Of a DNA stretch of 64,000 bases, positions 1 through 64,000 are shown in pieces. The stretch comes from Bacteroides sp. (GTDB lineage Bacteria; Bacillota; Clostridia; Oscillospirales; Acutalibacteraceae). The notes under the pieces are model-generated. The model was not told the DNA's origin. It was given only the letters and a program-made list of their open reading frames with translations, and searched no databases. The stretch's first letter is position 1. Each line of letters starts with the position of its first letter. A program made the position numbers and the translations under genes. The stretch lies in the NCBI GenBank assembly GCA_023665085.1, contig JAMPEQ010000012.1, positions 1 to 64,000 of the forward strand, given 5' to 3'.

Positions 1-247
1 TATTATGCACTTTTTTATTGTATACTTTCTCTTGACAATTTCACCGAAGCTACGCATGAAAAACACACAGCTCCGATTGCTGCGACACAACTTTAACATT
101 CACAATACAAGTATGCGAAAATAGAGCATGCATTTTTACCTAAAGATAAAAAACACACTTTTATTGTGAAGTTATTTAGTTGCGTCGCAAATTTATTATA
201 ACATAAGGACAAAGTATATGCAATAATTAGTTTAATTATGTATAAGT
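1..247. other. Non-coding left edge
   Basis: AT-rich stretch downstream of the minus-strand phosphoesterase. I see no convincing gene, RNA or hairpin terminator. A short palindrome, TTGCGTCGCAA, lies near 179-189 and has no assigned role. Confidence 0.5.
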
Positions 248-1621
248 TTAATTCTTAAACGGAATAACAGGAAGAACTGCATTGCTGTCGGGGAATCCGT
301 CATCGTAGAGTACGCCTTTAATAACATTATCTATTTCATCACTGCCAAGCAGTTTATGTAAAATCGGTGCAAATCTGTTATAAATTGCCATAAAGGAATC
401 ATATTCTGCACTGCCGGGATAATAAGGCTCATCACCTGCATAAATATTTCTGATTAGATCTATAATAAAATCGCATAATCTTACATTATACATTCTGGGG
501 GCAATTTTGCTTGTGCACATAAGCAGTTTACCTGCCTTCTTAAATGTAAGGGTATCAAGCACTTTACCTAGTATAGTAATAGGCACACGAAGCTTTCTTG
601 ACTGTTCTTCATGCAGGCTGAACCCTTCGGCAACCACACAGAAATGCTCAAAATCATGAGCAGCCGAATACAAAATATCCTTAAGCATATAATCAAAATG
701 ATTTTTGCTGTATTCCATATAGGACATAGATTTTAAATCAAAATCAAGCTTAGTAATATGTAATGTTTCGACCTTGAGCTCAGTATCAGTCAGCTCAAAA
801 CGTCTTATAGGGCTTGGGTATGCTATAAGCGAAGCTGTATTTATATCATAAATTCTATTTCCCTTTTCAGAATCATAATAATTTATATTGTGCATATGAG
901 AGTGACCTGTAAAAACAAACTGAACACCATAATCAGCAAAAAGGTCTCTTATTTCATCACAATTTCCAAGCATCTGATTCTTAGAGTAAAACTCATAAAA
1001 CGGACTAGGGGCAAGCAGCGGATGGTGAGTAATAACAAGCATTTTATCTCCGCTCTTTTTCCCCTCTTCAAGCTGTTCTTTTATCCAGCCTAACTGATCC
1101 TCAAAGTAGCCATGAAAGCCGTCCTCAAAGCCGATACCGTCATCATTAAGGGCAATAAGTCTTGTGGTATCATCAAGCTTCGATACATAGGAAAAAGTAT
1201 CATGATGAGTTGCAACAGCGTCATCATATCCGAATTCTTTATAAATATCAATAAGCTCATCTCTTGTACAGCCTTCAACCTGATATTCACCTTTTTCTTT
1301 TGAATAGCCTAATGGCTGAGGGTGCAAATCATGAGTTCCTGTTATAATAAAAACTCTTTTTCCTGCATTGGTAAGCTTTCTCAGCTTTTTCTGCAATTCA
1401 TAATGCCCTGCCCTTTCACCGTCGCAGACATTGTCACCTGTTATAAAGATGATATCAATTTCTTTATCGGCAAGCAAAAGCTCAATTGTTGAATCAAGTA
1501 TTGCTTCACTTTCAGCAATACATTTTTGATCGTATGTTGTGCGGTAAATCCATTCATCCCCGCAGGCTTTCATAGCCTTTGCTGGATAAAAGTGCAAATC
1601 GGTAATTTGGTAAAATTTCAT
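248..1621 (-). CDS. Calcineurin-like metallophosphoesterase
   Basis: A 457-residue, probably cytoplasmic metallophosphoesterase of the calcineurin-like superfamily, which uses two metal ions to hydrolyse phosphomono- or diesters. The metal-ligand motifs appear in the family order: TDLH (residues 7-10), TGDNVCDG (61-68), GTHD (95-98, the usual GNHD with Thr for Asn), THHP near 200 and GHSH near 240. The last ~170 residues are a family-specific extension I cannot assign. No signal peptide is visible. The start is supported by GGGAGTG upstream. It is the last gene of a minus-strand run with the propeller protein, folA and thyA. The substrate cannot be told from sequence; a cAMP phosphodiesterase-like or cell wall phosphatase role are both possible. 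Confidence 0.85.
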   Translation of the reverse strand: MKFYQITDLHFYPAKAMKACGDEWIYRTTYDQKCIAESEAILDSTIELLLADKEIDIIFITGDNVCDGERAGHYELQKKLRKLTNAGKRVFIITGTHDLHPQPLGYSKEKGEYQVEGCTRDELIDIYKEFGYDDAVATHHDTFSYVSKLDDTTRLIALNDDGIGFEDGFHGYFEDQLGWIKEQLEEGKKSGDKMLVITHHPLLAPSPFYEFYSKNQMLGNCDEIRDLFADYGVQFVFTGHSHMHNINYYDSEKGNRIYDINTASLIAYPSPIRRFELTDTELKVETLHITKLDFDLKSMSYMEYSKNHFDYMLKDILYSAAHDFEHFCVVAEGFSLHEEQSRKLRVPITILGKVLDTLTFKKAGKLLMCTSKIAPRMYNVRLCDFIIDLIRNIYAGDEPYYPGSAEYDSFMAIYNRFAPILHKLLGSDEIDNVIKGVLYDDGFPDSNAVLPVIPFKN

Positions 1622-1668
1622 AAAAACACTCCCATATTGCTGATTGTATCACAAAGATAATTCAAATT

Positions 1669-2628
1669 CTATATTTCCGCTTCACAGAAGCCGATACACT
1701 CTCTGCCTTTTATCGAATTTGCAAAATCTCGTGCATTAAAATACAATCTCAGTTTATTTTCATATTTTACTAAATGGCTGGCATATACAAATTGCTTCAT
1801 CCAGCTTTTGCCGTTATCCATTTGAGGCTGCAGAAGCATTTTTTCAAAGTCAAATTTTTTGCCGTCTTTCGAAGAAAGAAGAATTATTGCAGATTTACTT
1901 TTACCGTTTTCATCATAAATTCCGTTTTGCAGACCGATATATCCGTCTTTGACCTTATAAACCTTAAGACATCCGCTGCACAAATTAAGATACGGATTAT
2001 TTATATCAGGAGAAATAATCGGCTCTGCTGCACTAATATATTTGCAGTCAGCCTTTTTGCTTTCGGCACAGGAAATATATGTCGGCTCACAAAATCCGCA
2101 ATCCTTAATAAAAGTAAGTCCGCAGGAATAGTAAAGAAGAAAGCGGTCACCGTCGCGAAGAAGATATGGATTAGAAATTGCAAGTCCTCTTTTGCTTCTC
2201 TCAAAATTTCTTGTATTGCCCAAAACTTTTTCAGGCTCGCTCCAGTTAATCAAATCACTGCTTTTTGTGACATAAATTTCAGAATGCCATTTTGCAAGAT
2301 TAACAAGCGTCAGTGCATTGACAATAAGCGGTGCAGTTCGTTCATAAAAAAGATAATATGTGCCGTTTATATAATTAGTATTCGGTCTCATTGCTCTCGT
2401 AAGAATTCTTTTGACCTTTGAAAAAGCAATGCCGTCATCACTTATAAAATGATAGATCCCAAGATTAGTGTGAAAAAACATGTGCCATTTTCTGTCATGA
2501 GCATTGTCGGGTGTAAGCAGTGACGGATCAGCCACAACAAAGCTCTTATCAAAAGGCTTAATTATAGGATTATTTACAAACAGCTTGAAATCTGCATTTT
2601 TTATCTGCTCAACAGTTAAATCCCGCAT
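1669..2628 (-). CDS. Five-bladed beta-propeller, glycosidase-like protein
   Basis: A 319-residue protein that looks like one five-bladed beta-propeller of the GH43/GH32/GH130 superfamily. The clues are an early ADPSLL motif (about residues 33-38) followed by WHMFFHT, blade-like strings such as GTYYLFYERT and RFLLYYSCGL, and late acidic residues. No signal peptide is present, so it should act in the cytoplasm or be a non-catalytic propeller. A GAAAGGGTGATT ribosome binding site precedes the ATG. It lies between folA and the phosphoesterase with short gaps, so it is probably cotranscribed. The motif resembles TADPFLF of the propeller protein at 37812-38726 in the polysaccharide locus. Whether it cleaves, phosphorolyses or only binds sugars is unknown. 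Confidence 0.65.
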   Translation of the reverse strand: MRDLTVEQIKNADFKLFVNNPIIKPFDKSFVVADPSLLTPDNAHDRKWHMFFHTNLGIYHFISDDGIAFSKVKRILTRAMRPNTNYINGTYYLFYERTAPLIVNALTLVNLAKWHSEIYVTKSSDLINWSEPEKVLGNTRNFERSKRGLAISNPYLLRDGDRFLLYYSCGLTFIKDCGFCEPTYISCAESKKADCKYISAAEPIISPDINNPYLNLCSGCLKVYKVKDGYIGLQNGIYDENGKSKSAIILLSSKDGKKFDFEKMLLQPQMDNGKSWMKQFVYASHLVKYENKLRLYFNARDFANSIKGRECIGFCEAEI

Positions 2629-2681
2629 ACAATCACCCTTTCATCAAATCGGAAAACGGCACTTATTAACTATATATTATT

Positions 2682-3164
2682 TTATAATTCTTTTTTTGTA
2701 TAACAAACATGAGAAAATTTTATTCCGTTCACATCATATTCTGACAGCTGTTCAAAATCATAAAGTGATTTGTTAAATTGAGGAAAAAAGGTATCAGCAT
2801 CTGCACATTCAGCCTCTATTTCAGTAAGATAAAGCTTATCTGCAAGCGGAAGAAAATAACTGTATATCCTGCCTCCGCCGATAATAAACACCTCTTCACC
2901 TTCCGCAATCGCGATTGCTTCATCAGGTGAATTAACCACAGCCGCGCCCTCGGCTTTATAATTTTTATTATTTGTAATAACAATATTCTTTCTGTTAGGC
3001 AGTGCCTTTGGCAGTGACTCAAAGGTTTTTCTGCCCATGATTACTGTATTACCCATAGTAGTTTCCTTAAAAAACTTCATATCCTCTTTAAAATGCCATA
3101 TAAGATCGTTACCCTTACCAAGCTCTGAATTTTTGCCAACAGCGGCAATCATTGAAATTGTCAT
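2682..3164 (-). CDS. folA: Dihydrofolate reductase
   Basis: DHFR reduces dihydrofolate to tetrahydrofolate with NADPH, restoring the cofactor oxidised by thymidylate synthase. The 160-residue length is standard. Diagnostic segments are present: MISMIAAV-type first strand (MTISMIAAVGKNSELGKGN), LIWHFKEDM with the substrate-binding acidic residue, GRKTFESLP, and EVFIIGGGRIYSYFLP with the NADPH-binding GGG. The ATG follows GAGGTGAAGT. It starts 15 bp after thyA ends, the classical thyA-folA pairing, and should be translated from the same message. Nothing in the sequence suggests a trimethoprim-resistant or broken form. Confidence 0.96.
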   Translation of the reverse strand: MTISMIAAVGKNSELGKGNDLIWHFKEDMKFFKETTMGNTVIMGRKTFESLPKALPNRKNIVITNNKNYKAEGAAVVNSPDEAIAIAEGEEVFIIGGGRIYSYFLPLADKLYLTEIEAECADADTFFPQFNKSLYDFEQLSEYDVNGIKFSHVCYTKKEL

Positions 3165-3179
3165 ACTTCACCTCTTATA

Positions 3180-4082
3180 TCACTGTGCAATAGGGAAAGA
3201 AATTTTGCCTAAGTGCTTATAATCAATAAGCTTTACATCACAGCAGTCTCTTGAATTATCAAACTTAAAGAAATCATCAACATCAGGGTTTAACCAAAGC
3301 TTTGGTGCAGGCAAATCACCCTGCTCATCCATACGCTTTATCTGCTCTTTAATTCCATCAATCTGATTTACGTAAATGTGAGCGTCCTTGATGCTCCAGT
3401 CAATTGTACCTGCTTTCAGTCCGCAAACCTGTGCCAGCATACAAAGCAGAACAGCGTACTGAGTAACATTGAAAGGTAATCCCAAAGGAACATCACAAGA
3501 ACGCTGATGCACCCAGCAATTTAATTTGCCGTCGGTAACATCCCATTCACTTGACCATACACAGCTTGGCAATACTGCAGTGTCAAGATAATCATTCTGC
3601 CAAAGAGTCATAAGCATTCTTCTGTCCTCGGGGTGATTTTTAAGCTTATCAATCAAATTCTGAGTCATTTGAAATTTATTTACTATATAACCATAGGCAG
3701 TGCCTATAGTATGCGCATATTCCTTGCCGAAATTTTTATGAATTTCCTGCTTAACAAGCTTTCCGTTTTCATCAGGAAGCATCTGAGTTGCATGCCATAT
3801 TCCCTCTTTGTCAATCTCCCACTCATTCCAGATTTTTACATCACGTTCCTGAAGCCATCTGACATCATTAGACTGAGCCTGATAAATCCAAAGCATCTCC
3901 AGCACTGCCTGACGAATAAAAACCTGCTTAGTGGTAAGAACGGGAAACTCCTTTTCCAAATCAAAATGGAAATGATGCGAAGGAACTTTTATGGTGTTTG
4001 TGCCCGTACGGTTTTCAACCTCTACACCCTCATTAAGTATTCTTCTGCATAAATCTAAATAATCCTTGTCCCACTGAGACAT
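3180..4082 (-). CDS. thyA: Thymidylate synthase ThyA
   Basis: ThyA methylates dUMP to dTMP using methylene-tetrahydrofolate. The 300 residues carry the whole fold: RTGTNT near the N-terminus, the catalytic Cys at about 174 in LPSCVWSSEW, the dUMP-phosphate site QRSCDVPLGLPFN (193-205), and DAHIY-NQI near the C-terminus. The His that usually follows the catalytic Cys (PCH) is Val here. That substitution occurs in some Firmicute and phage ThyA proteins as far as I recall, so the gene is not considered broken. The ATG follows AAAGGGTGTTATT. It is upstream of folA and downstream of a GT2 gene, with 29 bp and 15 bp gaps. Confidence 0.95.
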   Translation of the reverse strand: MSQWDKDYLDLCRRILNEGVEVENRTGTNTIKVPSHHFHFDLEKEFPVLTTKQVFIRQAVLEMLWIYQAQSNDVRWLQERDVKIWNEWEIDKEGIWHATQMLPDENGKLVKQEIHKNFGKEYAHTIGTAYGYIVNKFQMTQNLIDKLKNHPEDRRMLMTLWQNDYLDTAVLPSCVWSSEWDVTDGKLNCWVHQRSCDVPLGLPFNVTQYAVLLCMLAQVCGLKAGTIDWSIKDAHIYVNQIDGIKEQIKRMDEQGDLPAPKLWLNPDVDDFFKFDNSRDCCDVKLIDYKHLGKISFPIAQ

Positions 4083-4111
4083 AATAACACCCTTTCTTTA
4101 TATCAAGTAAA

Positions 4112-5074
4112 TTACTTTATTATCTTTATAATCTTTTTATACAACGCAGGAGACAGCTTAAGTACAATTACCTGCATCTTCTGTTTAATTCCAAAAAAAC
4201 ATTTATTTTCTTTTTTGAAAATATATTTAATATCATTTAAAATATCATTTCTCAAAACTTCAAAATATGCATCACAGCTGTCTTCAGCTATAAGCTGTTT
4301 TAAAAGCATAAAAGCATTACTTATTTTATGTGCAGTATGATAGGAAAATGAAACAGAAGATTTATCAATATCATCAGAAATAATCTGATATGCAGTCATA
4401 GAGTCCTTTATTCTCTTTTCACTGATTTTTTTACCTACCGCAGAATCGGGATGACGAAAATAATAATACTTTTTTTGATTAGATACAATCACATGTTTTG
4501 CATTCTTGAAAAGATAGTGGTTAAGCAAAAGGTCTTCACAAACTGACAGATTAACATTAATTTTATCAGCATTATCAAAAAGCTCTTTTGGGTAAAGCTT
4601 AAAGCAAAGAGACCAAAGAGCATCATCATAAAGTCTTTTTACAGACTCTTCATAACCGTAATTAATAAGCTTTTCTTCGCCGTTTTTTATTGTATCATTT
4701 TCAGAAGAAACTACCTCATAGCTGCAGCAGGCTATCTGATAATCACCGGATTTAATAAGCCTGTAAAGATATTCATACATATCTTTTTCTATCCAGTCAT
4801 CACCATCAACAAAAGCAATATAGCTTCCTGTTGCATTTTCAACACCGGTCTCACGAGCCTTTGCAACACCGTTATTATTCTTATGTATAACTTTGATACG
4901 GCTGTCCTTTTCAGCCCATCTATCACACATTTCAGGGCATTTATCAGGAGATCCGTCATCAATCAGCAGTATTTCTATATTTTCATAAGTCTGATTTACA
5001 AGGCTTTCAACACATCTGTCAAGAAAACGTTCAGCTTTGTATACAGGAATTATAACAGAAATTTTTTCATTCAT
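4112..5074 (-). CDS. GT2 family glycosyltransferase
   Basis: A 320-residue inverting GT-A glycosyltransferase. The N-terminal ~110 residues hold the nucleotide-sugar fold: ISVIIPVYKAE, the LIDDGSPDKCP loop and the metal-binding DGDD. The C-terminal half is the acceptor region, ending in a basic, hydrophobic tail that may touch the membrane. It stands apart from the main polysaccharide locus, directly upstream of thyA, behind a good promoter. Its C-terminal half still matches the GT2 at 32410-33396 (LWSLCFK vs LWSMCNK, IVSNQKKYYYFRH vs IVSNQIKYNYFRH, then DSM-AY), so it looks like a displaced paralog. Sugar and acceptor are unknown. Confidence 0.88.
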   Translation of the reverse strand: MNEKISVIIPVYKAERFLDRCVESLVNQTYENIEILLIDDGSPDKCPEMCDRWAEKDSRIKVIHKNNNGVAKARETGVENATGSYIAFVDGDDWIEKDMYEYLYRLIKSGDYQIACCSYEVVSSENDTIKNGEEKLINYGYEESVKRLYDDALWSLCFKLYPKELFDNADKINVNLSVCEDLLLNHYLFKNAKHVIVSNQKKYYYFRHPDSAVGKKISEKRIKDSMTAYQIISDDIDKSSVSFSYHTAHKISNAFMLLKQLIAEDSCDAYFEVLRNDILNDIKYIFKKENKCFFGIKQKMQVIVLKLSPALYKKIIKIIK

Positions 5075-5119
5075 ACTATCACACCAAAACTTTTATAAAT
5101 CTGCATATTCATTTTATAA

Positions 5120-5148
5120 ATTATAACATAAAGAACGGCTTATGACAA
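5120..5148 (-). promoter_or_regulatory. Sigma-A-type promoter for the GT2-thyA-folA run
   Basis: Minus strand TTGTCA (5148-5143), 17-bp spacer, TATAAT (5125-5120), about 46 bp upstream of the GT2 start at 5074. It is the only clear promoter before that gene and could serve the whole run down to the phosphoesterase. Confidence 0.75.
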
Positions 5149-5154
5149 CATAAT

Positions 5155-5196
5155 AAAATGACTGTTCAACAAGATAAAAATATGAACAGTCATTTT
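5155..5196 (-). terminator. Intrinsic terminator after the MATE gene
   Basis: 13-bp inverted repeat AAAATGACTGTTC (5155-5167) / GAACAGTCATTTT (5184-5196), three bases past the MATE stop codon. T-rich sequence follows on the minus strand and the A/T-tailed stem could work in both directions. It separates the exporter from the promoter at 5120-5148. Confidence 0.75.
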
Positions 5197-5198
5197 AA

Positions 5199-6530
5199 TT
5201 AATAATTATACTTCTTTTTATTTGATATTAAAAAACCAAAGGAAACCAGTAAAGTCACTGACTCCGACACAGCCATTGCACACCATATACCGTTTATTCC
5301 AAAGAACTTTGGAAGAATGATAACAGCTATAACCTGTATTACCAAAGTTCTTAAAAATGATATTACAGCAGATATTTTACCATTGTTAAGACCTGTGAAA
5401 AAGGCTGAAGAAAAGATATTAAAACCTGAAAAAAGGAAAGAAATCGAATAAAGCCTCAGTGCACCTGCTGCCATTGAACAAAGTTCATCATCATAACCTA
5501 CAAACACCTTAGCAATTAATGGTGCAAAAAGCTCCGCAGCGGCAGTTATAATAAGTGCGGCAGTCAGTGTAAGAATAAGACTCTTTTTCAGCACATTTTT
5601 CAGCTCTCTGCTGCGCTTCGCTCCATAGTTATATCCCGTTATCGGATTAACACCTATAGCATATCCGAAAAAGAATGCCATAAATATAAAGCTGACATAC
5701 ATTATCACGCCATATGATGAAATACCGTTTTCCTGAGCAATTTTCATGAGCTGGAAGTTATACACCATACTTACAAGAGACAGTGAAATATTGGTAAGCA
5801 TTTCAGAAAGTCCATTCATGCAAGCTCTGCCAAGTGCTTTAAAATATATTTTTGTTTTCACAAGATGCAGCAGACTTTTATTCTTTTTAGAAGCAAAATA
5901 CAAAAGCGGAATCATACCTCCCAGCACTTCGCTGAGAGCAGTTGCAATTGCAGCACCTTTGATACCGATACTAAAAACATAAACCAGCAAAAAGTCAAAG
6001 AAAATGTTGTTTACACCTGATATAATCGAAAAAAGCAGTCCTAGCTTTGCTCTTTGTGCTGTAACGAGAAAGCTTTGAAAAGCATTCTGAAGCATAAAAA
6101 AGCCTATAGAGCAAATTGAAATTCTGCCATATAAAACGCAATCATCAAGAATTATGTCACTTGCACCAAGAGCTGTTAAAATATTAGGCATAAATATAAA
6201 CATTATCACTGTAACAACTGCCGAAAATCCTATAACAATATAAATCAGCATAGAAAAGTATTCATTTGCTTTCTTTTCGCTGCCCTCACCCAGTGTTTTT
6301 GCAACCAGAGCACTTCCGCCTGTACCTATCATAAAGCCAACAGCTGCAACCATCATCAGAACGGGCATTGTAAAATTAACGGCTGCAAATGCATTTTTAC
6401 CAACAAAGTTTGATACAAAAAATCCGTCAACGATACTGTATATTGATGAAACTATCATCATAAAAACTGTAGGCATAACAAACTGCAGTAATCTTTTATA
6501 TGTAAAATGACTTGAAAGACTTACTTTCAT
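5199..6530 (-). CDS. MATE family multidrug/cation antiporter
   Basis: A 443-residue inner-membrane protein with about 12 hydrophobic segments, typical MATE length. It contains the family N-terminal pattern (VMPTVFMMIVSSIYSIVDGFFVSNFVG) split here as MPTVFMMIVSSIYSIVDGF, and the repeated-half layout with a second NGLSEMLTN segment near mid-protein. MATE proteins exchange Na+ or H+ for drugs or metabolites. The ATG follows GAGGTTTCT. It is a single-gene unit with its own promoter (6666-6694), a structured leader (6584-6659) and a terminator (5155-5196). The leader suggests control by attenuation, possibly by the exported compound. The substrate cannot be inferred. Confidence 0.9.
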   Translation of the reverse strand: MKVSLSSHFTYKRLLQFVMPTVFMMIVSSIYSIVDGFFVSNFVGKNAFAAVNFTMPVLMMVAAVGFMIGTGGSALVAKTLGEGSEKKANEYFSMLIYIVIGFSAVVTVIMFIFMPNILTALGASDIILDDCVLYGRISICSIGFFMLQNAFQSFLVTAQRAKLGLLFSIISGVNNIFFDFLLVYVFSIGIKGAAIATALSEVLGGMIPLLYFASKKNKSLLHLVKTKIYFKALGRACMNGLSEMLTNISLSLVSMVYNFQLMKIAQENGISSYGVIMYVSFIFMAFFFGYAIGVNPITGYNYGAKRSRELKNVLKKSLILTLTAALIITAAAELFAPLIAKVFVGYDDELCSMAAGALRLYSISFLFSGFNIFSSAFFTGLNNGKISAVISFLRTLVIQVIAVIILPKFFGINGIWCAMAVSESVTLLVSFGFLISNKKKYNY

Positions 6531-6583
6531 AGAAACCTCGCATTCTATTATAATTTAAACTAATTTGACTGAACACAAAAAAA

Positions 6584-6659
6584 ATGCCGGATAAGATAAT
6601 CAAGCGCACTTGACATCTTATCCGGCATAATAGTTGCGACTATCAGCCCTCCGATGAGC
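6584..6659 (-). ncRNA. Structured leader RNA with attenuator hairpin before the MATE gene
   Basis: Read on the minus strand from the predicted start near 6659, the leader can fold three hairpins. First, GCUC-AUCGGA-GGGC (6659-6646). Second, AUAGU-CGCA-ACUAU (6643-6630). Third, a long stem AUGCCGGAUAAGAU / AUCUUAUCCGGCAU (6628-6615 with 6597-6584) that continues inside as UCAAG-UGCG-CUUGA and is followed by eight U residues, a typical terminator. The loops of hairpins two and three, CGCA and UGCG, are exactly complementary and could kiss. The arrangement is what a transcriptional riboswitch or attenuator looks like. I do not recognise a known class; the same terminator would also end readthrough from the ABC operon upstream. 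Confidence 0.6.
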
Positions 6660-6665
6660 AGTATT

Positions 6666-6694
6666 AATATATCATACTAACAATATATTGTCAA
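6666..6694 (-). promoter_or_regulatory. Strong promoter for the MATE leader
   Basis: Minus strand TTGACA (6694-6689), exact consensus, 17-bp spacer, TATATT (6671-6666). The -35 lies only ten bases past the stop codon of the CARDB-like gene, so the promoter is squeezed between the two transcription units. Confidence 0.8.
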
Positions 6695-6704
6695 CGAATA
6701 TTTA

Positions 6705-7652
6705 TCAAAGTCTTTTTTCATCCTCAAGTCTCTGCTTTTTTGAATAAATCGCTGTAGGAATTGCAAAACCAATTCCGCCTCCGGCTAAAACACCGACAAT
6801 AACAAAAATCCACCACTGAGGATTCTTCTTTTCATCATCTTTTTCTTCCTCTGCATTTTTAACGACCGGCTTTTTTTCAATAACAGAATTTACATCTATT
6901 GTTTTTTTATAATTTTTTCCGAATGCATCATCATAACTAAGACTTACTGCACCTGAAATTTCGCCAAGCTTATCACTGCTGACACGAAGATTTGCACTAC
7001 CTGCCTTGCTTTCGCCCACAGGAATTTCACCTATAAACAGAGTTCCTCCGCTCTCAAGACCATCCACATCAAATATGACCTTAGCATTTCTTATGTCAGT
7101 TTTACCTGTATTCATAAGATTGATTTCAATAGTCGATGTATCACCCTGAATCATTTTTTTAGGAAGAATTATTCCATTATAATCCAGACTGACAGACTGC
7201 TTTACATTAACAAGCAGAGTATCAACGGATGAATACGAAGTAAAATATTTATCCTCATATTCTGCTGATACATTCAATTTATGCTCACCTATCTGTGCAG
7301 TTTGCGAAGCTGTCAACGTAGTGGTCCATGTATATGTACTGCCTGCATAAATCTTGTCAACATACTCGGTACCCGTCCCTGCAGAATGAAGCTCACCGCT
7401 TTCGTCGATGAGTGACAGTTTGATGTTTGACACTGCCTTGGTTTTACTGAAATTCTTAAACGTAATTTTTATTGTTGATTTTTTTGATGGTCTGACACTT
7501 CCGCCGTCAATCTTATATGAGGTTACCATAAGTCTTGGATATGAGGCATCCTGAGTTGTTTCCTTCTCTGCCTTTTCGGCTCCAAATACTGTTATACCGA
7601 CAGAAAGGCAAATAAATAATGCCAGAATAAAGCTAATTAATTTTTTCATCAT
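6705..7652 (-). CDS. Exported CARDB/S-layer-like protein with C-terminal membrane anchor
   Basis: A 315-residue protein with an N-terminal signal peptide (KK, hydrophobic core about residues 5-22, cleavage near FGAE), two Ig-like beta domains of the CARDB or COG1361 type (KITFKNFSKTKAVSNIKLSL and later INLMNTGKTDIRNAKV are the adhesion/NPCBM-like N-T-G-x-x strings), and a C-terminal transmembrane helix at about 275-297 followed by a basic tail. The outside part is therefore held to the membrane. Its ATG overlaps the stop of the FtsX permease (ATGA), and it is the last gene of the ABC operon. It probably acts as an extracytoplasmic partner of the transporter; the exact role is unknown. Confidence 0.75.
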   Translation of the reverse strand: MMKKLISFILALFICLSVGITVFGAEKAEKETTQDASYPRLMVTSYKIDGGSVRPSKKSTIKITFKNFSKTKAVSNIKLSLIDESGELHSAGTGTEYVDKIYAGSTYTWTTTLTASQTAQIGEHKLNVSAEYEDKYFTSYSSVDTLLVNVKQSVSLDYNGIILPKKMIQGDTSTIEINLMNTGKTDIRNAKVIFDVDGLESGGTLFIGEIPVGESKAGSANLRVSSDKLGEISGAVSLSYDDAFGKNYKKTIDVNSVIEKKPVVKNAEEEKDDEKKNPQWWIFVIVGVLAGGGIGFAIPTAIYSKKQRLEDEKRL

Positions 7653-10408
7653 AACTCCCTTATATTTTCAATAATACTGTTTTTCATTTCTTTTCTGACT
7701 TTAAACCAGAGATTAATAGTGCATACAGCAAGCATAACAGCGCATAAAATCAATGTGATATATGGATTATATATCAAATCTATATTCTCACCGTTTACTT
7801 TATTATTAATATCAACTGCAAAAAAGCCCGCTGTAAACAGTAAAAATCCTAATCCGACACCCCAGTAAAGCATAGACAGCATCTGCTTGAAATACGACAT
7901 TACCAGCTCTTTTTCATCTGCACCAAAGGCACGTATTGTACCGATTTCTTTTTTACTTTCTCTTATTCTGGCAGAAAGGGTATTGTTTATAATGCTTACA
8001 CATATTACAAAGCAAATGATTATCAGTGCAAAAAGCGAATAATATAGGGCATTCATATCATTAATCTGCCTTTGCTGTTCCTCATAATTTGATATCATAT
8101 ATCCGCTGGTTTTTAAAACATATTCATCAAGATACGGCTTTATGGTTTTTTCAATATTTTCATCTACTTCTGTTTCAGCATCAAGATTCATACTCTTATA
8201 TTTGGCATTGCTTTTAAATAAATTCATACCCTGATTTACAGTCAGAATACCAAAACCACTGCCGGTGGCAACAGTACGCTCACTATTTTTTGTAAGCTCA
8301 GCAGGAGAAATTATTGCTCCTATTCTTACCTGCTTTTTATTAAGGTTTACTTTCTTTTCAGCAAGTTCAAATTCGTCATTACACTCAGCAACAGTAATAT
8401 TTACAATATCACCAACCTTGAACGGACATTCAGCTTCAAATATAGGTGTATAATCCCTATACTCCTTATATACAGACTCATCATCAAATACATTATGATC
8501 TGAAAATGATCCGCGCTTGCCTATCGCTATTGTAAATTTAATCCTATCTGGAGCTAAAAGAATAATCTCTTCACCGGATATAAGCTTATCAATATTTATT
8601 TCACCCTTGTAGTCATATTTTTTCAAACCTTCTATAACACTATCATCATATGAATCCATATCAAGCCTTATAAAATCCTTATCTTCCTTTATAAGTGCTT
8701 TGTCTTCATCATAATTACTGTCAGGATTTTCAAATACAATATTATAGAAATTATCATAAGTAATTTGATTTTGCTTTTGTATACAGCTATCAAAGTAATA
8801 CGAATTAAACGCAAGGGCTTTAAAGTAATCGTTTTTTTCATCAAACTGAATATTAGCTTTAATACTTTTTTCACCGTAAACTTTTGAAATATACGGAATT
8901 GATGCGATATCCTGATAAGCAACATCATCTAAGCCGTCATTATCCCCCTCTTCCAAATTAACAGAACCACTGCCTAAATATGATGCCGTGCTGAGACGAT
9001 AATCCCACTCATAACCGTATGGATTTGCTCTTTCGTAACTAATATAAGAAAAACCAAGACATGAAAATGATATTGTAAGAACTAAAATCAGGCTGGTGCT
9101 GACTATTGCACTTTTTGAAAAAGCTGTACTTCTTTTTGCAAGAATTGATGAAACCTTAAAATTCTTCTGAGTTTTTATTTTCTTGGTTTTCATTTTTCTT
9201 GTTTTTTCAATATTTCTTATTGCCTGCATTGGTGTTATTCGTGAAGCTTTGATAAGCGGTATCAAAGCCGACAGCATTACAACAATCAATCCTGAAACTG
9301 CACTTATCGGAATAATAGTCAGACTTGCCGACAATGAAAGCTTTGAATTTGTAAGCCTGAATATCAGCCATACCAATAAGTATGACAGTGCAATACTTAC
9401 AGGTATACTAATAACGCTTATTATGAGAGCCTCTCTGCCGAAAATATTTATAATCTGCCTTCTTGTTGTACCGACTGCACGAAGCATGCCAATCTGCTTT
9501 TTTCGGTCATTAAGATTAGCGTTAAAGGCATTAATTATTGAAACACATGCTGCAACAACCAATGCAGCTATAAGAATAAATGCATAGGTATTATCAGTAA
9601 GCACATTAAAAGAGGTTGCATAAGAATTGTAATCATAGCTGAAATACTGTAAATCTGTAATTTTCGAATAAAAGAAATCATCCAGCACTCTTTTTTTACT
9701 GTCGAGAATTTCTGTATTTACAACATTTGAAGAAAACAGATTTACATATGCAGTAAGCCTTTCTTTTCCGCCTAAATCCACCTTAGTATTCTGCATAACA
9801 AAACCGGCAGGCATAAATTCATCCACTTCGGGATATGTATTGCTTATTATACTTCTTTTATCCTTAACGATACCACAAAGAACATAAACCTTTGAAATAG
9901 TTTTATAAAAGTCTTTGCCATCCTGAATTTTGAAATTCAGAGTAATTGTGTCACCTACCGAAGCATCAATATCAAGTATTTTCATTGCAGTATTTTCTAT
10001 GGCGATTTCATTCTCTTTTTCGGGATAACTTCCCTTTAAAAATGAAATATTTGAATACTGCCTTGCCTTGTCATCAAGCCATCCTATTTCAAACCCGCTG
10101 CCGTCTTTGCCGTCTGAATATCCATAGCCTATAAGGTGAGCAATACCGTAATCATTAAGCAGGCCTGCTGATTTTGCATCCTGATACAACTCGTCAGTAT
10201 CGGAATTAAGTGAATATATTACATCCTGCTTTCCGTAATTATCATGATATTCTGCCTGCTTTGCATCACGTGAGCTGAAAAAGAACAAAAGCATACTGCA
10301 AACAAAAATCATGGCAAGTATTATTCCTGTCATCAGTACAATATAATTCTTTTTTCGTTTTTTCAGATTACTGAAGGCAAGCTTATTTATTGTTAAATTA
10401 TTTTTCAT
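7649..10408 (-). CDS. FtsX-like ABC transporter permease
   Basis: A ~919-residue membrane subunit with an N-terminal helix (about 22-44), a long outside domain, three helices with the FtsX/MacB core (NDRKKQIGMLRAVGTTRRQI), then a second copy of the same unit with its own outside domain and RESKKEIGTIRAFGADEKEL. This double-FtsX layout is typical of MacB/LolE-like and Gram-positive peptide-resistance or lipoprotein-moving transporters that act as mechanotransmitters. An in-frame start lies 13 codons upstream, but the ATG at 10408 has the better spaced AAAGGG site. It follows the ATPase by 35 bp and overlaps the CARDB-like gene by 4 bp. Confidence 0.88.
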   Translation of the reverse strand: MKNNLTINKLAFSNLKKRKKNYIVLMTGIILAMIFVCSMLLFFFSSRDAKQAEYHDNYGKQDVIYSLNSDTDELYQDAKSAGLLNDYGIAHLIGYGYSDGKDGSGFEIGWLDDKARQYSNISFLKGSYPEKENEIAIENTAMKILDIDASVGDTITLNFKIQDGKDFYKTISKVYVLCGIVKDKRSIISNTYPEVDEFMPAGFVMQNTKVDLGGKERLTAYVNLFSSNVVNTEILDSKKRVLDDFFYSKITDLQYFSYDYNSYATSFNVLTDNTYAFILIAALVVAACVSIINAFNANLNDRKKQIGMLRAVGTTRRQIINIFGREALIISVISIPVSIALSYLLVWLIFRLTNSKLSLSASLTIIPISAVSGLIVVMLSALIPLIKASRITPMQAIRNIEKTRKMKTKKIKTQKNFKVSSILAKRSTAFSKSAIVSTSLILVLTISFSCLGFSYISYERANPYGYEWDYRLSTASYLGSGSVNLEEGDNDGLDDVAYQDIASIPYISKVYGEKSIKANIQFDEKNDYFKALAFNSYYFDSCIQKQNQITYDNFYNIVFENPDSNYDEDKALIKEDKDFIRLDMDSYDDSVIEGLKKYDYKGEINIDKLISGEEIILLAPDRIKFTIAIGKRGSFSDHNVFDDESVYKEYRDYTPIFEAECPFKVGDIVNITVAECNDEFELAEKKVNLNKKQVRIGAIISPAELTKNSERTVATGSGFGILTVNQGMNLFKSNAKYKSMNLDAETEVDENIEKTIKPYLDEYVLKTSGYMISNYEEQQRQINDMNALYYSLFALIIICFVICVSIINNTLSARIRESKKEIGTIRAFGADEKELVMSYFKQMLSMLYWGVGLGFLLFTAGFFAVDINNKVNGENIDLIYNPYITLILCAVMLAVCTINLWFKVRKEMKNSIIENIREL

Positions 10409-10443
10409 GGTAATCATCCCTTTATTATTTTTTAATTTTAAAA

Positions 10444-11136
10444 TCACTCAATTACATGAGGATTTTTACTGTCTTTAACAATTTTACCATCCTCAATTGT
10501 AAGAATTCTGTCTGCCTGTTCAGCAACATGAAGATCGTGAGTAACAAGAATAAGGGTTACACCAAGCTCATTGCTGACATATTTTAAAAGAGATAAAACC
10601 TCTCTTCCGCTCTTGCCGTCAAGATTGCCTGTAGGCTCATCGGCAAACAGGATTGCAGGCTTATTTGCCAGGGCTCTGGCTATAGCAATACGCTGCTGCT
10701 GGCCGCCTGAAAGTGCTGACGGAAGGTGGTCAAGTCTGTCTTCAATACCAAGCATATTAATAAGCTTATTTATATAATCCTCATCAGGCTTTTTCTTATC
10801 CAGCATTACAGGCAGCAAAATATTTTCATAGCCTGTAAGCTCATTTACAAGGTTGTACGCCTGAAATACAAAGCCGAAACGTCTGCGTCGTAAAATAGAA
10901 AGCTGATTATCGTTATAATCAGAAAGCTTCTTTTCGCCGTAGGTAACATAGCCGTCTGTTGCATATTCAAGAGAGCTTAACATATGCAGAAAAGTTGATT
11001 TTCCTGAGCCTGACGGACCTGTAATTGCACAAAATTCTCCCTGCTCAAAGGCAACAGTTACATTATCCACAGCCTTTACAATATTTTCTCCGCTTATATA
11101 TTCCTTTGTCAAATTAGTACATTCAATTATATTCAT
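10444..11136 (-). CDS. ABC transporter ATPase, MacB/LolD type
   Basis: A 230-residue ATP-binding subunit. Walker A is GPSGSGKST (40-48), the Q-loop is [10 protein letters not shown], the signature is LSGGQQQR (142-149), Walker B is [10 protein letters not shown] (161-170) and the H-loop is LVTHDLH. The [11 protein letters not shown] extension after Walker B is characteristic of the MacB/LolD/FtsE group that pairs with FtsX-like permeases. ATG follows GAAAGGAGTACTATT. First gene of an operon with the permease and the CARDB-like protein. The flanking two-component system and the shared upstream element suggest it is induced by that system. Confidence 0.95.
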
Positions 11137-11162
11137 AATAGTACTCCTTTCAATTTATATTT

Positions 11163-11180
11163 GTATTGCATATGCAATAC
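11163..11180. promoter_or_regulatory. 18-bp perfect palindrome in the ABC operon leader
   Basis: GTATTGCATATGCAATAC is a perfect palindrome 27-44 bp upstream of the ABC ATPase start. It lies downstream of the likely -10, so it could be an operator acting as a roadblock or a small hairpin in the 5-prime UTR. No second copy was noticed in the window. Confidence 0.45.
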
Positions 11181-11197
11181 TCTTTCTTGTTGTCTTA

Positions 11198-11244
11198 ATA
11201 ATAACATACCTATCTTTCAATACACTTACTTTTATCTTAAGATT
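11198..11244 (-). promoter_or_regulatory. Predicted activated promoter of the ABC operon
   Basis: On the minus strand a 20-bp element, AATCTTAAGATAAAAGTAAG (11244-11225), precedes a TATTAT -10 (11203-11198) that lacks a good -35 at the right distance. The element nearly matches one upstream of the response regulator gene (12963-12945), differing by one base of spacing. An activator-dependent promoter bound by that regulator is the simplest reading. Confidence 0.5.
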
Positions 11245-11257
11245 TCGTAATATAAAA

Positions 11258-11286
11258 CAGCCCTATCTGAATTATTGATAGAGCTG
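11258..11286 (-). terminator. Probable terminator after the histidine kinase
   Basis: CAGCCCTATC (11258-11267) and GATAGAGCTG (11277-11286) form a 10-bp stem with one G-U pair on the minus strand, followed by TTTTATATT. It lies 16 bp past the kinase stop codon. The U-tract is short, so termination may be partial. Confidence 0.5.
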
Positions 11287-11301
11287 TAAATAATTATTAA
11301 T

Positions 11302-12213
11302 TTAAATAGTTTCCATTCCGTCAATATGAGGCAGGCATATAGAAATTGTCAGTCCGCTTTTATTATTAGCTGCACTTATAATTCCGTGGTGCTTTTCGAC
11401 AATAGCTTTTGTTATTGACATACCTATTCCTGTGCTTGTGGGTGCAGAATTTTCAGCCTTATAAAATCTTGTAAATAGATTTGGTATCTCCGCCTCCGGC
11501 ATTCCACCGCCGTTATCGGAAATTTCAATACTTGAAGAACGCTGGCTTTCACTTATATCAATTTTAATTACGCCATTTTTATCGGTGTGCTCACATGCAT
11601 TTTTTATGACATTGGCTATAGCCTCTCCCAGCCAGACCTCATCACATCTGAGCATGCTTTTTCCGGTAACAATAAATTGCTTATCAGGAAAAAGCGGTTG
11701 AAAATCCGATACAATTCTGTTGACTATATCCTCTGCTTTATTGTTTTTGAACTCCATTACATAGGCTTCGGTTTTAATTTTCTCAAGCCTTAAAAGCTGG
11801 TAAACAAGCTTTTCCATATTATCAATTAGCAGTAATTCCTTTTCGCTGTGACTTGTAGGATTCAACTCATTATCCAGCTCACAGTAAAGTCTCAGTGCTG
11901 CAATAGGTGTTTTAAGCTGGTGGGATATATCGGATATAAACTGCATGTTCTTTTTATTTTCACTGATAATATTCCCTTGAAGCAACAGTACAAGATTTTC
12001 TAAATCTGCTACAGAATTTTGAAGCCTTGCAAAATCATTGTCATAAAGACTTATGTCAACACTTGTTCGGCTGTTCATAAAATCATTGATACTTTGTATA
12101 AGCTTTTCATTATTTTTCTTTTGCCTGCGGTGTATTATAAGTAAATAAATCACTGCAATCAGCAAAAGCAGACTGACACAGCATGAAGCAACAGAAAGAA
12201 TAATTAAATTCAT
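11302..12213 (-). CDS. Sensor histidine kinase, one membrane helix
   Basis: A ~303-residue kinase with one N-terminal helix (about residues 4-27), almost no outside domain, a short linker and the HisKA/HATPase core: phosphorylated His98 in DISHQLKTPIAAL, N-box NVIKNACEHT, G1 box SDNGGGMP, and G2 box STGIGMSI. With so little outside sequence, it likely senses within the membrane or through a partner such as the nearby FtsX-type transporter, as BceS-like kinases do. The ATG at 12213 has a perfect GGAGGAGTAGT site, so I prefer it over an upstream in-frame start at 12240. One base separates it from the regulator stop codon. Confidence 0.92.
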   Translation of the reverse strand: MNLIILSVASCCVSLLLLIAVIYLLIIHRRQKKNNEKLIQSINDFMNSRTSVDISLYDNDFARLQNSVADLENLVLLLQGNIISENKKNMQFISDISHQLKTPIAALRLYCELDNELNPTSHSEKELLLIDNMEKLVYQLLRLEKIKTEAYVMEFKNNKAEDIVNRIVSDFQPLFPDKQFIVTGKSMLRCDEVWLGEAIANVIKNACEHTDKNGVIKIDISESQRSSSIEISDNGGGMPEAEIPNLFTRFYKAENSAPTSTGIGMSITKAIVEKHHGIISAANNKSGLTISICLPHIDGMETI

Positions 12214-12214
12214 A

Positions 12215-12877
12215 CTACTCCTCCCATCTGTATCCGACACCGCGTATAGTTACAATATGCTTTGCACCGATTTTTTCACGCAATCTGCTGACATGAACGG
12301 ACAATGTATTATCATCAATAAAATTATTATTGTCATCCCAGATATTCTGAAGTAAAACCGAACGACTTACAATTACACCGTTATTTCTCATAAGACATGA
12401 TAAAATCTGAAATTCTGTTTTAGTTACAAAAACATTTTTCTCATTTCTCTTCACAGTAAAATTATTTGTATCAATAACAATATCGCTGTTTTTATAAACA
12501 CTGATGTTTGAGCTGCTTCTTCTTATAAGAGCACGGATACGGGACATAAGCTCTAAAAGCTTAAAAGGCTTTGTTACATAATCATCTGCACCGCTGTCGA
12601 GACCTCTTACAATCTGTATTTCATCATCACAGGCCGTCAAAAACAATATCGGTGTACTTATGCCCGAGCTTCTCACATCACGGCAGAGATCAAAACCATT
12701 TCCGTCAGGAAGCATAACATCAAAAATAATCAGATTGAAATTATCAGCCAAGACAATCTCTTTTGCTGATTTAATTGTAGTTGCACAAGTTACAATATAA
12801 CCCTCTTTTTCAAGCATTTCATATAGTCCGTCACGAAGAAAAGCATCATCTTCAAGTAATAATATTTTCTCTTTCAT
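12215..12877 (-). CDS. OmpR-family response regulator
   Basis: A 220-residue regulator: receiver domain (1-120) with acidic pocket LLLEDD (6-11), phosphoacceptor Asp53 in IFDVMLPDGNG, and Lys in YVTKPFK; then an OmpR-type winged helix ending in RLREKIG-HIVTIRGVGYRWEE. It should bind direct DNA repeats when phosphorylated by the next-gene kinase. ATG follows AGGAGTGTTTTT. A copy of the candidate binding element lies 68-86 bp upstream of its start, so autoregulation is likely. Together with the ABC operon at 6705-11136 it resembles antimicrobial-peptide or cell-envelope stress modules of Firmicutes; this is inference from context. Confidence 0.95.
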   Translation of the reverse strand: MKEKILLLEDDAFLRDGLYEMLEKEGYIVTCATTIKSAKEIVLADNFNLIIFDVMLPDGNGFDLCRDVRSSGISTPILFLTACDDEIQIVRGLDSGADDYVTKPFKLLELMSRIRALIRRSSSNISVYKNSDIVIDTNNFTVKRNEKNVFVTKTEFQILSCLMRNNGVIVSRSVLLQNIWDDNNNFIDDNTLSVHVSRLREKIGAKHIVTIRGVGYRWEE

Positions 12878-12901
12878 AAAAACACTCCTATTATCAAATT
12901 A

Positions 12902-12930
12902 ATGATAACACAATAATTTATTCACTTCAA
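12902..12930 (-). promoter_or_regulatory. Promoter of the two-component operon
   Basis: Minus strand TTGAAG (12930-12925), 17-bp spacer, TATCAT (12907-12902), 25 bp upstream of the response regulator ATG. Both hexamers are imperfect, consistent with a regulated promoter. Confidence 0.5.
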
Positions 12931-12944
12931 TAAAATAAAACATT

Positions 12945-12963
12945 CTTACTAAATCTTAAGATT
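12945..12963 (-). promoter_or_regulatory. Candidate response-regulator binding site
   Basis: AATCTTAAGATTTAGTAAG (12963-12945 on the minus strand) contains the palindrome AATCTTAAGATT and lies 15 bp upstream of the -35 at 12930. It matches the element at 11244-11225 before the ABC operon apart from one spacer base and small changes between the two blocks. Confidence 0.5.
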
Positions 12964-12983
12964 AATTGAATCACAACATAAAA

Positions 12984-13015
12984 AGCTCTGCTGAAATACT
13001 ATAATCAGCAGAGCT
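12984..13015 (-). terminator. Terminator after the LRR surface protein
   Basis: Perfect 11-bp stem AGCTCTGCTGA (12984-12994) / TCAGCAGAGCT (13005-13015), loop of ten bases, with TTTTATG after the stem on the minus strand. It is eight bases beyond the LRR gene stop and closes the sigma-anti-sigma-LRR operon. Confidence 0.8.
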
Positions 13016-13022
13016 ATATTTA

Positions 13023-16000
13023 TTATTTAAACAGATTTCTAAACCAGTTTAAAACAGTATGTATGAACTTCAGAATTTTTTGCCAAAATGACATCAGTCT
13101 GTCCTTAAAGAAACTAGATTTTGTATTTTCGTCATCCTCCCGGGATGTTTCATCATTCTCTTTATTTTCGCTGTCAATATTCTGTTCAGCATTCTGTGAT
13201 GAATTGTTATACTTTTGAGCAGTATCTTTACTTTTATTTACAGAACCTTTATCTTCATTCGATTTTGCAGTATCTGCAGTGATATTTCTATCATCATTTT
13301 TACTGTTTACTGAAGCATTAACATCTGTATTTTTATTAGAATTACTGCTTTTCTTTTTACTGTTACTGCTGGAATTTGTTTTATCGCTATTGCTTCCCTT
13401 AATAAAAGTATAGCTCAAATTCTCTTCTTCAAATTCATCCTGATAATCATTATTATCGTTTTGTTCTGAATTTACTGATGAAATTGAATCAGCATCATTA
13501 CTGCTGTCAATCGGTTTTGACGGATAAGACGGAGAAAACGCATCATTTTTATTGTCAGGTATTTCAGCGGCAGGCGGTATATTATTTGACTTAACAATAT
13601 TAAATCTGCCAACAGCACCGAAAATGCTATAGTCGCCAAGACCGAGTACTGTTACCTTTGCCGATCCGACATTGATATTATCACTATAGCTTGCAATATA
13701 ATCCTTGTTCAAGCCAAGACTCCTGTTTTTTACAGTAACATTTACTTCGGGTGTAATTGCTTTTCCTGTATATTCCTGATCAGGAATAGGTGCAATCACA
13801 AAAGTTTCACAAGGAATAGATTTCTTTTCAGCATAAAATTCAACATAAGAATCTTCCAGACAAATAATTGTAAGATTATCACAATTTTCAAAAGCTGTGT
13901 CGGCAATAGTTGTAACAGAGTCTGCAATAAATGCTGTTTCAAGATTTGTACAGTCTGCAAAAGCGTAGTCCTTAATTTCTGTTACAGCATTACCTACAAC
14001 AATAGTTTCGAGCTGACCGTTGCCGCAAAATTCCTTTTCTGCAATATAAGCCTCACGCTCGTCCTGAGTAAAATAGAACTTTTTAAGCTGACTGCAGCAT
14101 TTGAATGTACCTGTTGAATTTTCAGATATACCCTGATAATAATATAGTACATATGTTAAATCTATACTTTCAAGAGCAAAACAATACGCAAAACATTCTT
14201 TACCAAGTGATTTAACATTTGCAAGATTTACGTATGACAAATCAATACATTTTTCAAAAACATTATTTGAAATCGAATTAACTGTATTTGGAATAACAAT
14301 ACTCTTCAGATTAGTCTGATAAAATGCGTATTGCTCAATTGACACAAGTCCGTCATAAAGCTTTATTTCCTCAAGTGCCGAGTTATAAAATGTGCCGCTG
14401 AGATATTTAACCTTGCATTTTAAATCAACCGCTTTAAGTGACGAACAATTTTCAAATGTATTCTGGAAATATTCAATTTCCATATTCTCCGGAATTACAA
14501 GAAGCGAAAGCATACAGCAGTCTGCAAAAGCAGATTCTATATAGTTATATCTGCTTCCCTCCTCGAACTCAACCCTTTCGAGCAAATTACATTCTTTAAA
14601 TGCATCATTCTCAATTGCTTTTAATGAATTAGGAAGAAAAACAGAATTCAGAGTTTCCATTTTTTGAAATGCAAATCTGTCTATTATTTCAAGAGATTTG
14701 CTCAAAGTCACATTTTCTAAATAATGATTGCCTGCAAACGCATATTCAGCAATTTCCTTTACTGTATCAGGTATAGCAAACCTGCTTCCTAATTTCAGTC
14801 TTGGATAAATTAAAAGCTTTGTCTTGTCTTTATTATAGAGAACTCCGCTATCAGTACAGTAATTAGTAACCTTGTCACCAACCGATATACTTTCAAGAGT
14901 ATTTGCATAACGATTCCATACATCACTAAAAAGCAATTCTTCAATATTTACATTAGGACTGTTTACCTCCAGATGAACAGTGGAGGTAAGAACCAATGCT
15001 TCACTGCCGATATAGTCAATATTTTCAGGAATAACAAAATTATCAAATCCACATCCGAAAAAAGCTTTATCGCCAATGCTCTTCAAACCCTTACCGAGAA
15101 TAAGGTTTGTCAAATTGCTGCACTGATTAAACGCTTCATTATCAATTGATACCACGCTGTCAGGAATGATAAGATCCCCCGAAACGCCGCAATAGTAAAA
15201 AGCCTTTTCGCCTATAGTCTGTAAAGTATCAGGAAGAGGAGTGATTTTTGAAAGATTTTTGCACATATAAAATGCATTGCACTCAATTCTTTCAAGCTTT
15301 ATAGGAAGAGAAACACTTGTTAAATTCGTCTTACTGAAAGCATCACTAAGAATTCTTGTAACAGGCTTTCCGTTTATATAGTTAGGTATAACAAGCTCTT
15401 TCTTATTGCCCTGATAACCGCTTATGGAAATACTTTCTGTACCCTCATAATACAAAAAGTCCTGATAAAGCTGTTCCTCCATTACCTTAATATCTTTATA
15501 CTTGCTGTTGCCATAAAATACATTTTCGCCCAAATGCATTATACTGTCAAGATTAATATCTGTGAGAGCCTTGCAATTATAAAATGCAGCATCATTAAGT
15601 ATAATCGTAGAGTTAGACAAAATAACATTTTTCAAATTAGAGCATTCCGAAAAACTTTCTGCCGGAATTTCTGTAAGAGCAGTATTACTGAAATCAACAT
15701 TTTTAAGAGTTTTTGAACCCTTAAATGTACTTGCAGAAATCTTCTGCAGCTTATTACAATTACTGAAATCTATACTTTCAATCTTTGTATTTCTCAGACT
15801 TAAGTCAACTGACTGCAGTGCAGAATTTTCTTCAAAATTGATCTGCTTTAAATTTTTACATGTTGAAAACACATCATTCAGCGTAATAAGATGTGAATTT
15901 TTCTTAAAGTTTACTGTTTCCAGCGAAGTACAAAATTCAAAAGAATTAACACCAATATTGTTTACAGATGCAGGAATATCTATATTCTTAAGATTGATAC

Positions 16001-17102
16001 AGTTTTGGAATGCGCCATCTGCTATGGATGTGCATGAGGATGGGGTTTCAAATAAAACTGATGTTACGGAAGAATATTTAAATCCATTTAAAATTTTAAC
16101 TCCTTTAGGGATAATAATTTTGTTAATTTCACTGTAAGCAAAAGCATCGGAATCAATTTCTTTGACACGACTGGTTTTACCGAATTTAAAGCTGTTTACA
16201 TTTGTATACGAAAATGCAAGTGAAGAAATCTTTTCTATTTTACTGTTAAATATTACTGTATCAATATACGCAGTTGAAAAAGCGTATTTTGCAATATGGT
16301 CTACACTGCCCGGCATTTCATAAAAATCTTCATACTGATCCTCTTCGCCAAACGGCACTGCCAGAACAGTTTTCATATCATATGTATACAAAGCACCATC
16401 ATGCACAGTAATATATGGATTATTTCCTCTCAGTGTAATATCTTTAAGCTCTGTCTTTGCAAATGGATTCTGAAGCTCGTTTTTTTCATATTCATGAACA
16501 TTTATATCAACACCATATTCAGAAAAATCTGCACTCATAATATTTGTCTGCGAGCCAATGGACACAGAAGAAATATTTGATTCGTAAAAGCTTTGGTTTT
16601 CGATATACTTCAGGCTGTCAGGAAGAACAATATCAGTATTTGCAAACACTGTTCCTGAAAATGATTTACTGCTTATCAATTCCAGTCCCTCAGGAAAATT
16701 GATACTTCTTATGGTTGATCTTTGAAAAGCACCCTCTCCTGAAATATATTTTAAAGTGCTTGGCAGAGTTACTGTTATGCTGCTGCAGTTTCTGAACACC
16801 CAGCTTGAAATATATTCAATACCTTCACTTATAACAACTTTTTTTACAGAAGTTTTTGAGTCAAAGGTTCGGTTAAGACCTGCAACCCTGCATCCGTCAA
16901 GCTCTGCAGGCACAACAACCGTACTATCTGTTCCGACATAGTTATCAAGCTCAATCACTGTTTCATTATCATTTGAATAGAGAATGCGATATGTGAACAG
17001 ACCATCATCTGACTTGAGAAATGCTGAAGCATATACAGGCATTGATGTTATCAGCATTATTAAAGCCATTATTATGCTGATTATTTTTGAAATTCTCTTC
17101 AT
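13023..17102 (-). CDS. BspA-like leucine-rich-repeat surface protein
   Basis: A ~1359-residue exported protein. Residues 1-28 are a signal peptide ending at VYASA. From about 35 to 1100 it is a long array of LRR_5/BspA-type repeats with the phrase F-x-x-C-x-x-L-x-x-I-x-x-P-x-x-V-x-x-I-x-x-x-A-F. About 1105-1175 is an MBG-like domain (YTGKAITPEV, then DYIASYSDNINVG). The next ~155 residues are a Ser/Asn/Lys/Asp-rich, low-complexity region, and the last ~25 are hydrophobic and basic (FMQ-free, WQKILKFIHTVLNWFRNLFK). No LPXTG motif is present, so anchoring may be by the tail. BspA-type proteins bind host or microbial partners. The ATG at 17102 follows GAGGGGTGACGAT, four bases after the anti-sigma stop. 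Confidence 0.9.
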   Translation of the reverse strand: MKRISKIISIIMALIMLITSMPVYASAFLKSDDGLFTYRILYSNDNETVIELDNYVGTDSTVVVPAELDGCRVAGLNRTFDSKTSVKKVVISEGIEYISSWVFRNCSSITVTLPSTLKYISGEGAFQRSTIRSINFPEGLELISSKSFSGTVFANTDIVLPDSLKYIENQSFYESNISSVSIGSQTNIMSADFSEYGVDINVHEYEKNELQNPFAKTELKDITLRGNNPYITVHDGALYTYDMKTVLAVPFGEEDQYEDFYEMPGSVDHIAKYAFSTAYIDTVIFNSKIEKISSLAFSYTNVNSFKFGKTSRVKEIDSDAFAYSEINKIIIPKGVKILNGFKYSSVTSVLFETPSSCTSIADGAFQNCINLKNIDIPASVNNIGVNSFEFCTSLETVNFKKNSHLITLNDVFSTCKNLKQINFEENSALQSVDLSLRNTKIESIDFSNCNKLQKISASTFKGSKTLKNVDFSNTALTEIPAESFSECSNLKNVILSNSTIILNDAAFYNCKALTDINLDSIMHLGENVFYGNSKYKDIKVMEEQLYQDFLYYEGTESISISGYQGNKKELVIPNYINGKPVTRILSDAFSKTNLTSVSLPIKLERIECNAFYMCKNLSKITPLPDTLQTIGEKAFYYCGVSGDLIIPDSVVSIDNEAFNQCSNLTNLILGKGLKSIGDKAFFGCGFDNFVIPENIDYIGSEALVLTSTVHLEVNSPNVNIEELLFSDVWNRYANTLESISVGDKVTNYCTDSGVLYNKDKTKLLIYPRLKLGSRFAIPDTVKEIAEYAFAGNHYLENVTLSKSLEIIDRFAFQKMETLNSVFLPNSLKAIENDAFKECNLLERVEFEEGSRYNYIESAFADCCMLSLLVIPENMEIEYFQNTFENCSSLKAVDLKCKVKYLSGTFYNSALEEIKLYDGLVSIEQYAFYQTNLKSIVIPNTVNSISNNVFEKCIDLSYVNLANVKSLGKECFAYCFALESIDLTYVLYYYQGISENSTGTFKCCSQLKKFYFTQDEREAYIAEKEFCGNGQLETIVVGNAVTEIKDYAFADCTNLETAFIADSVTTIADTAFENCDNLTIICLEDSYVEFYAEKKSIPCETFVIAPIPDQEYTGKAITPEVNVTVKNRSLGLNKDYIASYSDNINVGSAKVTVLGLGDYSIFGAVGRFNIVKSNNIPPAAEIPDNKNDAFSPSYPSKPIDSSNDADSISSVNSEQNDNNDYQDEFEEENLSYTFIKGSNSDKTNSSSNSKKKSSNSNKNTDVNASVNSKNDDRNITADTAKSNEDKGSVNKSKDTAQKYNNSSQNAEQNIDSENKENDETSREDDENTKSSFFKDRLMSFWQKILKFIHTVLNWFRNLFK

Positions 17103-17106
17103 ATCG

Positions 17107-17772
17107 TCACCCCTCAATTGTAAAAACTATGGAAAAAGCACAACCATCGTAGCTGACAACAAGAAGAAGCTTGCTGTCGTCACCATCTACACCGCGTGTA
17201 ATATTGGTTTGACATTTTTCCATCGGTATATCTTTCTGGAAATTATCATCATAAACTGCTATAACATTAATTTTATCAAAGTCAATATCCTCTTCACTCT
17301 CTACTGTAAGCCTTATATCATCTGCAAGCTGAGCATAAAGAGCTTTGACCTTTGAATTTTCTTCAATAGTATTGTCAGCGGCAATGCCAAGAGCATATGC
17401 TATTGAATTAAGCAGTTCCTTTGCCTGAGCAGCAAGCTGAGGCTGAGTATAAAACAGCATAGCTGTTGAGAACACAATAACAATTGCCGCTGCAGCTGTG
17501 CGGCGGAAAAATGAATTATTAGCTGAAGTATTTTTATGGCAGAATTTTATTAGCTTTTTTGTAGTAAGAAGTCTGATTGCTGGAAAAGAATTTTCAGATG
17601 AAAGCTCATTAAGAGCATCAATACATTCGTCTATAAGATCAGTATCCATTAAATCATCAGATTTTGCAAGTTCTTCATCAATAACTGAATTTAAAAGTAT
17701 TTCTGCTTCTGATATAAAATTCATATCAGTATAGAGATAGCTTATTGTATCTTTATTTACCGTTATATTCAA
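17107..17772 (-). CDS. Membrane anti-sigma-like protein
   Basis: A 221-residue protein with an acidic, helical cytoplasmic part (1-85), one membrane helix (about 92-108, AAAAIVIVFSTAMLFYTQ) and a ~110-residue outside domain. This topology and position fit an anti-sigma factor holding the ECF sigma at the membrane. The classical zinc motif (HxxxCxxC) is not present, so it is either a divergent member or another sigma-regulating protein. The start is probably UUG at 17772: it overlaps the sigma stop (TTGA) and has AGGGAG six bases upstream, while the first ATG is 16 codons inside. Translation should be coupled to the sigma factor and to the LRR gene downstream. Confidence 0.65.
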   Translation of the reverse strand: MNITVNKDTISYLYTDMNFISEAEILLNSVIDEELAKSDDLMDTDLIDECIDALNELSSENSFPAIRLLTTKKLIKFCHKNTSANNSFFRRTAAAAIVIVFSTAMLFYTQPQLAAQAKELLNSIAYALGIAADNTIEENSKVKALYAQLADDIRLTVESEEDIDFDKINVIAVYDDNFQKDIPMEKCQTNITRGVDGDDSKLLLVVSYDGCAFSIVFTIEG

Positions 17773-18335
17773 ATCAGACTCCCTCCATTTCTTTCAAGCT
17801 CAATTGTTTCATCAACCAATGCTTTTATTTTTGTCCTGAGGCGTGACGTTCGGTTGGCCACCGCAGCAGGATTTATATTATATATATCAGATATTTCTTT
17901 TAATGAAAGCCGTCGTGCATATTTTAATTCAAAGAGCTTTTGTTCATCTACACTTAATTTTTGCAAAAGCTTTTCTTTAAGTAAATCATAGTCTAAATCA
18001 GCTATTGACTCTAATTCGGATTCAACTTGATTTTCAACAGTAATGTATTCAGCCTTTTCAAGCTCAACAGTTCGCTTAGCATTTCTGTAATAATCTTCAA
18101 CGGCTCTTTTTACCATATTATCAGCTACTCTGTAGAGAAACGCTTTAGTATTAATAATTTCTTCGCCCGCAAGAACTTTTTTGTAATAAAGCAAAAATGT
18201 GTTCTGAACGCAGTCATCAAGGTCTGCTCTTGCCTCTTTAAGCCTTACAGCGCAGAATTTTTCAATAAGCCTGCTGTAACGCAGATAGGCATCGCTCAAA
18301 AGCTCGTCAGCCTCTGACTTGCTTATTTCAGCCAT
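17769..18335 (-). CDS. ECF-type RNA polymerase sigma factor
   Basis: A 188-residue group 4 sigma factor. Region 2 is about residues 12-80 (DLDDCVQNTFLLYYKK is the core-binding helix, then FLYRVADNMVKRAVEDYYR for -10 recognition). Region 4 is about 115-180 (LSVDEQKLFELKYARRLSLKEISDIYNINPAAVANRTSRLR, split here into helix-turn-helix LKEISDIYNINPAAVANR). No region 3 separates them, as expected for ECF types. ATG follows GGGAGAAACGT. It heads an operon with the anti-sigma-like gene and the LRR surface protein, so it probably controls that operon in response to an outside signal. I found no convincing ECF promoter upstream. Confidence 0.9.
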   Translation of the reverse strand: MAEISKSEADELLSDAYLRYSRLIEKFCAVRLKEARADLDDCVQNTFLLYYKKVLAGEEIINTKAFLYRVADNMVKRAVEDYYRNAKRTVELEKAEYITVENQVESELESIADLDYDLLKEKLLQKLSVDEQKLFELKYARRLSLKEISDIYNINPAAVANRTSRLRTKIKALVDETIELERNGGSLI

Positions 18336-18493
18336 ACGTTTCTCCCTTCACCAGATAGTCAGACTGATACTATCAATCAGCTCCATATAGTAGTCAGCAG
18401 AAATAAAAAATATGTCAAAAAAACATTAAAAAATTTTATAATTTATTTTAATATAAATTAAAGCTATAAAAAAGCCGTAAAATATGGAAAAGA

Positions 18494-18611
18494 ATAATGA
18501 CTGTACAAGTTATATTAGCCAAACAAAAGTCGAACCCAATAGCCTAAAATAACCGTTTTTTCGCACCTAACCTTATTTTATTCGACTCTCGTTTGGCTAT
18601 ACAATCATTAT
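18494..18611. repeat. 118-bp imperfect inverted repeat
   Basis: The arms are ATAATGACTGTA (18494-18505) plus TAGCCAAACAAAAGTCGAA (18516-18534) on the left, and TTCGACTCTCGTTTGGCTA (18581-18599) plus TACAATCATTAT (18600-18611) on the right. A ten-base bulge sits in the left arm, and the middle holds a smaller TAAAATAA/TTATTTTA pair. It begins three bases past the stop codon of the last polysaccharide gene. No U-tract follows on either strand, so it is not a standard terminator; a MITE-like relic or a processed structured RNA are alternatives. The rest of 18336-18493 shows only AT-rich DNA before the sigma gene. Confidence 0.6.
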
Positions 18612-18613
18612 AT

Positions 18614-19759
18614 TTACAAATATGTATTGATAATAAAATCGGTAACCCTCTTTGTAGCATTGCCGTCAGCATATTTATGAGCAATGCTTTTAATTTCATT
18701 TCTCTTCGCTTTAAGAATGTCATTACCTTGGGCAACATTGCAGATAAATTGACACAGCTCATCTGCTGTATAAATTTTTTCACCGCCCGCCATGATATAA
18801 TCAGGATCAACTATAAAACCGTTTTTGCTTTTGTAATCTTCAAAATCCTCCCAGCAAAGTCCTATAGGTCTATCTTTAAGAAGATAATCATAATAAACAG
18901 AAGAATAATCGCTCAGCAATGCATCAGCTTCACTTAAAAGCTCATAATTAAGCATATCATGCTTAATTAAAAAATCATTATCAATAAAAATAATATTGCT
19001 CAAATTCAGTGACGTAATATTTGAAATATCCTGAGCAAAATGAGGTTTTACAACAATCAAAGTATTATTCTCTTTGGCACAGATGTTAACTGCCATAGCA
19101 TCATCAGCATTATATATAATGGGTATTGATATATTGCTGCAGCTTCTGCCGTCGTTCTTAGACTGTCTGTAGGTAGGCATCCAGTAAATTAGCTTTTCAT
19201 ATGAATAATCTGCAAAAGCCTTTCTTGCCTTGTCTGAATTTTTGAAAAGAATATCATTTCTGGGGTAGCCGAGAGGCAAAAAGCTTTCTTCAGGAAAATG
19301 TGCCGACTTTGCCTGATAATTCATAAGATAATCTGACAAATCCACTGCGTTTTCTACATAATCAGGATATCTGTAATGTGTATCACTTTGCTTAAAAGCA
19401 GCACCATGGCAAAGGTGAATATAATGCTGACTCTTTTTCCTGTAAGGAAAAAACCAGTTACATGATATAAACACTTTTGCTCTTGAAAATTTAATTTTCT
19501 TATTAATCCACGCTGAAAGTGACTTGTCATTTTCAAAAACATATGAAACATTGGGTATATCAGGCAGTTCGGTTTTGTCAGCATCATCTTCAATATACCA
19601 AACCAATTCATATTTATTATTAAGTCCCCTGCTTACCATTTCATCAAACACTGCTTTGGTATTATCACTTAGAGCAGGAATGCTCTCAAAGCAAATGATA
19701 TTTCCGACAGGAAGTAATTTTATAAATTTATCAGCAATATTTTTTAATTTGTCTATCAT
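18614..19759 (-). CDS. TagF/TagB-like polyol-phosphate transferase
   Basis: A 381-residue member of the CDP-glycerol:glycerophosphotransferase family (teichoic acid polymerases and primases), single catalytic domain with no extra N-terminal part. Family motifs are HGAAFKQ near 140, LGYPRNDILF, WMPTYRQS, VVKPHFAQD, and the CDP-alcohol-binding DYSSVYYDYLLKDRPIGL. Such enzymes move a polyol phosphate (glycerol-P, ribitol-P) from CDP to a glycan or lipid acceptor. It is the last gene of the polysaccharide operon, next to the acyltransferase and the fused cytidylyltransferase-kinase that may make its donor. It is clearly paralogous to 27391-28548. Confidence 0.88.
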   Translation of the reverse strand: MIDKLKNIADKFIKLLPVGNIICFESIPALSDNTKAVFDEMVSRGLNNKYELVWYIEDDADKTELPDIPNVSYVFENDKSLSAWINKKIKFSRAKVFISCNWFFPYRKKSQHYIHLCHGAAFKQSDTHYRYPDYVENAVDLSDYLMNYQAKSAHFPEESFLPLGYPRNDILFKNSDKARKAFADYSYEKLIYWMPTYRQSKNDGRSCSNISIPIIYNADDAMAVNICAKENNTLIVVKPHFAQDISNITSLNLSNIIFIDNDFLIKHDMLNYELLSEADALLSDYSSVYYDYLLKDRPIGLCWEDFEDYKSKNGFIVDPDYIMAGGEKIYTADELCQFICNVAQGNDILKAKRNEIKSIAHKYADGNATKRVTDFIINTYL

Positions 19760-19773
19760 AATACACCCTGAAT

Positions 19774-20850
19774 TTATTTAACTGTCTTTGATTTTCTGCT
19801 GAATATCAAATTATCCAGCTTACCTACTACCATATCAAATGGAATTGCTATTACAAATGTAAGCACTGTTGCAAGAATCATAAACAATGGTATATTTTCG
19901 TTCAGCCCAACATTTTTTAAGATAATCATAGGTATTCTCTGCAGAATGAATATTGAAAACAAATGCTTTCCGCAGAATTCAAGTATATTATTATGAACCT
20001 GCACCTTCATAGTTAAGAGCAGTACTAAAATGCCAAACAACGCATTTTTTATAATGCCGTAAGATAAATATGCTTTAAGAATATAAGAAAGCAGGAAAAG
20101 CACAAGGCAGACAGCAAAGGTTACATAATATGTCCACTTTTTACTTTTAAACAAATTTTCTAATTTATCTTTATACACGTATAAAAGCATACCCAAAGGA
20201 TAAAGTATTGCCGTATCATAGTAACGCGTTGCCTGCACAAAATACATAACAATCATGTAAACAATTGTTAAAGAAAATGCAACTGCCAAAACTGCTTTTT
20301 CATTATTCTTTCCTATCATAAAAGCAATATATGTTATGATATAAAGAATTAATATAGCAAAAATATACCAGTTGCTGTTACCGATTGCAGTCCAGCCTAC
20401 TAATGTGGTTAATATCCTCGTGAATGTATATGTATTTCCAAATGCTGTTTGTACAATTAAGAACAGCATAATAGCAACATCAAAATTAAAAAGCACCTTT
20501 AAAACTCTTTTAGTGGGTATGCTTTTATAATATGAACTGCCTTTCTTCATACCGCAGAGCATCATTGCATATCCTGAATAAAGAAGAAACATGGATACTA
20601 CGCCCTGCCCCATAAATTGATACATAAAAATGTCATAGAGTCTGTTTAATATTCCTTCATTCAATGTTACATATCCAATAGCATGAGAATATATAACTAA
20701 CAGAATAAAAATTCCTTTTATGGAATTTGTTTTCGATACAGAAAGGTAATCATCATAATATCCGCCTGTAAGTGCTCTGTTCTTTTTGCTGTCAGCAAAC
20801 TGTATTTTATACAGACACAATAAGCCGATAATCATTGTCGTAATAAACAT
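19774..20850 (-). CDS. Acyltransferase 3 family membrane protein
   Basis: A 358-residue integral membrane protein with about ten hydrophobic segments. The first part carries TNSIKGIFILLVIYSHAIGY, the core of the acyltransferase-3/OafA family in which the His is catalytic. These enzymes move acetyl or similar groups from the cytoplasm onto sugars on the outer side of the membrane. No C-terminal SGNH domain is present. ATG follows AAAGGAGTAAAATT. Context suggests it O-acylates the polysaccharide or its polyol-phosphate decoration. It sits between the TagF-like gene and the fused cytidylyltransferase-kinase. Confidence 0.82.
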   Translation of the reverse strand: MFITTMIIGLLCLYKIQFADSKKNRALTGGYYDDYLSVSKTNSIKGIFILLVIYSHAIGYVTLNEGILNRLYDIFMYQFMGQGVVSMFLLYSGYAMMLCGMKKGSSYYKSIPTKRVLKVLFNFDVAIMLFLIVQTAFGNTYTFTRILTTLVGWTAIGNSNWYIFAILILYIITYIAFMIGKNNEKAVLAVAFSLTIVYMIVMYFVQATRYYDTAILYPLGMLLYVYKDKLENLFKSKKWTYYVTFAVCLVLFLLSYILKAYLSYGIIKNALFGILVLLLTMKVQVHNNILEFCGKHLFSIFILQRIPMIILKNVGLNENIPLFMILATVLTFVIAIPFDMVVGKLDNLIFSRKSKTVK

Positions 20851-20906
20851 AATTTTACTCCTTTTGTTAAATTAAACTTTAAGTAATTTGCAGAACAAAA
20901 TAAGAT

Positions 20907-22460
20907 TTAGATAAGTAAAGATAAAATTCTAAGCCATTTATCAGTAAGCTCAAAAGAATCATTTTCGAAAATGCTGTTATGAAGTCTGAAAATGATATCA
21001 ATAATAATTGCCGATTTAAGTTTATCCTTATCAACAATATCCGAAAAGAAATCAACAAATTTTTTATAATTCTCAACAGTCATCTGTTCATTTTCGGTGA
21101 ATTCTGTACCGATAAAACGGGCAATATCAATTTCACATGGTGCAATATAGCCTATAGGATCAATGGCACGTATATCATTATCATTATACATAAGATTATA
21201 TCTGTGCATATCCCCATGGATAAGACTTTTCTTTTCTCCGCCAAAAACATTTTTGTAAAGCGAAACAGCTTTATTTACATACATCATTATTTCATCTTTT
21301 TTATAATCAAAATTATCTTCATTCAGTTTATTGTAAAGAATTGCTTCATAATCATGAAATGTATTTGCATATTCAGATGAAATTTCTATTTCTCTGTAGC
21401 TTGAAATTACCTTTTCAAAAAACTTATGAAGTCTGCTGTCTATTTCAATTTTACTGCTGTCAAGCTGCTCCATAAGGATTGCACTGCAGGCATCATCAAA
21501 ATCATACAGCTCACACATAAATGCAGATGCAAGCTTCTGATAGCCGCTTCGCTCCTGCTCATATCTATTTATAAAAGGCGGAATAATCTTTAAAACACAG
21601 TTTCCGTATTTTACGCTGTCAGCCATAAAAATAATTCCGAAATGAGATGTTTTAATCACCTCATAATCAGTAATCTGCCATTTTTTTAAAAGATTAGGAA
21701 TCTCTCTGTCAATAGTATTCTTCCACTGCTTTGTCTGAGACGGATAATTTTCAAAAAGATATCTGTTAAGCCTTTTTACGCTATCAAAAATTCTTCCAAG
21801 ATCAACATCATTATCCCTTGCATTTATAAGTGCCTCAAGATATTTTAAATCAGCAGGATATGTCAGCTTGAAATTATTTGTAAAATCAAAATAAAGTTCA
21901 ATCTTACTGCCCTCAGGAAGCTGTTGAGTAACCTCGGTCAAGGTGCTGTCAGGATCAAAGCTGTTTCTAAGAGTTTCAAAATCAAAGGCCTCAGGAGACT
22001 GCATAAGATAATACCTGTCTCTGTGTATCTGAGGAATATCATAACACCCCAGTGAATCTGTAATCTTTTGTGCAGTTACTACGGCAGTATTATTATCAAG
22101 ATAATCAAAATACTTATCTATAAGTTCTCCTGTTATCATCGGACGTACAGCGTCGCACACTATCATTTTACTGCAGGAATAATTAGCATCAATAAATTTT
22201 ATAGCATTGTCTAAGGACATATTACGGGTATCGCCGCCACCAGTAAAATCCACCTTATCAAGTGCAGAAATTGCTGTAAGATAGCTTTTATTTGCCTCAA
22301 TATTTGTTACAACAAGAATCTTATCAACACTTTCAGCCTCAAGAATTGCATCAATAACATATTCTATTACCATTTTGCCGTTAATCTTGTGAAACTGCTT
22401 TGGCACATTACTGCCGAAGCGTGCACCGATGCCATTGGCAAGAATTACTACAATGTTCAT
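20907..22460 (-). CDS. Fused IspD/TarI-like cytidylyltransferase and choline-kinase-like phosphotransferase
   Basis: A 517-residue two-domain protein. Residues 1-~230 are a GT-A-like nucleotidyltransferase of the IspD/TarI type: ILANGIGARFGSNVPKQF (6-23), DAVRPMI near 105, and an E-V-x-Q phrase (TEVTQQLPEGSKI). Residues ~250-517 are an APH/choline-kinase/LicA-like domain with the catalytic HGDMHRYN near 415-422 and the metal site IDPIG near 435. Both active sites look intact. I infer that the kinase phosphorylates a small alcohol (choline, ethanolamine, ribitol or glycerol type) and the other half makes CDP-alcohol for the TagF-like transferases at 18614 and 27391. A 143-bp gap before it could hold a weak extra promoter, but none was clear. 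Confidence 0.8.
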   Translation of the reverse strand: MNIVVILANGIGARFGSNVPKQFHKINGKMVIEYVIDAILEAESVDKILVVTNIEANKSYLTAISALDKVDFTGGGDTRNMSLDNAIKFIDANYSCSKMIVCDAVRPMITGELIDKYFDYLDNNTAVVTAQKITDSLGCYDIPQIHRDRYYLMQSPEAFDFETLRNSFDPDSTLTEVTQQLPEGSKIELYFDFTNNFKLTYPADLKYLEALINARDNDVDLGRIFDSVKRLNRYLFENYPSQTKQWKNTIDREIPNLLKKWQITDYEVIKTSHFGIIFMADSVKYGNCVLKIIPPFINRYEQERSGYQKLASAFMCELYDFDDACSAILMEQLDSSKIEIDSRLHKFFEKVISSYREIEISSEYANTFHDYEAILYNKLNEDNFDYKKDEIMMYVNKAVSLYKNVFGGEKKSLIHGDMHRYNLMYNDNDIRAIDPIGYIAPCEIDIARFIGTEFTENEQMTVENYKKFVDFFSDIVDKDKLKSAIIIDIIFRLHNSIFENDSFELTDKWLRILSLLI

Positions 22461-22603
22461 ACATCTTTCTTCCTTAATTTAATATATTTTGATAATCTGC
22501 GATACATTTCTGAGAATATCAATGCCACAACTGAATTTCACTAATTATTAAATACCGTTTAATCTATTTTTTGTATGTATACTACATCAATTTTTATTTT
22601 AGA

Positions 22604-23737
22604 TTAAAATTTTATTAGTTTTTTAATTAGAATTTTTAATTTTTGAAAAGTATTTTTATCGTAATATGCTACATATTTATTATACAGATGCTTAAGACTA
22701 GGAGGATTACATTGATTAAATTCTGCTAAAAACTCATCCCTTGCTTTTGGCTTTTCTACAGATTTAACAATATACGGATTATGTGTTATTGCTTCATTAA
22801 CATCCTCTTGCTTGAAAGTTAAATTTGTGGATATCGAATCAAAAGCTTTTTGCCCTTTTTCTGAATGTACAATAACAAGAGAAGTACCCTTATTATCAAA
22901 CATTTCTTTATCGATGCTATCTATTCCCCAAAAGTCTGCCAAAGTTAAATCGCTGTTCCTATTACAGCCTTTTGACTGACAACTATAGCACGAATTTCTA
23001 AGGGCCAATTTTGAAAGGAATATATTCATATAAAGGTCTTTCGAATGTTCAATAGGCTCTTTTTCACCATATTTAACAGAATAATTCAGCCAGCCAATAT
23101 CTTTGTTTCTAAACTCGATAGGTAACGAATTTATTTTATTACACTGCATATAAGCAAACCATACTTTTTCGCTAGGCACTCCATAACATGCAACATCAAC
23201 AGTTAAAAGATTAACATATTCTTTTTGCAAAAACAGTTTAAGAGAATCGATTTGACAACCTGTACCTGAAAACAAAACCCGCTTGCCGTTCTCTAAATCC
23301 TTTTTTGCCAGTAAAAACGAATTATCAATATGACTTTGAACATATTTACTACCACGAAGCTTTTTTAAATCATCTTTATTACTAACTCTGATATGATGAA
23401 CTGATAAATCTTCACTAAACGATGCTCCGTAAACAATTCCGTTATTGGCTAAAATATAATCAGCCAATAATGAAAATACTCCTCCGGATGAACTTTTCAT
23501 TCTTTCATCATCTTTTTTTGATATTGCCGCATAGCAATTTAATAAGCTATTCTCTGCCGAAATCTTCTGCTCACAAATACAAACTCTATTACAAGCAGAG
23601 CAATTTATACACTCATCTTTATTAACAACAGGTAAATAAAAACCTTCACTGTTTTGTTTCATTGTTATGCATTTTTTGGGACAAATGTTAACACAAGCTT
23701 CGCAGCCAATGCAAGTGTTTTCGTTTACAACAATCAT
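22604..23737 (-). CDS. FrhB-like ferredoxin-type oxidoreductase of polysaccharide loci
   Basis: A 377-residue protein with an N-terminal pair of 4Fe-4S motifs (CIGCEACVNICP at 8-19 and CINCSACNRVC about 39-49) followed by the coenzyme F420 hydrogenase beta-subunit-like N- and C-terminal domains (SSSGGVFSLLADYIL, SGTGCQIDSLK, and SCYSCQSKGCNRNSDLTLADFWG). This family is repeatedly found next to pyruvyl transferases in polysaccharide loci, where its electron-transfer role is not established as far as I know. It directly abuts the flippase gene. Iron-sulfur content implies an anaerobic host. Confidence 0.85.
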   Translation of the reverse strand: MIVVNENTCIGCEACVNICPKKCITMKQNSEGFYLPVVNKDECINCSACNRVCICEQKISAENSLLNCYAAISKKDDERMKSSSGGVFSLLADYILANNGIVYGASFSEDLSVHHIRVSNKDDLKKLRGSKYVQSHIDNSFLLAKKDLENGKRVLFSGTGCQIDSLKLFLQKEYVNLLTVDVACYGVPSEKVWFAYMQCNKINSLPIEFRNKDIGWLNYSVKYGEKEPIEHSKDLYMNIFLSKLALRNSCYSCQSKGCNRNSDLTLADFWGIDSIDKEMFDNKGTSLVIVHSEKGQKAFDSISTNLTFKQEDVNEAITHNPYIVKSVEKPKARDEFLAEFNQCNPPSLKHLYNKYVAYYDKNTFQKLKILIKKLIKF

Positions 23738-25288
23738 TTATATAAACCTCTTTAAAAATTTGATTTTGCCTTTCGTAATATTATTTATCAATCTAACAAC
23801 TGACTTAAATTCTTCTCTTTTTCTAAATAAAATAAAGAATATTGCATTAGGCACGATTGCACAAATTATAAGATTTACAATAATTGTTATTATATTTGAT
23901 TCTATCTTTATAATATTTGTAATACCAATACATATTGCCGCACAAATTGCTGTCAGCAATAAATATTTTATAATATCTATAATATATTTTTTGGGATTAC
24001 AATGAAAAACTGTTGTAAATAAATTATGTGTAAGCCATGGCATACCAACCACAACCATACTAGCAATAGTTGACAGAAGTATTCCGTATAATCCCCAAAA
24101 CTGCACAAGAATTATATTAAATACTAAATTAACTAATGAGCATGTTAACGGACGCCATTTATCTTCATGCCACATACCTGCAGCATCTTTATATACATTT
24201 AAAAGATTATTTATTTGTCTTATAATAAAGTATGAACAAAATACCACTACCATTCCATAAGGAAGTAAATTATCCTCACCTACCCATAATGTCATAAACG
24301 GCTGATACAGGCAGGCAAAACAACAAACACAAAATGCAGATATCCAAGAAATAATAAGTGTTATTTTCTTTAAATCATTGAAATTTTTTTCTTCGCTTTC
24401 GGTAATAAGGCTGTTTCCTATGCCGGCTAAACTTGAACTCGTTATAAGACTCACAAATCCAAAAATTGTATTCATAACAAAAAAATAATTTTGAAATTTT
24501 GCTAAGGCTATAAGTCCTAAGAAAGCTGATATTACTATTGTATCAGCTGAATCATACACTATACTTCCAATTTTTGATGTGAATAAATCAGCTACTTTTC
24601 TGTTGATTTTTTTCACTTCATCCTTTGGAAGTTTTCCCATGGCTTTATACTGTGGATAAATTTTATCAACAATACGTGCAGTAGTTAAATTTGAAACCAC
24701 TCCGGATATTGTAGCAACTATTAAATACAAATAATAATTTTTGAATATAAGGAGAACCAAAAACTGCCCCAAATACTTAACTGTATTAATTACATATCCT
24801 ATTTTATCACCAACATCATACCTTTGGTGAACACTCAACAGACAATTTTTATATGCAAACAGCCAATATGAAATAGCAGTTGTAACTAAATTGAGATAAT
24901 AGAGTATATAGATATTCATATCGCTGGGTATTTCTCCCTTTACCAAGTTAGGCAAAAAAGGAGTTATTGCTATGCCGATAACGAGAATCACAATGCCTAT
25001 AACACGATAATAGATTTTATATAATCTCATCAAAGCACATATTTTTTCTCCATCATCGTTAGCAACCGGCTCATACATACTAAATACAAGTGCAGAGCCT
25101 ATGCCAAGCTCAGCAAGATTAAGTACAGATAATACTGATGCAAACAAACTGCTAAGTCCTAAATATTCCATACCAAGCAAGTATATAATCGCTGTTCTCA
25201 TCAAAAACGGAATTATTAAATTATAAATCTTTGATATAGTACCAAAAAATAGATTTCGTATACTATTTTTACTTCTTTCGATTTTCAT
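23738..25288 (-). CDS. Wzx-like polysaccharide flippase
   Basis: A 516-residue membrane protein with about 12-14 helices, of the MVF/polysaccharide transporter superfamily. The N-terminus NLFFGTISKIYNLIIPFLMR and the conserved GIGSALVFSMYEP are typical of Firmicute flippases that move undecaprenyl-linked repeat units across the membrane. It overlaps the pyruvyl transferase gene by 20 bp. With the EpsG-like polymerase at 34472 and the priming transferase at 40949 it defines a Wzx/Wzy assembly route. Confidence 0.9.
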   Translation of the reverse strand: MKIERSKNSIRNLFFGTISKIYNLIIPFLMRTAIIYLLGMEYLGLSSLFASVLSVLNLAELGIGSALVFSMYEPVANDDGEKICALMRLYKIYYRVIGIVILVIGIAITPFLPNLVKGEIPSDMNIYILYYLNLVTTAISYWLFAYKNCLLSVHQRYDVGDKIGYVINTVKYLGQFLVLLIFKNYYLYLIVATISGVVSNLTTARIVDKIYPQYKAMGKLPKDEVKKINRKVADLFTSKIGSIVYDSADTIVISAFLGLIALAKFQNYFFVMNTIFGFVSLITSSSLAGIGNSLITESEEKNFNDLKKITLIISWISAFCVCCFACLYQPFMTLWVGEDNLLPYGMVVVFCSYFIIRQINNLLNVYKDAAGMWHEDKWRPLTCSLVNLVFNIILVQFWGLYGILLSTIASMVVVGMPWLTHNLFTTVFHCNPKKYIIDIIKYLLLTAICAAICIGITNIIKIESNIITIIVNLIICAIVPNAIFFILFRKREEFKSVVRLINNITKGKIKFLKRFI

Positions 25289-26396
25289 CAGAATTTAACG
25301 CCCTTCTTAAATAATTCAATGCAAATTTGCGCTCTCTTTCAAGAATGCATTGCGTATTTGAGTAATCCTTATAAAATACATGCTCAATATTTTCATTAAT
25401 ATTTCCAATGCACCAGTCTGTAATATTCAACATCCCAAACAGTGTATCCATTCTTGACGACATACTTTCAACACCATTATCTTTTCTGTTGAAACATCTA
25501 AATGGTCTTTGCATTAGTATCGAAAACACAGAACCATGAAACGAATCCGTAAAAACTATTTCGCAATTAGCAATAAGCCATATAAATTCAGATGGATCTG
25601 TAACAAAACACTTTGGATTTTCTATAGAATTATAATCAAGCCGTTCCATATCAAGCTTAATAATACGAAGATTTTTTTCTTTGGCAATACTATCTATATA
25701 GTCATAATATTCTTCATTTTTTGTTCCCAAAAAATACGTAAGAATAAATTTATCATTTTTTTTGATATATTTTGGCTTTTTTGCAATTTTCATCCAATCA
25801 GATTTATCCAGCATTAATGTAGGGTCTACAGTTACTTCTGCCTTTATGTCCAGTAATTCGGTAATAATATTTTGAGCTCTGTGTTCCCTGACTGATATAT
25901 ACTTAAATTTGCTTATATTATTAACAAATGTTTCTTGGTATTTCTCAGGAATATAATCTGAACCGATGCTCGCTGAATAAGCAATTTTAGGAATATCATA
26001 TGCAAAGTCTCCGGTATAATAATTAATATTATTGCATATCCTGCCACCCCAAGTGAAATTCCATATTTGATCAGAACCAAACACTAACAAATCACATTTA
26101 CTATTTAATTCAGGCTTACTTTCTCGGCAAACAAATTTACTTTTATTTAAATTTTTATTACTGAACTTCTTAAATTTTACTGCACGTAATATCTGCAAAT
26201 AATTACTTCGTTTTAAAATGATTTTTACAAAATTTTTAATATTTGTTATATTTATTTTCTTAAAATTTGGTTCATATTCGGTTTTAATTGTTTCAACATT
26301 ATTATTTAAATTTTCAAGAACTGTTTTAACTGCATAGTTTTGTAAACTATTGCCATAATTAGATTCGCCTGTAATAGTGACTATTTTTATTTCCAT
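25269..26396 (-). CDS. Polysaccharide pyruvyl transferase family protein
   Basis: A 375-residue cytoplasmic protein with the GT-B-like fold of the pyruvyl transferase family. Seen motifs are TGESNYGNSLQNYAVK near the N-terminus, LVFGSDQIWN near 110, a VDPTLML segment, and FTDSFHGSVFSILMQRPF near 290, which contains the family's conserved His. These enzymes add a ketal-linked pyruvate from PEP to a sugar, giving the glycan negative charge. It overlaps the flippase gene and the preceding GT2 gene, so translation is coupled. Whether it uses PEP or a CoA-type or other donor is not visible. Confidence 0.87.
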   Translation of the reverse strand: MEIKIVTITGESNYGNSLQNYAVKTVLENLNNNVETIKTEYEPNFKKINITNIKNFVKIILKRSNYLQILRAVKFKKFSNKNLNKSKFVCRESKPELNSKCDLLVFGSDQIWNFTWGGRICNNINYYTGDFAYDIPKIAYSASIGSDYIPEKYQETFVNNISKFKYISVREHRAQNIITELLDIKAEVTVDPTLMLDKSDWMKIAKKPKYIKKNDKFILTYFLGTKNEEYYDYIDSIAKEKNLRIIKLDMERLDYNSIENPKCFVTDPSEFIWLIANCEIVFTDSFHGSVFSILMQRPFRCFNRKDNGVESMSSRMDTLFGMLNITDWCIGNINENIEHVFYKDYSNTQCILERERKFALNYLRRALNSDENRKK

Positions 26397-27373
26397 AATT
26401 TATATCCCCTGTAAACAGCTCTGAAAATATTTGGAATAAAGGAAATACATTTATCCATAAATGTGTATTTTTCTCGGCATATTCCCTTTAGATAATATTT
26501 TTTTAACCTTTTTGCTATGTTTAGATATGTTTTTTTTTCTTTTAGTAATGCACTTTTCAGCGACAAAATCTTAAGATCTCTGATTAATCTTTCAGCTGCG
26601 GCATCAAAAACTTGTTTATCGCAAATTTCATTATTCATAATTTCTTCGCTTATTTGCCAGTAATCACAGTGTGATTCGTCATATTCAGCACCTGACAGCA
26701 TATTCATAGCCGAATCTGTCCTTGATATATCATAATAATATAACGGCTCATTGATAAATTTTACAGATTCTATATGTTTTGAATACTCATAAAGAAAGTA
26801 ATAATCCTCTCCTATTTTATAGTTAGTTTTGAATAATAAATTGTATTTTTTTATAATATCTAATGAAAACAGCTTGCTCCAACAATTAGTAAAACCTAAT
26901 TTACCTTTTATTAGATTTGTTAAAATATTAGATGCACCTTTGATTTCACTAACATTAAAATCAAACATTTGTGTCAGTTTTCCATCATAGGAATAGGCGT
27001 TGAATACTAAAAGAGATGAAGAATCAAAATGTTCAATAAGATTGTTATATGCATTTTTTTCAATCCAGTCGTCAGAATCAACAAAATGAACAATTGTACC
27101 TGAAGATATTTCTAATCCGGCATTTCGTGCTGATGATACACCTCCGTTAGCCTTATGTATCACCTTAATTCTGCTGTCTTTTTTTGCCCATTCATCACAC
27201 ATTTGAGGGCACATATCAGTTGAGCCATCATCAATTAATATAATTTCAAGATTTGTATAAGTTTGATTAATTATACTCTCAATGCACCTGTCAAGATACT
27301 TTTGAACATTATATACCGGAATAATAACACTTATCAGCGTTTGATTGTTGTTTGAAACATTGTTTTCAATCAT
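26387..27373 (-). CDS. GT2 family glycosyltransferase
   Basis: A 328-residue GT-A enzyme. Residues 12-115 are the donor fold, with SVIIPVYNVQKYL, LIDDGSTDMCP and metal-binding DSDDW; the rest is an acceptor domain with the KIGEDYYFLYEY phrase, where the acidic residues replace the usual catalytic base ED motif, and a basic C-terminal tail. Compared with its neighbours it has an extra ten N-terminal residues before the fold. It overlaps the pyruvyl transferase gene by 10 bp. Linkage and sugar are unknown. Confidence 0.9.
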   Translation of the reverse strand: MIENNVSNNNQTLISVIIPVYNVQKYLDRCIESIINQTYTNLEIILIDDGSTDMCPQMCDEWAKKDSRIKVIHKANGGVSSARNAGLEISSGTIVHFVDSDDWIEKNAYNNLIEHFDSSSLLVFNAYSYDGKLTQMFDFNVSEIKGASNILTNLIKGKLGFTNCWSKLFSLDIIKKYNLLFKTNYKIGEDYYFLYEYSKHIESVKFINEPLYYYDISRTDSAMNMLSGAEYDESHCDYWQISEEIMNNEICDKQVFDAAAERLIRDLKILSLKSALLKEKKTYLNIAKRLKKYYLKGICREKYTFMDKCISFIPNIFRAVYRGYKLWK

Positions 27374-27390
27374 AATATTTTGCCTTCATT

Positions 27391-28548
27391 TCATAATTTG
27401 AGATTAATAATATAATCAACTACTCGTTCAGTAGAATTGCAGTCAACATAATCATGAACCATATTGCAGATTACATTTCTTTCTTCTTTATACACATCAA
27501 TACCGTCTGCTACATGAGAAATAAAATTAATCATATCATCACAGTTCAGTATTTTTTCACAAGGCTTCATTATAACATTCGGATCAACTGTGAAGCCCTC
27601 ATTTTTATTATACTCATCAAAATCCTCCCAGCAAAGACCGACAGGCTTGTCCGTAAGAAGAAAATCATAATACACTGATGAATAATCAGTTATAAGTGCA
27701 TCACAGCTTCCGAGCATTGAATAGTTTTCAAGAGAAATTGACTTTAAATAATCATTATCTATAAAAATAATATTGGATAAATCATCTGTTGAAATATGAG
27801 ATAAATCCTGTGCGGGATGCGGTTTAACAAGCAAGACAACCTTCTTTGCCTTTGCTGCGGCATTAATTATTTCTGCCTCTCTATTGCTATGCAGAATAGG
27901 CATTTCAACACTGCTGCAAATATGTGTTCTATCTAAATTGTGCTGGCGGTATGTAGGCATCCAGCAAATAAATTTACAGTTTTCTTTATTAAAAAGCTTA
28001 TTCAAATCAACCTTGCCTGAAATAAGCAAATCATTTCGAGGGAACCCAAGAGGGAGCATACATTTTTCATCACATTCCAAATTAACCGCATCATATTTTG
28101 CAAGAAATTTTGATATAGATACAACCTTAGGATTAATATAGCTATTAGGTAAAGTATATTTACCTCTTGTATTTTTGAAGGCTGCCCCATGAGCTAAATA
28201 AATAGATTGCTGTTTTTCGCTTTTTTGAGGTAAAAAAGCATTAGAAGATAAAATAATTTTAGCTGCATATGAGTAATAATATTTTCCTCGACTCCCTTTC
28301 CTGTAAACAACCTTAACGTTTTCAATATCCGAAAATATGTTTTTATCAACATCATTTTTATTATTAAGCATCCATACAAGCTTGTACTTTTTGTTCATAC
28401 CTCTTTTAAGCATTTCATCAAAAACATATAAAGCATTATCGGAAAATGCAGGTTCACTTTCAAATAATATTATATTTTTTAACCCAATAAAAGTATAAAA
28501 TATCTTTTTATAAACACAGAAAATCATGTTAATAATTTTGTAAATCAT
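27391..28548 (-). CDS. TagF/TagB-like polyol-phosphate transferase
   Basis: A 385-residue second member of the CDP-glycerol:glycerophosphotransferase family. It shares with 18614-19759 the motif order LAHGAAFKNT, PLGFPRNDLL, WMPTYRQHN, LVKPHPAQD and DYSSVYYDFLLTDKPVGLCW. The N-terminus has a hydrophobic stretch (about 5-25) that could act as a membrane-facing helix. Two such enzymes in one locus would allow one to prime and the other to extend, or each to decorate a different sugar. It lies between two GT2 genes, well inside the glycosyltransferase block. Confidence 0.88.
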   Translation of the reverse strand: MIYKIINMIFCVYKKIFYTFIGLKNIILFESEPAFSDNALYVFDEMLKRGMNKKYKLVWMLNNKNDVDKNIFSDIENVKVVYRKGSRGKYYYSYAAKIILSSNAFLPQKSEKQQSIYLAHGAAFKNTRGKYTLPNSYINPKVVSISKFLAKYDAVNLECDEKCMLPLGFPRNDLLISGKVDLNKLFNKENCKFICWMPTYRQHNLDRTHICSSVEMPILHSNREAEIINAAAKAKKVVLLVKPHPAQDLSHISTDDLSNIIFIDNDYLKSISLENYSMLGSCDALITDYSSVYYDFLLTDKPVGLCWEDFDEYNKNEGFTVDPNVIMKPCEKILNCDDMINFISHVADGIDVYKEERNVICNMVHDYVDCNSTERVVDYIINLKL

Positions 28549-28583
28549 TTGAATATTTCCTTTTTACAATATAATTACTTCTA

Positions 28584-29531
28584 TTATAATTTTGAATATA
28601 GACGATAGCATAATTTAAAAAGCTTTGGCGATTTGCAGATAAAATTATTCATACATTTTGCAAACTTACTGTTACAATTCAAAGAATTAAATATTACACG
28701 ATATTTTTTTATTTCATCAGCAATTTCATAAAAACAGTCAGTTAAATTATTTTTATCATCTCTTATAATTTCACGTGCAATACATAACAGCTCGCTATTA
28801 TATTTTTTTAACAGCGTATTTTTTTCATCTTCGTTTAAATTTCCGTTATTTAAAATAAATTTGGTGTTTTTCCATCTGTAAACCATATTTGCATCAAGTG
28901 TATTTACAGCAGAATTTTCTCTGTCATTATAGCAATAAAGCTTTTTACCGCTAACGGCAATGGCATTTGCTCTTTTCAACACATAAAAATTAAAAAGATA
29001 ATCTTCTCCAATTTTATTTTTTTCATTAAAACGAATATTTGAAACAATATCCTTTTTATAAAGTTTAATGCAAACTGAAGGACAGCATAACTCATCACTT
29101 AAATATCTTTGCAATATTTTATTATCATAAAACCCTTCAGCGTAATACAAAACATTATCTTTATTGCTGAAAAAATTGCACACAGACACATCGCATGAAT
29201 GCTTTAAAGTAAGACCGATTAACTCCTCATACATATTTTCTTTGATGAAATCATCACTGTCAATAAAACCTATATAATCTCCCGAAGCTGCCTCAAGACC
29301 TGCATTTCGTGCTGATGATACACCACCGTTTTTTTTATGTATTACTTTAATTCTATCATCCTTTTCTGCCCATTTATCACATATTGCAGGGCAGTCATCA
29401 GATGAACCATCATCTACAAGTATAATCTCAAGATTTCTATATGTTTGATTAACAATACTTTCAATACACTTATCCAGATATTTTTCAACATTATAAACAG
29501 GAACAATTATACTTATTATTGAATCTATCAT
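28584..29531 (-). CDS. GT2 family glycosyltransferase
   Basis: A 315-residue GT-A enzyme: IISIIVPVYNVEKYL, LVDDGSSDDCP and DSDDF for donor and metal binding, then ED in KIGEDYLFNFYVL. A Cys-rich phrase (DVSVCNFF, CCPSVC) lies in the middle. Its ATG overlaps the stop of the next GT2 upstream by one base (TAATG). The N-terminal 100 residues are almost interchangeable with those of the following genes, while the C-terminal half differs, pointing to a family diversified at the acceptor side. Confidence 0.9.
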   Translation of the reverse strand: MIDSIISIIVPVYNVEKYLDKCIESIVNQTYRNLEIILVDDGSSDDCPAICDKWAEKDDRIKVIHKKNGGVSSARNAGLEAASGDYIGFIDSDDFIKENMYEELIGLTLKHSCDVSVCNFFSNKDNVLYYAEGFYDNKILQRYLSDELCCPSVCIKLYKKDIVSNIRFNEKNKIGEDYLFNFYVLKRANAIAVSGKKLYCYNDRENSAVNTLDANMVYRWKNTKFILNNGNLNEDEKNTLLKKYNSELLCIAREIIRDDKNNLTDCFYEIADEIKKYRVIFNSLNCNSKFAKCMNNFICKSPKLFKLCYRLYSKL

Positions 29532-30484
29532 TATTTTTTCTCCAAATATAGCTTTAAAAACATTTTATAAATATCAGGACAATATTTAAACATAAAAAGC
29601 TTAATTCTTGTCTTCTTATTTGTGAGTGTACCTGAAAGCTCACTATAAGACTGAAAAAGTATTTCTCTTATTTTCTTATACTGCTCACTGCTGCTTTTTA
29701 TTTTACCTTTAACACAAATTGCAGCGCTGTCAAGAAGCCAGTTTGCAAAAATCTGTGCGGCAGGTGCAGTTTTTTCCTGCTCAAAAATATATTTGTGAAC
29801 ACTGATATTATCAAGCCATGCAGACAGATTCTTATCGGAATAAGTAACACTTGAATTATTATAATAATAATTATATTTCGCACCGCTGCAAATTGCCACA
29901 TTACGAACCCTTTTAATAATAAAATAATTCATTAAATGATCCCCGCCGATTTTTATATTACATGAAATATTTAATTCCGGGATCATCGATCGACGATAAA
30001 GCTTGCACCAGCAATTGCTGTTGAGGCTGTTATCCTGAAGCATTTTCAATAAAAACTCTTCTCCTGATACTACTGTATCAGCACCGTCACCAACAATATA
30101 AGATGGTGTGCCGTCCTCGTGAATTCTATTATAACAACACCTTACAATATCAATATCGTCTTCAAACTTTGAATGCATATATTCATACATATCAGGTTCA
30201 ATCCAATCATCACTGTCAACAAAACCAATAAACTTTCCACTTGCCTCAGCAATACCTGCTGTCCGTGCAGAAATCTCGCCGCCGTTCTTCTTATGTATTA
30301 CTTTTATTCTATCATCTTTTTCAGCCCATTTGTCACAGATTTGGGGGCAATTATCAGATGAGCCGTCATCTACAAGTATTATTTCCAAATTTTTATATGT
30401 TTGATTTATAATGCTTATAATACATCTGTCAATAAACTTTTCAGCATTATACACAGGAACAATAACCGTAATCAATTCATTCAT
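29531..30484 (-). CDS. GT2 family glycosyltransferase
   Basis: A 317-residue GT-A enzyme with TVIVPVYNAEKFI, LVDDGSSDNCP and metal-binding DSDDW. It has the variant GGEISARTAGI where most paralogs have GGVSSARNAGL; the same variant occurs in 32410-33396 (GGELSARTAGI), so these two form a subgroup. The acceptor half contains KIGGDHLMNYF in place of the more usual GED, so the base residue may differ. One-base TAATG overlap with the next gene. Confidence 0.9.
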   Translation of the reverse strand: MNELITVIVPVYNAEKFIDRCIISIINQTYKNLEIILVDDGSSDNCPQICDKWAEKDDRIKVIHKKNGGEISARTAGIAEASGKFIGFVDSDDWIEPDMYEYMHSKFEDDIDIVRCCYNRIHEDGTPSYIVGDGADTVVSGEEFLLKMLQDNSLNSNCWCKLYRRSMIPELNISCNIKIGGDHLMNYFIIKRVRNVAICSGAKYNYYYNNSSVTYSDKNLSAWLDNISVHKYIFEQEKTAPAAQIFANWLLDSAAICVKGKIKSSSEQYKKIREILFQSYSELSGTLTNKKTRIKLFMFKYCPDIYKMFLKLYLEKK

Positions 30485-30488
30485 TGCA

Positions 30489-31454
30489 TTACCTCCTAAA
30501 ATGTCTTATTGCAAATTTATATCCCGCCGGACTGATTAAAAGCAGCAGCGTCCTCAGCTTAGTAAGCTTTGAATAAATGGGAAGAGTAAAGATTTCTTTT
30601 TTATGTGATACAATACGATTTCTTATCTGTGAAAATCTTTCTGTATACTTTCCTGATTCAATAATCTGCCTTAGTGTTCTAAAGGACTTTAGAACATCTC
30701 CCTTAACACAATGAACAAGAATATCATCATCAGCAAGAGTAAATATAATATCCATAACTCTATGCTCATCAAAATTATTTTCATTAATGCCTTTGTTTGT
30801 CATTGAATCTTCATTAAAGATATAATGATAACGGTCAATGTCATTGTATACCATTTTATTTATATTTTTTGCCACCATAAAGTTAAACAAAGTATCTTCG
30901 GCAAACTTAAAACGCGTATCAAATCTAATATCACCTATAACCGAACGTTTAAAGAGCTTATTACATGGAGATACAGGGAGAATTCCCACAGCTTCGCCTA
31001 CATCCTCTAAAAGCTTCTTGTTGTCAATCAGTTGTATATCATGATTACCTGTTCCCCACTCCTCTGTAGTACCATCATCTGACTCTCTTACAACACCGCA
31101 TCTGGCAGCATCAGCGTCATTATCAATGATTTGATTAAGCATAATTTCATACATATCCAAATCAATATAATCGTCTGCATCAATAAAAGCAATATAATCG
31201 CCTGATGCATTATCAAGTCCTGTATTTCTGGCAGAAGAAGCACCGCCGTTTTCTTTATGTATTACTTTTACACGCTTATCTTTTTCTGCGAACCTATCAC
31301 ATATAATTGGACTTTTATCAGTTGAACCATCATCAACCAGTATTATTTCAAGATTTTTATAACTCTGATTTATTATGCTGTTTATTGATGAAGTCAAGTA
31401 ATTTTCAGCATTATATACAGGAATAATAACAGATATTTTAGAACAATCTTTCAT
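30489..31454 (-). CDS. GT2 family glycosyltransferase
   Basis: A 321-residue GT-A enzyme with ISVIIPVYNAENYL, LVDDGSTDKSP and DADDY as the metal site. The acceptor half has FAEDTLFNFMVA. Instead of the CP pair found in most neighbours (GSxDxCP) it has SP, and uses DRFAEKDKRV in place of DKWAEKDDRI, making it more distant from the adjacent copies. Five bases separate it from the next gene. Specific sugar unknown. Confidence 0.9.
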   Translation of the reverse strand: MKDCSKISVIIPVYNAENYLTSSINSIINQSYKNLEIILVDDGSTDKSPIICDRFAEKDKRVKVIHKENGGASSARNTGLDNASGDYIAFIDADDYIDLDMYEIMLNQIIDNDADAARCGVVRESDDGTTEEWGTGNHDIQLIDNKKLLEDVGEAVGILPVSPCNKLFKRSVIGDIRFDTRFKFAEDTLFNFMVAKNINKMVYNDIDRYHYIFNEDSMTNKGINENNFDEHRVMDIIFTLADDDILVHCVKGDVLKSFRTLRQIIESGKYTERFSQIRNRIVSHKKEIFTLPIYSKLTKLRTLLLLISPAGYKFAIRHFRR

Positions 31455-31473
31455 TTTTAGATTCCTTTACCGG

Positions 31474-32409
31474 TTAATCAAATTTTACTAATTTACGATA
31501 TAAATTAGAAGACATAAATAATATAATCACTTTGATTTTATCTCTTTTTGTATACATATTTGAAAAAAGTATTTCTTTTTTGTATTTTAAAATACCTTTT
31601 CTCAAATTTTCAAATTCATCATAAAACTTTCCTGAATTAATAATTCCGCTCAAAACTACAAAACATGATGAAACATAGCCTCGCACTGCATAAGGTAAAA
31701 ATTCTTTATCTGTAACATCATTCATCATAATTTCTTTTGAAACAACAGCATCTAAAGAGCCCTTATTAAATTCACTGTGAACTATACTGTTTTCATGTTG
31801 AAAATAATGATACAATTTAAAATTACTTTCAACAATTATATTTGAATTTTTAAATGCATAGTAGTTGTAAACCAAATCTTCACAGCACTGCAGATTAGGC
31901 ATCTGAATATTTTTAACGATTTCTTTTTTATAAAGCTTATTCCAAATAACGCCGTATTTATAATCACCAATTAAAATAAGCTTTAACGCTTCTTCTGCCG
32001 TTATATTCTTTGAGTTTGCTTCTCCTGATGATTCATCATTTACTTGATAATCACAAACCGAAATATCTGCATCAGCTTCAATAAGCTGTTTTAATAAAAA
32101 TTCATACATATTTGCTTCAATATAATCATCACTGTCTGTGAATCCTATATAATTACCTGATGCAACAGCCATGCCTGCATTGCGTGCAGACGCAGCGCCT
32201 TTATTTTCCTTTTGATGTATCACCTTAATTCTGCTGTCTTTTTTTGCCCATTCATCACAAATTTTCGGACAATTGTCAAAAGAACCGTTATCTACAAGAA
32301 TTATTTCAAGATTTTTATAGGTCTGATTAACAATGCTTTCAATGCATTTATCAAGATATTTTTCAACATTATAGACAGGAACTATTATACTTATAAGTGA
32401 ATTTTGCAT
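31474..32409 (-). CDS. GT2 family glycosyltransferase
   Basis: A 311-residue GT-A enzyme with ISIIVPVYNVEKYL, LVDNGSFDNCP and metal-binding DSDDY. The donor loop reads DNGS rather than DDGS, an uncommon change at a residue that usually contacts the nucleotide, so donor specificity or activity may differ. The acceptor half has CCEDLVYNYYAF with the ED pair. It directly abuts the GT2 gene upstream (stop at 32410). Confidence 0.88.
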   Translation of the reverse strand: MQNSLISIIVPVYNVEKYLDKCIESIVNQTYKNLEIILVDNGSFDNCPKICDEWAKKDSRIKVIHQKENKGAASARNAGMAVASGNYIGFTDSDDYIEANMYEFLLKQLIEADADISVCDYQVNDESSGEANSKNITAEEALKLILIGDYKYGVIWNKLYKKEIVKNIQMPNLQCCEDLVYNYYAFKNSNIIVESNFKLYHYFQHENSIVHSEFNKGSLDAVVSKEIMMNDVTDKEFLPYAVRGYVSSCFVVLSGIINSGKFYDEFENLRKGILKYKKEILFSNMYTKRDKIKVIILFMSSNLYRKLVKFD

Positions 32410-33396
32410 TTAATAACCTCTTATTTTCCTTCTGACTAAAATAGTTTGATTATATAGCTTAGGTGCAAACATCAGTAAAACTGTTCCAATCCGATGTCGT
32501 CTTTCAACAACATCGCGGCAGTCTTTTGAAAGAATGTATTTTTTATATTTAAGAATATCTTTTCTCAGCACATCATATCTGTCAAGACATTTATGATTAC
32601 GTATAACACTATTAATCAAAAAGAAATCATTTTTCACTTTATTTATAACCTGAAATTTATATGCAGGGTGATTTTTGTCAAAATCGTCATCAACAATTTT
32701 ATATGCCTGCATTGAATCATCAATAAGATTATATTTAATTTCTCCTGCTATTGCTGATTCACAATGACGAAAATAATTATACTTAATTTGATTTGAAACA
32801 ATAAGCCTGTTAACTTTTTTATATAAAAAATAATTATACATAAAATCAGATGAGAAAGATAAATTGCCGGGAAGCTTAGGCATACCATCAAAAAGGGAGC
32901 TGTGATACATCTTATTGCACATCGACCATAATGAATCTGCATTCAAATATTTTATAATATCATTGAAATCATAAAATTTTAAATACTCTTTTTCCTGAGT
33001 TTCATTAGGTGAATCCACATCATTTACATCTATGGTACGCATACCTAGACATACAACCTGTGCGTCATTATTTACAGCAAGATTATATAAATATTCGTAC
33101 ATATCATTATCAACCCAGTCATCACTGTCGATAAAACCAATAAACGTTCCGGTCGCCTCTGTAATACCTGCTGTTCTTGCAGAAAGCTCACCTCCGTTTT
33201 GCTTATGTATTACCTTAATTCTATCATCCTTTTTAGCCCATTTGTCGCATATTGCGGGGCAATTATCAGGAGAACCATCATCAACCAGTATTATCTCAAG
33301 ATTTTTATAGGTCTGATTAACTATACTTTCAACACATCTATCAAGATATTTTTCTGCTTTATATATAGGAACTATTACTGATATTAATTCACTCAT
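32410..33396 (-). CDS. GT2 family glycosyltransferase
   Basis: A 328-residue GT-A enzyme with ISVIVPIYKAEKYL, LVDDGSPDNCP and DSDDW. The acceptor half lacks the clear ED pair; at that place it reads FSSDFMYNYFLY. The C-terminal half matches the GT2 at 4112-5074, which lies 27 kb away by thyA. ATG is preceded by AGGTGAAATAA-type spacing. The 51-bp gap to the next upstream GT2 gene shows no terminator. Confidence 0.9.
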   Translation of the reverse strand: MSELISVIVPIYKAEKYLDRCVESIVNQTYKNLEIILVDDGSPDNCPAICDKWAKKDDRIKVIHKQNGGELSARTAGITEATGTFIGFIDSDDWVDNDMYEYLYNLAVNNDAQVVCLGMRTIDVNDVDSPNETQEKEYLKFYDFNDIIKYLNADSLWSMCNKMYHSSLFDGMPKLPGNLSFSSDFMYNYFLYKKVNRLIVSNQIKYNYFRHCESAIAGEIKYNLIDDSMQAYKIVDDDFDKNHPAYKFQVINKVKNDFFLINSVIRNHKCLDRYDVLRKDILKYKKYILSKDCRDVVERRHRIGTVLLMFAPKLYNQTILVRRKIRGY

Positions 33397-33447
33397 TTAT
33401 TTCACCTATTTCCTTTAAAATTTTTAATGGTAAGCATACTGTATTTT

Positions 33448-34470
33448 TCATAAAAAATATTTTAACAAAACAGAATACAAGTACACTAATGTTACGCTTC
33501 CGGCAGATAAAAATTTCGCGAATACCCTCGTATGAACAGGCAAAATGGAATAATTAATATTTTCAACTGCACATTTAACATTATTATTCAAAACAAATTT
33601 TTTTAAAGTAAGCTTTTTCTCTTTTGCAGATTTTTTGTTATCAGGATTAGCTTCATTACGCACAACCAGATTAATCATATAAAGCAAATAGTAGCTTAAT
33701 GATTTTGAAAAATTATAACCGCTTTTGTTAAATGCATCATTAAGGATTTCTATAGGAATTAAAATAGTATTTTCAAGATTCACATCATAGGAATTAGTCA
33801 TTGAGTCCGGATTATTTCTGTAATGATAAAGAGCTTTATCAACATATGCAAGACTTTCTGCATCAATCAAACACGGATACGTAAATGCAGCATCCTCACC
33901 TATTTTTATTTTTGGTGTTACTTTATACAAACAGTTTTCAAGAAGTTCTTTTTTATATACCTTTGACCAACAGCATGGATTAATTCCAAAATGATAATAC
34001 GGAGCTTTAAAAAGCATTGTAGGATAAATCTCTTTAATCATTTTATCTTTAGTAAAATATTCAGCTGAAAGCTTCTGATCGCTGAAAATATCCTTATCAG
34101 GATATGCATATATAAATTCACAAAGAGCCATATCAGGATTATACTTTTCAATCACATTATGAAAACATTCATACATATCAGGCTCAATCCAGTCATCGCC
34201 GTCGACAAAGCCGATATAATCACCATTAGCTTTTTTCAAGCCTGCCTGACGTGCAGACATCAACCCTCCGTTTTCCTTATGCACAACCTTTACTCTTTTA
34301 TCAAGTTCTGCGTACCTGTCACAAATCTGAGGGCAGTTATCAGGAGAACCGTCATCCACCAGAATAAGCTCAATATTCTTATACGTTTGAGATAGAATAC
34401 TATCAACGCATTTATTTATATATTTTTCGACATTGTAAATGGGTACAATAATACTAATTAAACATTCCAT
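33448..34470 (-). CDS. GT2 family glycosyltransferase
   Basis: A ~340-residue GT-A enzyme with ISIIVPIYNVEKYI, LVDDGSPDNCP and DGDDW (rather than DSDD) as the metal site, then KIGEDAAFTYPCL in the acceptor half. It carries a longer C-terminal region with a hydrophobic stretch at the very end (VTLVYLYSVLLKYFL) that could attach it to the membrane. The ATG at 34470 lies one base after the EpsG-like gene's stop; an in-frame UUG six codons upstream is less likely. Confidence 0.9.
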   Translation of the reverse strand: MECLISIIVPIYNVEKYINKCVDSILSQTYKNIELILVDDGSPDNCPQICDRYAELDKRVKVVHKENGGLMSARQAGLKKANGDYIGFVDGDDWIEPDMYECFHNVIEKYNPDMALCEFIYAYPDKDIFSDQKLSAEYFTKDKMIKEIYPTMLFKAPYYHFGINPCCWSKVYKKELLENCLYKVTPKIKIGEDAAFTYPCLIDAESLAYVDKALYHYRNNPDSMTNSYDVNLENTILIPIEILNDAFNKSGYNFSKSLSYYLLYMINLVVRNEANPDNKKSAKEKKLTLKKFVLNNNVKCAVENINYSILPVHTRVFAKFLSAGSVTLVYLYSVLLKYFL

Positions 34471-34471
34471 A

Positions 34472-35683
34472 TTAAAGATCACTTTCAAAATTCAACCACA
34501 ATAATGAACTTCCGTTACATAAATACCAAAAATGAACTGCTGTAAAAACAATAAACGCAATCATAACAATAGTTCTCAGTTTAATGCTGAAATTCTCATC
34601 AGATATACTGTAATAACTTAAATGTGCTTTCTTTCGCTTTTCGATCTGACTTCCCTGCAGCTGCATTCCAATCATAAAAATCAAACCTCCGGCTAAAGGC
34701 AGAATCCATCTTGCGAATCGAACAAATATTAAACCGCTTAATGTTGCACCTAAAGAAAAATATATTATGACTGATAAATATTTATATAAGCGATTTAACT
34801 CGTTTCCGAAATTACTATTGAAAATATAATGAGAAAAATACATAAGAAGAAGCAAACAAACAGCCAAAACTGATATATTAACAAGAAACATAGTTCCTGT
34901 TTCAAGTGAAACCCCGCCACTATGATGCTCTGCTTTACCTGCAAGAGACTGAATAAAAGAATTATCCGTTCTTTTTGCAAGAAACTGAATGATCAAATTA
35001 CCGCCGGCTAAACCGAATATCAACAAAAAATCGATAAACTTTCCACCCACATTAAGAGCAAAAAATGCAATAAACACTAGCACAACAGGCAGAATTCCTG
35101 ATGAATGAGTAAGTGAAGCTAAAAAATATCCCAAAATACAGAGTGGTATATGCTTTCGTTCTGCCATATGCTGATAGGCACAGGCAAAGGCAACAGCGAA
35201 AGCTAATCCGTTTCTTATTCCGCTTGCAACATCATAATACCAATATGTCGAGATAAAAAACATAGAAGCAAAAAACAGATTTGTTTTATTAATACCGAAT
35301 CTATTTGCAGCTTTGTAAAGTACATAAAAACCAAGTCCATATACAATAAAAATCGTTACAGCAGGAAGCCAGCTGTTATTATCAAGCTTACTGAAAAAGT
35401 AAATATAGTACGCAGCTACTCTGAAATTCTTAAAATCGAACTGATCTTCATCAATGTATCGTTGTAATTCATCATATCCGCCTTCACGCATTTCATTGAT
35501 AGCCTTAAAATAGCGTGACAGATCATCATTTTGAGCAGGCATAATATTAAATGCTATTAATGAAAATAAAAATGTAACCAACAAGAAAGGAAACCAAGAA
35601 AACTTTCGAGGTGCAACAATATACACCACCGCAAACACCGCTACCGACAGTATAAAGCAGGTCATTGCAGACAAGCCTAACAT
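34472..35683 (-). CDS. EpsG/Wzy-like polysaccharide polymerase
   Basis: A ~403-residue membrane protein with about ten helices of the EpsG family. The early loop NDDLSRYFKAINEMREGGYD and the FRVAAYYIYFFSK and SLTHSSGILPV phrases are typical of EpsG-like proteins, thought to polymerise repeat units outside the membrane. An in-frame start lies two codons earlier, but the ATG at 35683 has GGAGATTGAAT upstream. It is the only polymerase candidate in the locus. Confidence 0.85.
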   Translation of the reverse strand: MLGLSAMTCFILSVAVFAVVYIVAPRKFSWFPFLLVTFLFSLIAFNIMPAQNDDLSRYFKAINEMREGGYDELQRYIDEDQFDFKNFRVAAYYIYFFSKLDNNSWLPAVTIFIVYGLGFYVLYKAANRFGINKTNLFFASMFFISTYWYYDVASGIRNGLAFAVAFACAYQHMAERKHIPLCILGYFLASLTHSSGILPVVLVFIAFFALNVGGKFIDFLLIFGLAGGNLIIQFLAKRTDNSFIQSLAGKAEHHSGGVSLETGTMFLVNISVLAVCLLLLMYFSHYIFNSNFGNELNRLYKYLSVIIYFSLGATLSGLIFVRFARWILPLAGGLIFMIGMQLQGSQIEKRKKAHLSYYSISDENFSIKLRTIVMIAFIVFTAVHFWYLCNGSSLLWLNFESDL

Positions 35684-35715
35684 ATTCAATCTCCTTTCAC
35701 AATAAAAATTTTAAA

Positions 35716-36828
35716 TTAACGTAAATAAATCCCTTCAAGTTTTCGAGTGATATTTCTTATATCAAAATTCTTAATAACATCACTGTTATCGACAGAATTT
35801 CGCTTCTGCACAAGTGATTTTTCTATGGAGTCAATCCATTTTGCAGGATTTTCATCTATCGACTCAAAATAAACATTGCTGTTAATTTTTACACCTTTTG
35901 AAATATTTGCAGAAACAACGCAAGGCAATTTTGAGGCCTGAGCTTCAATCAGTGTAAGAGGAAATCCCTCATGAAGAGACGGAAAAACAAAGCAGTCCAT
36001 AGCATTTAACAAATCAGGCACATCATCTCTGAATCCTGCAAATATAACGCTGTCATTTAAATTCAAATCACGGCATTTCTTTTCAAGCTTTTCCCTGTCT
36101 TCACCGTCACCTACAAGCAGAAGTACGCTATTTTTATTTTTGACGTGGTATTCATTGAAAACATCAATAAGAAAATCCTGATTTTTTATGTAATACATAT
36201 GACCGATATGCCCTAAAACAATCTTGTCACCGACTCCAAGCTCTTCTCTGATACGATTTCTTGCCTGCAAATCAAATGAATACTCATCAGTATCTATCCC
36301 ATTATTAAGGACAATACCTTTTTTATTAAAATATTTTTTATCAGTCAAATATTCTCCTGATTTTTTACTGCATCCGATAATATCGGTTGCATATTTTTTC
36401 AAAAGAAATTTCATTACATTTCTGTATAACTTAGCAGCAATTTGCTTAAGCTTTGAATGCTCAGCCAAAGGCTGCGTAAAATGTGAATGGGCAATTCTTT
36501 TAGGTACACCGCTCTTATAAGCTGCCAAAAGAACTATCGCACTGTAAAAAAGCAAATGACTGTGAACAATATCAAAATGCTCATTTTTAAATAGTTCAAT
36601 ATAAAATTTATAGCTTTCGGCATAACCTAATTTACTGTCAGGCTGATGGATAATTCTCACACCGGTTGATGCAATATTATCCTCAATAGGACCTTTCTTA
36701 TCTCCTCTTACGCAATAAACACATTCAAACTTATTGCTGTCAAGTGCCTGCTGCAATCTTATTGCAACAAATTCAGAACCGCCGTATTCAAGACATTCAT
36801 TTATAATTAAAACTTTTTTCTTTTGCAT
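35716..36828 (-). CDS. GT4 family glycosyltransferase
   Basis: A 370-residue GT-B retaining enzyme. The N-terminal domain starts KKVLIINECLEYGGSEF with the acceptor-side loop, and the C-terminal domain has GHIGHMYYIKNQDFLIDVF, LLVGDGEDREKLE, and the E-x7-E motif in SLHEGFPLTLIEAQA, which binds the donor sugar. No membrane helix. It sits between EpsG-like and GT2 genes with a 26-bp and 3-bp gap. Donor unknown; hexose or N-acetylhexosamine is usual for the family. Confidence 0.92.
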   Translation of the reverse strand: MQKKKVLIINECLEYGGSEFVAIRLQQALDSNKFECVYCVRGDKKGPIEDNIASTGVRIIHQPDSKLGYAESYKFYIELFKNEHFDIVHSHLLFYSAIVLLAAYKSGVPKRIAHSHFTQPLAEHSKLKQIAAKLYRNVMKFLLKKYATDIIGCSKKSGEYLTDKKYFNKKGIVLNNGIDTDEYSFDLQARNRIREELGVGDKIVLGHIGHMYYIKNQDFLIDVFNEYHVKNKNSVLLLVGDGEDREKLEKKCRDLNLNDSVIFAGFRDDVPDLLNAMDCFVFPSLHEGFPLTLIEAQASKLPCVVSANISKGVKINSNVYFESIDENPAKWIDSIEKSLVQKRNSVDNSDVIKNFDIRNITRKLEGIYLR

Positions 36829-36831
36829 AAT

Positions 36832-37809
36832 CTAACCACGCAATAATCTGTACACTTTACTAATTAAGGCAACTGAAATATCAAATCCGAATATGTCTAA
36901 AAACAATTTTACAAGCTTCGTCTGCTTCCAGTATGCATATTTTAAAATAAATTTATAAGGTTTAATCTTTTCTATTGCCTTTTTTCTGTTTTCTTTTGTC
37001 ATTTTTCCTATAACAACAATGGTTGTCGAGTAAATATGAGCAAGATAATTAAGTATATCTTTTTTTATACCTAAAAGCTTTTTATCATTTTCCGCCTTAT
37101 CCAGCCATTTTTCTATAGTTAAAACAGATCCGACTATAGTTTTTATTCCTGCACCTGATGTAACAGAGAACTCCTGATTTCTTCTGTAGCTGTAAAAAGG
37201 ATTATTTATTGCAAAGACACTTTTACAGCATGTAAAAACACTAAGAACATAATCATAATCCTCCGCCTGAACATCGCACATAAATCTGATTTTATTATCC
37301 TCAACAATATTTCTTTTTACAGCAAAAACAACAGGACCGCCCGGAAGAAGTTTGTTTGATAAAAGATAACTGTTTACCTCATCAATAGTGCTGTTCTTCA
37401 TAAAATCCAAATCATAACCATTTCGAGAAACGGTTACTTCACCTGTTTTCATATTAATGTCAGTACAGCCAAAAATAACAACATCTGCATCCGAAGCATC
37501 GCTAAGCTCCTGTAATGCATTACTGTCATTCCAATAATCATCACTGTCAAGAAAAATAATATATTCTCCTGATGCATTATCAAGCCCTGTATTTCTTGCT
37601 CTTGAAGCACCGCCGTTAGACACATGAAGGGCTTTTACTCTGCTGTCCCGTTCTGCCCATGCATCACAAAGCTGAGGGCATTTATCCGGTGATCCGTCAT
37701 CAACAAGTATAACTTCCAGATCACTGAAAGTCTGTGATAAAACACTTTCCACACACTGATTTAAATATTTTTCAGCGTTATATACAGGAATTATTACTGA
37801 ATATTTCAT
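36832..37809 (-). CDS. GT2 family glycosyltransferase
   Basis: A 325-residue GT-A enzyme with YSVIIPVYNAEKYL at the very N-terminus, LVDDGSPDKCP and metal-binding DSDDY. The acceptor half reads VQAEDYDYVLSVF with the ED pair and ends in a basic, hydrophobic stretch. It is the GT2 copy nearest to the GT4 genes and has a shorter, more divergent N-terminal donor region than the tandem block at 28.6-34.5 kb. It ends three bases before the GT4 gene starts. Confidence 0.9.
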   Translation of the reverse strand: MKYSVIIPVYNAEKYLNQCVESVLSQTFSDLEVILVDDGSPDKCPQLCDAWAERDSRVKALHVSNGGASRARNTGLDNASGEYIIFLDSDDYWNDSNALQELSDASDADVVIFGCTDINMKTGEVTVSRNGYDLDFMKNSTIDEVNSYLLSNKLLPGGPVVFAVKRNIVEDNKIRFMCDVQAEDYDYVLSVFTCCKSVFAINNPFYSYRRNQEFSVTSGAGIKTIVGSVLTIEKWLDKAENDKKLLGIKKDILNYLAHIYSTTIVVIGKMTKENRKKAIEKIKPYKFILKYAYWKQTKLVKLFLDIFGFDISVALISKVYRLLRG

Positions 37810-37811
37810 AA

Positions 37812-38726
37812 TTATCTACCTAAAACTCTTTTTATTTGCTTTAAAACTGCACCAATGGTATTCAAAATATTGAATTTACCTTTAATCTTTAAATCAATAA
37901 CCTCTATATTTTCAAGACTGTTATATGTATGAATACCAACAAAGTCATTGTTTACATCAAGCTTAATATCCTTTGCATTTACAGTTGAAAGCAATCTTTC
38001 TTCATATCCATTTTCAGATATACTTATTACTTCATTAAAATTAAGTTTTTTTCCATATGACTCACCGCAGTCCTGAGAAGGTCTGATAAGCATATCATTA
38101 TAATAAAACAGCTTGCCTGCACATCTGGCAGTGTTAATGTCTTTTTTGACAGGATTATTTTTGCATTCGACCAGCTTATGATCTTCCTCAAAATAAATAT
38201 CAAGCCTGTCAAAAATATTACTGTCATCAACCTTTTCTGTTATGTAATATGTAACCCCATCCTTATCAAGCAGAGTAGTATCAGCAAGCTTTTCATTACA
38301 TAACACAATATCCTTTTCCCATTTATCAGGAAAATCAATACACTTTAATCTGAAAAGCTCTCCCGATTTATTTGATTCGGGAACAATATATATTTCATTA
38401 TTCTTTTCATAAATAAAAGGATATGACAAATGTGTAGGTGATTCATATATTATTTTCATGTCACCATAACCATCTTTAAAAATCTCTCTATATCCTAAAA
38501 GACCTTTTCTTTTAAGCCTGTCAAAAACCTCAAAAAACAGAAAATATTTGCCGTTATGCTTAAATAAAAAAGGATCAGCAGTCCAATATCTGTAAGAATC
38601 CTTTAATACAGTAAAATGTGTATCAACATCCTCAATAATGCATTTATTATTATCATTAAATCTTACTGCACAACACCATGCTTCAGGAATAAACAAGGAT
38701 TTAATTTTATTAATAATACTCGACAT
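37812..38726 (-). CDS. Beta-propeller, GINT1-N-terminal-like protein
   Basis: A 304-residue protein that resembles the five-bladed propeller domain found at the N-terminus of plant GINT1-type proteins and in bacterial sugar-formyltransferase-linked proteins. Seen strings are TADPFLFKHNGKYFLFFEVFD (shown as TADPFLF and GKYFLFFEVFD), PSHLSYPFIYEK-like YPFIYEKNNEIYIVPE, and RPSQDCGESYGKKLN. There is no signal peptide. Its place between glycosyltransferases suggests a part in sugar transfer or recognition, but no function is established. It shares the ADP-hydrophobic motif with 1669-2628. Confidence 0.6.
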   Translation of the reverse strand: MSSIINKIKSLFIPEAWCCAVRFNDNNKCIIEDVDTHFTVLKDSYRYWTADPFLFKHNGKYFLFFEVFDRLKRKGLLGYREIFKDGYGDMKIIYESPTHLSYPFIYEKNNEIYIVPESNKSGELFRLKCIDFPDKWEKDIVLCNEKLADTTLLDKDGVTYYITEKVDDSNIFDRLDIYFEEDHKLVECKNNPVKKDINTARCAGKLFYYNDMLIRPSQDCGESYGKKLNFNEVISISENGYEERLLSTVNAKDIKLDVNNDFVGIHTYNSLENIEVIDLKIKGKFNILNTIGAVLKQIKRVLGR

Positions 38727-38728
38727 AA

Positions 38729-39805
38729 TTAACTCCTGCTATAAAAATCAACTAAAATTTCTGCATTTTGATAAATATTCCAGCCTTTTTGAGAAAGGAT
38801 TTCACTTGTATCTCTTCTCGCTGTTTCAGACGCATCAAGGCATGCTTTACACCATTCCTCTTCGTTGTCGGCAAGGGATTTTATTTTAACTAAATCAGTA
38901 ACACAAACTTCCTTTGTAACTGCATCCGACATAACTACACTTAGACCTGCTGCCTGAGCCTCAATAACAGATACAGGCAGTCCCTCGCTGATTGACGGAA
39001 AAAGAAAAACATCACAAGCCTGCAGAAGCTGATTAATATCATCTCTCATTCCAAGATACATAACACTGTCTTTAATATTCAAAGTTTTACAAAGCTCTGA
39101 TGTCTGCACAGTTTCTTCAGCACCTATAAGCACAAGCTTTGAATTGCTGTTTTTCTTTTTTATTTCAGCAAACACCTTAAAAATAAAAGGATGATTTTTC
39201 TGCGGAATATCCGTTTTGCCTATATGACCTACAACAAAACTGTTTTCTAAATCCATTTGCTTTCTGACATCATGTCTGACAGCATCATCATAAATGAATT
39301 TATCACAGTCAACGGCATTGTTTATTATTTTAAATGCTTTATTTCCATACCACAGCCTGCCCGCTTCATTACTGCACGCAAATTTGTCTTTTATAAAATA
39401 CTTTGCATAAAGGCTTAACAGCTGATTTCTTCTTCCGTTTCCCTGTAAAGAAAATTCTGTTGTATGGCAATGAACAAATATATTTTTTATTCCGGCCCTT
39501 TTAGCATATGGTGCAATGAACACAGCAAAATGAGGACAATGAATATGCAGTGCATCCCATTCATTCATATGCTTAGAAAAAAATCCATTCATTTTACCTG
39601 TAAGCAAATCTTTTGGTGACGGCGGATTAACCTTATAGACTTTGCCGCCAAGAGCTTCGATATCAGCCTGTCTGGTCTTTTCTTTTTCTGCAAAATATAC
39701 AACATCAAATTTTATCTCACTCGGCATAGCCTTGGCATAATTAAGAATAACACTCATTACACCATTTGAAACGCTTATGTCGGGTATCATATGCAAAACT
39801 CTCAT
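38729..39805 (-). CDS. GT4 family glycosyltransferase
   Basis: A ~358-residue GT-B retaining enzyme: RVLHMIPDISVSNGVM at the start, GHIGKTDIPQKNHPFIFKVF and the E-x7-E motif SISEGLPVSVIEAQA near 280. I choose the ATG at 39805 with GAGG five bases upstream, eight bases after the previous stop; the longer in-frame start at 39844 would overlap the previous gene by 32 bp. Family members include EpsF-like exopolysaccharide enzymes. The donor is unknown. Confidence 0.92.
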   Translation of the reverse strand: MRVLHMIPDISVSNGVMSVILNYAKAMPSEIKFDVVYFAEKEKTRQADIEALGGKVYKVNPPSPKDLLTGKMNGFFSKHMNEWDALHIHCPHFAVFIAPYAKRAGIKNIFVHCHTTEFSLQGNGRRNQLLSLYAKYFIKDKFACSNEAGRLWYGNKAFKIINNAVDCDKFIYDDAVRHDVRKQMDLENSFVVGHIGKTDIPQKNHPFIFKVFAEIKKKNSNSKLVLIGAEETVQTSELCKTLNIKDSVMYLGMRDDINQLLQACDVFLFPSISEGLPVSVIEAQAAGLSVVMSDAVTKEVCVTDLVKIKSLADNEEEWCKACLDASETARRDTSEILSQKGWNIYQNAEILVDFYSRS

Positions 39806-39812
39806 ATCATCC

Positions 39813-40949
39813 TCATAAAATATTAAGCTCTTTATAAATTTCAATCATATGTGAAATTACATTGTTCACTGAATATTTTTCAACCATTTCTTTATTCTTT
39901 AATTGGAATTTATTCATAAGCTCTGTTGATTCATAAAGCTTAAGAATAGCATCTGCCATAGCGCTGCTGTCATTCAACTTAACAAGAAAACCATTTTCAC
40001 CGTCTTTTACCAAATCGTTATTTCCTCTGACATCAGTTGCAACAATAGCATTTCCTATTGCCATGGCCTCAATAAGATTAATCGGTAAGCCCTCCTGCCT
40101 GCTGGAAGAAATTGAAACATCACTCATTGCAACGAGCTTGTCAATATCTCTGCGATATCCTAAAACATGCACATTATCATAAACTCCAAGCTGTTTTGCA
40201 TAATCAATATAAGGCTGAGCAAGTTCATCAAGACCGGGCAGAAGAAGATGGAAATTACTGTGCTTGTCCAACAGAATTTTCAGAGTATCAAACAGCATGT
40301 TTTGATTTTTACGCTGACAGAAATCTGCCGGATATATCATAAGAAAATCATCAGATTTAAAATTGTATTCTTTGCGAAGTTCTGTTTTTTCATCTTTATC
40401 GGCACTATGAAACTTTTCAATGTCAACGCCAACACCATTTACATGGTATATTTTTTCAGTATTAAAATTATTATTTACGGCTAAATCATAATCTTCCTGA
40501 TTAATTGTTATCAGGCAGTCTGTGTATTTGGAAAGATATTTCTCCACCGGATAAAACATCAGCCAATTTTTCTTTGAAGCACCATTATAAAAATGAAATC
40601 CATGAGCTGTATAAATTACCTTAGTTCCTCTTTTTCTCGCATTCTTTGATGCAAGGCGTGCTACAACTGCACCCATAGGTGTATGGCAATGAATTACATC
40701 GTAGTCATTTTCATCAATTATTTTCTTTAAAACTTTGTATGCTTTTATATTTGATGTGCTGTAAGGACTTCTGCTGAAAGGAACTTCAAAAACTTTATCA
40801 AGTGCAGACAAATCAAGTCCTTTCTTATCTGCAGAATTATCTTTGTAAGCACCGTGTACTTCACATCCATGCTTTTTTAATTCTTCAATAAAAGGCATAT
40901 GAAATTGTCCTATATGACTTCTTACGGTCGCAACAAATAAAATTTTCAT
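39813..40949 (-). CDS. GT4 family glycosyltransferase, EpsD-like
   Basis: A 378-residue GT-B enzyme starting [20 protein letters not shown] with IHCHTPMGAVVARL and YTAHGFHFYNGA, phrases common to Firmicute EpsD-like enzymes. The donor motif is SRQEGLPINLIEAMA (E-x7-E). Its ATG overlaps the stop of the priming transferase by one base (TAATG), and adding the second sugar right after the priming step is its likely job. No membrane helix is seen. Confidence 0.92.
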   Translation of the reverse strand: MKILFVATVRSHIGQFHMPFIEELKKHGCEVHGAYKDNSADKKGLDLSALDKVFEVPFSRSPYSTSNIKAYKVLKKIIDENDYDVIHCHTPMGAVVARLASKNARKRGTKVIYTAHGFHFYNGASKKNWLMFYPVEKYLSKYTDCLITINQEDYDLAVNNNFNTEKIYHVNGVGVDIEKFHSADKDEKTELRKEYNFKSDDFLMIYPADFCQRKNQNMLFDTLKILLDKHSNFHLLLPGLDELAQPYIDYAKQLGVYDNVHVLGYRRDIDKLVAMSDVSISSSRQEGLPINLIEAMAIGNAIVATDVRGNNDLVKDGENGFLVKLNDSSAMADAILKLYESTELMNKFQLKNKEMVEKYSVNNVISHMIEIYKELNIL

Positions 40950-41602
40950 TATACGGTTTCCTTTTCTACACTATTTACATCTGCGTTAATGTCTGCTGCT
41001 GTACCCTGGACTGTTATTGCAACATTTTCATTGTCTTTATTAACAAACACATTTCCTACAGTTAAAAATAATATTTTTATATCAAGCAGCAGACTCATAT
41101 TATCAACGTAAAACACATTAAGTCTTATTCTTTCATGCCATTCGGTATGCTTTCTTCCGTTTACCTGAGCCCATCCCGTTATGCCTGGCTTAACCTCAAA
41201 CATACGAAGCTGTTCAGCAGTGTATTCTTCAATAGGCCACGGATGATATGTAAGAGGCGGTCTGAAACCTACTAAAGACATTTCACCTTTAAGTACATTT
41301 ATAAGCTGCGGCAGCTCATCAATACTTGTTGCACGAATAAATTTACCAACCTTTGTAACTCGCATATCATTCGCAAATGAATACTGCCCTGTACCCATTT
41401 GCTCAGCACCTACACACATTGAACGAAACTTATATATCTGAAATTCTTTTGCATTTTCGCCTAATCTTGTCTGCTTAAAAAGAACAGGACCTTTTGACTC
41501 AAGCTTAATTGCAGCAGCGATAATAATCATTAACGGTGACAAGACAATAATGCCAAACAAAGAAATAATAATATCACAAAATCTTTTGAAATATCTATAC
41601 AT
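40949..41602 (-). CDS. Undecaprenyl-phosphate sugar phosphotransferase (priming enzyme)
   Basis: A 217-residue polyprenol-phosphate hexose-1-phosphate transferase of the short EpsL/PglC type. It has one N-terminal reentrant or membrane helix (about residues 8-33), then the catalytic block [20 protein letters not shown] with [25 protein letters not shown] and RP, and WAQVNGR. It starts the repeat unit by loading the first sugar phosphate onto undecaprenyl phosphate. The long WcaJ-type membrane half is absent. A 60-residue acidic tail follows the core. One-base overlaps on both sides show tight coupling. Confidence 0.95.
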
Positions 41603-42420
41603 TAATTCATCCTCCCCACTATTTCATCAACGCATCGACAAAGCTTTTTGTGTGTTTCGTCAAAAAAGCTTTGATCTTTTTTCTCTAAAAGTGTTTCATA
41701 TTCTCTTAAATCTTTTATCCCTTTTACGAATATATATTCCATTTCAGAATAATTCGAAATCTTTGAAGAGTCACAGAACGCTCTGGACAAAATAGATATA
41801 GATGAGCCTAATCTGTAATGCTCCGAAACAATATACTCTGCCGGCAGCATCCCCTCGCCTACTCTGCCGAAGCCTCCGAAGCCAAAAGGAATACCTGCTT
41901 CTAATATTTTACCTGCAAGCTTTTCAACTGTTCCGTCAGCCAAAAGCTCGAATAGAAACTTTTTGTGCTGACTTAAATGCAAATCATTTAAACCAATATG
42001 AATTTCGTCAATGCCGCAGATTTGCAGAACATCGTCAATAATCGCAACTGCATTCTGATTTTCAAGCAAAAGCATTGTTTTTACTCTGCCGTTTACAATA
42101 TTTATAAACTCTTTTACTTCCTGCAAACTTTTCCACATAGGAAGCATAACTATATCCGCACCTGCATCTATAACTGCATTAATTTCTTTTTCAGAACCGC
42201 TGTTAATTGGATTAACTCTTACCAGCAGTTCCGATTTGTTAAGAACACACCTGATTTTTGCAACATCTTCAACGGTATGATGATTCTGAACAGTATCCAT
42301 ACCGCCCTGACGCTCTGCTTTGCCGATATACTCCATATCAACAAATATACGATCAACACCGCAGGACTGCGCCAGCTTAGCTATATCAATGTCATTTGTT
42401 ATGTACATTAGCTTTAACAT
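41602..42420 (-). CDS. HpcH/HpaI aldolase or citrate-lyase-like protein
   Basis: A 272-residue TIM barrel of the PEP/pyruvate-lyase superfamily. Recognised features are FVDMEYIGK near 25, LLVRVNPI, AGADIVMLPMW, LLENQNAV with the metal-ligand Glu, and EIHIGLNDLHLS with the second acidic ligand. Known relatives cleave or form carbon-carbon bonds with pyruvate or acetyl groups. It is the first gene of the large polysaccharide operon, directly after the promoter, with GGAGAG before its ATG. A role in making an unusual acidic sugar or precursor is possible; no activity can be read from sequence. Confidence 0.75.
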   Translation of the reverse strand: MLKLMYITNDIDIAKLAQSCGVDRIFVDMEYIGKAERQGGMDTVQNHHTVEDVAKIRCVLNKSELLVRVNPINSGSEKEINAVIDAGADIVMLPMWKSLQEVKEFINIVNGRVKTMLLLENQNAVAIIDDVLQICGIDEIHIGLNDLHLSQHKKFLFELLADGTVEKLAGKILEAGIPFGFGGFGRVGEGMLPAEYIVSEHYRLGSSISILSRAFCDSSKISNYSEMEYIFVKGIKDLREYETLLEKKDQSFFDETHKKLCRCVDEIVGRMN

Positions 42421-42467
42421 TTGACTCTCCTATATACAATATACACAATAATACCTATACACAAATT

Positions 42468-42496
42468 ATTATATTATATATTAAAAGAAATGTAAA
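42468..42496 (-). promoter_or_regulatory. Promoter of the polysaccharide operon
   Basis: Minus strand TTTACA (42496-42491), 17-bp spacer, perfect TATAAT (42473-42468), 48 bp upstream of the aldolase-like gene. An overlapping second TATAAT lies at 42478-42473. This is the only strong promoter seen before the run of 22 close or overlapping genes down to 18614. Confidence 0.75.
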
Positions 42497-42530
42497 TAGT
42501 TAATGTGTTCTTGAATATTTAGAACAACAA

Positions 42531-42560
42531 TAAAAAAAGCGTGAAAAAAATCTCACGCCT
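42531..42560 (-). terminator. Terminator after the first GT2 gene
   Basis: GCGTGA (42539-42544) / TCACGC (42553-42558) with a loop of T-rich sequence, followed on the minus strand by seven T residues. It separates the GT2 gene at 42588 from the promoter of the main operon. Confidence 0.8.
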
Positions 42561-42587
42561 TTACCCGTCATTAAGTTCTATTTTATT

Positions 42588-43580
42588 TCAACGAAAAATT
42601 CTATTTCTTAAAGCATTATACAATCTGTATACGTCTATACCAAAATAGAATACCAGCATTTTAAATTTTTCAACATTATCCGCTTTCTTAAATAAAATTT
42701 TTCTGAATTGTTTATTGTACACTTTCTTATAGTAAACAATTCTTTTTTTTATTTTTTTATCATTCATATCAAGTTTTTTTCTTGCAAGAAGCAATTTTTC
42801 AATCATAAAACGCGTGCTCATTGCTGCACAATAATAATCACGCTTTTCATAAAAGTAATTAAATCTTGAGATATAAGCGTCAAGCGCATCCAAACGACGA
42901 ATGCTATAGCTGTGAGTTATACTGTTTTCGTTTTGGTAGTAATAATACAATGGCTCACGAACACAGGATACCAAATTGCACTTTTCAAAAATCAAATGAG
43001 TAGTAAATAAATCCTCGTGGAGTTTGCCTACAGGGAATCTAAAATCATCAAATAAAAACTTCTTATATAATTTGCAGCAAGCAATTACATAATGCCAATG
43101 CATATCGCCAAACAGCTTTCTTTGTGCTTGTTTTCCGTCTATTAATTCGTCAGAAACAGGAAGACTGTTTTCGTAATCGTTAACATAATTTTCATCATCA
43201 GAAACGCAAAGATAATTACAAAGAGCTAAATCAGAAGCATCATCAATCAAACGCAAAAACAATGTTTCAATCATATCAGATTTAACATAATCATCACTGT
43301 CAATAAAAACTACATAATTACCGGAGGAACAATCTAATCCACAATTGCGTGCATCTGACAAGCCGCCGTTTTTCTTATGAATAACCTTTATTCTACTATC
43401 TTTTTTACTCCAATTGTCGCACAAAACAGGAGAATGGTCTGTTGAACCATCGTCCACTAAAATTATTTCTAAATTATCATAAGTCTGGTTTATAACACTA
43501 TCAATGCATCTATCTAAAAACATCTCAACATTATATACCGGAATAATTACAGAAATCAAAGAATTATACTTTTTTTGCAT
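42588..43580 (-). CDS. GT2 family glycosyltransferase, separate unit
   Basis: A 330-residue GT-A enzyme with ISVIIPVYNVEMFL, LVDDGSTDHSP and DSDDY, then KLHEDLFTTHLIF in the acceptor half. The LHED variant and the SP pair separate it from most neighbours. It has its own consensus promoter (43616-43644) and a terminator (42531-42560), so it is a single-gene transcript between the tRNA gene and the polysaccharide operon. It probably acts on the same glycan, perhaps as an independently controlled branch addition. Confidence 0.9.
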   Translation of the reverse strand: MQKKYNSLISVIIPVYNVEMFLDRCIDSVINQTYDNLEIILVDDGSTDHSPVLCDNWSKKDSRIKVIHKKNGGLSDARNCGLDCSSGNYVVFIDSDDYVKSDMIETLFLRLIDDASDLALCNYLCVSDDENYVNDYENSLPVSDELIDGKQAQRKLFGDMHWHYVIACCKLYKKFLFDDFRFPVGKLHEDLFTTHLIFEKCNLVSCVREPLYYYYQNENSITHSYSIRRLDALDAYISRFNYFYEKRDYYCAAMSTRFMIEKLLLARKKLDMNDKKIKKRIVYYKKVYNKQFRKILFKKADNVEKFKMLVFYFGIDVYRLYNALRNRIFR

Positions 43581-43615
43581 ATCAAACCCGATTTAATATA
43601 AATATATTATAAATT

Positions 43616-43644
43616 ATTATATCATCATATAAACAATTCGTCAA
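43616..43644 (-). promoter_or_regulatory. Promoter of the separate GT2 gene
   Basis: Minus strand TTGACG (43644-43639), 17-bp spacer, TATAAT (43621-43616), 36 bp upstream of the GT2 ATG at 43580. Confidence 0.8.
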
Positions 43645-43660
43645 GCAAATCAAAATAAAA

Positions 43661-43690
43661 AAGAAAAGGACTATAAAATAATAGTCCTCC
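43661..43690 (-). terminator. Terminator of the tRNA-Met gene
   Basis: GGACTAT (43668-43674) / ATAGTCC (43681-43687), directly after the tRNA 3-prime end on the minus strand, followed by TTTTCTTTTTTATTTTG. Confidence 0.8.
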
Positions 43691-43692
43691 AA

Positions 43693-43768
<76 letters not shown>

Positions 43769-43787
43769 TTATTTGTTTGTGTAATAC

Positions 43788-43815
43788 ATTATAGCAAATT
43801 TTCTTCATTTGTCAA
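43788..43815 (-). promoter_or_regulatory. Promoter of the initiator tRNA
   Basis: Minus strand TTGACA (43815-43810), 16-bp spacer, TATAAT (43793-43788), 20 bp before the mature tRNA. Both hexamers match consensus. The rest of the gap to 43962 is AT-rich; I see no clear plus-strand promoter for the ThrE genes. Confidence 0.85.
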
Positions 43816-43962
43816 TAGAAATTATTAAATTTTTTCAATATATTTTCCAAAGCGGATTTTTAATGTAAAAGACATAATTATTACATCAATAATTCTGCGA
43901 ATATTAATTATAAACAGCAGCAAAATAATTCTATAAACATATATTCTTTTCAGGTGCTGTAT

Positions 43963-44682
43963 ATGACTAAAAATGAAATATTTTCTTTATCAATGGATAT
44001 CGGTCAGCAAATCATGAAATCAGGCGGAGAAATTCACAGAGCAAAGGACACAATAATAAGAATTAACAATGCATATGGAAACAGCTGCGTTATATTTGCA
44101 CTGCCCACACTTCTGATTGCACAATGCAACAGCAAAACAGAAATAAGACGAATCGAAAAAGAAGAACTTGATCTTGCTGAGCTTGCGCGGCTGAATGCAC
44201 TTTCAAGAAAACTATGCAGTAATCCCTATGATGAAATACTGATAACAAAAAATACAAGCTACGGCAATAAATTTCAATATCCTGCTATTTTTGCAGCAAC
44301 ATTCTCTTTTTGCCTTTTTTTCGGAGGAAATGTGATTGACGCTGTACTGTCAGGAATTATAGGGATTATTATTACACTGATAAATAAGAGCTATTCCGAC
44401 AAATCTCTTCCTATATTTTCAACAAATCTTATTGAAGCTTTTTTTGCAGGAATACTTGCATATCTGCCGTCAGTAATCAGTGTGCACATTCATCCTGATA
44501 AAATAATTATAGGTGCAATTATGCTTCTTGTTCCGGGACTAACAGTTGTAAATGCTATGAGAGATATGATGAACAGTGATTTGATTGCAGGATTTATTGA
44601 ACTAATAAATGCAGTAATGTCTGCCCTCGCTATTGCATTAGGAATTGCGGTGTCAATATTTATTTTTAATGGAAACAGTTAA
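43963..44682 (+). CDS. ThrE-type exporter, DUF1212 half
   Basis: A ~239-residue membrane protein matching the N-terminal (DUF1212/ThrE) half of threonine/serine exporters. The soluble front part has GQQIMKSGGEIHRAKDTI, the family's early conserved GA/GGE-T-x-R region, and about five helices follow, with PAIFAATFSFCLFFGG and VPGLTVVNAMRDMMNSD. The ATG at 43963 has AGGTG eight bases upstream and is preferred to an in-frame GTG three codons earlier. It works with the next gene as a two-piece transporter for small amino acids or other metabolites. Confidence 0.87.
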   Translation: MTKNEIFSLSMDIGQQIMKSGGEIHRAKDTIIRINNAYGNSCVIFALPTLLIAQCNSKTEIRRIEKEELDLAELARLNALSRKLCSNPYDEILITKNTSYGNKFQYPAIFAATFSFCLFFGGNVIDAVLSGIIGIIITLINKSYSDKSLPIFSTNLIEAFFAGILAYLPSVISVHIHPDKIIIGAIMLLVPGLTVVNAMRDMMNSDLIAGFIELINAVMSALAIALGIAVSIFIFNGNS

Positions 44683-45094
44683 GCAGATTATATTATGCGT
44701 AACAGGAACGCTCGCCTTTGCAATAACCATGCAGGCTCCTAAAAAGAGCATGTATCTAATCACTATCGGCGGACTGATTACAGCATCAACAGAAAGATTT
44801 ATAACAAAAGAATATAATGATTTTATCGCATGCGGTACTGCAATGCTGTTTTTATTCATATACTGCGAAATAACATCAAGAATCACAAAGCAGCCGACAA
44901 CAGTTATCCTTATACCATCCACTATTCCTCTTCTTCCCGGAAGTGCAATATATTACACAATGCTGTACGCTATACAGGGTAACAAGGAGCTTATGGTAAA
45001 CTATGCAAAATCTACATTACTGGCAGGATTGGGCATAGCTCTTGGTGCAGTAATCGGCACGACGCTGGCGAAGATTTTTTCATTCAAAAATTAA
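44669..45094 (+). CDS. ThrE-type exporter, DUF3815 half
   Basis: A ~141-residue membrane protein with about five helices corresponding to the C-terminal half of ThrE (DUF3815). The conserved ILIPSTIPLLPGSAIYYTML is present, matching the family's PG-S-Y motif. The ATG at 44669 overlaps the first half's stop by 14 bp; a UUG eight codons upstream is possible. In some bacteria the two halves are one protein, in Firmicutes usually two as here. Confidence 0.87.
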   Translation: METVKQIILCVTGTLAFAITMQAPKKSMYLITIGGLITASTERFITKEYNDFIACGTAMLFLFIYCEITSRITKQPTTVILIPSTIPLLPGSAIYYTMLYAIQGNKELMVNYAKSTLLAGLGIALGAVIGTTLAKIFSFKN

Positions 45095-45123
45095 ATAATT
45101 CTTTGCTGTAAATGGTGACGTAT

Positions 45124-45152
45124 TTGCTATACTCACTTCAATATGCTATAAT
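45124..45152 (+). promoter_or_regulatory. Promoter directly abutting the YaiI/YqxD gene
   Basis: TTGCTA (45124-45129), 17-bp spacer, TATAAT (45147-45152). The ATG begins six bases after the -10, exactly where transcription should start, and no ribosome binding site is present, so the mRNA is predicted to be leaderless. Confidence 0.65.
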
Positions 45153-45158
45153 GCCTGT

Positions 45159-45641
45159 ATGAGAATTTTAATTGATGCTGACGGATGTCCCGTAACAAAA
45201 AACGCAATACAAATTGCAGATGAATTTAATATAGCAATAATATTATTCTGCGACACAAGTCATAACTTTAATTATGAAAATGCTGAAATAATAACTGTAT
45301 CAAAAGGATCGGACAGTGCTGATTTCGCCTTGGTAAACTCAATTATCAGCGGTGATATTGTTATAACACAGGATTATGGTTTATCTGCCATGGCACTGGC
45401 CAAAAATGCACAAATTATTAATCAGAACGGCCTGATTATCAGTAACAAAAACATAGATACACTTCTTAACACAAGACACTTATCAAAAAAAGCAAGGATA
45501 AGCGGAAAGCATCTGAAAGGACCTGCCAAAAGAACTGCAGAGCAAAATAAAAATTTTGAAACAGTTTTAAGAAGAATATTAAATGAAAATATCAATAACA
45601 CTGACAGCTCTAATACAATGGAAAATTCAGCAAAATACTGA
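45159..45641 (+). CDS. YaiI/YqxD (DUF188) family protein
   Basis: A 160-residue cytoplasmic protein of the widespread YaiI/YqxD family with a PIN-like fold; its biochemical role is not established. The family start MRILIDADGCPV, the ITVSKGSDSADFALV block and ITQDYGLSAMAL with acidic PIN-type residues are all present, as is the basic end HLKGPAKRT. Because the conserved motif begins at Met1, the start is firm even though there is no leader or Shine-Dalgarno sequence. It lies 64 bp after the ThrE pair with its own promoter. Confidence 0.93.
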   Translation: MRILIDADGCPVTKNAIQIADEFNIAIILFCDTSHNFNYENAEIITVSKGSDSADFALVNSIISGDIVITQDYGLSAMALAKNAQIINQNGLIISNKNIDTLLNTRHLSKKARISGKHLKGPAKRTAEQNKNFETVLRRILNENINNTDSSNTMENSAKY

Positions 45642-45661
45642 CAAAGAAATAAAAAAATGTA

Positions 45662-45690
45662 TTGCAATAGCGTCATTTTAATTATATAAT
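45662..45690 (+). promoter_or_regulatory. Promoter of the small protein and GH38 operon
   Basis: TTGCAA (45662-45667), 17-bp spacer, TATAAT (45685-45690), 34 bp upstream of the small ORF at 45725, with AAGGAG before its ATG. Confidence 0.75.
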
Positions 45691-45724
45691 AAAATGAATT
45701 ATTTTATTTTTAAGGAGATAAGCT

Positions 45725-45943
45725 ATGAAAGTAAGAATTCCAAAGCACAGAGAATTTTTAATCAAATTTGAGGACGGATATGACAAAGAGGCTGAGGCTT
45801 GGGAGGCTCTTAACAAAATTGTTAAGGACTATTCAGTTGACGGCAAAAGCGTTTACACAGAGACTTTCATTGAAGATAACGAGGACAAGGTAAAAGCACT
45901 TCAGGAAGTTTATGAATTTACATACGAAATCATTGAGAAATAG
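45725..45943 (+). CDS. Small conserved-looking protein, unknown function
   Basis: A 72-residue, soluble, strongly charged protein (many Glu, Asp and Lys) with no membrane helix, Cys pair or recognised motif. Predicted shape is a basic strand (KVRIPKHREFLIKF), an acidic helix (DKEAEAWEALNKIV), a middle strand and a final helix (EDKVKALQEVYEFTYEI), a compact alpha-beta fold. A strong promoter and AAGGAG support translation. It is nine bases before the GH38 gene and surely cotranscribed. I do not recognise the family. Confidence 0.75.
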   Translation: MKVRIPKHREFLIKFEDGYDKEAEAWEALNKIVKDYSVDGKSVYTETFIEDNEDKVKALQEVYEFTYEIIEK

Positions 45944-45952
45944 GGATTTAAA

Positions 45953-48900
45953 ATGAATAATAAAAAAAGAGCATACGTAGTTTCAACTGCTCATCTCGAC
46001 ACAGTATGGAGATGGAATCTTTCAAAAACAATTAAGGAATTTATACCTGATACACTGACAAAAAACTTTGACTTACTGGACAAATATCCTAATTACAGAT
46101 TCAATTTTGAAGGTGCATACAGATACGAGCTTATTGAAGAATTTTATCCAAAGGCATTTGAGCTTATCAAAGAATATGTGAAGCAAGGAAAATGGTGTAT
46201 TTCAGGCACTGCATATGAAAACGGTGACGTTAACATTCCTTCACCTGAAGCTCTTTTCAGAAATATTCTGATAGGCAATGAATATTTTATGAAAAATTTC
46301 GGCACATCTTCAAAGGATTTATTTCTCCCTGACTGTTTTGGATTCGGTGCTGCTTTGCCTGCAGTAATCAACCATGCCGGCTTAAAAGGCTTCACTACAC
46401 AAAAGCTGTCATGGGGATCTGCATACGGACTGCCATTTGATTTAGGTATTTACAAAGGTATTGACGGAAGTAAAATATTCGCAAGCCTGAATGCTCGTTC
46501 ATACAGATACAAATTCACAGGTGATATCAGATCAGATTTAAGTATTATTGACCGTATTGCCGATAATTCACAAAGGGCAGATTTGCCTTGGGCAAATCAT
46601 CTTTACGGCACAGGAGACTGGGGCGGATCACCTACTGAAGAAAGTGTATTGTCAGTAAACGAGAGCGTTATTAACAACAAGGAAAATCCTGATTTTGAAG
46701 TAATATCAGCAAGCTCTGACCAAGTATTTTATGATCTTGAGAAACTTACAGACAGTGAAAAATCCAAGCTGCCTGTATGTGACAAGGAGCTGTTAATGAC
46801 AAGCCACGGTGCAGGATGCTATACATCCAGAGCTATGAGCAAGAGACTTAACAGACAGAATGAAAGACTTGCTTTAACCGCTGAAAAGGCTTGTGCCTAC
46901 GCAACTGAGATCGGTGCATATCATTATCCTAAAAAAGTACTTAATCAGGCATGGAAACGTGTAATCAAGCATCAGTTTCATGATGACATCACAGGTACGT
47001 CCAACATGGATGTTTATAATGATAGCTGGGGGGATTATTTTCTTTCCCTCAGTCAGTTTAAAAATGAGTATATAAACGCAAGCAAAGCTGTCATAAGCAG
47101 ACTTGATACATCATGGGTTGATGAAAAGAGCAACATCGTAGTTGTAAACAATCCTACTCAGTTTGTACGCAAAGAAACCGTTGAAATAACTATACGAAGC
47201 AGGAGCAACTGCACTAATGTAGCTGTATTTGACAAGAATGGAAATGAAGTTCCAAGTCAGCTTTGCTCAAAAATGGGCAAAATGCTTAATATAGTGTTTC
47301 TTGCCGAGGTTAATCCATTTGGCTACAGAGCTTATGAAGTCAAGCCGGCAGAAGCACCATGCAGTATAAACACAGCAGTAAAGGCAACTAATCATTCTCT
47401 TGAAAATGAAAAATACAAGCTGATTTTCAACAAGAACGGAGACATTGCCTATCTTTATGACAAACAGCTTAAGCGTGAGATTATAGACGCACCTATAAAA
47501 ATGGCATTGCTTCATGACACAGGTGCACTTTCATATCCGAGCTGGGAAATAAAGAAGGAAGATTTGGACAAAGAGCCTTACTGCTATGCAAATACCCCTA
47601 TCTTCACAGTGCTTGAAAATGGTCCTGCGAGATGTAAAATCAAGGTTGAGCGAATTGCAGAAAATTCTAAAATTATACAGACAGTATCTCTTTCTGCAAA
47701 TTCTCAATATGTAAAGGTTGACAACATTGTTGACTGGCGCACAAGAAGGACAATGCTCAAAGCCACCTTCCCTACCGCTGCTCACAGCAAAACTGCCAGC
47801 TATGATTTAGGTATCGGAGTAATTGAGCGCAGTAATAATAAGGAAAATCTCTATGAAGTTCCTGCACAGAACTGGGCGGATATAACTGATCAGAGAGGTC
47901 ATTTCGGCGTATCAATCTTATCTGACTGCAAAATGGGTTGGGATAAGCCGAATGATAACACCTTAAGACTTACCTGCATACATACACCTACCGGAGCATT
48001 CACAAAAGAATCCAGGCAGGATTTACAGGATATAGGCAGAAATGTTTTCTCATTTGCAATATACAGCCATGAAAACGGCTATGCAAACGGAACTCAGATG
48101 CAAAGCGATTTATTCAACAATCCAATACTTGCTCTGCAGACAGAGGACAGAAAGAAGCGCTTTTTAACAGACCACGAATCTTTCTGCACCATATCTAACA
48201 ACAACGCTTTGATCAAAGCTATAAAGTACAGCGAGGACAGGAATAATGATATAATAATCCGTGTAAGTGAAGGCAATGGAGTTAAATGCACAAATGTAAA
48301 TCTTAAGCTTTCTAAAAGAATCAAAAAGGCACACCTTTGCAATGCACTTGAAGAAAACATCAGAGAGCTTAATGTTACAAGCAGAGGTGCTATAAGATTT
48401 AACTTAAATCCATTTGAAACAAAAACCTTTAGAATTGACTGCGGTACAATAATAAAAAAACACAAGCGCTACTTTACAGAAATGGATCTGCCATTTAATT
48501 CAATGGGCTTTACTGATGATTCCAACATGCGAAATGTTATTCTTCAAGGAAGCGGATTTTCACTCCCCTACGAATTATTACCTAAGTGCATATATTTAGG
48601 CGGTATAGGATTTAAATTCACACAAAAGACCGATAATCTGCTTAATAAGAATAATGTACTTGTCTGCAAAGGTCAGGAAATACCCGTTCCAAAATCATCA
48701 AACAGAATTTATTTCATCGCAGGCTCTTCATTGGGTGCTCAGGAAATAAAAATTACACTCGGCAAAAAACGCCAGATTCCTTTTAACATAAAATCTATCA
48801 GTGAGCCGATAAGCAAATGGGATATGGCAGGTCTTAATCAGGTTGCATCAATCAATCAGAATGATATACTTGGTATTGAATTTACACATACACATCATCC

Positions 48901-49249
48901 CGAGGGAAATAAAACCGAAAAGGCTAATTTCTATATCTACAGCATCAATGTAAAGGGATATGACAGTATTACTCTTCCTGATAACAGTAAAATTGTGATT
49001 CTTGCAATGACCGCTGTTAATGACAAGTCAAAAACAGTTCTCGCAAGCAGTATTGAAGACAATATTACAAGTGACTACAGCTTTGACGAAAATCTTTCTG
49101 CTGTTGATAAAATTTTGGATAAGTCAGATTTTGTTACAATACGAGCAGGAAAAATTCAGGATCAGATTAATTCAGGAAAAGGCAAAGGCTTTAAACGAGA
49201 CAATATTATTACCAACATCATTCGTTCATACACAAAAAGTGAATGGTAA
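45953..49249 (+). CDS. GH38 alpha-mannosidase
   Basis: A 1098-residue glycoside hydrolase family 38 enzyme. Catalytic-domain landmarks are AHLDTVWRWN (13-22, zinc His14 and Asp16), LPDCFGFGAALP with the nucleophile/zinc Asp127, and HQFHDDITGTS (340-350) with the third-helix zinc ligands. The middle and C-terminal parts are the usual beta-sandwich domains. There is no signal peptide, so it acts on imported mannosides or internal glycans. ATG lies nine bases after the 72-residue gene. Slightly long for the family because of an extended C-terminal beta region. A clear terminator follows at 49321. Confidence 0.95.
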   Translation: MNNKKRAYVVSTAHLDTVWRWNLSKTIKEFIPDTLTKNFDLLDKYPNYRFNFEGAYRYELIEEFYPKAFELIKEYVKQGKWCISGTAYENGDVNIPSPEALFRNILIGNEYFMKNFGTSSKDLFLPDCFGFGAALPAVINHAGLKGFTTQKLSWGSAYGLPFDLGIYKGIDGSKIFASLNARSYRYKFTGDIRSDLSIIDRIADNSQRADLPWANHLYGTGDWGGSPTEESVLSVNESVINNKENPDFEVISASSDQVFYDLEKLTDSEKSKLPVCDKELLMTSHGAGCYTSRAMSKRLNRQNERLALTAEKACAYATEIGAYHYPKKVLNQAWKRVIKHQFHDDITGTSNMDVYNDSWGDYFLSLSQFKNEYINASKAVISRLDTSWVDEKSNIVVVNNPTQFVRKETVEITIRSRSNCTNVAVFDKNGNEVPSQLCSKMGKMLNIVFLAEVNPFGYRAYEVKPAEAPCSINTAVKATNHSLENEKYKLIFNKNGDIAYLYDKQLKREIIDAPIKMALLHDTGALSYPSWEIKKEDLDKEPYCYANTPIFTVLENGPARCKIKVERIAENSKIIQTVSLSANSQYVKVDNIVDWRTRRTMLKATFPTAAHSKTASYDLGIGVIERSNNKENLYEVPAQNWADITDQRGHFGVSILSDCKMGWDKPNDNTLRLTCIHTPTGAFTKESRQDLQDIGRNVFSFAIYSHENGYANGTQMQSDLFNNPILALQTEDRKKRFLTDHESFCTISNNNALIKAIKYSEDRNNDIIIRVSEGNGVKCTNVNLKLSKRIKKAHLCNALEENIRELNVTSRGAIRFNLNPFETKTFRIDCGTIIKKHKRYFTEMDLPFNSMGFTDDSNMRNVILQGSGFSLPYELLPKCIYLGGIGFKFTQKTDNLLNKNNVLVCKGQEIPVPKSSNRIYFIAGSSLGAQEIKITLGKKRQIPFNIKSISEPISKWDMAGLNQVASINQNDILGIEFTHTHHPEGNKTEKANFYIYSINVKGYDSITLPDNSKIVILAMTAVNDKSKTVLASSIEDNITSDYSFDENLSAVDKILDKSDFVTIRAGKIQDQINSGKGKGFKRDNIITNIIRSYTKSEW

Positions 49250-49320
49250 TAATATATCAAAATAAATATTGCTTATAATGCAATATAAGCTAAAAAAATA
49301 ACTAATTCAAATTATTACAA

Positions 49321-49356
49321 AATGGAACTGTTTAAAAAAACAGTTCCATTTTTTTG
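49321..49356 (+). terminator. Terminator after the GH38 gene
   Basis: AATGGAACTGTTT and AAACAGTTCCATT form a 13-bp stem (49321-49333 and 49338-49350) with a loop of A residues, followed by TTTTTTG. Strong intrinsic terminator on the plus strand. Confidence 0.88.
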
Positions 49357-49397
49357 TAAATATAAACAGCTTTACATCAAATATTTTTGTTAAACAC

Positions 49398-49428
49398 TTG
49401 TGGAAAAGTATGTTAAAAATGTTGAAAA
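49398..49428 (+). repeat. 31-bp direct repeat, copy 1 (DnaA-box-like core)
   Basis: Starts TTGTGGAAAAGTATGTTAAA; 25 of 31 bases match copy 2 at 49451-49481. TGTGGAAAA (49399-49407) differs at one place from the DnaA box TGTGGATAA. It lies in the convergent gap between the GH38 and ftsZ terminators, where no gene is seen. Confidence 0.55.
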
Positions 49429-49450
49429 CCTAATATTTTGAATTTTTTAA

Positions 49451-49481
49451 TTGCGGAAATCTATGTTAAAGATGTTTAAAT
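49451..49481 (+). repeat. 31-bp direct repeat, copy 2
   Basis: Starts TTGCGGAAATCTATGTTAAA. It is 53 bp from copy 1, about five helical turns, and shares the TATGTTAAA-x-ATGTT-x-AAA part exactly except for single bases. Confidence 0.55.
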
Positions 49482-49500
49482 GTAAAGGCTTTAACTTGCA

Positions 49501-49519
49501 TTAACAATAATTTCCACAA
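49501..49519 (-). repeat. Inverted third copy of the repeat core
   Basis: On the minus strand this reads TTGTGGAAATTATTGTTAA, 15 of 19 bases matching the start of copy 1, so a third copy of the core faces the first two. Confidence 0.45.
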
Positions 49520-49578
49520 TTTTTGATTACAAATATTACAATGTAAAATTGATAAAACATAAATACATGTATAAAAAA

Positions 49579-49607
49579 ACGCTCTTCGTCAGCCAAACGA
49601 AGAGCGT
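49579..49607 (-). terminator. Terminator after ftsZ
   Basis: Perfect 11-bp stem ACGCTCTTCGT (49579-49589) / ACGAAGAGCGT (49597-49607), seven-base loop, followed on the minus strand by seven T residues. Ends 14 bp past the ftsZ stop codon. Confidence 0.9.
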
Positions 49608-49620
49608 ATGTATTTATAAA

Positions 49621-50736
49621 TTATTTTTTAAAGAACTGAACAATTTCATCAAAAGCCAAATCATCATTATTAGAAAATTCTGATGCAGCAGCTGATGTAG
49701 GTGCTACTGATGCAACAGGCTGTGGCGGTTCAACTTCATTATTAGCAGTAGTTGACTTAATCTGACCTTCAGGACCACCCTCACCGAAACGCGTTGCAAT
49801 AACAGTGATAATCATTTCATCCTCAAGATTTTCATCAAAGTTTGCACCCCAGATGATTTCACAATCAGGATGAACTGCATTTGTAACGATTGTTGAAGCA
49901 GCATCGATTTCATCAAGTCCGATATCTGTAGATGCTGTTATGTTAAGAAGAATACCATGAGCACCTTCAATTGAAGTGTTAAGAAGAGGTGAAGAAATAG
50001 CTGCCTTAGCTGCTATTTCTGCCTTATCCTTGCCTTTACCGCGGCCTACGCCCATGTGGGCAAAGCCTGCATCCTTCATAATTTCTGTTACATCGGCAAA
50101 GTCTGAATTTACAAGGCCTGTAGCATTTACAAGATCTGAAATAGACTGAACACCCATGCGAAGAACATCATTGGCAACCTCAAAAGCATTAAGAAGAGTA
50201 ATCTTTTCTGTAGTTACTTCCTTAAGTCTTTCATTAGGGATAACCATAATAGAGTCAACATTCTTTGCAAGCTCTTCAATACCCATGCTTGCCTGTGTCA
50301 TACGACGCTTACCCTCGAAAGCAAACGGTGTTGTAACAACACCAACAGTGAGGATACCCATATCTTTAGCGATTTTTGCAACATAAGGAGCAGCACCTGT
50401 ACCTGTACCGCCGCCCATACCGGCAGTAATGAATACCATATCTGCACCGGTAAGTACATCTGTAAGAGCCTCTTTGCTCTCTTCGGCTGCCTTAGCACCA
50501 ATTTCAGGCTTAGCACCGGCACCCATACCCTTTGTTACTTTTTCACCAATAAGAATTTTATGTGTTGCTGTTGATTTAGCAAGAGCAGGCTTATCTGAGT
50601 TTACAGCGATAAACTCAACATCCTGAATATTACAATGTACCATGCGGTTTACTGCGTTTCCGCCGCCTCCGCCTACGCCTACAACTTTAATCTGCACTAC
50701 CTTTGTATCGTCTGTATCAATTTCGTAACGTCCCAT
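49621..50736 (-). CDS. ftsZ: Cell division protein FtsZ
   Basis: Tubulin-like GTPase forming the Z-ring. With the ATG at 50736 it is 371 residues. It has the GTP-binding [13 protein letters not shown] (20-32), the tubulin signature GGGTGTG (108-114), and the T7 synergy loop around NSDFADV. The linker is short and the C-terminal peptide [13 protein letters not shown] is the site for membrane tethers. An upstream in-frame start exists at 50796, but it lies beyond the predicted promoter's start point, and the ATG at 50736 has AAAGGAG. No ftsA is next to it. Confidence 0.97.
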
Positions 50737-50796
50737 ACTATTATTCTCCTTTGTTTTTATTTTACTTAAATCGCATTTAGATTTGTTACAGTTCAT

Positions 50797-50825
50797 ATTG
50801 TAACTCTTTTGTAATCAATTTGCAA
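50797..50825 (-). promoter_or_regulatory. Own promoter of ftsZ
   Basis: Minus strand TTGCAA (50825-50820), 17-bp spacer, TACAAT (50802-50797), 61 bp upstream of the ftsZ ATG. The 226-bp gap between ftsQ and ftsZ also holds an imperfect hairpin near 50907-50937 (AGATTT-GTC / GAC-AAAATCT type) without a proper U-tract. Confidence 0.6.
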
Positions 50826-50962
50826 CACTTTTTTATAATATTAAACAATTCTTTTAACAATATTTTATAGAATTTTTCTTTATAACTTTGTTTATATTGC
50901 ACAATTATAGATTTTTGTCTGTTTTTGTTGACAAATCTTTTGACTTTACAGGCAAAAATCAA

Positions 50963-51961
50963 TTATTTTTCTGTAAAGTATATTTGCTTGCCGCCGGTAA
51001 TATTCATTTCACCCTTTGCATTTGGATTGGATTGATTTAATTTTTCACATGCTGCAATACCCTGAAAAATCTTATCTTCAGCATTTTCTGCTGTGCCAAG
51101 CTTAAATGTAATTCTCTTATCATAAATTACATAGTTTTCACTGATATTATTAGAGTATATACCGGTAATTTCACTGAAATCATTAGTTTTTATTACTTTT
51201 GCGATGCTTTCAAGTGATTTTGAAATTTTTTCATCCTTAAATACTATTTTGCTGCCTTCCTCTGATGATTTAATCTTTGCTTTGGTAATTGCAATACCTT
51301 TTGCCTTCTTAGCATCATTGTCAAGCACTTTAAAATTATCATCAAGAAGTATATAGGTCTTATCTGCATTTTTTATATAGTAGTTTGGCTTTGCATCAGT
51401 AATCTTTATTTCTATAGTTTTGGGAATACTTCTTTTAATTTCTGCATTATATATGTATGGAAGACTTTTTTCTAAATATTCTTCAGCTTCATCAATATCC
51501 TTAAGAAACATCCTGTCACCTTCTTTAATAGTAAGGTGACTTACTATCTGTTCTTTCGTATAAACCTTACTTCCTTTTACATCAAATTCAGAAACAATGA
51601 AAATTGATGTTATTGAAAGAACAACAGCCAGTGCAATAACCACAATACATATTATGAGATAGATAAATATTTTTCTGAGCTTGTTTTTCTTTTCTCTTTT
51701 TTTCTTCTGTCTCTTCTTTTTTTCGGAGCTGGTAATATTATTTTCAGCAGGTCTTCTTGTCTGTCCTCTGTCAGAAGATTTCGCATAGGTTCTCTGCTCT
51801 CGCTGATTATAAATCCTCTGCTGAGTTTCACGATAAATTTTTGGAGGCTCTAATCCAAAATCATCTAATCCGGCGTCATTATACATACGATTTGATGATC
51901 GGTTTTGACTGCCAGCTTTTTTCGTATTCTTTTGAGGTCTCTTTTTCATATCCTTTTTCAT
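50963..51961 (-). CDS. ftsQ: Cell division protein FtsQ/DivIB
   Basis: A ~332-residue bitopic membrane protein: a very basic ~95-residue cytoplasmic tail rich in Lys/Arg, one helix about 98-122 (IFIYLIICIVVIALAVVLSI), a POTRA domain beginning ISEFDVKGS-like FDVKGSKVYTKEQIVSHL, and a beta domain. FtsQ recruits FtsL and the septal synthase. The ATG at 51961 follows AAGAGGGTTGAAG; this makes an 83-bp overlap with the end of murA in another frame. Confidence 0.88.
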   Translation of the reverse strand: MKKDMKKRPQKNTKKAGSQNRSSNRMYNDAGLDDFGLEPPKIYRETQQRIYNQREQRTYAKSSDRGQTRRPAENNITSSEKKKRQKKKREKKNKLRKIFIYLIICIVVIALAVVLSITSIFIVSEFDVKGSKVYTKEQIVSHLTIKEGDRMFLKDIDEAEEYLEKSLPYIYNAEIKRSIPKTIEIKITDAKPNYYIKNADKTYILLDDNFKVLDNDAKKAKGIAITKAKIKSSEEGSKIVFKDEKISKSLESIAKVIKTNDFSEITGIYSNNISENYVIYDKRITFKLGTAENAEDKIFQGIAACEKLNQSNPNAKGEMNITGGKQIYFTEK

Positions 51962-53213
51962 CTTCAACCCTCTTAATTTTTACATCCAGCTTCACAAGAT
52001 TTTTTTCAAAACATTCATAGCCTCTGTCAATATATTTAATATCGTACACATTTGATGTACCCTGTGCAGCAAGAGCGGCAATAACCAGCGCAGCACCGCC
52101 TCTTAAATCAGCAGCATACACATTTGCACTTTTAAGGCTTTTTACGCCGTTAATTACAGCAATTCGGTCATTAACCTCTATATCTGCACCAAAACGGTTA
52201 AGCTCACTTACATATCTGAAACGGTTTTCAAATACAGTTTCCTTAACAATTGATGTTCCTCTTGCAACAGTCAGTGCCGACACGATCGGAGACTGCGAAT
52301 CAGTTGGAAATCCGGGGAAAGGAAGCGTATTTATTTTTTTTACTCTTTTTAATCTTTTAGGTGCAACGATTCGTAACTTTGATCTGTCAAGATAGAGCTT
52401 ACAACCCATTTCACTAAAATAAGGAAATACAGGAGCAAGGTGTGCAGGCTTAATATTATCAATAATAATTTCCCCTCCGCCTGCCGCACATGCACTCATG
52501 TAAGTTGAGGCTAAAATTCTGTCGGGAATAATAGTATGCTCACCTGAATGAAGTTCGGATACGCCTTCAATAGTGATTACACTTTCTCCCGCTCCGCTGA
52601 CCTTTGCGCCGCATTTATTCAAAAAGTCTGCAAGATCGCAGATTTCAGGCTCACGTGCAGGATTCACAATTATCGTAGTGCCTCTGCATAAAACAGAACA
52701 AAGAATAATATTTTCTGTTGCGCCGACACTTGCAAACGGCAAAACAATTCTTTTTCCGCAAATTTCTTTAGCACTGCAGCTGAGATGTGAACCGTTTTCT
52801 TTTATATCCACACCAAGCTCTCTCAATGCATTCAAGTGCATATCAATAGGTCTTGTTCCTATTTCACAGCCGCCCGGTAAATATAATTCAGCACAACGCA
52901 GTCTGCCTAGCAGACTTCCTAAAAACAATATTGATGACCGCATTTCACGCATATCACATTCATCAATAAAATATTTATTAACATCTGATGAATCAATAAC
53001 AACTGTACTGCCGTTAAAGCTTACAGTACATCCGAGTTTTTTTAAAATACTTAAGGTTTGGTTTACATCACTTAAATTCGGACAATTATGTAACACGCAT
53101 TCACCGTTTATTAATACAGCAGCTGTAAGTATCGGCAGTGCAGAATTTTTTGCTCCGTGAAGATCAACCTCACCTCTTAAGCTATTTCCTCCGGTAATTT
53201 CAAAATGTTCCAA
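51879..53213 (-). CDS. murA: UDP-N-acetylglucosamine enolpyruvyltransferase MurA
   Basis: MurA moves enolpyruvate from PEP to UDP-GlcNAc, the first committed peptidoglycan step. Key residues are LHGAKNSALPI (Lys22), the fosfomycin-target Cys116 in LPGGCEIGTRPID, and FPTDSQSP. The protein begins with a probable UUG (GAGGTGGT upstream; no ATG precedes the conserved GGNSLRGEV). The 444 residues exceed the usual ~420: the C-terminal extra stretch is Lys/Glu-rich (VEDEKGYEKETSKEYEKS) and its codons overlap ftsQ by 83 bp. Gene order murG-murA-ftsQ is typical of Clostridia. Confidence 0.95.
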   Translation of the reverse strand: MEHFEITGGNSLRGEVDLHGAKNSALPILTAAVLINGECVLHNCPNLSDVNQTLSILKKLGCTVSFNGSTVVIDSSDVNKYFIDECDMREMRSSILFLGSLLGRLRCAELYLPGGCEIGTRPIDMHLNALRELGVDIKENGSHLSCSAKEICGKRIVLPFASVGATENIILCSVLCRGTTIIVNPAREPEICDLADFLNKCGAKVSGAGESVITIEGVSELHSGEHTIIPDRILASTYMSACAAGGGEIIIDNIKPAHLAPVFPYFSEMGCKLYLDRSKLRIVAPKRLKRVKKINTLPFPGFPTDSQSPIVSALTVARGTSIVKETVFENRFRYVSELNRFGADIEVNDRIAVINGVKSLKSANVYAADLRGGAALVIAALAAQGTSNVYDIKYIDRGYECFEKNLVKLDVKIKRVEDEKGYEKETSKEYEKSWQSKPIIKSYV

Positions 53214-53267
53214 AATACCACCTCAGCAATATAATCTATGTCATACTATGCCGTGGTGAATAAATTG

Positions 53268-54386
53268 TTATTTTATAAGAGAAATAATTATTTCAGCTAT
53301 TCTCTCTCTTGCATCTGTAATTGCCATTGCTTTGGCATTTTTCTCAACTGTATGTAATCTTTCGTCATCCTGTAAAAGCTCATTTATTTTTTTACTGAGC
53401 AATTCTGATGTAAGATCTTTTTCCTCTATCACAAAGCCTGCGTTTCTGTTTACAAGTGCCATTGCATTATGATACTGGTGATTTTCTGCAACATAAGGCG
53501 ATGGAATAAGAATTGATGCTTTGCCCATAGCCTCAATTTCAGAAAGTGACGAAGCACCTGCCCTGCCGATAACCAAATCAGCAGCTGCCATGCAAACATC
53601 CATATTATCAATATACAGTCTTACCTCAACAGTACCTTTTTTGCCATTTTCAAAACCTTGTTCTTTAAATTTATTAAGAAAGTCTGCACCATTTGTTCCG
53701 ACAGAATGAATATGATAATATCTGCCGTTTTCAGCGCTGTCCAGCAAAATATCAAACATAGCATCATTAAGCGGCTTTGCACCAAGTGATCCGCCAAATG
53801 AAAGAACAAGCTTTGCATCACAAGGAATTCCCAGTTCTGCTCTTGCCATATCCCTGTCAGCATTCAACAGCTCTCCTCTTACAGGAAGTCCCGTTACTGC
53901 TATATCATTTTTAGGCTCAAGATGTTTTTTTGCATCCTCAACAGTAAGCATAACTCTGTCTACCTCTTTTGCAAGAGCCTTATTTGTTATACCCGGAAAA
54001 GCATTTTGCTCATGAATACATGTTGGAATACCAAGCTTAACTGCTGTCTGAAGCACAGGACCTGAGACATATCCGCCAAAACCAACCACTACATCAGGAT
54101 TAAATTCCTTTATAATTTTTTTGCTCTCACCTGATGATTTAATAAGTCTTGATATGGTTTTTATATTATGCTTAATTGCAGACGGAGAAAATGAACGTCT
54201 GAAACCCGAAATTTCAATAGTCTTAAAATTGAAGTTAGCTGATGGTACAAGCTTTGCTTCCATATGGTCAGCTGTACCGATAAATAATATTTCTGCATCA
54301 TTATAATTTTCTTTAATATATGATGCAACTGCCAAGGCAGGATTTATGTGACCTGCCGTACCGCCTGCGGCAAATATAATTTTCAT
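53268..54386 (-). CDS. murG: UDP-GlcNAc:lipid I transferase MurG
   Basis: Adds GlcNAc to lipid I to give lipid II at the inner face of the membrane. A 372-residue GT-B protein with the N-terminal glycine loop GGTAGHINPALAVA, HEQNAFPGITNK, and the C-terminal donor site SFGGSLGAKPLND with RAGASSLSEIEAMGKASILIP (shown in parts) and the ENHQYHNA loop. ATG at 54386. It follows ftsW by three bases, so it is in the same message. Confidence 0.97.
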   Translation of the reverse strand: MKIIFAAGGTAGHINPALAVASYIKENYNDAEILFIGTADHMEAKLVPSANFNFKTIEISGFRRSFSPSAIKHNIKTISRLIKSSGESKKIIKEFNPDVVVGFGGYVSGPVLQTAVKLGIPTCIHEQNAFPGITNKALAKEVDRVMLTVEDAKKHLEPKNDIAVTGLPVRGELLNADRDMARAELGIPCDAKLVLSFGGSLGAKPLNDAMFDILLDSAENGRYYHIHSVGTNGADFLNKFKEQGFENGKKGTVEVRLYIDNMDVCMAAADLVIGRAGASSLSEIEAMGKASILIPSPYVAENHQYHNAMALVNRNAGFVIEEKDLTSELLSKKINELLQDDERLHTVEKNAKAMAITDARERIAEIIISLIK

Positions 54387-54389
54387 ATT

Positions 54390-55607
54390 CTATACCCTCT
54401 TTTGACTTGATTTTCTTGATACTGACAAAACAACACCCATTTCGCCCAAAAGCATAAGCATTGACGTACCGCCATAGGAGAAGAACGGTAAGGCTATACC
54501 TGTATTTGGAATAGTATCCGTTACAACCAGTATGTTCAGTGCAACCTGCAAGCCCACCTGACACACGATACCGATAACAAGCAGTGCACCAAATCTGTCA
54601 GTAGTGTTTTTAGCTATTTTAATACCTCTGCATACAAGAGCACCGAAAAGTGCAATAATCAATGCGGCACCAATAAATCCAAGTTCTTCACACACAATTG
54701 AAAAAATAAAGTCATTCTGTGGCTGAGATACATATAAATACTTTTGTCTCGAATTACCAAGCTTAACACCTGTCAGACCGCCTGAACCAATAGCATAAAG
54801 AGAATTATTTGTCTGCCATCTTTTATCATCAGGAGAAAAATCCTTGTCAAGCCATGCTTTAATTCTTACACCAGCATAGTCAGACAAAACATCGGGGGCC
54901 ATAACAACTATAACAACGGCAATCACAACAACCGCCGCACCAAAAGCAAAAAGTCTCCAGTCTGTACCACCTGCAAACATCAGCGAAGCTCCGATAAGGA
55001 ATAAAAGAATTGTGCACGAAAGATGATGTTCAAGTACAACTAAGCCACAGAATAATGCCATAATGAGTATTGGAAATACTATACCGTACTTAAACTTTTT
55101 CATTTTTGAATAAAACGAACTGATATAAAGAGACATCACAACTATCAGTGTGAATTTGGCTACGTCAGACGGCTGAAATTCAACAGGCCCTAATTTAATC
55201 CATCTTTTAAACTCCTCACCTGACTCAGCCGCTACTTCTGTATGCACAAAAAGAACCACTATAAGAAGCAGAATAGTTACAGCTGCAAGGGGCAGCGCTA
55301 TAAGCTTAAACCATTTATAATTAAATTTTGAAAGAATAAACATTGCCACAACTCCAATTACGGCAAAGATAAGCTGTTTTCTGATAAAAATAGTAGAATC
55401 ATGCTTTTCTAAAGCATAAGCAGACGGATATGATGCTGAAAAGAGCATGATGAGTCCAATAGTTAAAAGTGCAATAGTAATTGCTAAAAAAGGAATATCA
55501 ATACTGCCTGATATAAAAATATCATGCTTGATACTATTACCATCTTTTTTTGTTTTCGCCTTAATAATATTACTGTTCTGAGAAAAATTATCTGAACGTC
55601 TTGGCAT
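54390..55607 (-). CDS. ftsW: SEDS-family septal peptidoglycan polymerase FtsW
   Basis: A ~405-residue SEDS glycosyltransferase with about ten helices that polymerises glycan strands at the septum with its partner PBP. Features are PFLAITIALLTIGLIMLFSA, the PVEFQPSDVAKF motif with the catalytic-pocket Asp/Glu region, GGLTGVKLGNSRQKYLYVSQ (in parts), and ALPFFSYGGTSMLMLL near the end. The N-terminal tail of about 40 residues is polar. Start is ATG 55607; the AAAGGAG site lies inside an upstream in-frame ATG at 55625. No murD lies between it and mraY. Confidence 0.95.
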   Translation of the reverse strand: MPRRSDNFSQNSNIIKAKTKKDGNSIKHDIFISGSIDIPFLAITIALLTIGLIMLFSASYPSAYALEKHDSTIFIRKQLIFAVIGVVAMFILSKFNYKWFKLIALPLAAVTILLLIVVLFVHTEVAAESGEEFKRWIKLGPVEFQPSDVAKFTLIVVMSLYISSFYSKMKKFKYGIVFPILIMALFCGLVVLEHHLSCTILLFLIGASLMFAGGTDWRLFAFGAAVVVIAVVIVVMAPDVLSDYAGVRIKAWLDKDFSPDDKRWQTNNSLYAIGSGGLTGVKLGNSRQKYLYVSQPQNDFIFSIVCEELGFIGAALIIALFGALVCRGIKIAKNTTDRFGALLVIGIVCQVGLQVALNILVVTDTIPNTGIALPFFSYGGTSMLMLLGEMGVVLSVSRKSSQKRV

Positions 55608-55642
55608 ATTGAATGCTCCTTTCATAAGATTTTTATTAATAA

Positions 55643-56695
55643 TTATCTGTTAAATGATCCGTAATATAAAAGAAGAACACCTACTGCACAGCCTATTGCA
55701 TTTACAATAGAAAATACTACGCAGATTTTCTTTTCTTTCCAGCCGCACATTTCAAAATGGTGGTGGATAGGTGCCATTTTAAACACACGCTTGCCATGAG
55801 TGATTTTAAAATATCCAATCTGAATAATATCACTCATAGTTTCACATACATATACAATACCCATAGGTAAAAGCAGAAGAGGACATTTGCATAGATAACC
55901 AAGAGCTACAACCATTCCACCGAGAAAAAGAGAGCCTGTATCACCCATAAAGGTTTTTGCAGGATTCCAGTTCCAGCATAAAAAACCGAGAACTCCGCCC
56001 AAAAGAGCACCTGAAATAATTTTAAGTCCTGTAAACTGCTGAATAAATCCGATTACTATAAATGAAACGGCAACAGTTGTAGTTACAGATGAACAAAGGC
56101 CGTCAATACCATCTGTAAGATTTACTGAATTAACACAGCCGTAAATAATGAAGAAACTTAAAGCCCAGAAAATAATTGCGGTAAAAATATTTTTTTCAAA
56201 ATTAACCACACCTATAAATGGTATATACCAGCTTGTATTATGAGAAAGCCACAATGTAAGTATATATCCAAAGCTCATAATAAGCTGACCAAGTGTTTTC
56301 TGCTTTGCAGAAAGTCCCTCATTTCTTTTAAGCTTAATCTTTGTAAAATCATCGGCAAAGCCAACAACACCACAGCCGATTGCGAGCATTAAACCTGAAA
56401 TCAGCAAAACGAATTCCTTACCATTCATAATTGCTGAGTAATCACTTTCAACATCAACACCTGCAAAATGAGCAATCAGCATACCAACTGCAAAGGCAAG
56501 ACTTATGCCGATTATGAACATAAATCCACCCATATTAGGTGTACCCTGCTTTTTCTTATGCCACTTTGGTCCTATCTCTAAAATAGTTTGACCAAAGTTA
56601 AGCTTTCTTAACCAAGGTATAATAACAAATCCAAGACCTGCTGTCACACCGAATGAGCATACGATACTTATAATTAAAATAACTGTACTATTCAT
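55643..56695 (-). CDS. mraY: Phospho-MurNAc-pentapeptide transferase MraY
   Basis: Transfers phospho-MurNAc-pentapeptide from UDP to undecaprenyl phosphate to give lipid I. A 350-residue membrane protein with about ten helices. Signature strings are KKKQGTPNMGGFMF, the catalytic FADDFTK, NLTDGIDGLCSSV, FMGDTGSLFLGG and APIHHHFEMCGWKE. ATG follows the murF stop directly (TAAATG). Confidence 0.97.
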   Translation of the reverse strand: MNSTVILIISIVCSFGVTAGLGFVIIPWLRKLNFGQTILEIGPKWHKKKQGTPNMGGFMFIIGISLAFAVGMLIAHFAGVDVESDYSAIMNGKEFVLLISGLMLAIGCGVVGFADDFTKIKLKRNEGLSAKQKTLGQLIMSFGYILTLWLSHNTSWYIPFIGVVNFEKNIFTAIIFWALSFFIIYGCVNSVNLTDGIDGLCSSVTTTVAVSFIVIGFIQQFTGLKIISGALLGGVLGFLCWNWNPAKTFMGDTGSLFLGGMVVALGYLCKCPLLLLPMGIVYVCETMSDIIQIGYFKITHGKRVFKMAPIHHHFEMCGWKEKKICVVFSIVNAIGCAVGVLLLYYGSFNR

Positions 56696-58048
56696 TTATT
56701 TTCCCCACCTGTCATATACACTATGGATTACTTCTTCAAGCTTCATTCCTCTTGATGCCTTAAAGATAATTGTATCATTCACTTTAATTGTATCAAGAAG
56801 TTTTTTTGTAAGCTCTTCTTTGCTTTCAAAGAACAATGCGTTTTTCATACCTTTTTTCTTTGCCGACTCAACCATATCACGTGAAGAATCACCAAAGGCA
56901 AAAAGATAATCAATATTGTTATCGGCAACCATATCTCCAACCTGCTGATGTGCAGCTTTTGAATAATCACCAAGCTCAAGCATATCAGATAACACTGCAA
57001 TTTTTCTGTCACCTTTTGTATTGGACAAGGTAGAAATTGCAGCCTTCATCGAATCGGGACTGGCATTGTAGCAGTCCTCAATAACTGTTATTCCGTTTAC
57101 CGCAACACTTTTCTGACGCATTCCCTCCGGCTGATATGAGGCAAGTGCTGATGCACAAAGCTCTTTATCAATGTCAAGAAAATATCCTACAGCAAAGGCT
57201 GACAAAGCATTATAGACATTATGTATGCCAATAGTCGGAATTGTTATATTCTGGCTGTTTCCGAAATACTTTATTTCAAATGACGTTGAGCCGTTTTCCT
57301 CAACAATATTTTCTGCCTTAAAATCACCGTTATCAATACCATAAAAATAAACTTTAAATTCATCACTCTTAACAGTACTCAGTAAATCATTGTCACCATT
57401 CAAAATGAGCGGAGAACCCTTTTCAAGTCCGTCAAGAATTTCAAGCTTCGCTTTAAGTATACCCTCTCGTGAGCCCAGATTCTCAATGTGCGACACACCT
57501 ATATTAGTTATAAGAGCAATATTCGGTCTTGCTGCTTCAGTTAATCTATGTATTTCTCCAAAATGATTCATACCCATTTCAATAACTGCGGCTTCAATGC
57601 TGTTATCAATCTGAAAGAGCATCTGGGGCAAGCCGATTTCGTTATTAAGATTACCGAGAGTTTTTATAGCATTATATTTAGAATTAACAACAAGATATGT
57701 AAATTCCTTGGTGGTAGTTTTACCCACGGAGCCTGTAAGAGCTACAAGAGGAATATTGAATTTGCTTCTGTAATAACCGGCAAGCTTTAACAATGAATCA
57801 GATGTGTTATCAACTCTGACATAAGGACAGTCAATATCCACATCGCTGTGAATCATTATTGCTGCAGCACCATTTTCAATCGCGGTCTTTGCAAAGCTGT
57901 GCGCATCAAAACGCTCACCCTTTATACATATGAACAGGTCACCTTTTTTTACTTTTCTTGTATCTATTGCAACGCCTGTAATCTCTGTTTCAAGATTATA
58001 CTTACCATTACAGGCTGCTGCAATTTCACTTAACTTCAACACTTCCAT
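56696..58048 (-). CDS. murF: UDP-MurNAc-tripeptide:D-Ala-D-Ala ligase MurF
   Basis: ATP-dependent Mur ligase adding D-Ala-D-Ala to UDP-MurNAc-tripeptide. 450 residues with an N-terminal uridine-binding domain, the ATP loop LTGSVGKTTTKEF (104-116), NLNNEIGLPQML, the carbamoyl-lysine region EMGMNHFGEIHRL, and the C-terminal EDCYNASPDSMKAA. It differs from murE in the GSVGKT loop. ATG 58048 lies one base after the murE stop. Confidence 0.95.
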   Translation of the reverse strand: MEVLKLSEIAAACNGKYNLETEITGVAIDTRKVKKGDLFICIKGERFDAHSFAKTAIENGAAAIMIHSDVDIDCPYVRVDNTSDSLLKLAGYYRSKFNIPLVALTGSVGKTTTKEFTYLVVNSKYNAIKTLGNLNNEIGLPQMLFQIDNSIEAAVIEMGMNHFGEIHRLTEAARPNIALITNIGVSHIENLGSREGILKAKLEILDGLEKGSPLILNGDNDLLSTVKSDEFKVYFYGIDNGDFKAENIVEENGSTSFEIKYFGNSQNITIPTIGIHNVYNALSAFAVGYFLDIDKELCASALASYQPEGMRQKSVAVNGITVIEDCYNASPDSMKAAISTLSNTKGDRKIAVLSDMLELGDYSKAAHQQVGDMVADNNIDYLFAFGDSSRDMVESAKKKGMKNALFFESKEELTKKLLDTIKVNDTIIFKASRGMKLEEVIHSVYDRWGK

Positions 58049-58049
58049 A

Positions 58050-59486
58050 TCAGTTTAATTCGCTCAGCACCTCGGCTACAGCTTCTCTTTCATCAAAATG
58101 TATTGTGCCTGTCGGCAGGATCTGGTATGTCTCATGCCCCTTGCCTGCAAGAAGAATAATATCGTCCTTCTGTGCATTTTTTATTGCGTATTCAATGGCT
58201 TCCCTGCGGTTTTCAACAACAACATAAGGTGTGTCAATACCCTGCATTCCAACGAGAATATCTTTAATTATTTCTGACGGATTTTCAGATCTTGGATTAT
58301 CTGAAGTTACAACGCAGAAATCGGAAAGCTCTGCTGCAATTCTACCCATCTTCGGACGTTTTGTTTTATCTCTGTCTCCTCCGCATCCGAAAAGCGTTAC
58401 AACTCTCCCCTTTGCAATTTCCTGAAGAGAAGTAATTATATTTTCAAGTCCATCGGGAGAATGAGCGTAGTCAATGATTACAGTAAAATCTCTGTCGCAC
58501 GGCACAACCTCAATTCTGCCTTTAACTCCCTGTGACTTGCTGATTGCCATAAGTACATCATTAAAGGATATTCCCAGTGCCAGTGCACAGCTTGCTGCAC
58601 AAAGTGAATTATAAACTGAAAATCTGCCGGGAATATGACAGCTGCATCTTCCGATTGTATCTCCTATCAGCTGATATTCAACACCGCTTGCCTTAAAGGT
58701 TACATTCTTTGCGACATACGTTGCATTATTTTTATTTACAGAATATGTTATCAGCTTATCAAACTCAAGATTTTTAACAATTTCAAGTCCGTTTTCGTCG
58801 TCAATATTTGTAACTGCAATACTTGAATTTTCAAACAACAGCTTTTTTGAATTGAAATAGTTTTCCCACGTTTTGTGATAATCAAGATGATCCTGAGTAA
58901 GATTAGTGAATGCACTTACTGCAAAATGAAGTCCGTTTACTCTTCCCTGTGCAAGAGCCTGGGATGAAACTTCCATAACACAATATTCACAGTCTGCATT
59001 TACCATCATTGCAAAGAGCTTCTGCAGTTCATGAGGATCTGGTGTTGTGAACTTGGCAGGATATACCTCGTCACCGATCATATTTTGAACAGTTCCGATT
59101 AAGCCCACCTTTTTACCGACATTTTCAAGTATCTGTTTGATCAGAAATGTTGTTGTTGTTTTTCCGTTAGTGCCCGTCAAACCGATCAGCTTAAGTTTCT
59201 CGGCAGGATTTCCAAAGAAATTTGCACAGATAGGAGAATATACTGCACGGCTGTCCTTTACGAGAATTTGCTTGTCAAGACCAAGATCACGCTCAACAAC
59301 TACTGCACATGCGCCCTTATCAAGCATTTCTTTTGCAACACTGTGTCCATCAAAGGTGGCCCCCTTTACACAAATAAACAATGAGCCTTCCTGTACAAGA
59401 CGTGAATCCTGAGTAACCTCAAGCACCTCAGCATCAGCGTATTCATTTAAAATCTCAATACCATTTAGAATTTCTTTTAGCTTCAT
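58050..59486 (-). CDS. murE: UDP-MurNAc-L-Ala-D-Glu:meso-diaminopimelate ligase MurE
   Basis: Adds the third amino acid of the stem peptide. 478 residues with ATP loop GLTGTNGKTTTTFL (102-115), the AFTNLTQDHLDYH motif, IIDYAHSPDGL and, at about 396-399, DNPR, whose Arg is the recognised selector for meso-diaminopimelate rather than Lys. The organism is therefore predicted to have DAP-type peptidoglycan. ATG 59486 has GGGGATTACGGAA upstream. It is followed without gaps by murF and mraY. Confidence 0.96.
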   Translation of the reverse strand: MKLKEILNGIEILNEYADAEVLEVTQDSRLVQEGSLFICVKGATFDGHSVAKEMLDKGACAVVVERDLGLDKQILVKDSRAVYSPICANFFGNPAEKLKLIGLTGTNGKTTTTFLIKQILENVGKKVGLIGTVQNMIGDEVYPAKFTTPDPHELQKLFAMMVNADCEYCVMEVSSQALAQGRVNGLHFAVSAFTNLTQDHLDYHKTWENYFNSKKLLFENSSIAVTNIDDENGLEIVKNLEFDKLITYSVNKNNATYVAKNVTFKASGVEYQLIGDTIGRCSCHIPGRFSVYNSLCAASCALALGISFNDVLMAISKSQGVKGRIEVVPCDRDFTVIIDYAHSPDGLENIITSLQEIAKGRVVTLFGCGGDRDKTKRPKMGRIAAELSDFCVVTSDNPRSENPSEIIKDILVGMQGIDTPYVVVENRREAIEYAIKNAQKDDIILLAGKGHETYQILPTGTIHFDEREAVAEVLSELN

Positions 59487-59503
59487 TTCCGTAATCCCCT
59501 TTA

Positions 59504-61795
59504 TCAGTCTAATGCTGATTCTGTATTTTTAAAGCTTACTGTAACAACTGTTCCCTGCTCAACTGTTGAGTTCTTTTCTTCACTTTGACGAAAAGCCACA
59601 ACGGTTCCACTCTTCATATTATTTCCTGTAATCTCTATATTAAGATTATGAGTTTTTGCAATATTTTTTGCTTCAGTAACTGTCAGACCTGAGAAATCAG
59701 GAACTTTTGTTGTCTTTTTCTTTGTATTGTCTGTATAAATATATACCGTACCATTTTTTTGAATCGTATCAGCAGAGGTAGGACACTGACGTAATATCTT
59801 TTTGCCCTTACCGATAACAACACAATTAAGATTTGAAAGCTTGAGCTCTTCTTTTGCCTTATCAAGAGTTTTACCAACTACGTTAGGTGTATATCCTGCA
59901 AGGTTTGATATTTCATTCTCACTGTATTTGGGTTCAATGCCCAAAACACTCATTGTCTCTTCAATAACCTCAGCTGCTATAGGAGCACATATCGCACCAC
60001 CGCCTAAATCAATATTAGGCTCATCAACTGCAACCAGCATTGCAATTTCAGGATCATCACTAGGGGCGATAGCAGCAAAAGAAACAACATAGCAATTCTT
60101 TCCTGTAACTCTTGTTTTTTCAAGCTTAGTTGAAGTTCCGGTCTTGCCACCTACTCTGTAACCGGCAACATAACCGTTTTTACCTGTACCGGTATCCACA
60201 ACTTCTTTCATCATGCCTCTTACGGTTTCTGCAGTTTCACTGCTGATAACCTGTCTCACAACTGTTGGTTCAGTTTTCTTTACTGTTTTTCCGTCAGCAT
60301 CAATTATAGAATCGACTACATATGGTTTCAAAAGATTTCCGCCGTTAGCAACAGCACATAAACCTGCGCATACCTCAATAGGAGTTAAATTATTTGTCTG
60401 ACCAAAAGCTGCGGATGAAAGCTCTACTATACCCATTTTTTCCCTGTCAGTAATAACAGACTTTTTTTCCCAAGGGAGATCTATTCCTGTTTTCTCCGAA
60501 AAACCAAAGGCATCAAAATATTTGTAGTAATTTTTAGCACCAAGCTTTTGACCTACTGTTATAAAAAACGGATTGCAGGAATTGGCAAGTCCCTGTGCAA
60601 GATTTTGAGTTCCGTGACCGTCATGGTAATGGCAGTTCATTGTTTGACCTTCAAAATGAATTGCTCCGGTACATGTATAGGTAGTATTTGGCGTAACAAT
60701 ATTCTCCTCAAGTGCCGAGGCAGCTGTAAACACCTTGTATACAGATCCGGGCTCATAAGCGCCCTCAATCGTGTAGTTTTCCCATTGCTTTTCTCTAAGC
60801 TCTTTTTCCAGTTCTGCAATTTCTTTCTCATTTTTTGTTTTCTTTTTTAAGGTCTTGAGCTCTTTTTTATATTTACCGTATGTAATCTCTGATGGATTAT
60901 TGCAGTCATAGTCAGGTAAGGAAGCCATTGCAAGCACAGCACCTGTCTTACAGTTCATCACTACACCATAAGCTCCAAGAGGCTGATATTCATCAAGTGC
61001 CTCCTGCAAGCCTTTTTCCAGATGATACTGAATTGTCTGATTTATTGTCAGAACAAGCGAATTTCCGTCTACTGCTTCCACAGAAGTTTCATATTCATCA
61101 GAAATCTCGTTCTGCCATGCATCCTTGGCAGTAACTACTCTGCCGTTTGTGCCTGTAAGCTCATCCTCATAATACAGCTCAAGTCCATAAATACCTTGAT
61201 CGTCACCACCTGTAAAGCCCAGCACATTTGACGCCAGTGAGCCATATGGATAGTATCTTTTTGAATTTCTGTCAAAGCCTATACAGTTTAAATTATTTTC
61301 TGAAGCGTATTCAGCAATCTTAAGCTTCAAATCATTTTCAACCTGCTTTTTCACTGGCTCATATCTGCTTTTCTCTTTGTAGGTCAGCTCAAGAAGCTCA
61401 GCCTTCGCTTTCTCGTCATATTCAAAGAATTTCGAGAGACCGTCTACAACAGCCTTTCTTTTCTTTTCGGTTTCCGCCTCAAGCTCCTTAATTCGTTTTT
61501 CATCAGGCTCTTCGCCATCAGCCGGACGGCATATTATTTCATACGGATCAATAAAAACATCCCAAACAGTAGCCGACTGAGCAAGAACATTTTTATCACA
61601 GTCGTATATTGTTCCCCTCATTGCTTTTACTTCTTTATCCATCATCTGCTGGGATTCAGCCTTCTTTGAAAGCTCATCTCCTCTGAATACCTGCAGATAA
61701 AATATTCTAGCTGCACCAGTGAAAAGAAAGATCACAATAAATGCCATAAGAATGCTCATTCTGCCAAGCATTTTGGTTTTTGTATTTTTTTTCAA
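59504..61795 (-). CDS. ftsI: Septal class B penicillin-binding protein with PASTA domains
   Basis: A 763-residue transpeptidase partner of FtsW. One N-terminal helix (about 12-33); PBP-dimer domain (55-230, RGTIYDCDKNVLA); transpeptidase domain with SVYK (351-354), SCN (406-408) and KTGT (551-554); then two PASTA domains (about 635-690 and 695-757). A charged insertion of about 32 residues (304-336, rich in Lys and Glu) lies just before the active-site helix. Start is probably UUG at 61795 with GGAGG seven bases upstream; the next ATG is eight codons inside. Layout matches Firmicute PBP2b/SpoVD-type proteins. Confidence 0.93.
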   Translation of the reverse strand: MKKNTKTKMLGRMSILMAFIVIFLFTGAARIFYLQVFRGDELSKKAESQQMMDKEVKAMRGTIYDCDKNVLAQSATVWDVFIDPYEIICRPADGEEPDEKRIKELEAETEKKRKAVVDGLSKFFEYDEKAKAELLELTYKEKSRYEPVKKQVENDLKLKIAEYASENNLNCIGFDRNSKRYYPYGSLASNVLGFTGGDDQGIYGLELYYEDELTGTNGRVVTAKDAWQNEISDEYETSVEAVDGNSLVLTINQTIQYHLEKGLQEALDEYQPLGAYGVVMNCKTGAVLAMASLPDYDCNNPSEITYGKYKKELKTLKKKTKNEKEIAELEKELREKQWENYTIEGAYEPGSVYKVFTAASALEENIVTPNTTYTCTGAIHFEGQTMNCHYHDGHGTQNLAQGLANSCNPFFITVGQKLGAKNYYKYFDAFGFSEKTGIDLPWEKKSVITDREKMGIVELSSAAFGQTNNLTPIEVCAGLCAVANGGNLLKPYVVDSIIDADGKTVKKTEPTVVRQVISSETAETVRGMMKEVVDTGTGKNGYVAGYRVGGKTGTSTKLEKTRVTGKNCYVVSFAAIAPSDDPEIAMLVAVDEPNIDLGGGAICAPIAAEVIEETMSVLGIEPKYSENEISNLAGYTPNVVGKTLDKAKEELKLSNLNCVVIGKGKKILRQCPTSADTIQKNGTVYIYTDNTKKKTTKVPDFSGLTVTEAKNIAKTHNLNIEITGNNMKSGTVVAFRQSEEKNSTVEQGTVVTVSFKNTESALD

Positions 61796-61839
61796 TTTCT
61801 TTCCTCCCCCGCATTTGTTATCTTATTAAAATAAATTAT

Positions 61840-61866
61840 TTGAGAGTTAGATAATCTAACTCTCAA
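61840..61866. repeat. 27-bp hairpin between ftsL and the PBP gene
   Basis: TTGAGAGTTAGAT and ATCTAACTCTCAA pair around one central base. It lies in the 82-bp gap, 12 bp past the ftsL stop. On the minus strand AAATAATTTATTTTAA follows, so it could act as a weak terminator, RNA-processing site or stabiliser that sets relative expression inside the dcw message. Confidence 0.6.
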
Positions 61867-61877
61867 TATTATATATA

Positions 61878-62408
61878 TTACTCGGCTTCTTTCAATATGC
61901 GCAAAGCAGCAGCTTCCCTTTCTTCCTTATACTGAGAAACATCTATATATCTTATTTGACTGTTGGTAACCTTGCTCATGCCAAGATTTTCAACAGCATA
62001 TTTATCAATCATATTCATGGATACAAGAGAATTAAGCTGACTGTTAAGACGTACATTCTCACTCTGTGATATCGTCAAATCGGATTTAATGCTGCTGATT
62101 TCTCTTATAAGCTGATTTTTCTTTGAAAGCGTACCAATAGCACCCATCATCATAGCGATGACGAGCACGGATGTCAGTACTATTGCAGCAGCACGCTTAC
62201 GGGTTTCTCTCTGCTCCTGTAAAATCTGCTTTCTGCTTTTGCGTTTACCTGTTTGATGTGGTAGTATTGTTGCACCAGGTTCTGTTTCAGGAACATATTT
62301 AGGTGCTGCAGATGACCTTGAAACATTAAAATATCTATCAATACTATCATTTAATATATTCATATCACTGTCTATAGAATAACGTCTGAAATCACCTGTA
62401 TTAGTCAT
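61878..62408 (-). CDS. ftsL: FtsL-like cell division protein
   Basis: A 176-residue bitopic protein at the ftsL position between rsmH and the septal PBP. Cytoplasmic part 1-70 (longer than usual, ending in a basic RKQILQEQRETRKR stretch), one helix at about 72-93 (AAIVLTSVLVIAMMMGAIG), a coiled coil at about 95-130 and a short outside end. Sequence is poorly conserved in this family, so position and topology carry the call. ATG 62408 follows AGAGGCGGGACAG. Confidence 0.8.
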   Translation of the reverse strand: MTNTGDFRRYSIDSDMNILNDSIDRYFNVSRSSAAPKYVPETEPGATILPHQTGKRKSRKQILQEQRETRKRAAAIVLTSVLVIAMMMGAIGTLSKKNQLIREISSIKSDLTISQSENVRLNSQLNSLVSMNMIDKYAVENLGMSKVTNSQIRYIDVSQYKEEREAAALRILKEAE

Positions 62409-62475
62409 CTGTCCCGCCTCTTTTCATAATTAATTTAGTTAATTGTTTTTTTGTATAATAAAATGCCTTTTTTGC

Positions 62476-63387
62476 TTATATTTTTTCAAATATACGAAGT
62501 CTTGATGATCTTGCCCTTGGATTTTCATCCAGCTCTTCCTTTGACGGTGCAACAGCCTTATATACTTTACCCTTAGGTTTATTTCCGCATACACATACAG
62601 GAAATTCCTTTGGGCATGTACAGCCTTTACTCCACTGATTGAATTTATCCTTAACCAGTCTGTCTTCAAGGGAATGAAAGGTTATTACAGCTATTCTTCC
62701 TCCGCTGTTCAGCACATCAAAAGCGTCATCAAGGGTTTTTCCAAGCACTTCGAGCTCAGCATTCACTTCAATTCTAATAGCCTGAAATGTCCTTCTTGCA
62801 GGGTGCGAGTCTCTCATTGCTTTCTGGGGCATTGATGATTTAATTATATCCACCAACTCAAAGGTGGTCTCAATAGGCTTGTCCTGCCTTGCCTTAACAA
62901 TATTTTCAGCAATTCGCCGTGAAAACCTTTCTTCGCCATATCTATAAATAATTTCTGCCAGCTCCTGCTGACTGTATGTATTTACAACATCCTTGGCACT
63001 CAAACCTGATTTGCTCATTCTCATATCAAGAGGTGCATCCTTGTGAAAAGAAAAACCTCTTTCAGCTGTATCAAGCTGAAATGAACTGACACCTAAATCA
63101 AGGAGAATACCATCAATACCGTCTATTTCAAGTTCGTTTAAAATATTTTTTATATCAGAAAAATTATTATGAACTATAGAAACGTTATCGTAACTACCCA
63201 AACGTTCTTTTAATACGCATATAGCATCAGGATCCTGATCTACGGACACAAGTCTTTTGCAGGATTTAGCAATTTCTTTGGAGTGACCTCCTCCGCCTGC
63301 AGTGCCGTCAACAATTATTTTATTTTCGCTTAGATTTAATGCATTTACAGCTTCATCAAAAAGCACACTTTTATGAACAAATTCCAT
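62476..63387 (-). CDS. rsmH: 16S rRNA m4C1402 methyltransferase RsmH (MraW)
   Basis: Methylates N4 of C1402 in 16S rRNA using S-adenosylmethionine. About 303 residues with VDGTAGGGGHSKEI (SAM loop), DGILLDLGVSSFQLD, DMRMSKSG, RTFQAIRIEVNAEL and ITFHSLEDRLVK, all hallmarks of the family. The ATG at 63387 overlaps the mraZ stop (TGATG); an in-frame GTG lies one codon earlier. Standard second gene of dcw clusters. Confidence 0.96.
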   Translation of the reverse strand: MEFVHKSVLFDEAVNALNLSENKIIVDGTAGGGGHSKEIAKSCKRLVSVDQDPDAICVLKERLGSYDNVSIVHNNFSDIKNILNELEIDGIDGILLDLGVSSFQLDTAERGFSFHKDAPLDMRMSKSGLSAKDVVNTYSQQELAEIIYRYGEERFSRRIAENIVKARQDKPIETTFELVDIIKSSMPQKAMRDSHPARRTFQAIRIEVNAELEVLGKTLDDAFDVLNSGGRIAVITFHSLEDRLVKDKFNQWSKGCTCPKEFPVCVCGNKPKGKVYKAVAPSKEELDENPRARSSRLRIFEKI

Positions 63388-63839
63388 CACTCATTGCCCT
63401 TTTGCTTGTCCATCAAATCAAACAAGCCTTCGTTACTTTGTTTTGCTTCCTGAATTTCTTTAAAGATATTTGAATCCCATATCTCTATAAATTCACCTCT
63501 GCCCTTAAACAAAACAATCGTTTCATTTGAAAGACCTACTTTTGCTTTAAGACGCTGATTAACAGTAAATCTGCCCTGTGCATCAAGGACTGTTTCTTCG
63601 GCGTAATCAGTAAATGCTGCTACTGTATCATAATTAAGATTTTCGGAAGCACCATGCATTGCCTCATACATCTGGTTAAATTTCTCTTCAGGATAGAGAG
63701 CAAGACATTCATAACCATGCACCTTGAGAACAGTCATATAAAATTCTCTGCCAAGACGCTCACGCCATTTTGTAGGAATAGAAAGACGTCCCTTTGAATC
63801 AAGCTTATAGTCTTCCATTGTGCCTATTAACAGCTTCAT
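63387..63839 (-). CDS. mraZ: Transcriptional regulator MraZ
   Basis: A 150-residue DNA-binding protein with two AbrB-like SpoVT domains, each marked by the D-x-K/Q-G-R pattern: KLDSKGRLSIPTKWRE near 12-27 and VLDAQGRFTVNQRLK near 85-99. It forms rings that bind repeated sites before its own gene and usually represses the dcw operon. ATG 63839 follows GAAAGGAGAGAGT. It heads the cluster here as in most bacteria. Confidence 0.96.
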   Translation of the reverse strand: MKLLIGTMEDYKLDSKGRLSIPTKWRERLGREFYMTVLKVHGYECLALYPEEKFNQMYEAMHGASENLNYDTVAAFTDYAEETVLDAQGRFTVNQRLKAKVGLSNETIVLFKGRGEFIEIWDSNIFKEIQEAKQSNEGLFDLMDKQKGNE

Positions 63840-64000
63840 ACTCTCTCTCCTTTCAGTAAATTAACATATTGTAATTATTTCAATCACAAAATGTAACATA
63901 GGTTTTCATCCTTGATTTTATCTCATTTCTTTTCATTTGAAAAGGATTTATATGAAATTAATGGGATTTAATAGGATTTTCACCCTCTACTACATTATAA
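63840..64000 (-). promoter_or_regulatory. dcw upstream region with possible MraZ boxes
   Basis: Plus strand TGGGA-TTTAA-TAGGA (63962-63976) spaces two TGGGN-like boxes ten bases apart, the spacing known for MraZ operators in E. coli, and another GGATTTA lies at 63944-63950. I see no strong sigma-A promoter in the 161 bp available, so the main promoter may be beyond the edge or weak. Confidence 0.35.

Follow-up and report, generated by a model that had tools for sequence, protein, structure and literature searches.

A fused IspD/TarI-type cytidylyltransferase and APH(6)-related kinase that probably supplies a CDP-alcohol in a capsule-type gene run

Known routes to CDP-activated alcohols differ in how the alcohol phosphate arises: in CDP-polyol routes it comes from the reduction of a sugar phosphate, the step that TarJ performs, whereas in the choline route it comes from a kinase. 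Joining a cytidylyltransferase to a kinase is an idea already known from LicC-LicA proteins, and Treponema denticola has such a LicCA. Here we describe a 517-residue cytidylyltransferase-kinase fusion encoded at 20907..22460 on the reverse strand of the window, the whole 64,000-nucleotide stretch analyzed, and find it to be a separately built variant of that idea. It shares with LicC-LicA a cytidylyltransferase placed N-terminal to an APH-fold kinase and the same salvage logic; however, LicC-LicA proteins combine a PF12804/PF00483 cytidylyltransferase with a PF01633 kinase carrying DxEY, those of this genus with an additional wHTH, whereas the window fusion matches PF01128 best, carries a kinase of another lineage and has no wHTH. 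Because both the cytidylyltransferase family and the kinase lineage differ, the window fusion most likely arose separately from LicC-LicA. Among the literature matches listed (titles and abstract starts, with subscription journals mostly uncovered), none described an IspD-APH fusion. The genus itself also contains wHTH-LicC-LicA proteins of about 590-605 residues, named by their Pfam domains (L120 in G047, L121 in G012 and L122 in G040); the gene next to L121 encodes a sodium:solute symporter, and L120 is followed by a nucleotidyltransferase-like gene and then a BCCT gene.

The locus also resembles the TarI/TarJ route in setting an IspD-family cytidylyltransferase beside TagF-like polymerases, but a kinase domain stands in the place of TarJ, and the cytidylyltransferase falls in a separate clade and below the TarI cut-off. 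With the IspD of isoprenoid synthesis it shares the fold and the catalytic residues, although its own genome has a separate IspD and the fusion stays below the IspD cut-off. The TagF-like capsule polymerases (GT-A/TagF-like) in the accessible part of PMC5974469 show the same GT2 plus PF04464 domain order as proteins of three relatives (G005, G045 and G039), yet belong to another bacterial group. The fusion seems to combine polyol- and choline-type routes, which could allow this gut bacterium to attach to its surface an alcohol encountered in free form. We consider it probable, at roughly 60%, that the fusion is a bifunctional enzyme of capsule- or teichoic-type polysaccharide synthesis making a CDP-alcohol for TagF-like transfer, with salvage of a free alcohol to CDP-alcohol by one polypeptide as the best reading.

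The sequence-only reading had proposed a single polypeptide holding both a cytidylyltransferase and a kinase, and this was borne out, with the catalytic residues of both domains conserved. The open reading frame, which matches the Pfam IspD family and recurs in 17 of 80 genus genomes, encodes an IspD/TarI-type cytidylyltransferase domain (residues 3-212; 21825..22454, reverse strand) followed by an APH(6)/hydroxyurea-kinase-like domain (residues 222-517; 20910..21797, reverse strand). R14, K21, D103, R106, R147 and K198 are as in the TarI and IspD proteins of the genus, and presumably have the roles assigned to them in IspD/TarI work; across 17 fusion, 12 TarI and 9 IspD rows, G10, R14, K21, D103, R106, P107, R147, K198, T200 and others are conserved in at least 90% of the cytidylyltransferases, with one exception in the G026 row, which has Ala for R106. 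A 17-row alignment of the kinase revealed K291, E303, D417, N422 and D434 as invariant, residues whose catalytic roles we take to be those of APH-fold kinases, and likewise H415, G416, D417, H419 and N422 of the catalytic motif HGDMHRYN (residues 415-422; 21195..21218, reverse strand). Retention of these residues in both domains suggests that both halves are active. The predicted structure (pTM 0.58) places the two domains poorly relative to each other, and substrate channeling is therefore unsupported.

The N-terminal domain belongs to the IspD/TarI superfamily, scoring 91.9 bits against PF01128 (gathering score 27) and more weakly, at 33.1 bits, against PF12804. On the IspD model TIGR00453 the window protein reached 123.1 bits, below the curated cut-off of 181.3, whereas four IspD proteins of the genus scored 226-230 and the separate IspD of its own genome 227.2; this model is not a sharp functional test, since some TarI proteins just pass it too. 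On the ribitol-5-phosphate cytidylyltransferase model NF001183 it reached 90.0 bits (curated cut-off 166), with six TarI-like proteins of the genus at 204-365 and the four genus IspD proteins, at 124-147, also above the fusion. In a tree of 47 rows, drawn from genus and order sequences only and without PDB rows, the 17 fusion rows formed one clade (support 100/100), as did the 12 TarI (100/99) and 9 IspD rows (100/100), although long branches, including that of the G026 fusion, may meet. The TarI and IspD rows were named by match pattern, and those scored with NCBIfam models (TarI L018, L093, L094 and L116; IspD L064, L101, L102 and L103) agree with the naming. By sequence, the fusion cytidylyltransferase is a clade separate from TarI and IspD.

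Closer inspection of the 26 columns distinguishing TarI and IspD is consistent with this placement. Twenty-one of these are settled in the fusion, which follows neither family at 15, TarI at five and IspD at one; the other five were dropped because the fusion fell below 85%, and divide into one as TarI, one as IspD and three as neither. At nine more columns TarI and IspD agree with each other and the fusion conserves a different residue. A third substrate would fit this predominance of residues of its own. We regard as unlikely, though worth weighing, the alternative that the fusion makes CDP-ribitol (or the CDP form of another common pentitol) by salvage, its kinase standing in for TarJ and phosphorylating free ribitol. 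IspD and TarI are the closest folds to the cytidylyltransferase, the settled columns that take a side favor TarI five to one, TarI was not found in the own genome, and the run, with 15 of its 23 genes examined by Pfam and 8 grouped by BLAST, showed no dehydrogenase; this must be set against the 15 of 21 settled columns that agree with neither family, an NF001183 score below even the genus IspD proteins, and at least 11 of 17 fusion genomes that list a further TarI-like match, in one case (G024) within the same gene run.

The C-terminal half had earlier been taken for a choline-kinase/LicA-like kinase, an assignment that did not hold. The domain has the APH/choline-kinase fold, but the fold alone is shared, and its sequence groups with APH(6)/hydroxyurea-type kinases. 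Pfam gave no PF01633 match at E up to 10 for any of 15 kinase domains, and in all 17 fusion rows DPIG (residues 434-437; 21150..21161, reverse strand; placed by alignment and motif anchors) replaces the choline-kinase DxE(Y/F). Profile comparison gave a probability of 2.4% against four LicA-type domains from relatives and of 99.2% (E 1.3e-19, 245 columns) against two stand-alone APH(6)-type kinases, figures that are rough because they come from just four LicA rows and two APH(6) rows, one of the latter (L099) confirmed as PF04655 by Pfam. A choline kinase/LicA identity was rejected on these three counts. In the accessible part of PMC4364537, the LicA choline site comprises Tyr197, Trp251, Trp254 and Tyr268, with Glu196 important in catalysis; the Glu196 and Tyr197 positions, mapped by motif anchors (the conserved Asp and Asn), are occupied by Ile and Gly in every one of the 17 fusions. 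By eye, E453 (Asp in G026) had looked like an equivalent of LicA Glu213, but this candidate was dropped as the spacing is off by one residue; an acidic residue near that place is not kept by all four LicA-type domains compared.

Given these differences, we consider it highly improbable that the fusion serves a choline or ethanolamine pathway as the equivalent of LicA plus LicC; G012 moreover holds a LicC-LicA-type protein besides the fusion, and TagF-like enzymes are, to our knowledge, not the usual phosphocholine transferases. With the APH(6)/hydroxyurea-type kinases (PF04655) the window kinase shares the signature HGDLHxxN...IDP.G, but it is fused, and its 12.0 bits (E 0.13) against PF04655 stay below the gathering score of 27; all 15 kinase members match this family at E up to 10, the best at 2e-6. 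Five of the six stand-alone relatives with a DP motif have DPKG, whereas the fusion has DPIG, and loss of the DPK lysine suggests a changed substrate. This bears directly on the proposal that a kinase serving a different purpose, such as phosphorylation of an antibiotic or a sugar, has become joined to a cytidylyltransferase. Such an origin accords with the nearest sequence relatives being stand-alone APH(6)/hydroxyurea-type kinases; yet every strong match in the genus (17/17) is part of the fusion with the cytidylyltransferase, the lysine is gone, and PF04464, PF14907 or nucleotide-sugar genes occur in 15 of the 17 stretches (all but the short contigs of G049 and G056), and we judge this proposal improbable.

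The fusion is constant in this lineage. Among 148 relatives it is unbroken in 16 genomes, every one of the window's genus (a sample of 80 genomes): the own genome, fourteen at 60-67% identity and G026 at 38%. It is broken in a seventeenth, G021, where the gene lies in two frames on contig 44 (L016 / L045 / L063), either because the gene is truly disrupted or through misassembly. Strong scores of the kinase profile (E < 1e-60) occurred in the same 17 genomes of the genus, every strong match lying within the fusion, and weak ones only in 10 others. In the class (391 genomes) and phylum (398 genomes) samples the fusion was present in the own genome only, and the remaining matches were weak or were stand-alone kinases; seven of the latter (L068 and L069 from the class, L132-L136 from the phylum) had no cytidylyltransferase, TagF-like or LicD gene nearby when neighbors were checked by local HMMs over short stretches. 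A scan of genome contigs returned 16 loci, 15 of them apparently from genomes already counted and one from a further MAG carrying the fusion (L062, 52% identity), and among plasmid records no relative reached 80% coverage of the query. The culture-collection strain Eubacterium coprostanoligenes ATCC 51222 (L048) carries the fusion, with a GT2 plus TagF-like gene next to it.

In the window, the fusion sits in a capsule-type run of 23 genes, of which 15 were scanned by Pfam and 8 were grouped with glycosyltransferases by BLAST; the features located in this paragraph all lie on the reverse strand. A PF04464 TagF-like phosphotransferase at 18614..19759 is a candidate user of the CDP-alcohol, a PF01757 membrane acyltransferase (19774..20850) lies between it and the fusion, and a second PF04464 phosphotransferase, 45% identical to the first, is encoded at 27391..28548. 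The two TagF-like proteins score 136.1 and 142.3 bits against PF04464 (gathering score 22.1), and H118 and H240 are invariant in six of six TagF-like rows; from the accessible part of PMC5974469 we infer them to be the two catalytic histidines of TagF. In the same portion of PMC5974469, the TagF-like domains found in capsule polymerases of Gram-negative bacteria can also use nucleotide hexoses and transfer hexose phosphate, so a CDP-alcohol is not necessarily the donor for every TagF-like enzyme encoded in the window; the own genome moreover has a glycerol-3-phosphate cytidylyltransferase. The run further includes a PF04230 polysaccharide pyruvyl transferase (25269..26396), a probable flippase without a Pfam match (23738..25288, judged by sequence and place) and, toward the other end, a PF02397 priming sugar transferase (40949..41602), and no transporter was found among the immediate neighbors of the fusion.

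Several other genes of the window are observations in their own right. An HpcH/HpaI-type aldolase gene (41602-42420) adjoins the priming sugar transferase within the polysaccharide run, and 37812-38726 encodes a protein with a domain resembling the N-terminal part of glucosamine inositolphosphorylceramide transferase (GINT1_N, 115.2 bits). Six GT2-cluster genes at 28584-34488, two of them Pfam-scanned, have protein starts much alike, as if repeatedly duplicated, and a 1364-residue BspA-type leucine-rich-repeat protein (13023-17117) adjoins the polysaccharide genes.

We then considered the neighbors of the fusion in relatives, relying on Pfam because the local HMMs, built partly from proteins that they then detect, match those proteins by construction. 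The earlier proposal of a link to TagF-like enzymes was supported: a PF04464 gene, confirmed by Pfam, is the immediate, co-directional neighbor in 5 of 17 genomes (G045, G005, G039, G021 and G026), in three of these as a GT2 plus PF04464 protein of 931 (G045), 918 (G005) or 908 (G039) residues. The window and G024 raise to 7 of 17 the genomes with PF04464 anywhere in the retrieved stretch; the other 10 stretches have none, with several contigs stopping within a few kb. Since PF04464 is present in 80 of 80 genus genomes, its presence is uninformative and adjacency alone is informative; at least five adjacencies in 17 would arise by chance with a probability roughly estimated at 4e-8, assuming one gene per kb and independent genomes and thus ignoring kinship. 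In G045 and G005 both genes flanking the pair lie on the opposite strand, and the pair therefore looks like a two-gene unit; in G039 a same-strand frame of 304 residues, without Pfam scan, lies 146 bases from the pair. The run of G024 comprises the fusion, an acyltransferase, a TarI-family enzyme, an epimerase, LicD, a glycosyltransferase-cluster gene and PF04464.

In seven of the 17 genomes (G016, G036, G025, G048, G003, G012 and G001; loci L035, L036, L039, L041, L042, L043 and L044) the adjoining gene instead encodes a PF14907 nucleotidyltransferase, confirmed by Pfam for L035, L036 and L039 and by position for G016, G048, G003, G012 and G001. PF14907 is common throughout the genus (49 of 49 sampled genomes, with 1-5 matches each), which makes a chance neighbor less unlikely. 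As a candidate LicD relative it was rejected, profile comparison giving a probability of 5.3%, and a transferase role is therefore only a guess from place. LicD itself occurs in the stretches of G036, G024, G021 and L062, called by position in G024 and G021. The stretch of G007 holds three acyltransferases and nucleotide-sugar genes with no recognized candidate transferase, and the short contigs of G049 and G056 have neither a PF04464 nor a PF14907 neighbor. A constant fusion beside a changing transferase neighbor offers a way into the uncharacterized PF14907 nucleotidyltransferases.

The sequence-only reading had left the alcohol among choline, ethanolamine, ribitol, glycerol or something less usual; separate routes in the fusion genomes weaken choline, ribitol and glycerol, although in the own genome they cover glycerol only. 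There, a glycerol-3-phosphate cytidylyltransferase provides a separate glycerol route, and a search of 15 fusion genomes (all but G049 and G056) gave TagD scores above the cut-off in four: the own genome, G007, G024 and G039. At least 11 of the 17 list a TarI-like match apart from IspD, four of them scored and seven judged by match pattern only; the four exceed the cut-off of 166 (G005 364.8, G045 359.8, G021 344.5 and G024 204.1). In G005 and G045 the gene after TarI is a dehydrogenase, TarJ-like by place, which in G005 matches ADH_N and related models. In addition to its fusion, G012 has a wHTH-LicC-LicA protein adjoining the symporter gene noted above. Neither TarI nor a PF01633 choline kinase was found in the own genome, and redundancy there accordingly does not exclude ribitol or choline; no fusion genome was seen with all three routes (glycerol, ribitol and choline). 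As several fusion genomes have separate routes to the usual CDP-alcohols, the alcohol may be another one, and our first guess is a polyol or similar compound other than glycerol, ribitol or choline.

For the bifunctional enzyme that we favor, we infer both activities and their order, along with the substrate and TagF-like use. The C-terminal kinase half would convert a free alcohol and ATP to the alcohol phosphate, and the N-terminal IspD/TarI-type half would convert this with CTP to the CDP-alcohol. A TagF-like enzyme would then detach the phosphorylated alcohol from CMP and transfer it onto a sugar or polyol in the growing polysaccharide, with a LicD or PF14907 protein perhaps acting as the transferase in other genomes, and further modification of the polymer may come from the run's acyltransferase and pyruvyl transferase. 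We propose more tentatively, and with some doubt, that an undescribed CDP-alcohol route operates here, distinct from those of CDP-glycerol, CDP-ribitol and CDP-choline, in which a salvage kinase of APH(6) ancestry is paired with a third IspD-fold cytidylyltransferase. The best-known APH(6) members phosphorylate a cyclitol of streptomycin. Under such a route TagF-like, LicD or PF14907 enzymes could build an unusual polyol or cyclitol from the gut into a surface polymer, which would thereby bear a new phospho-alcohol. The fusion protein is easy to test and could lead to a new activated alcohol.

Outside the window, the same genome encodes a PEP mutase fused to a CTP_transf_like domain (L119; G000:C32:5000-9000). 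Its neighbors are a phosphonopyruvate-decarboxylase-like gene (306.3 bits, cut-off 312.5, clipped by the edge of the stretch), LicD and, by eye, an aminotransferase, and L119 is likely a phosphonate surface-glycan cluster.
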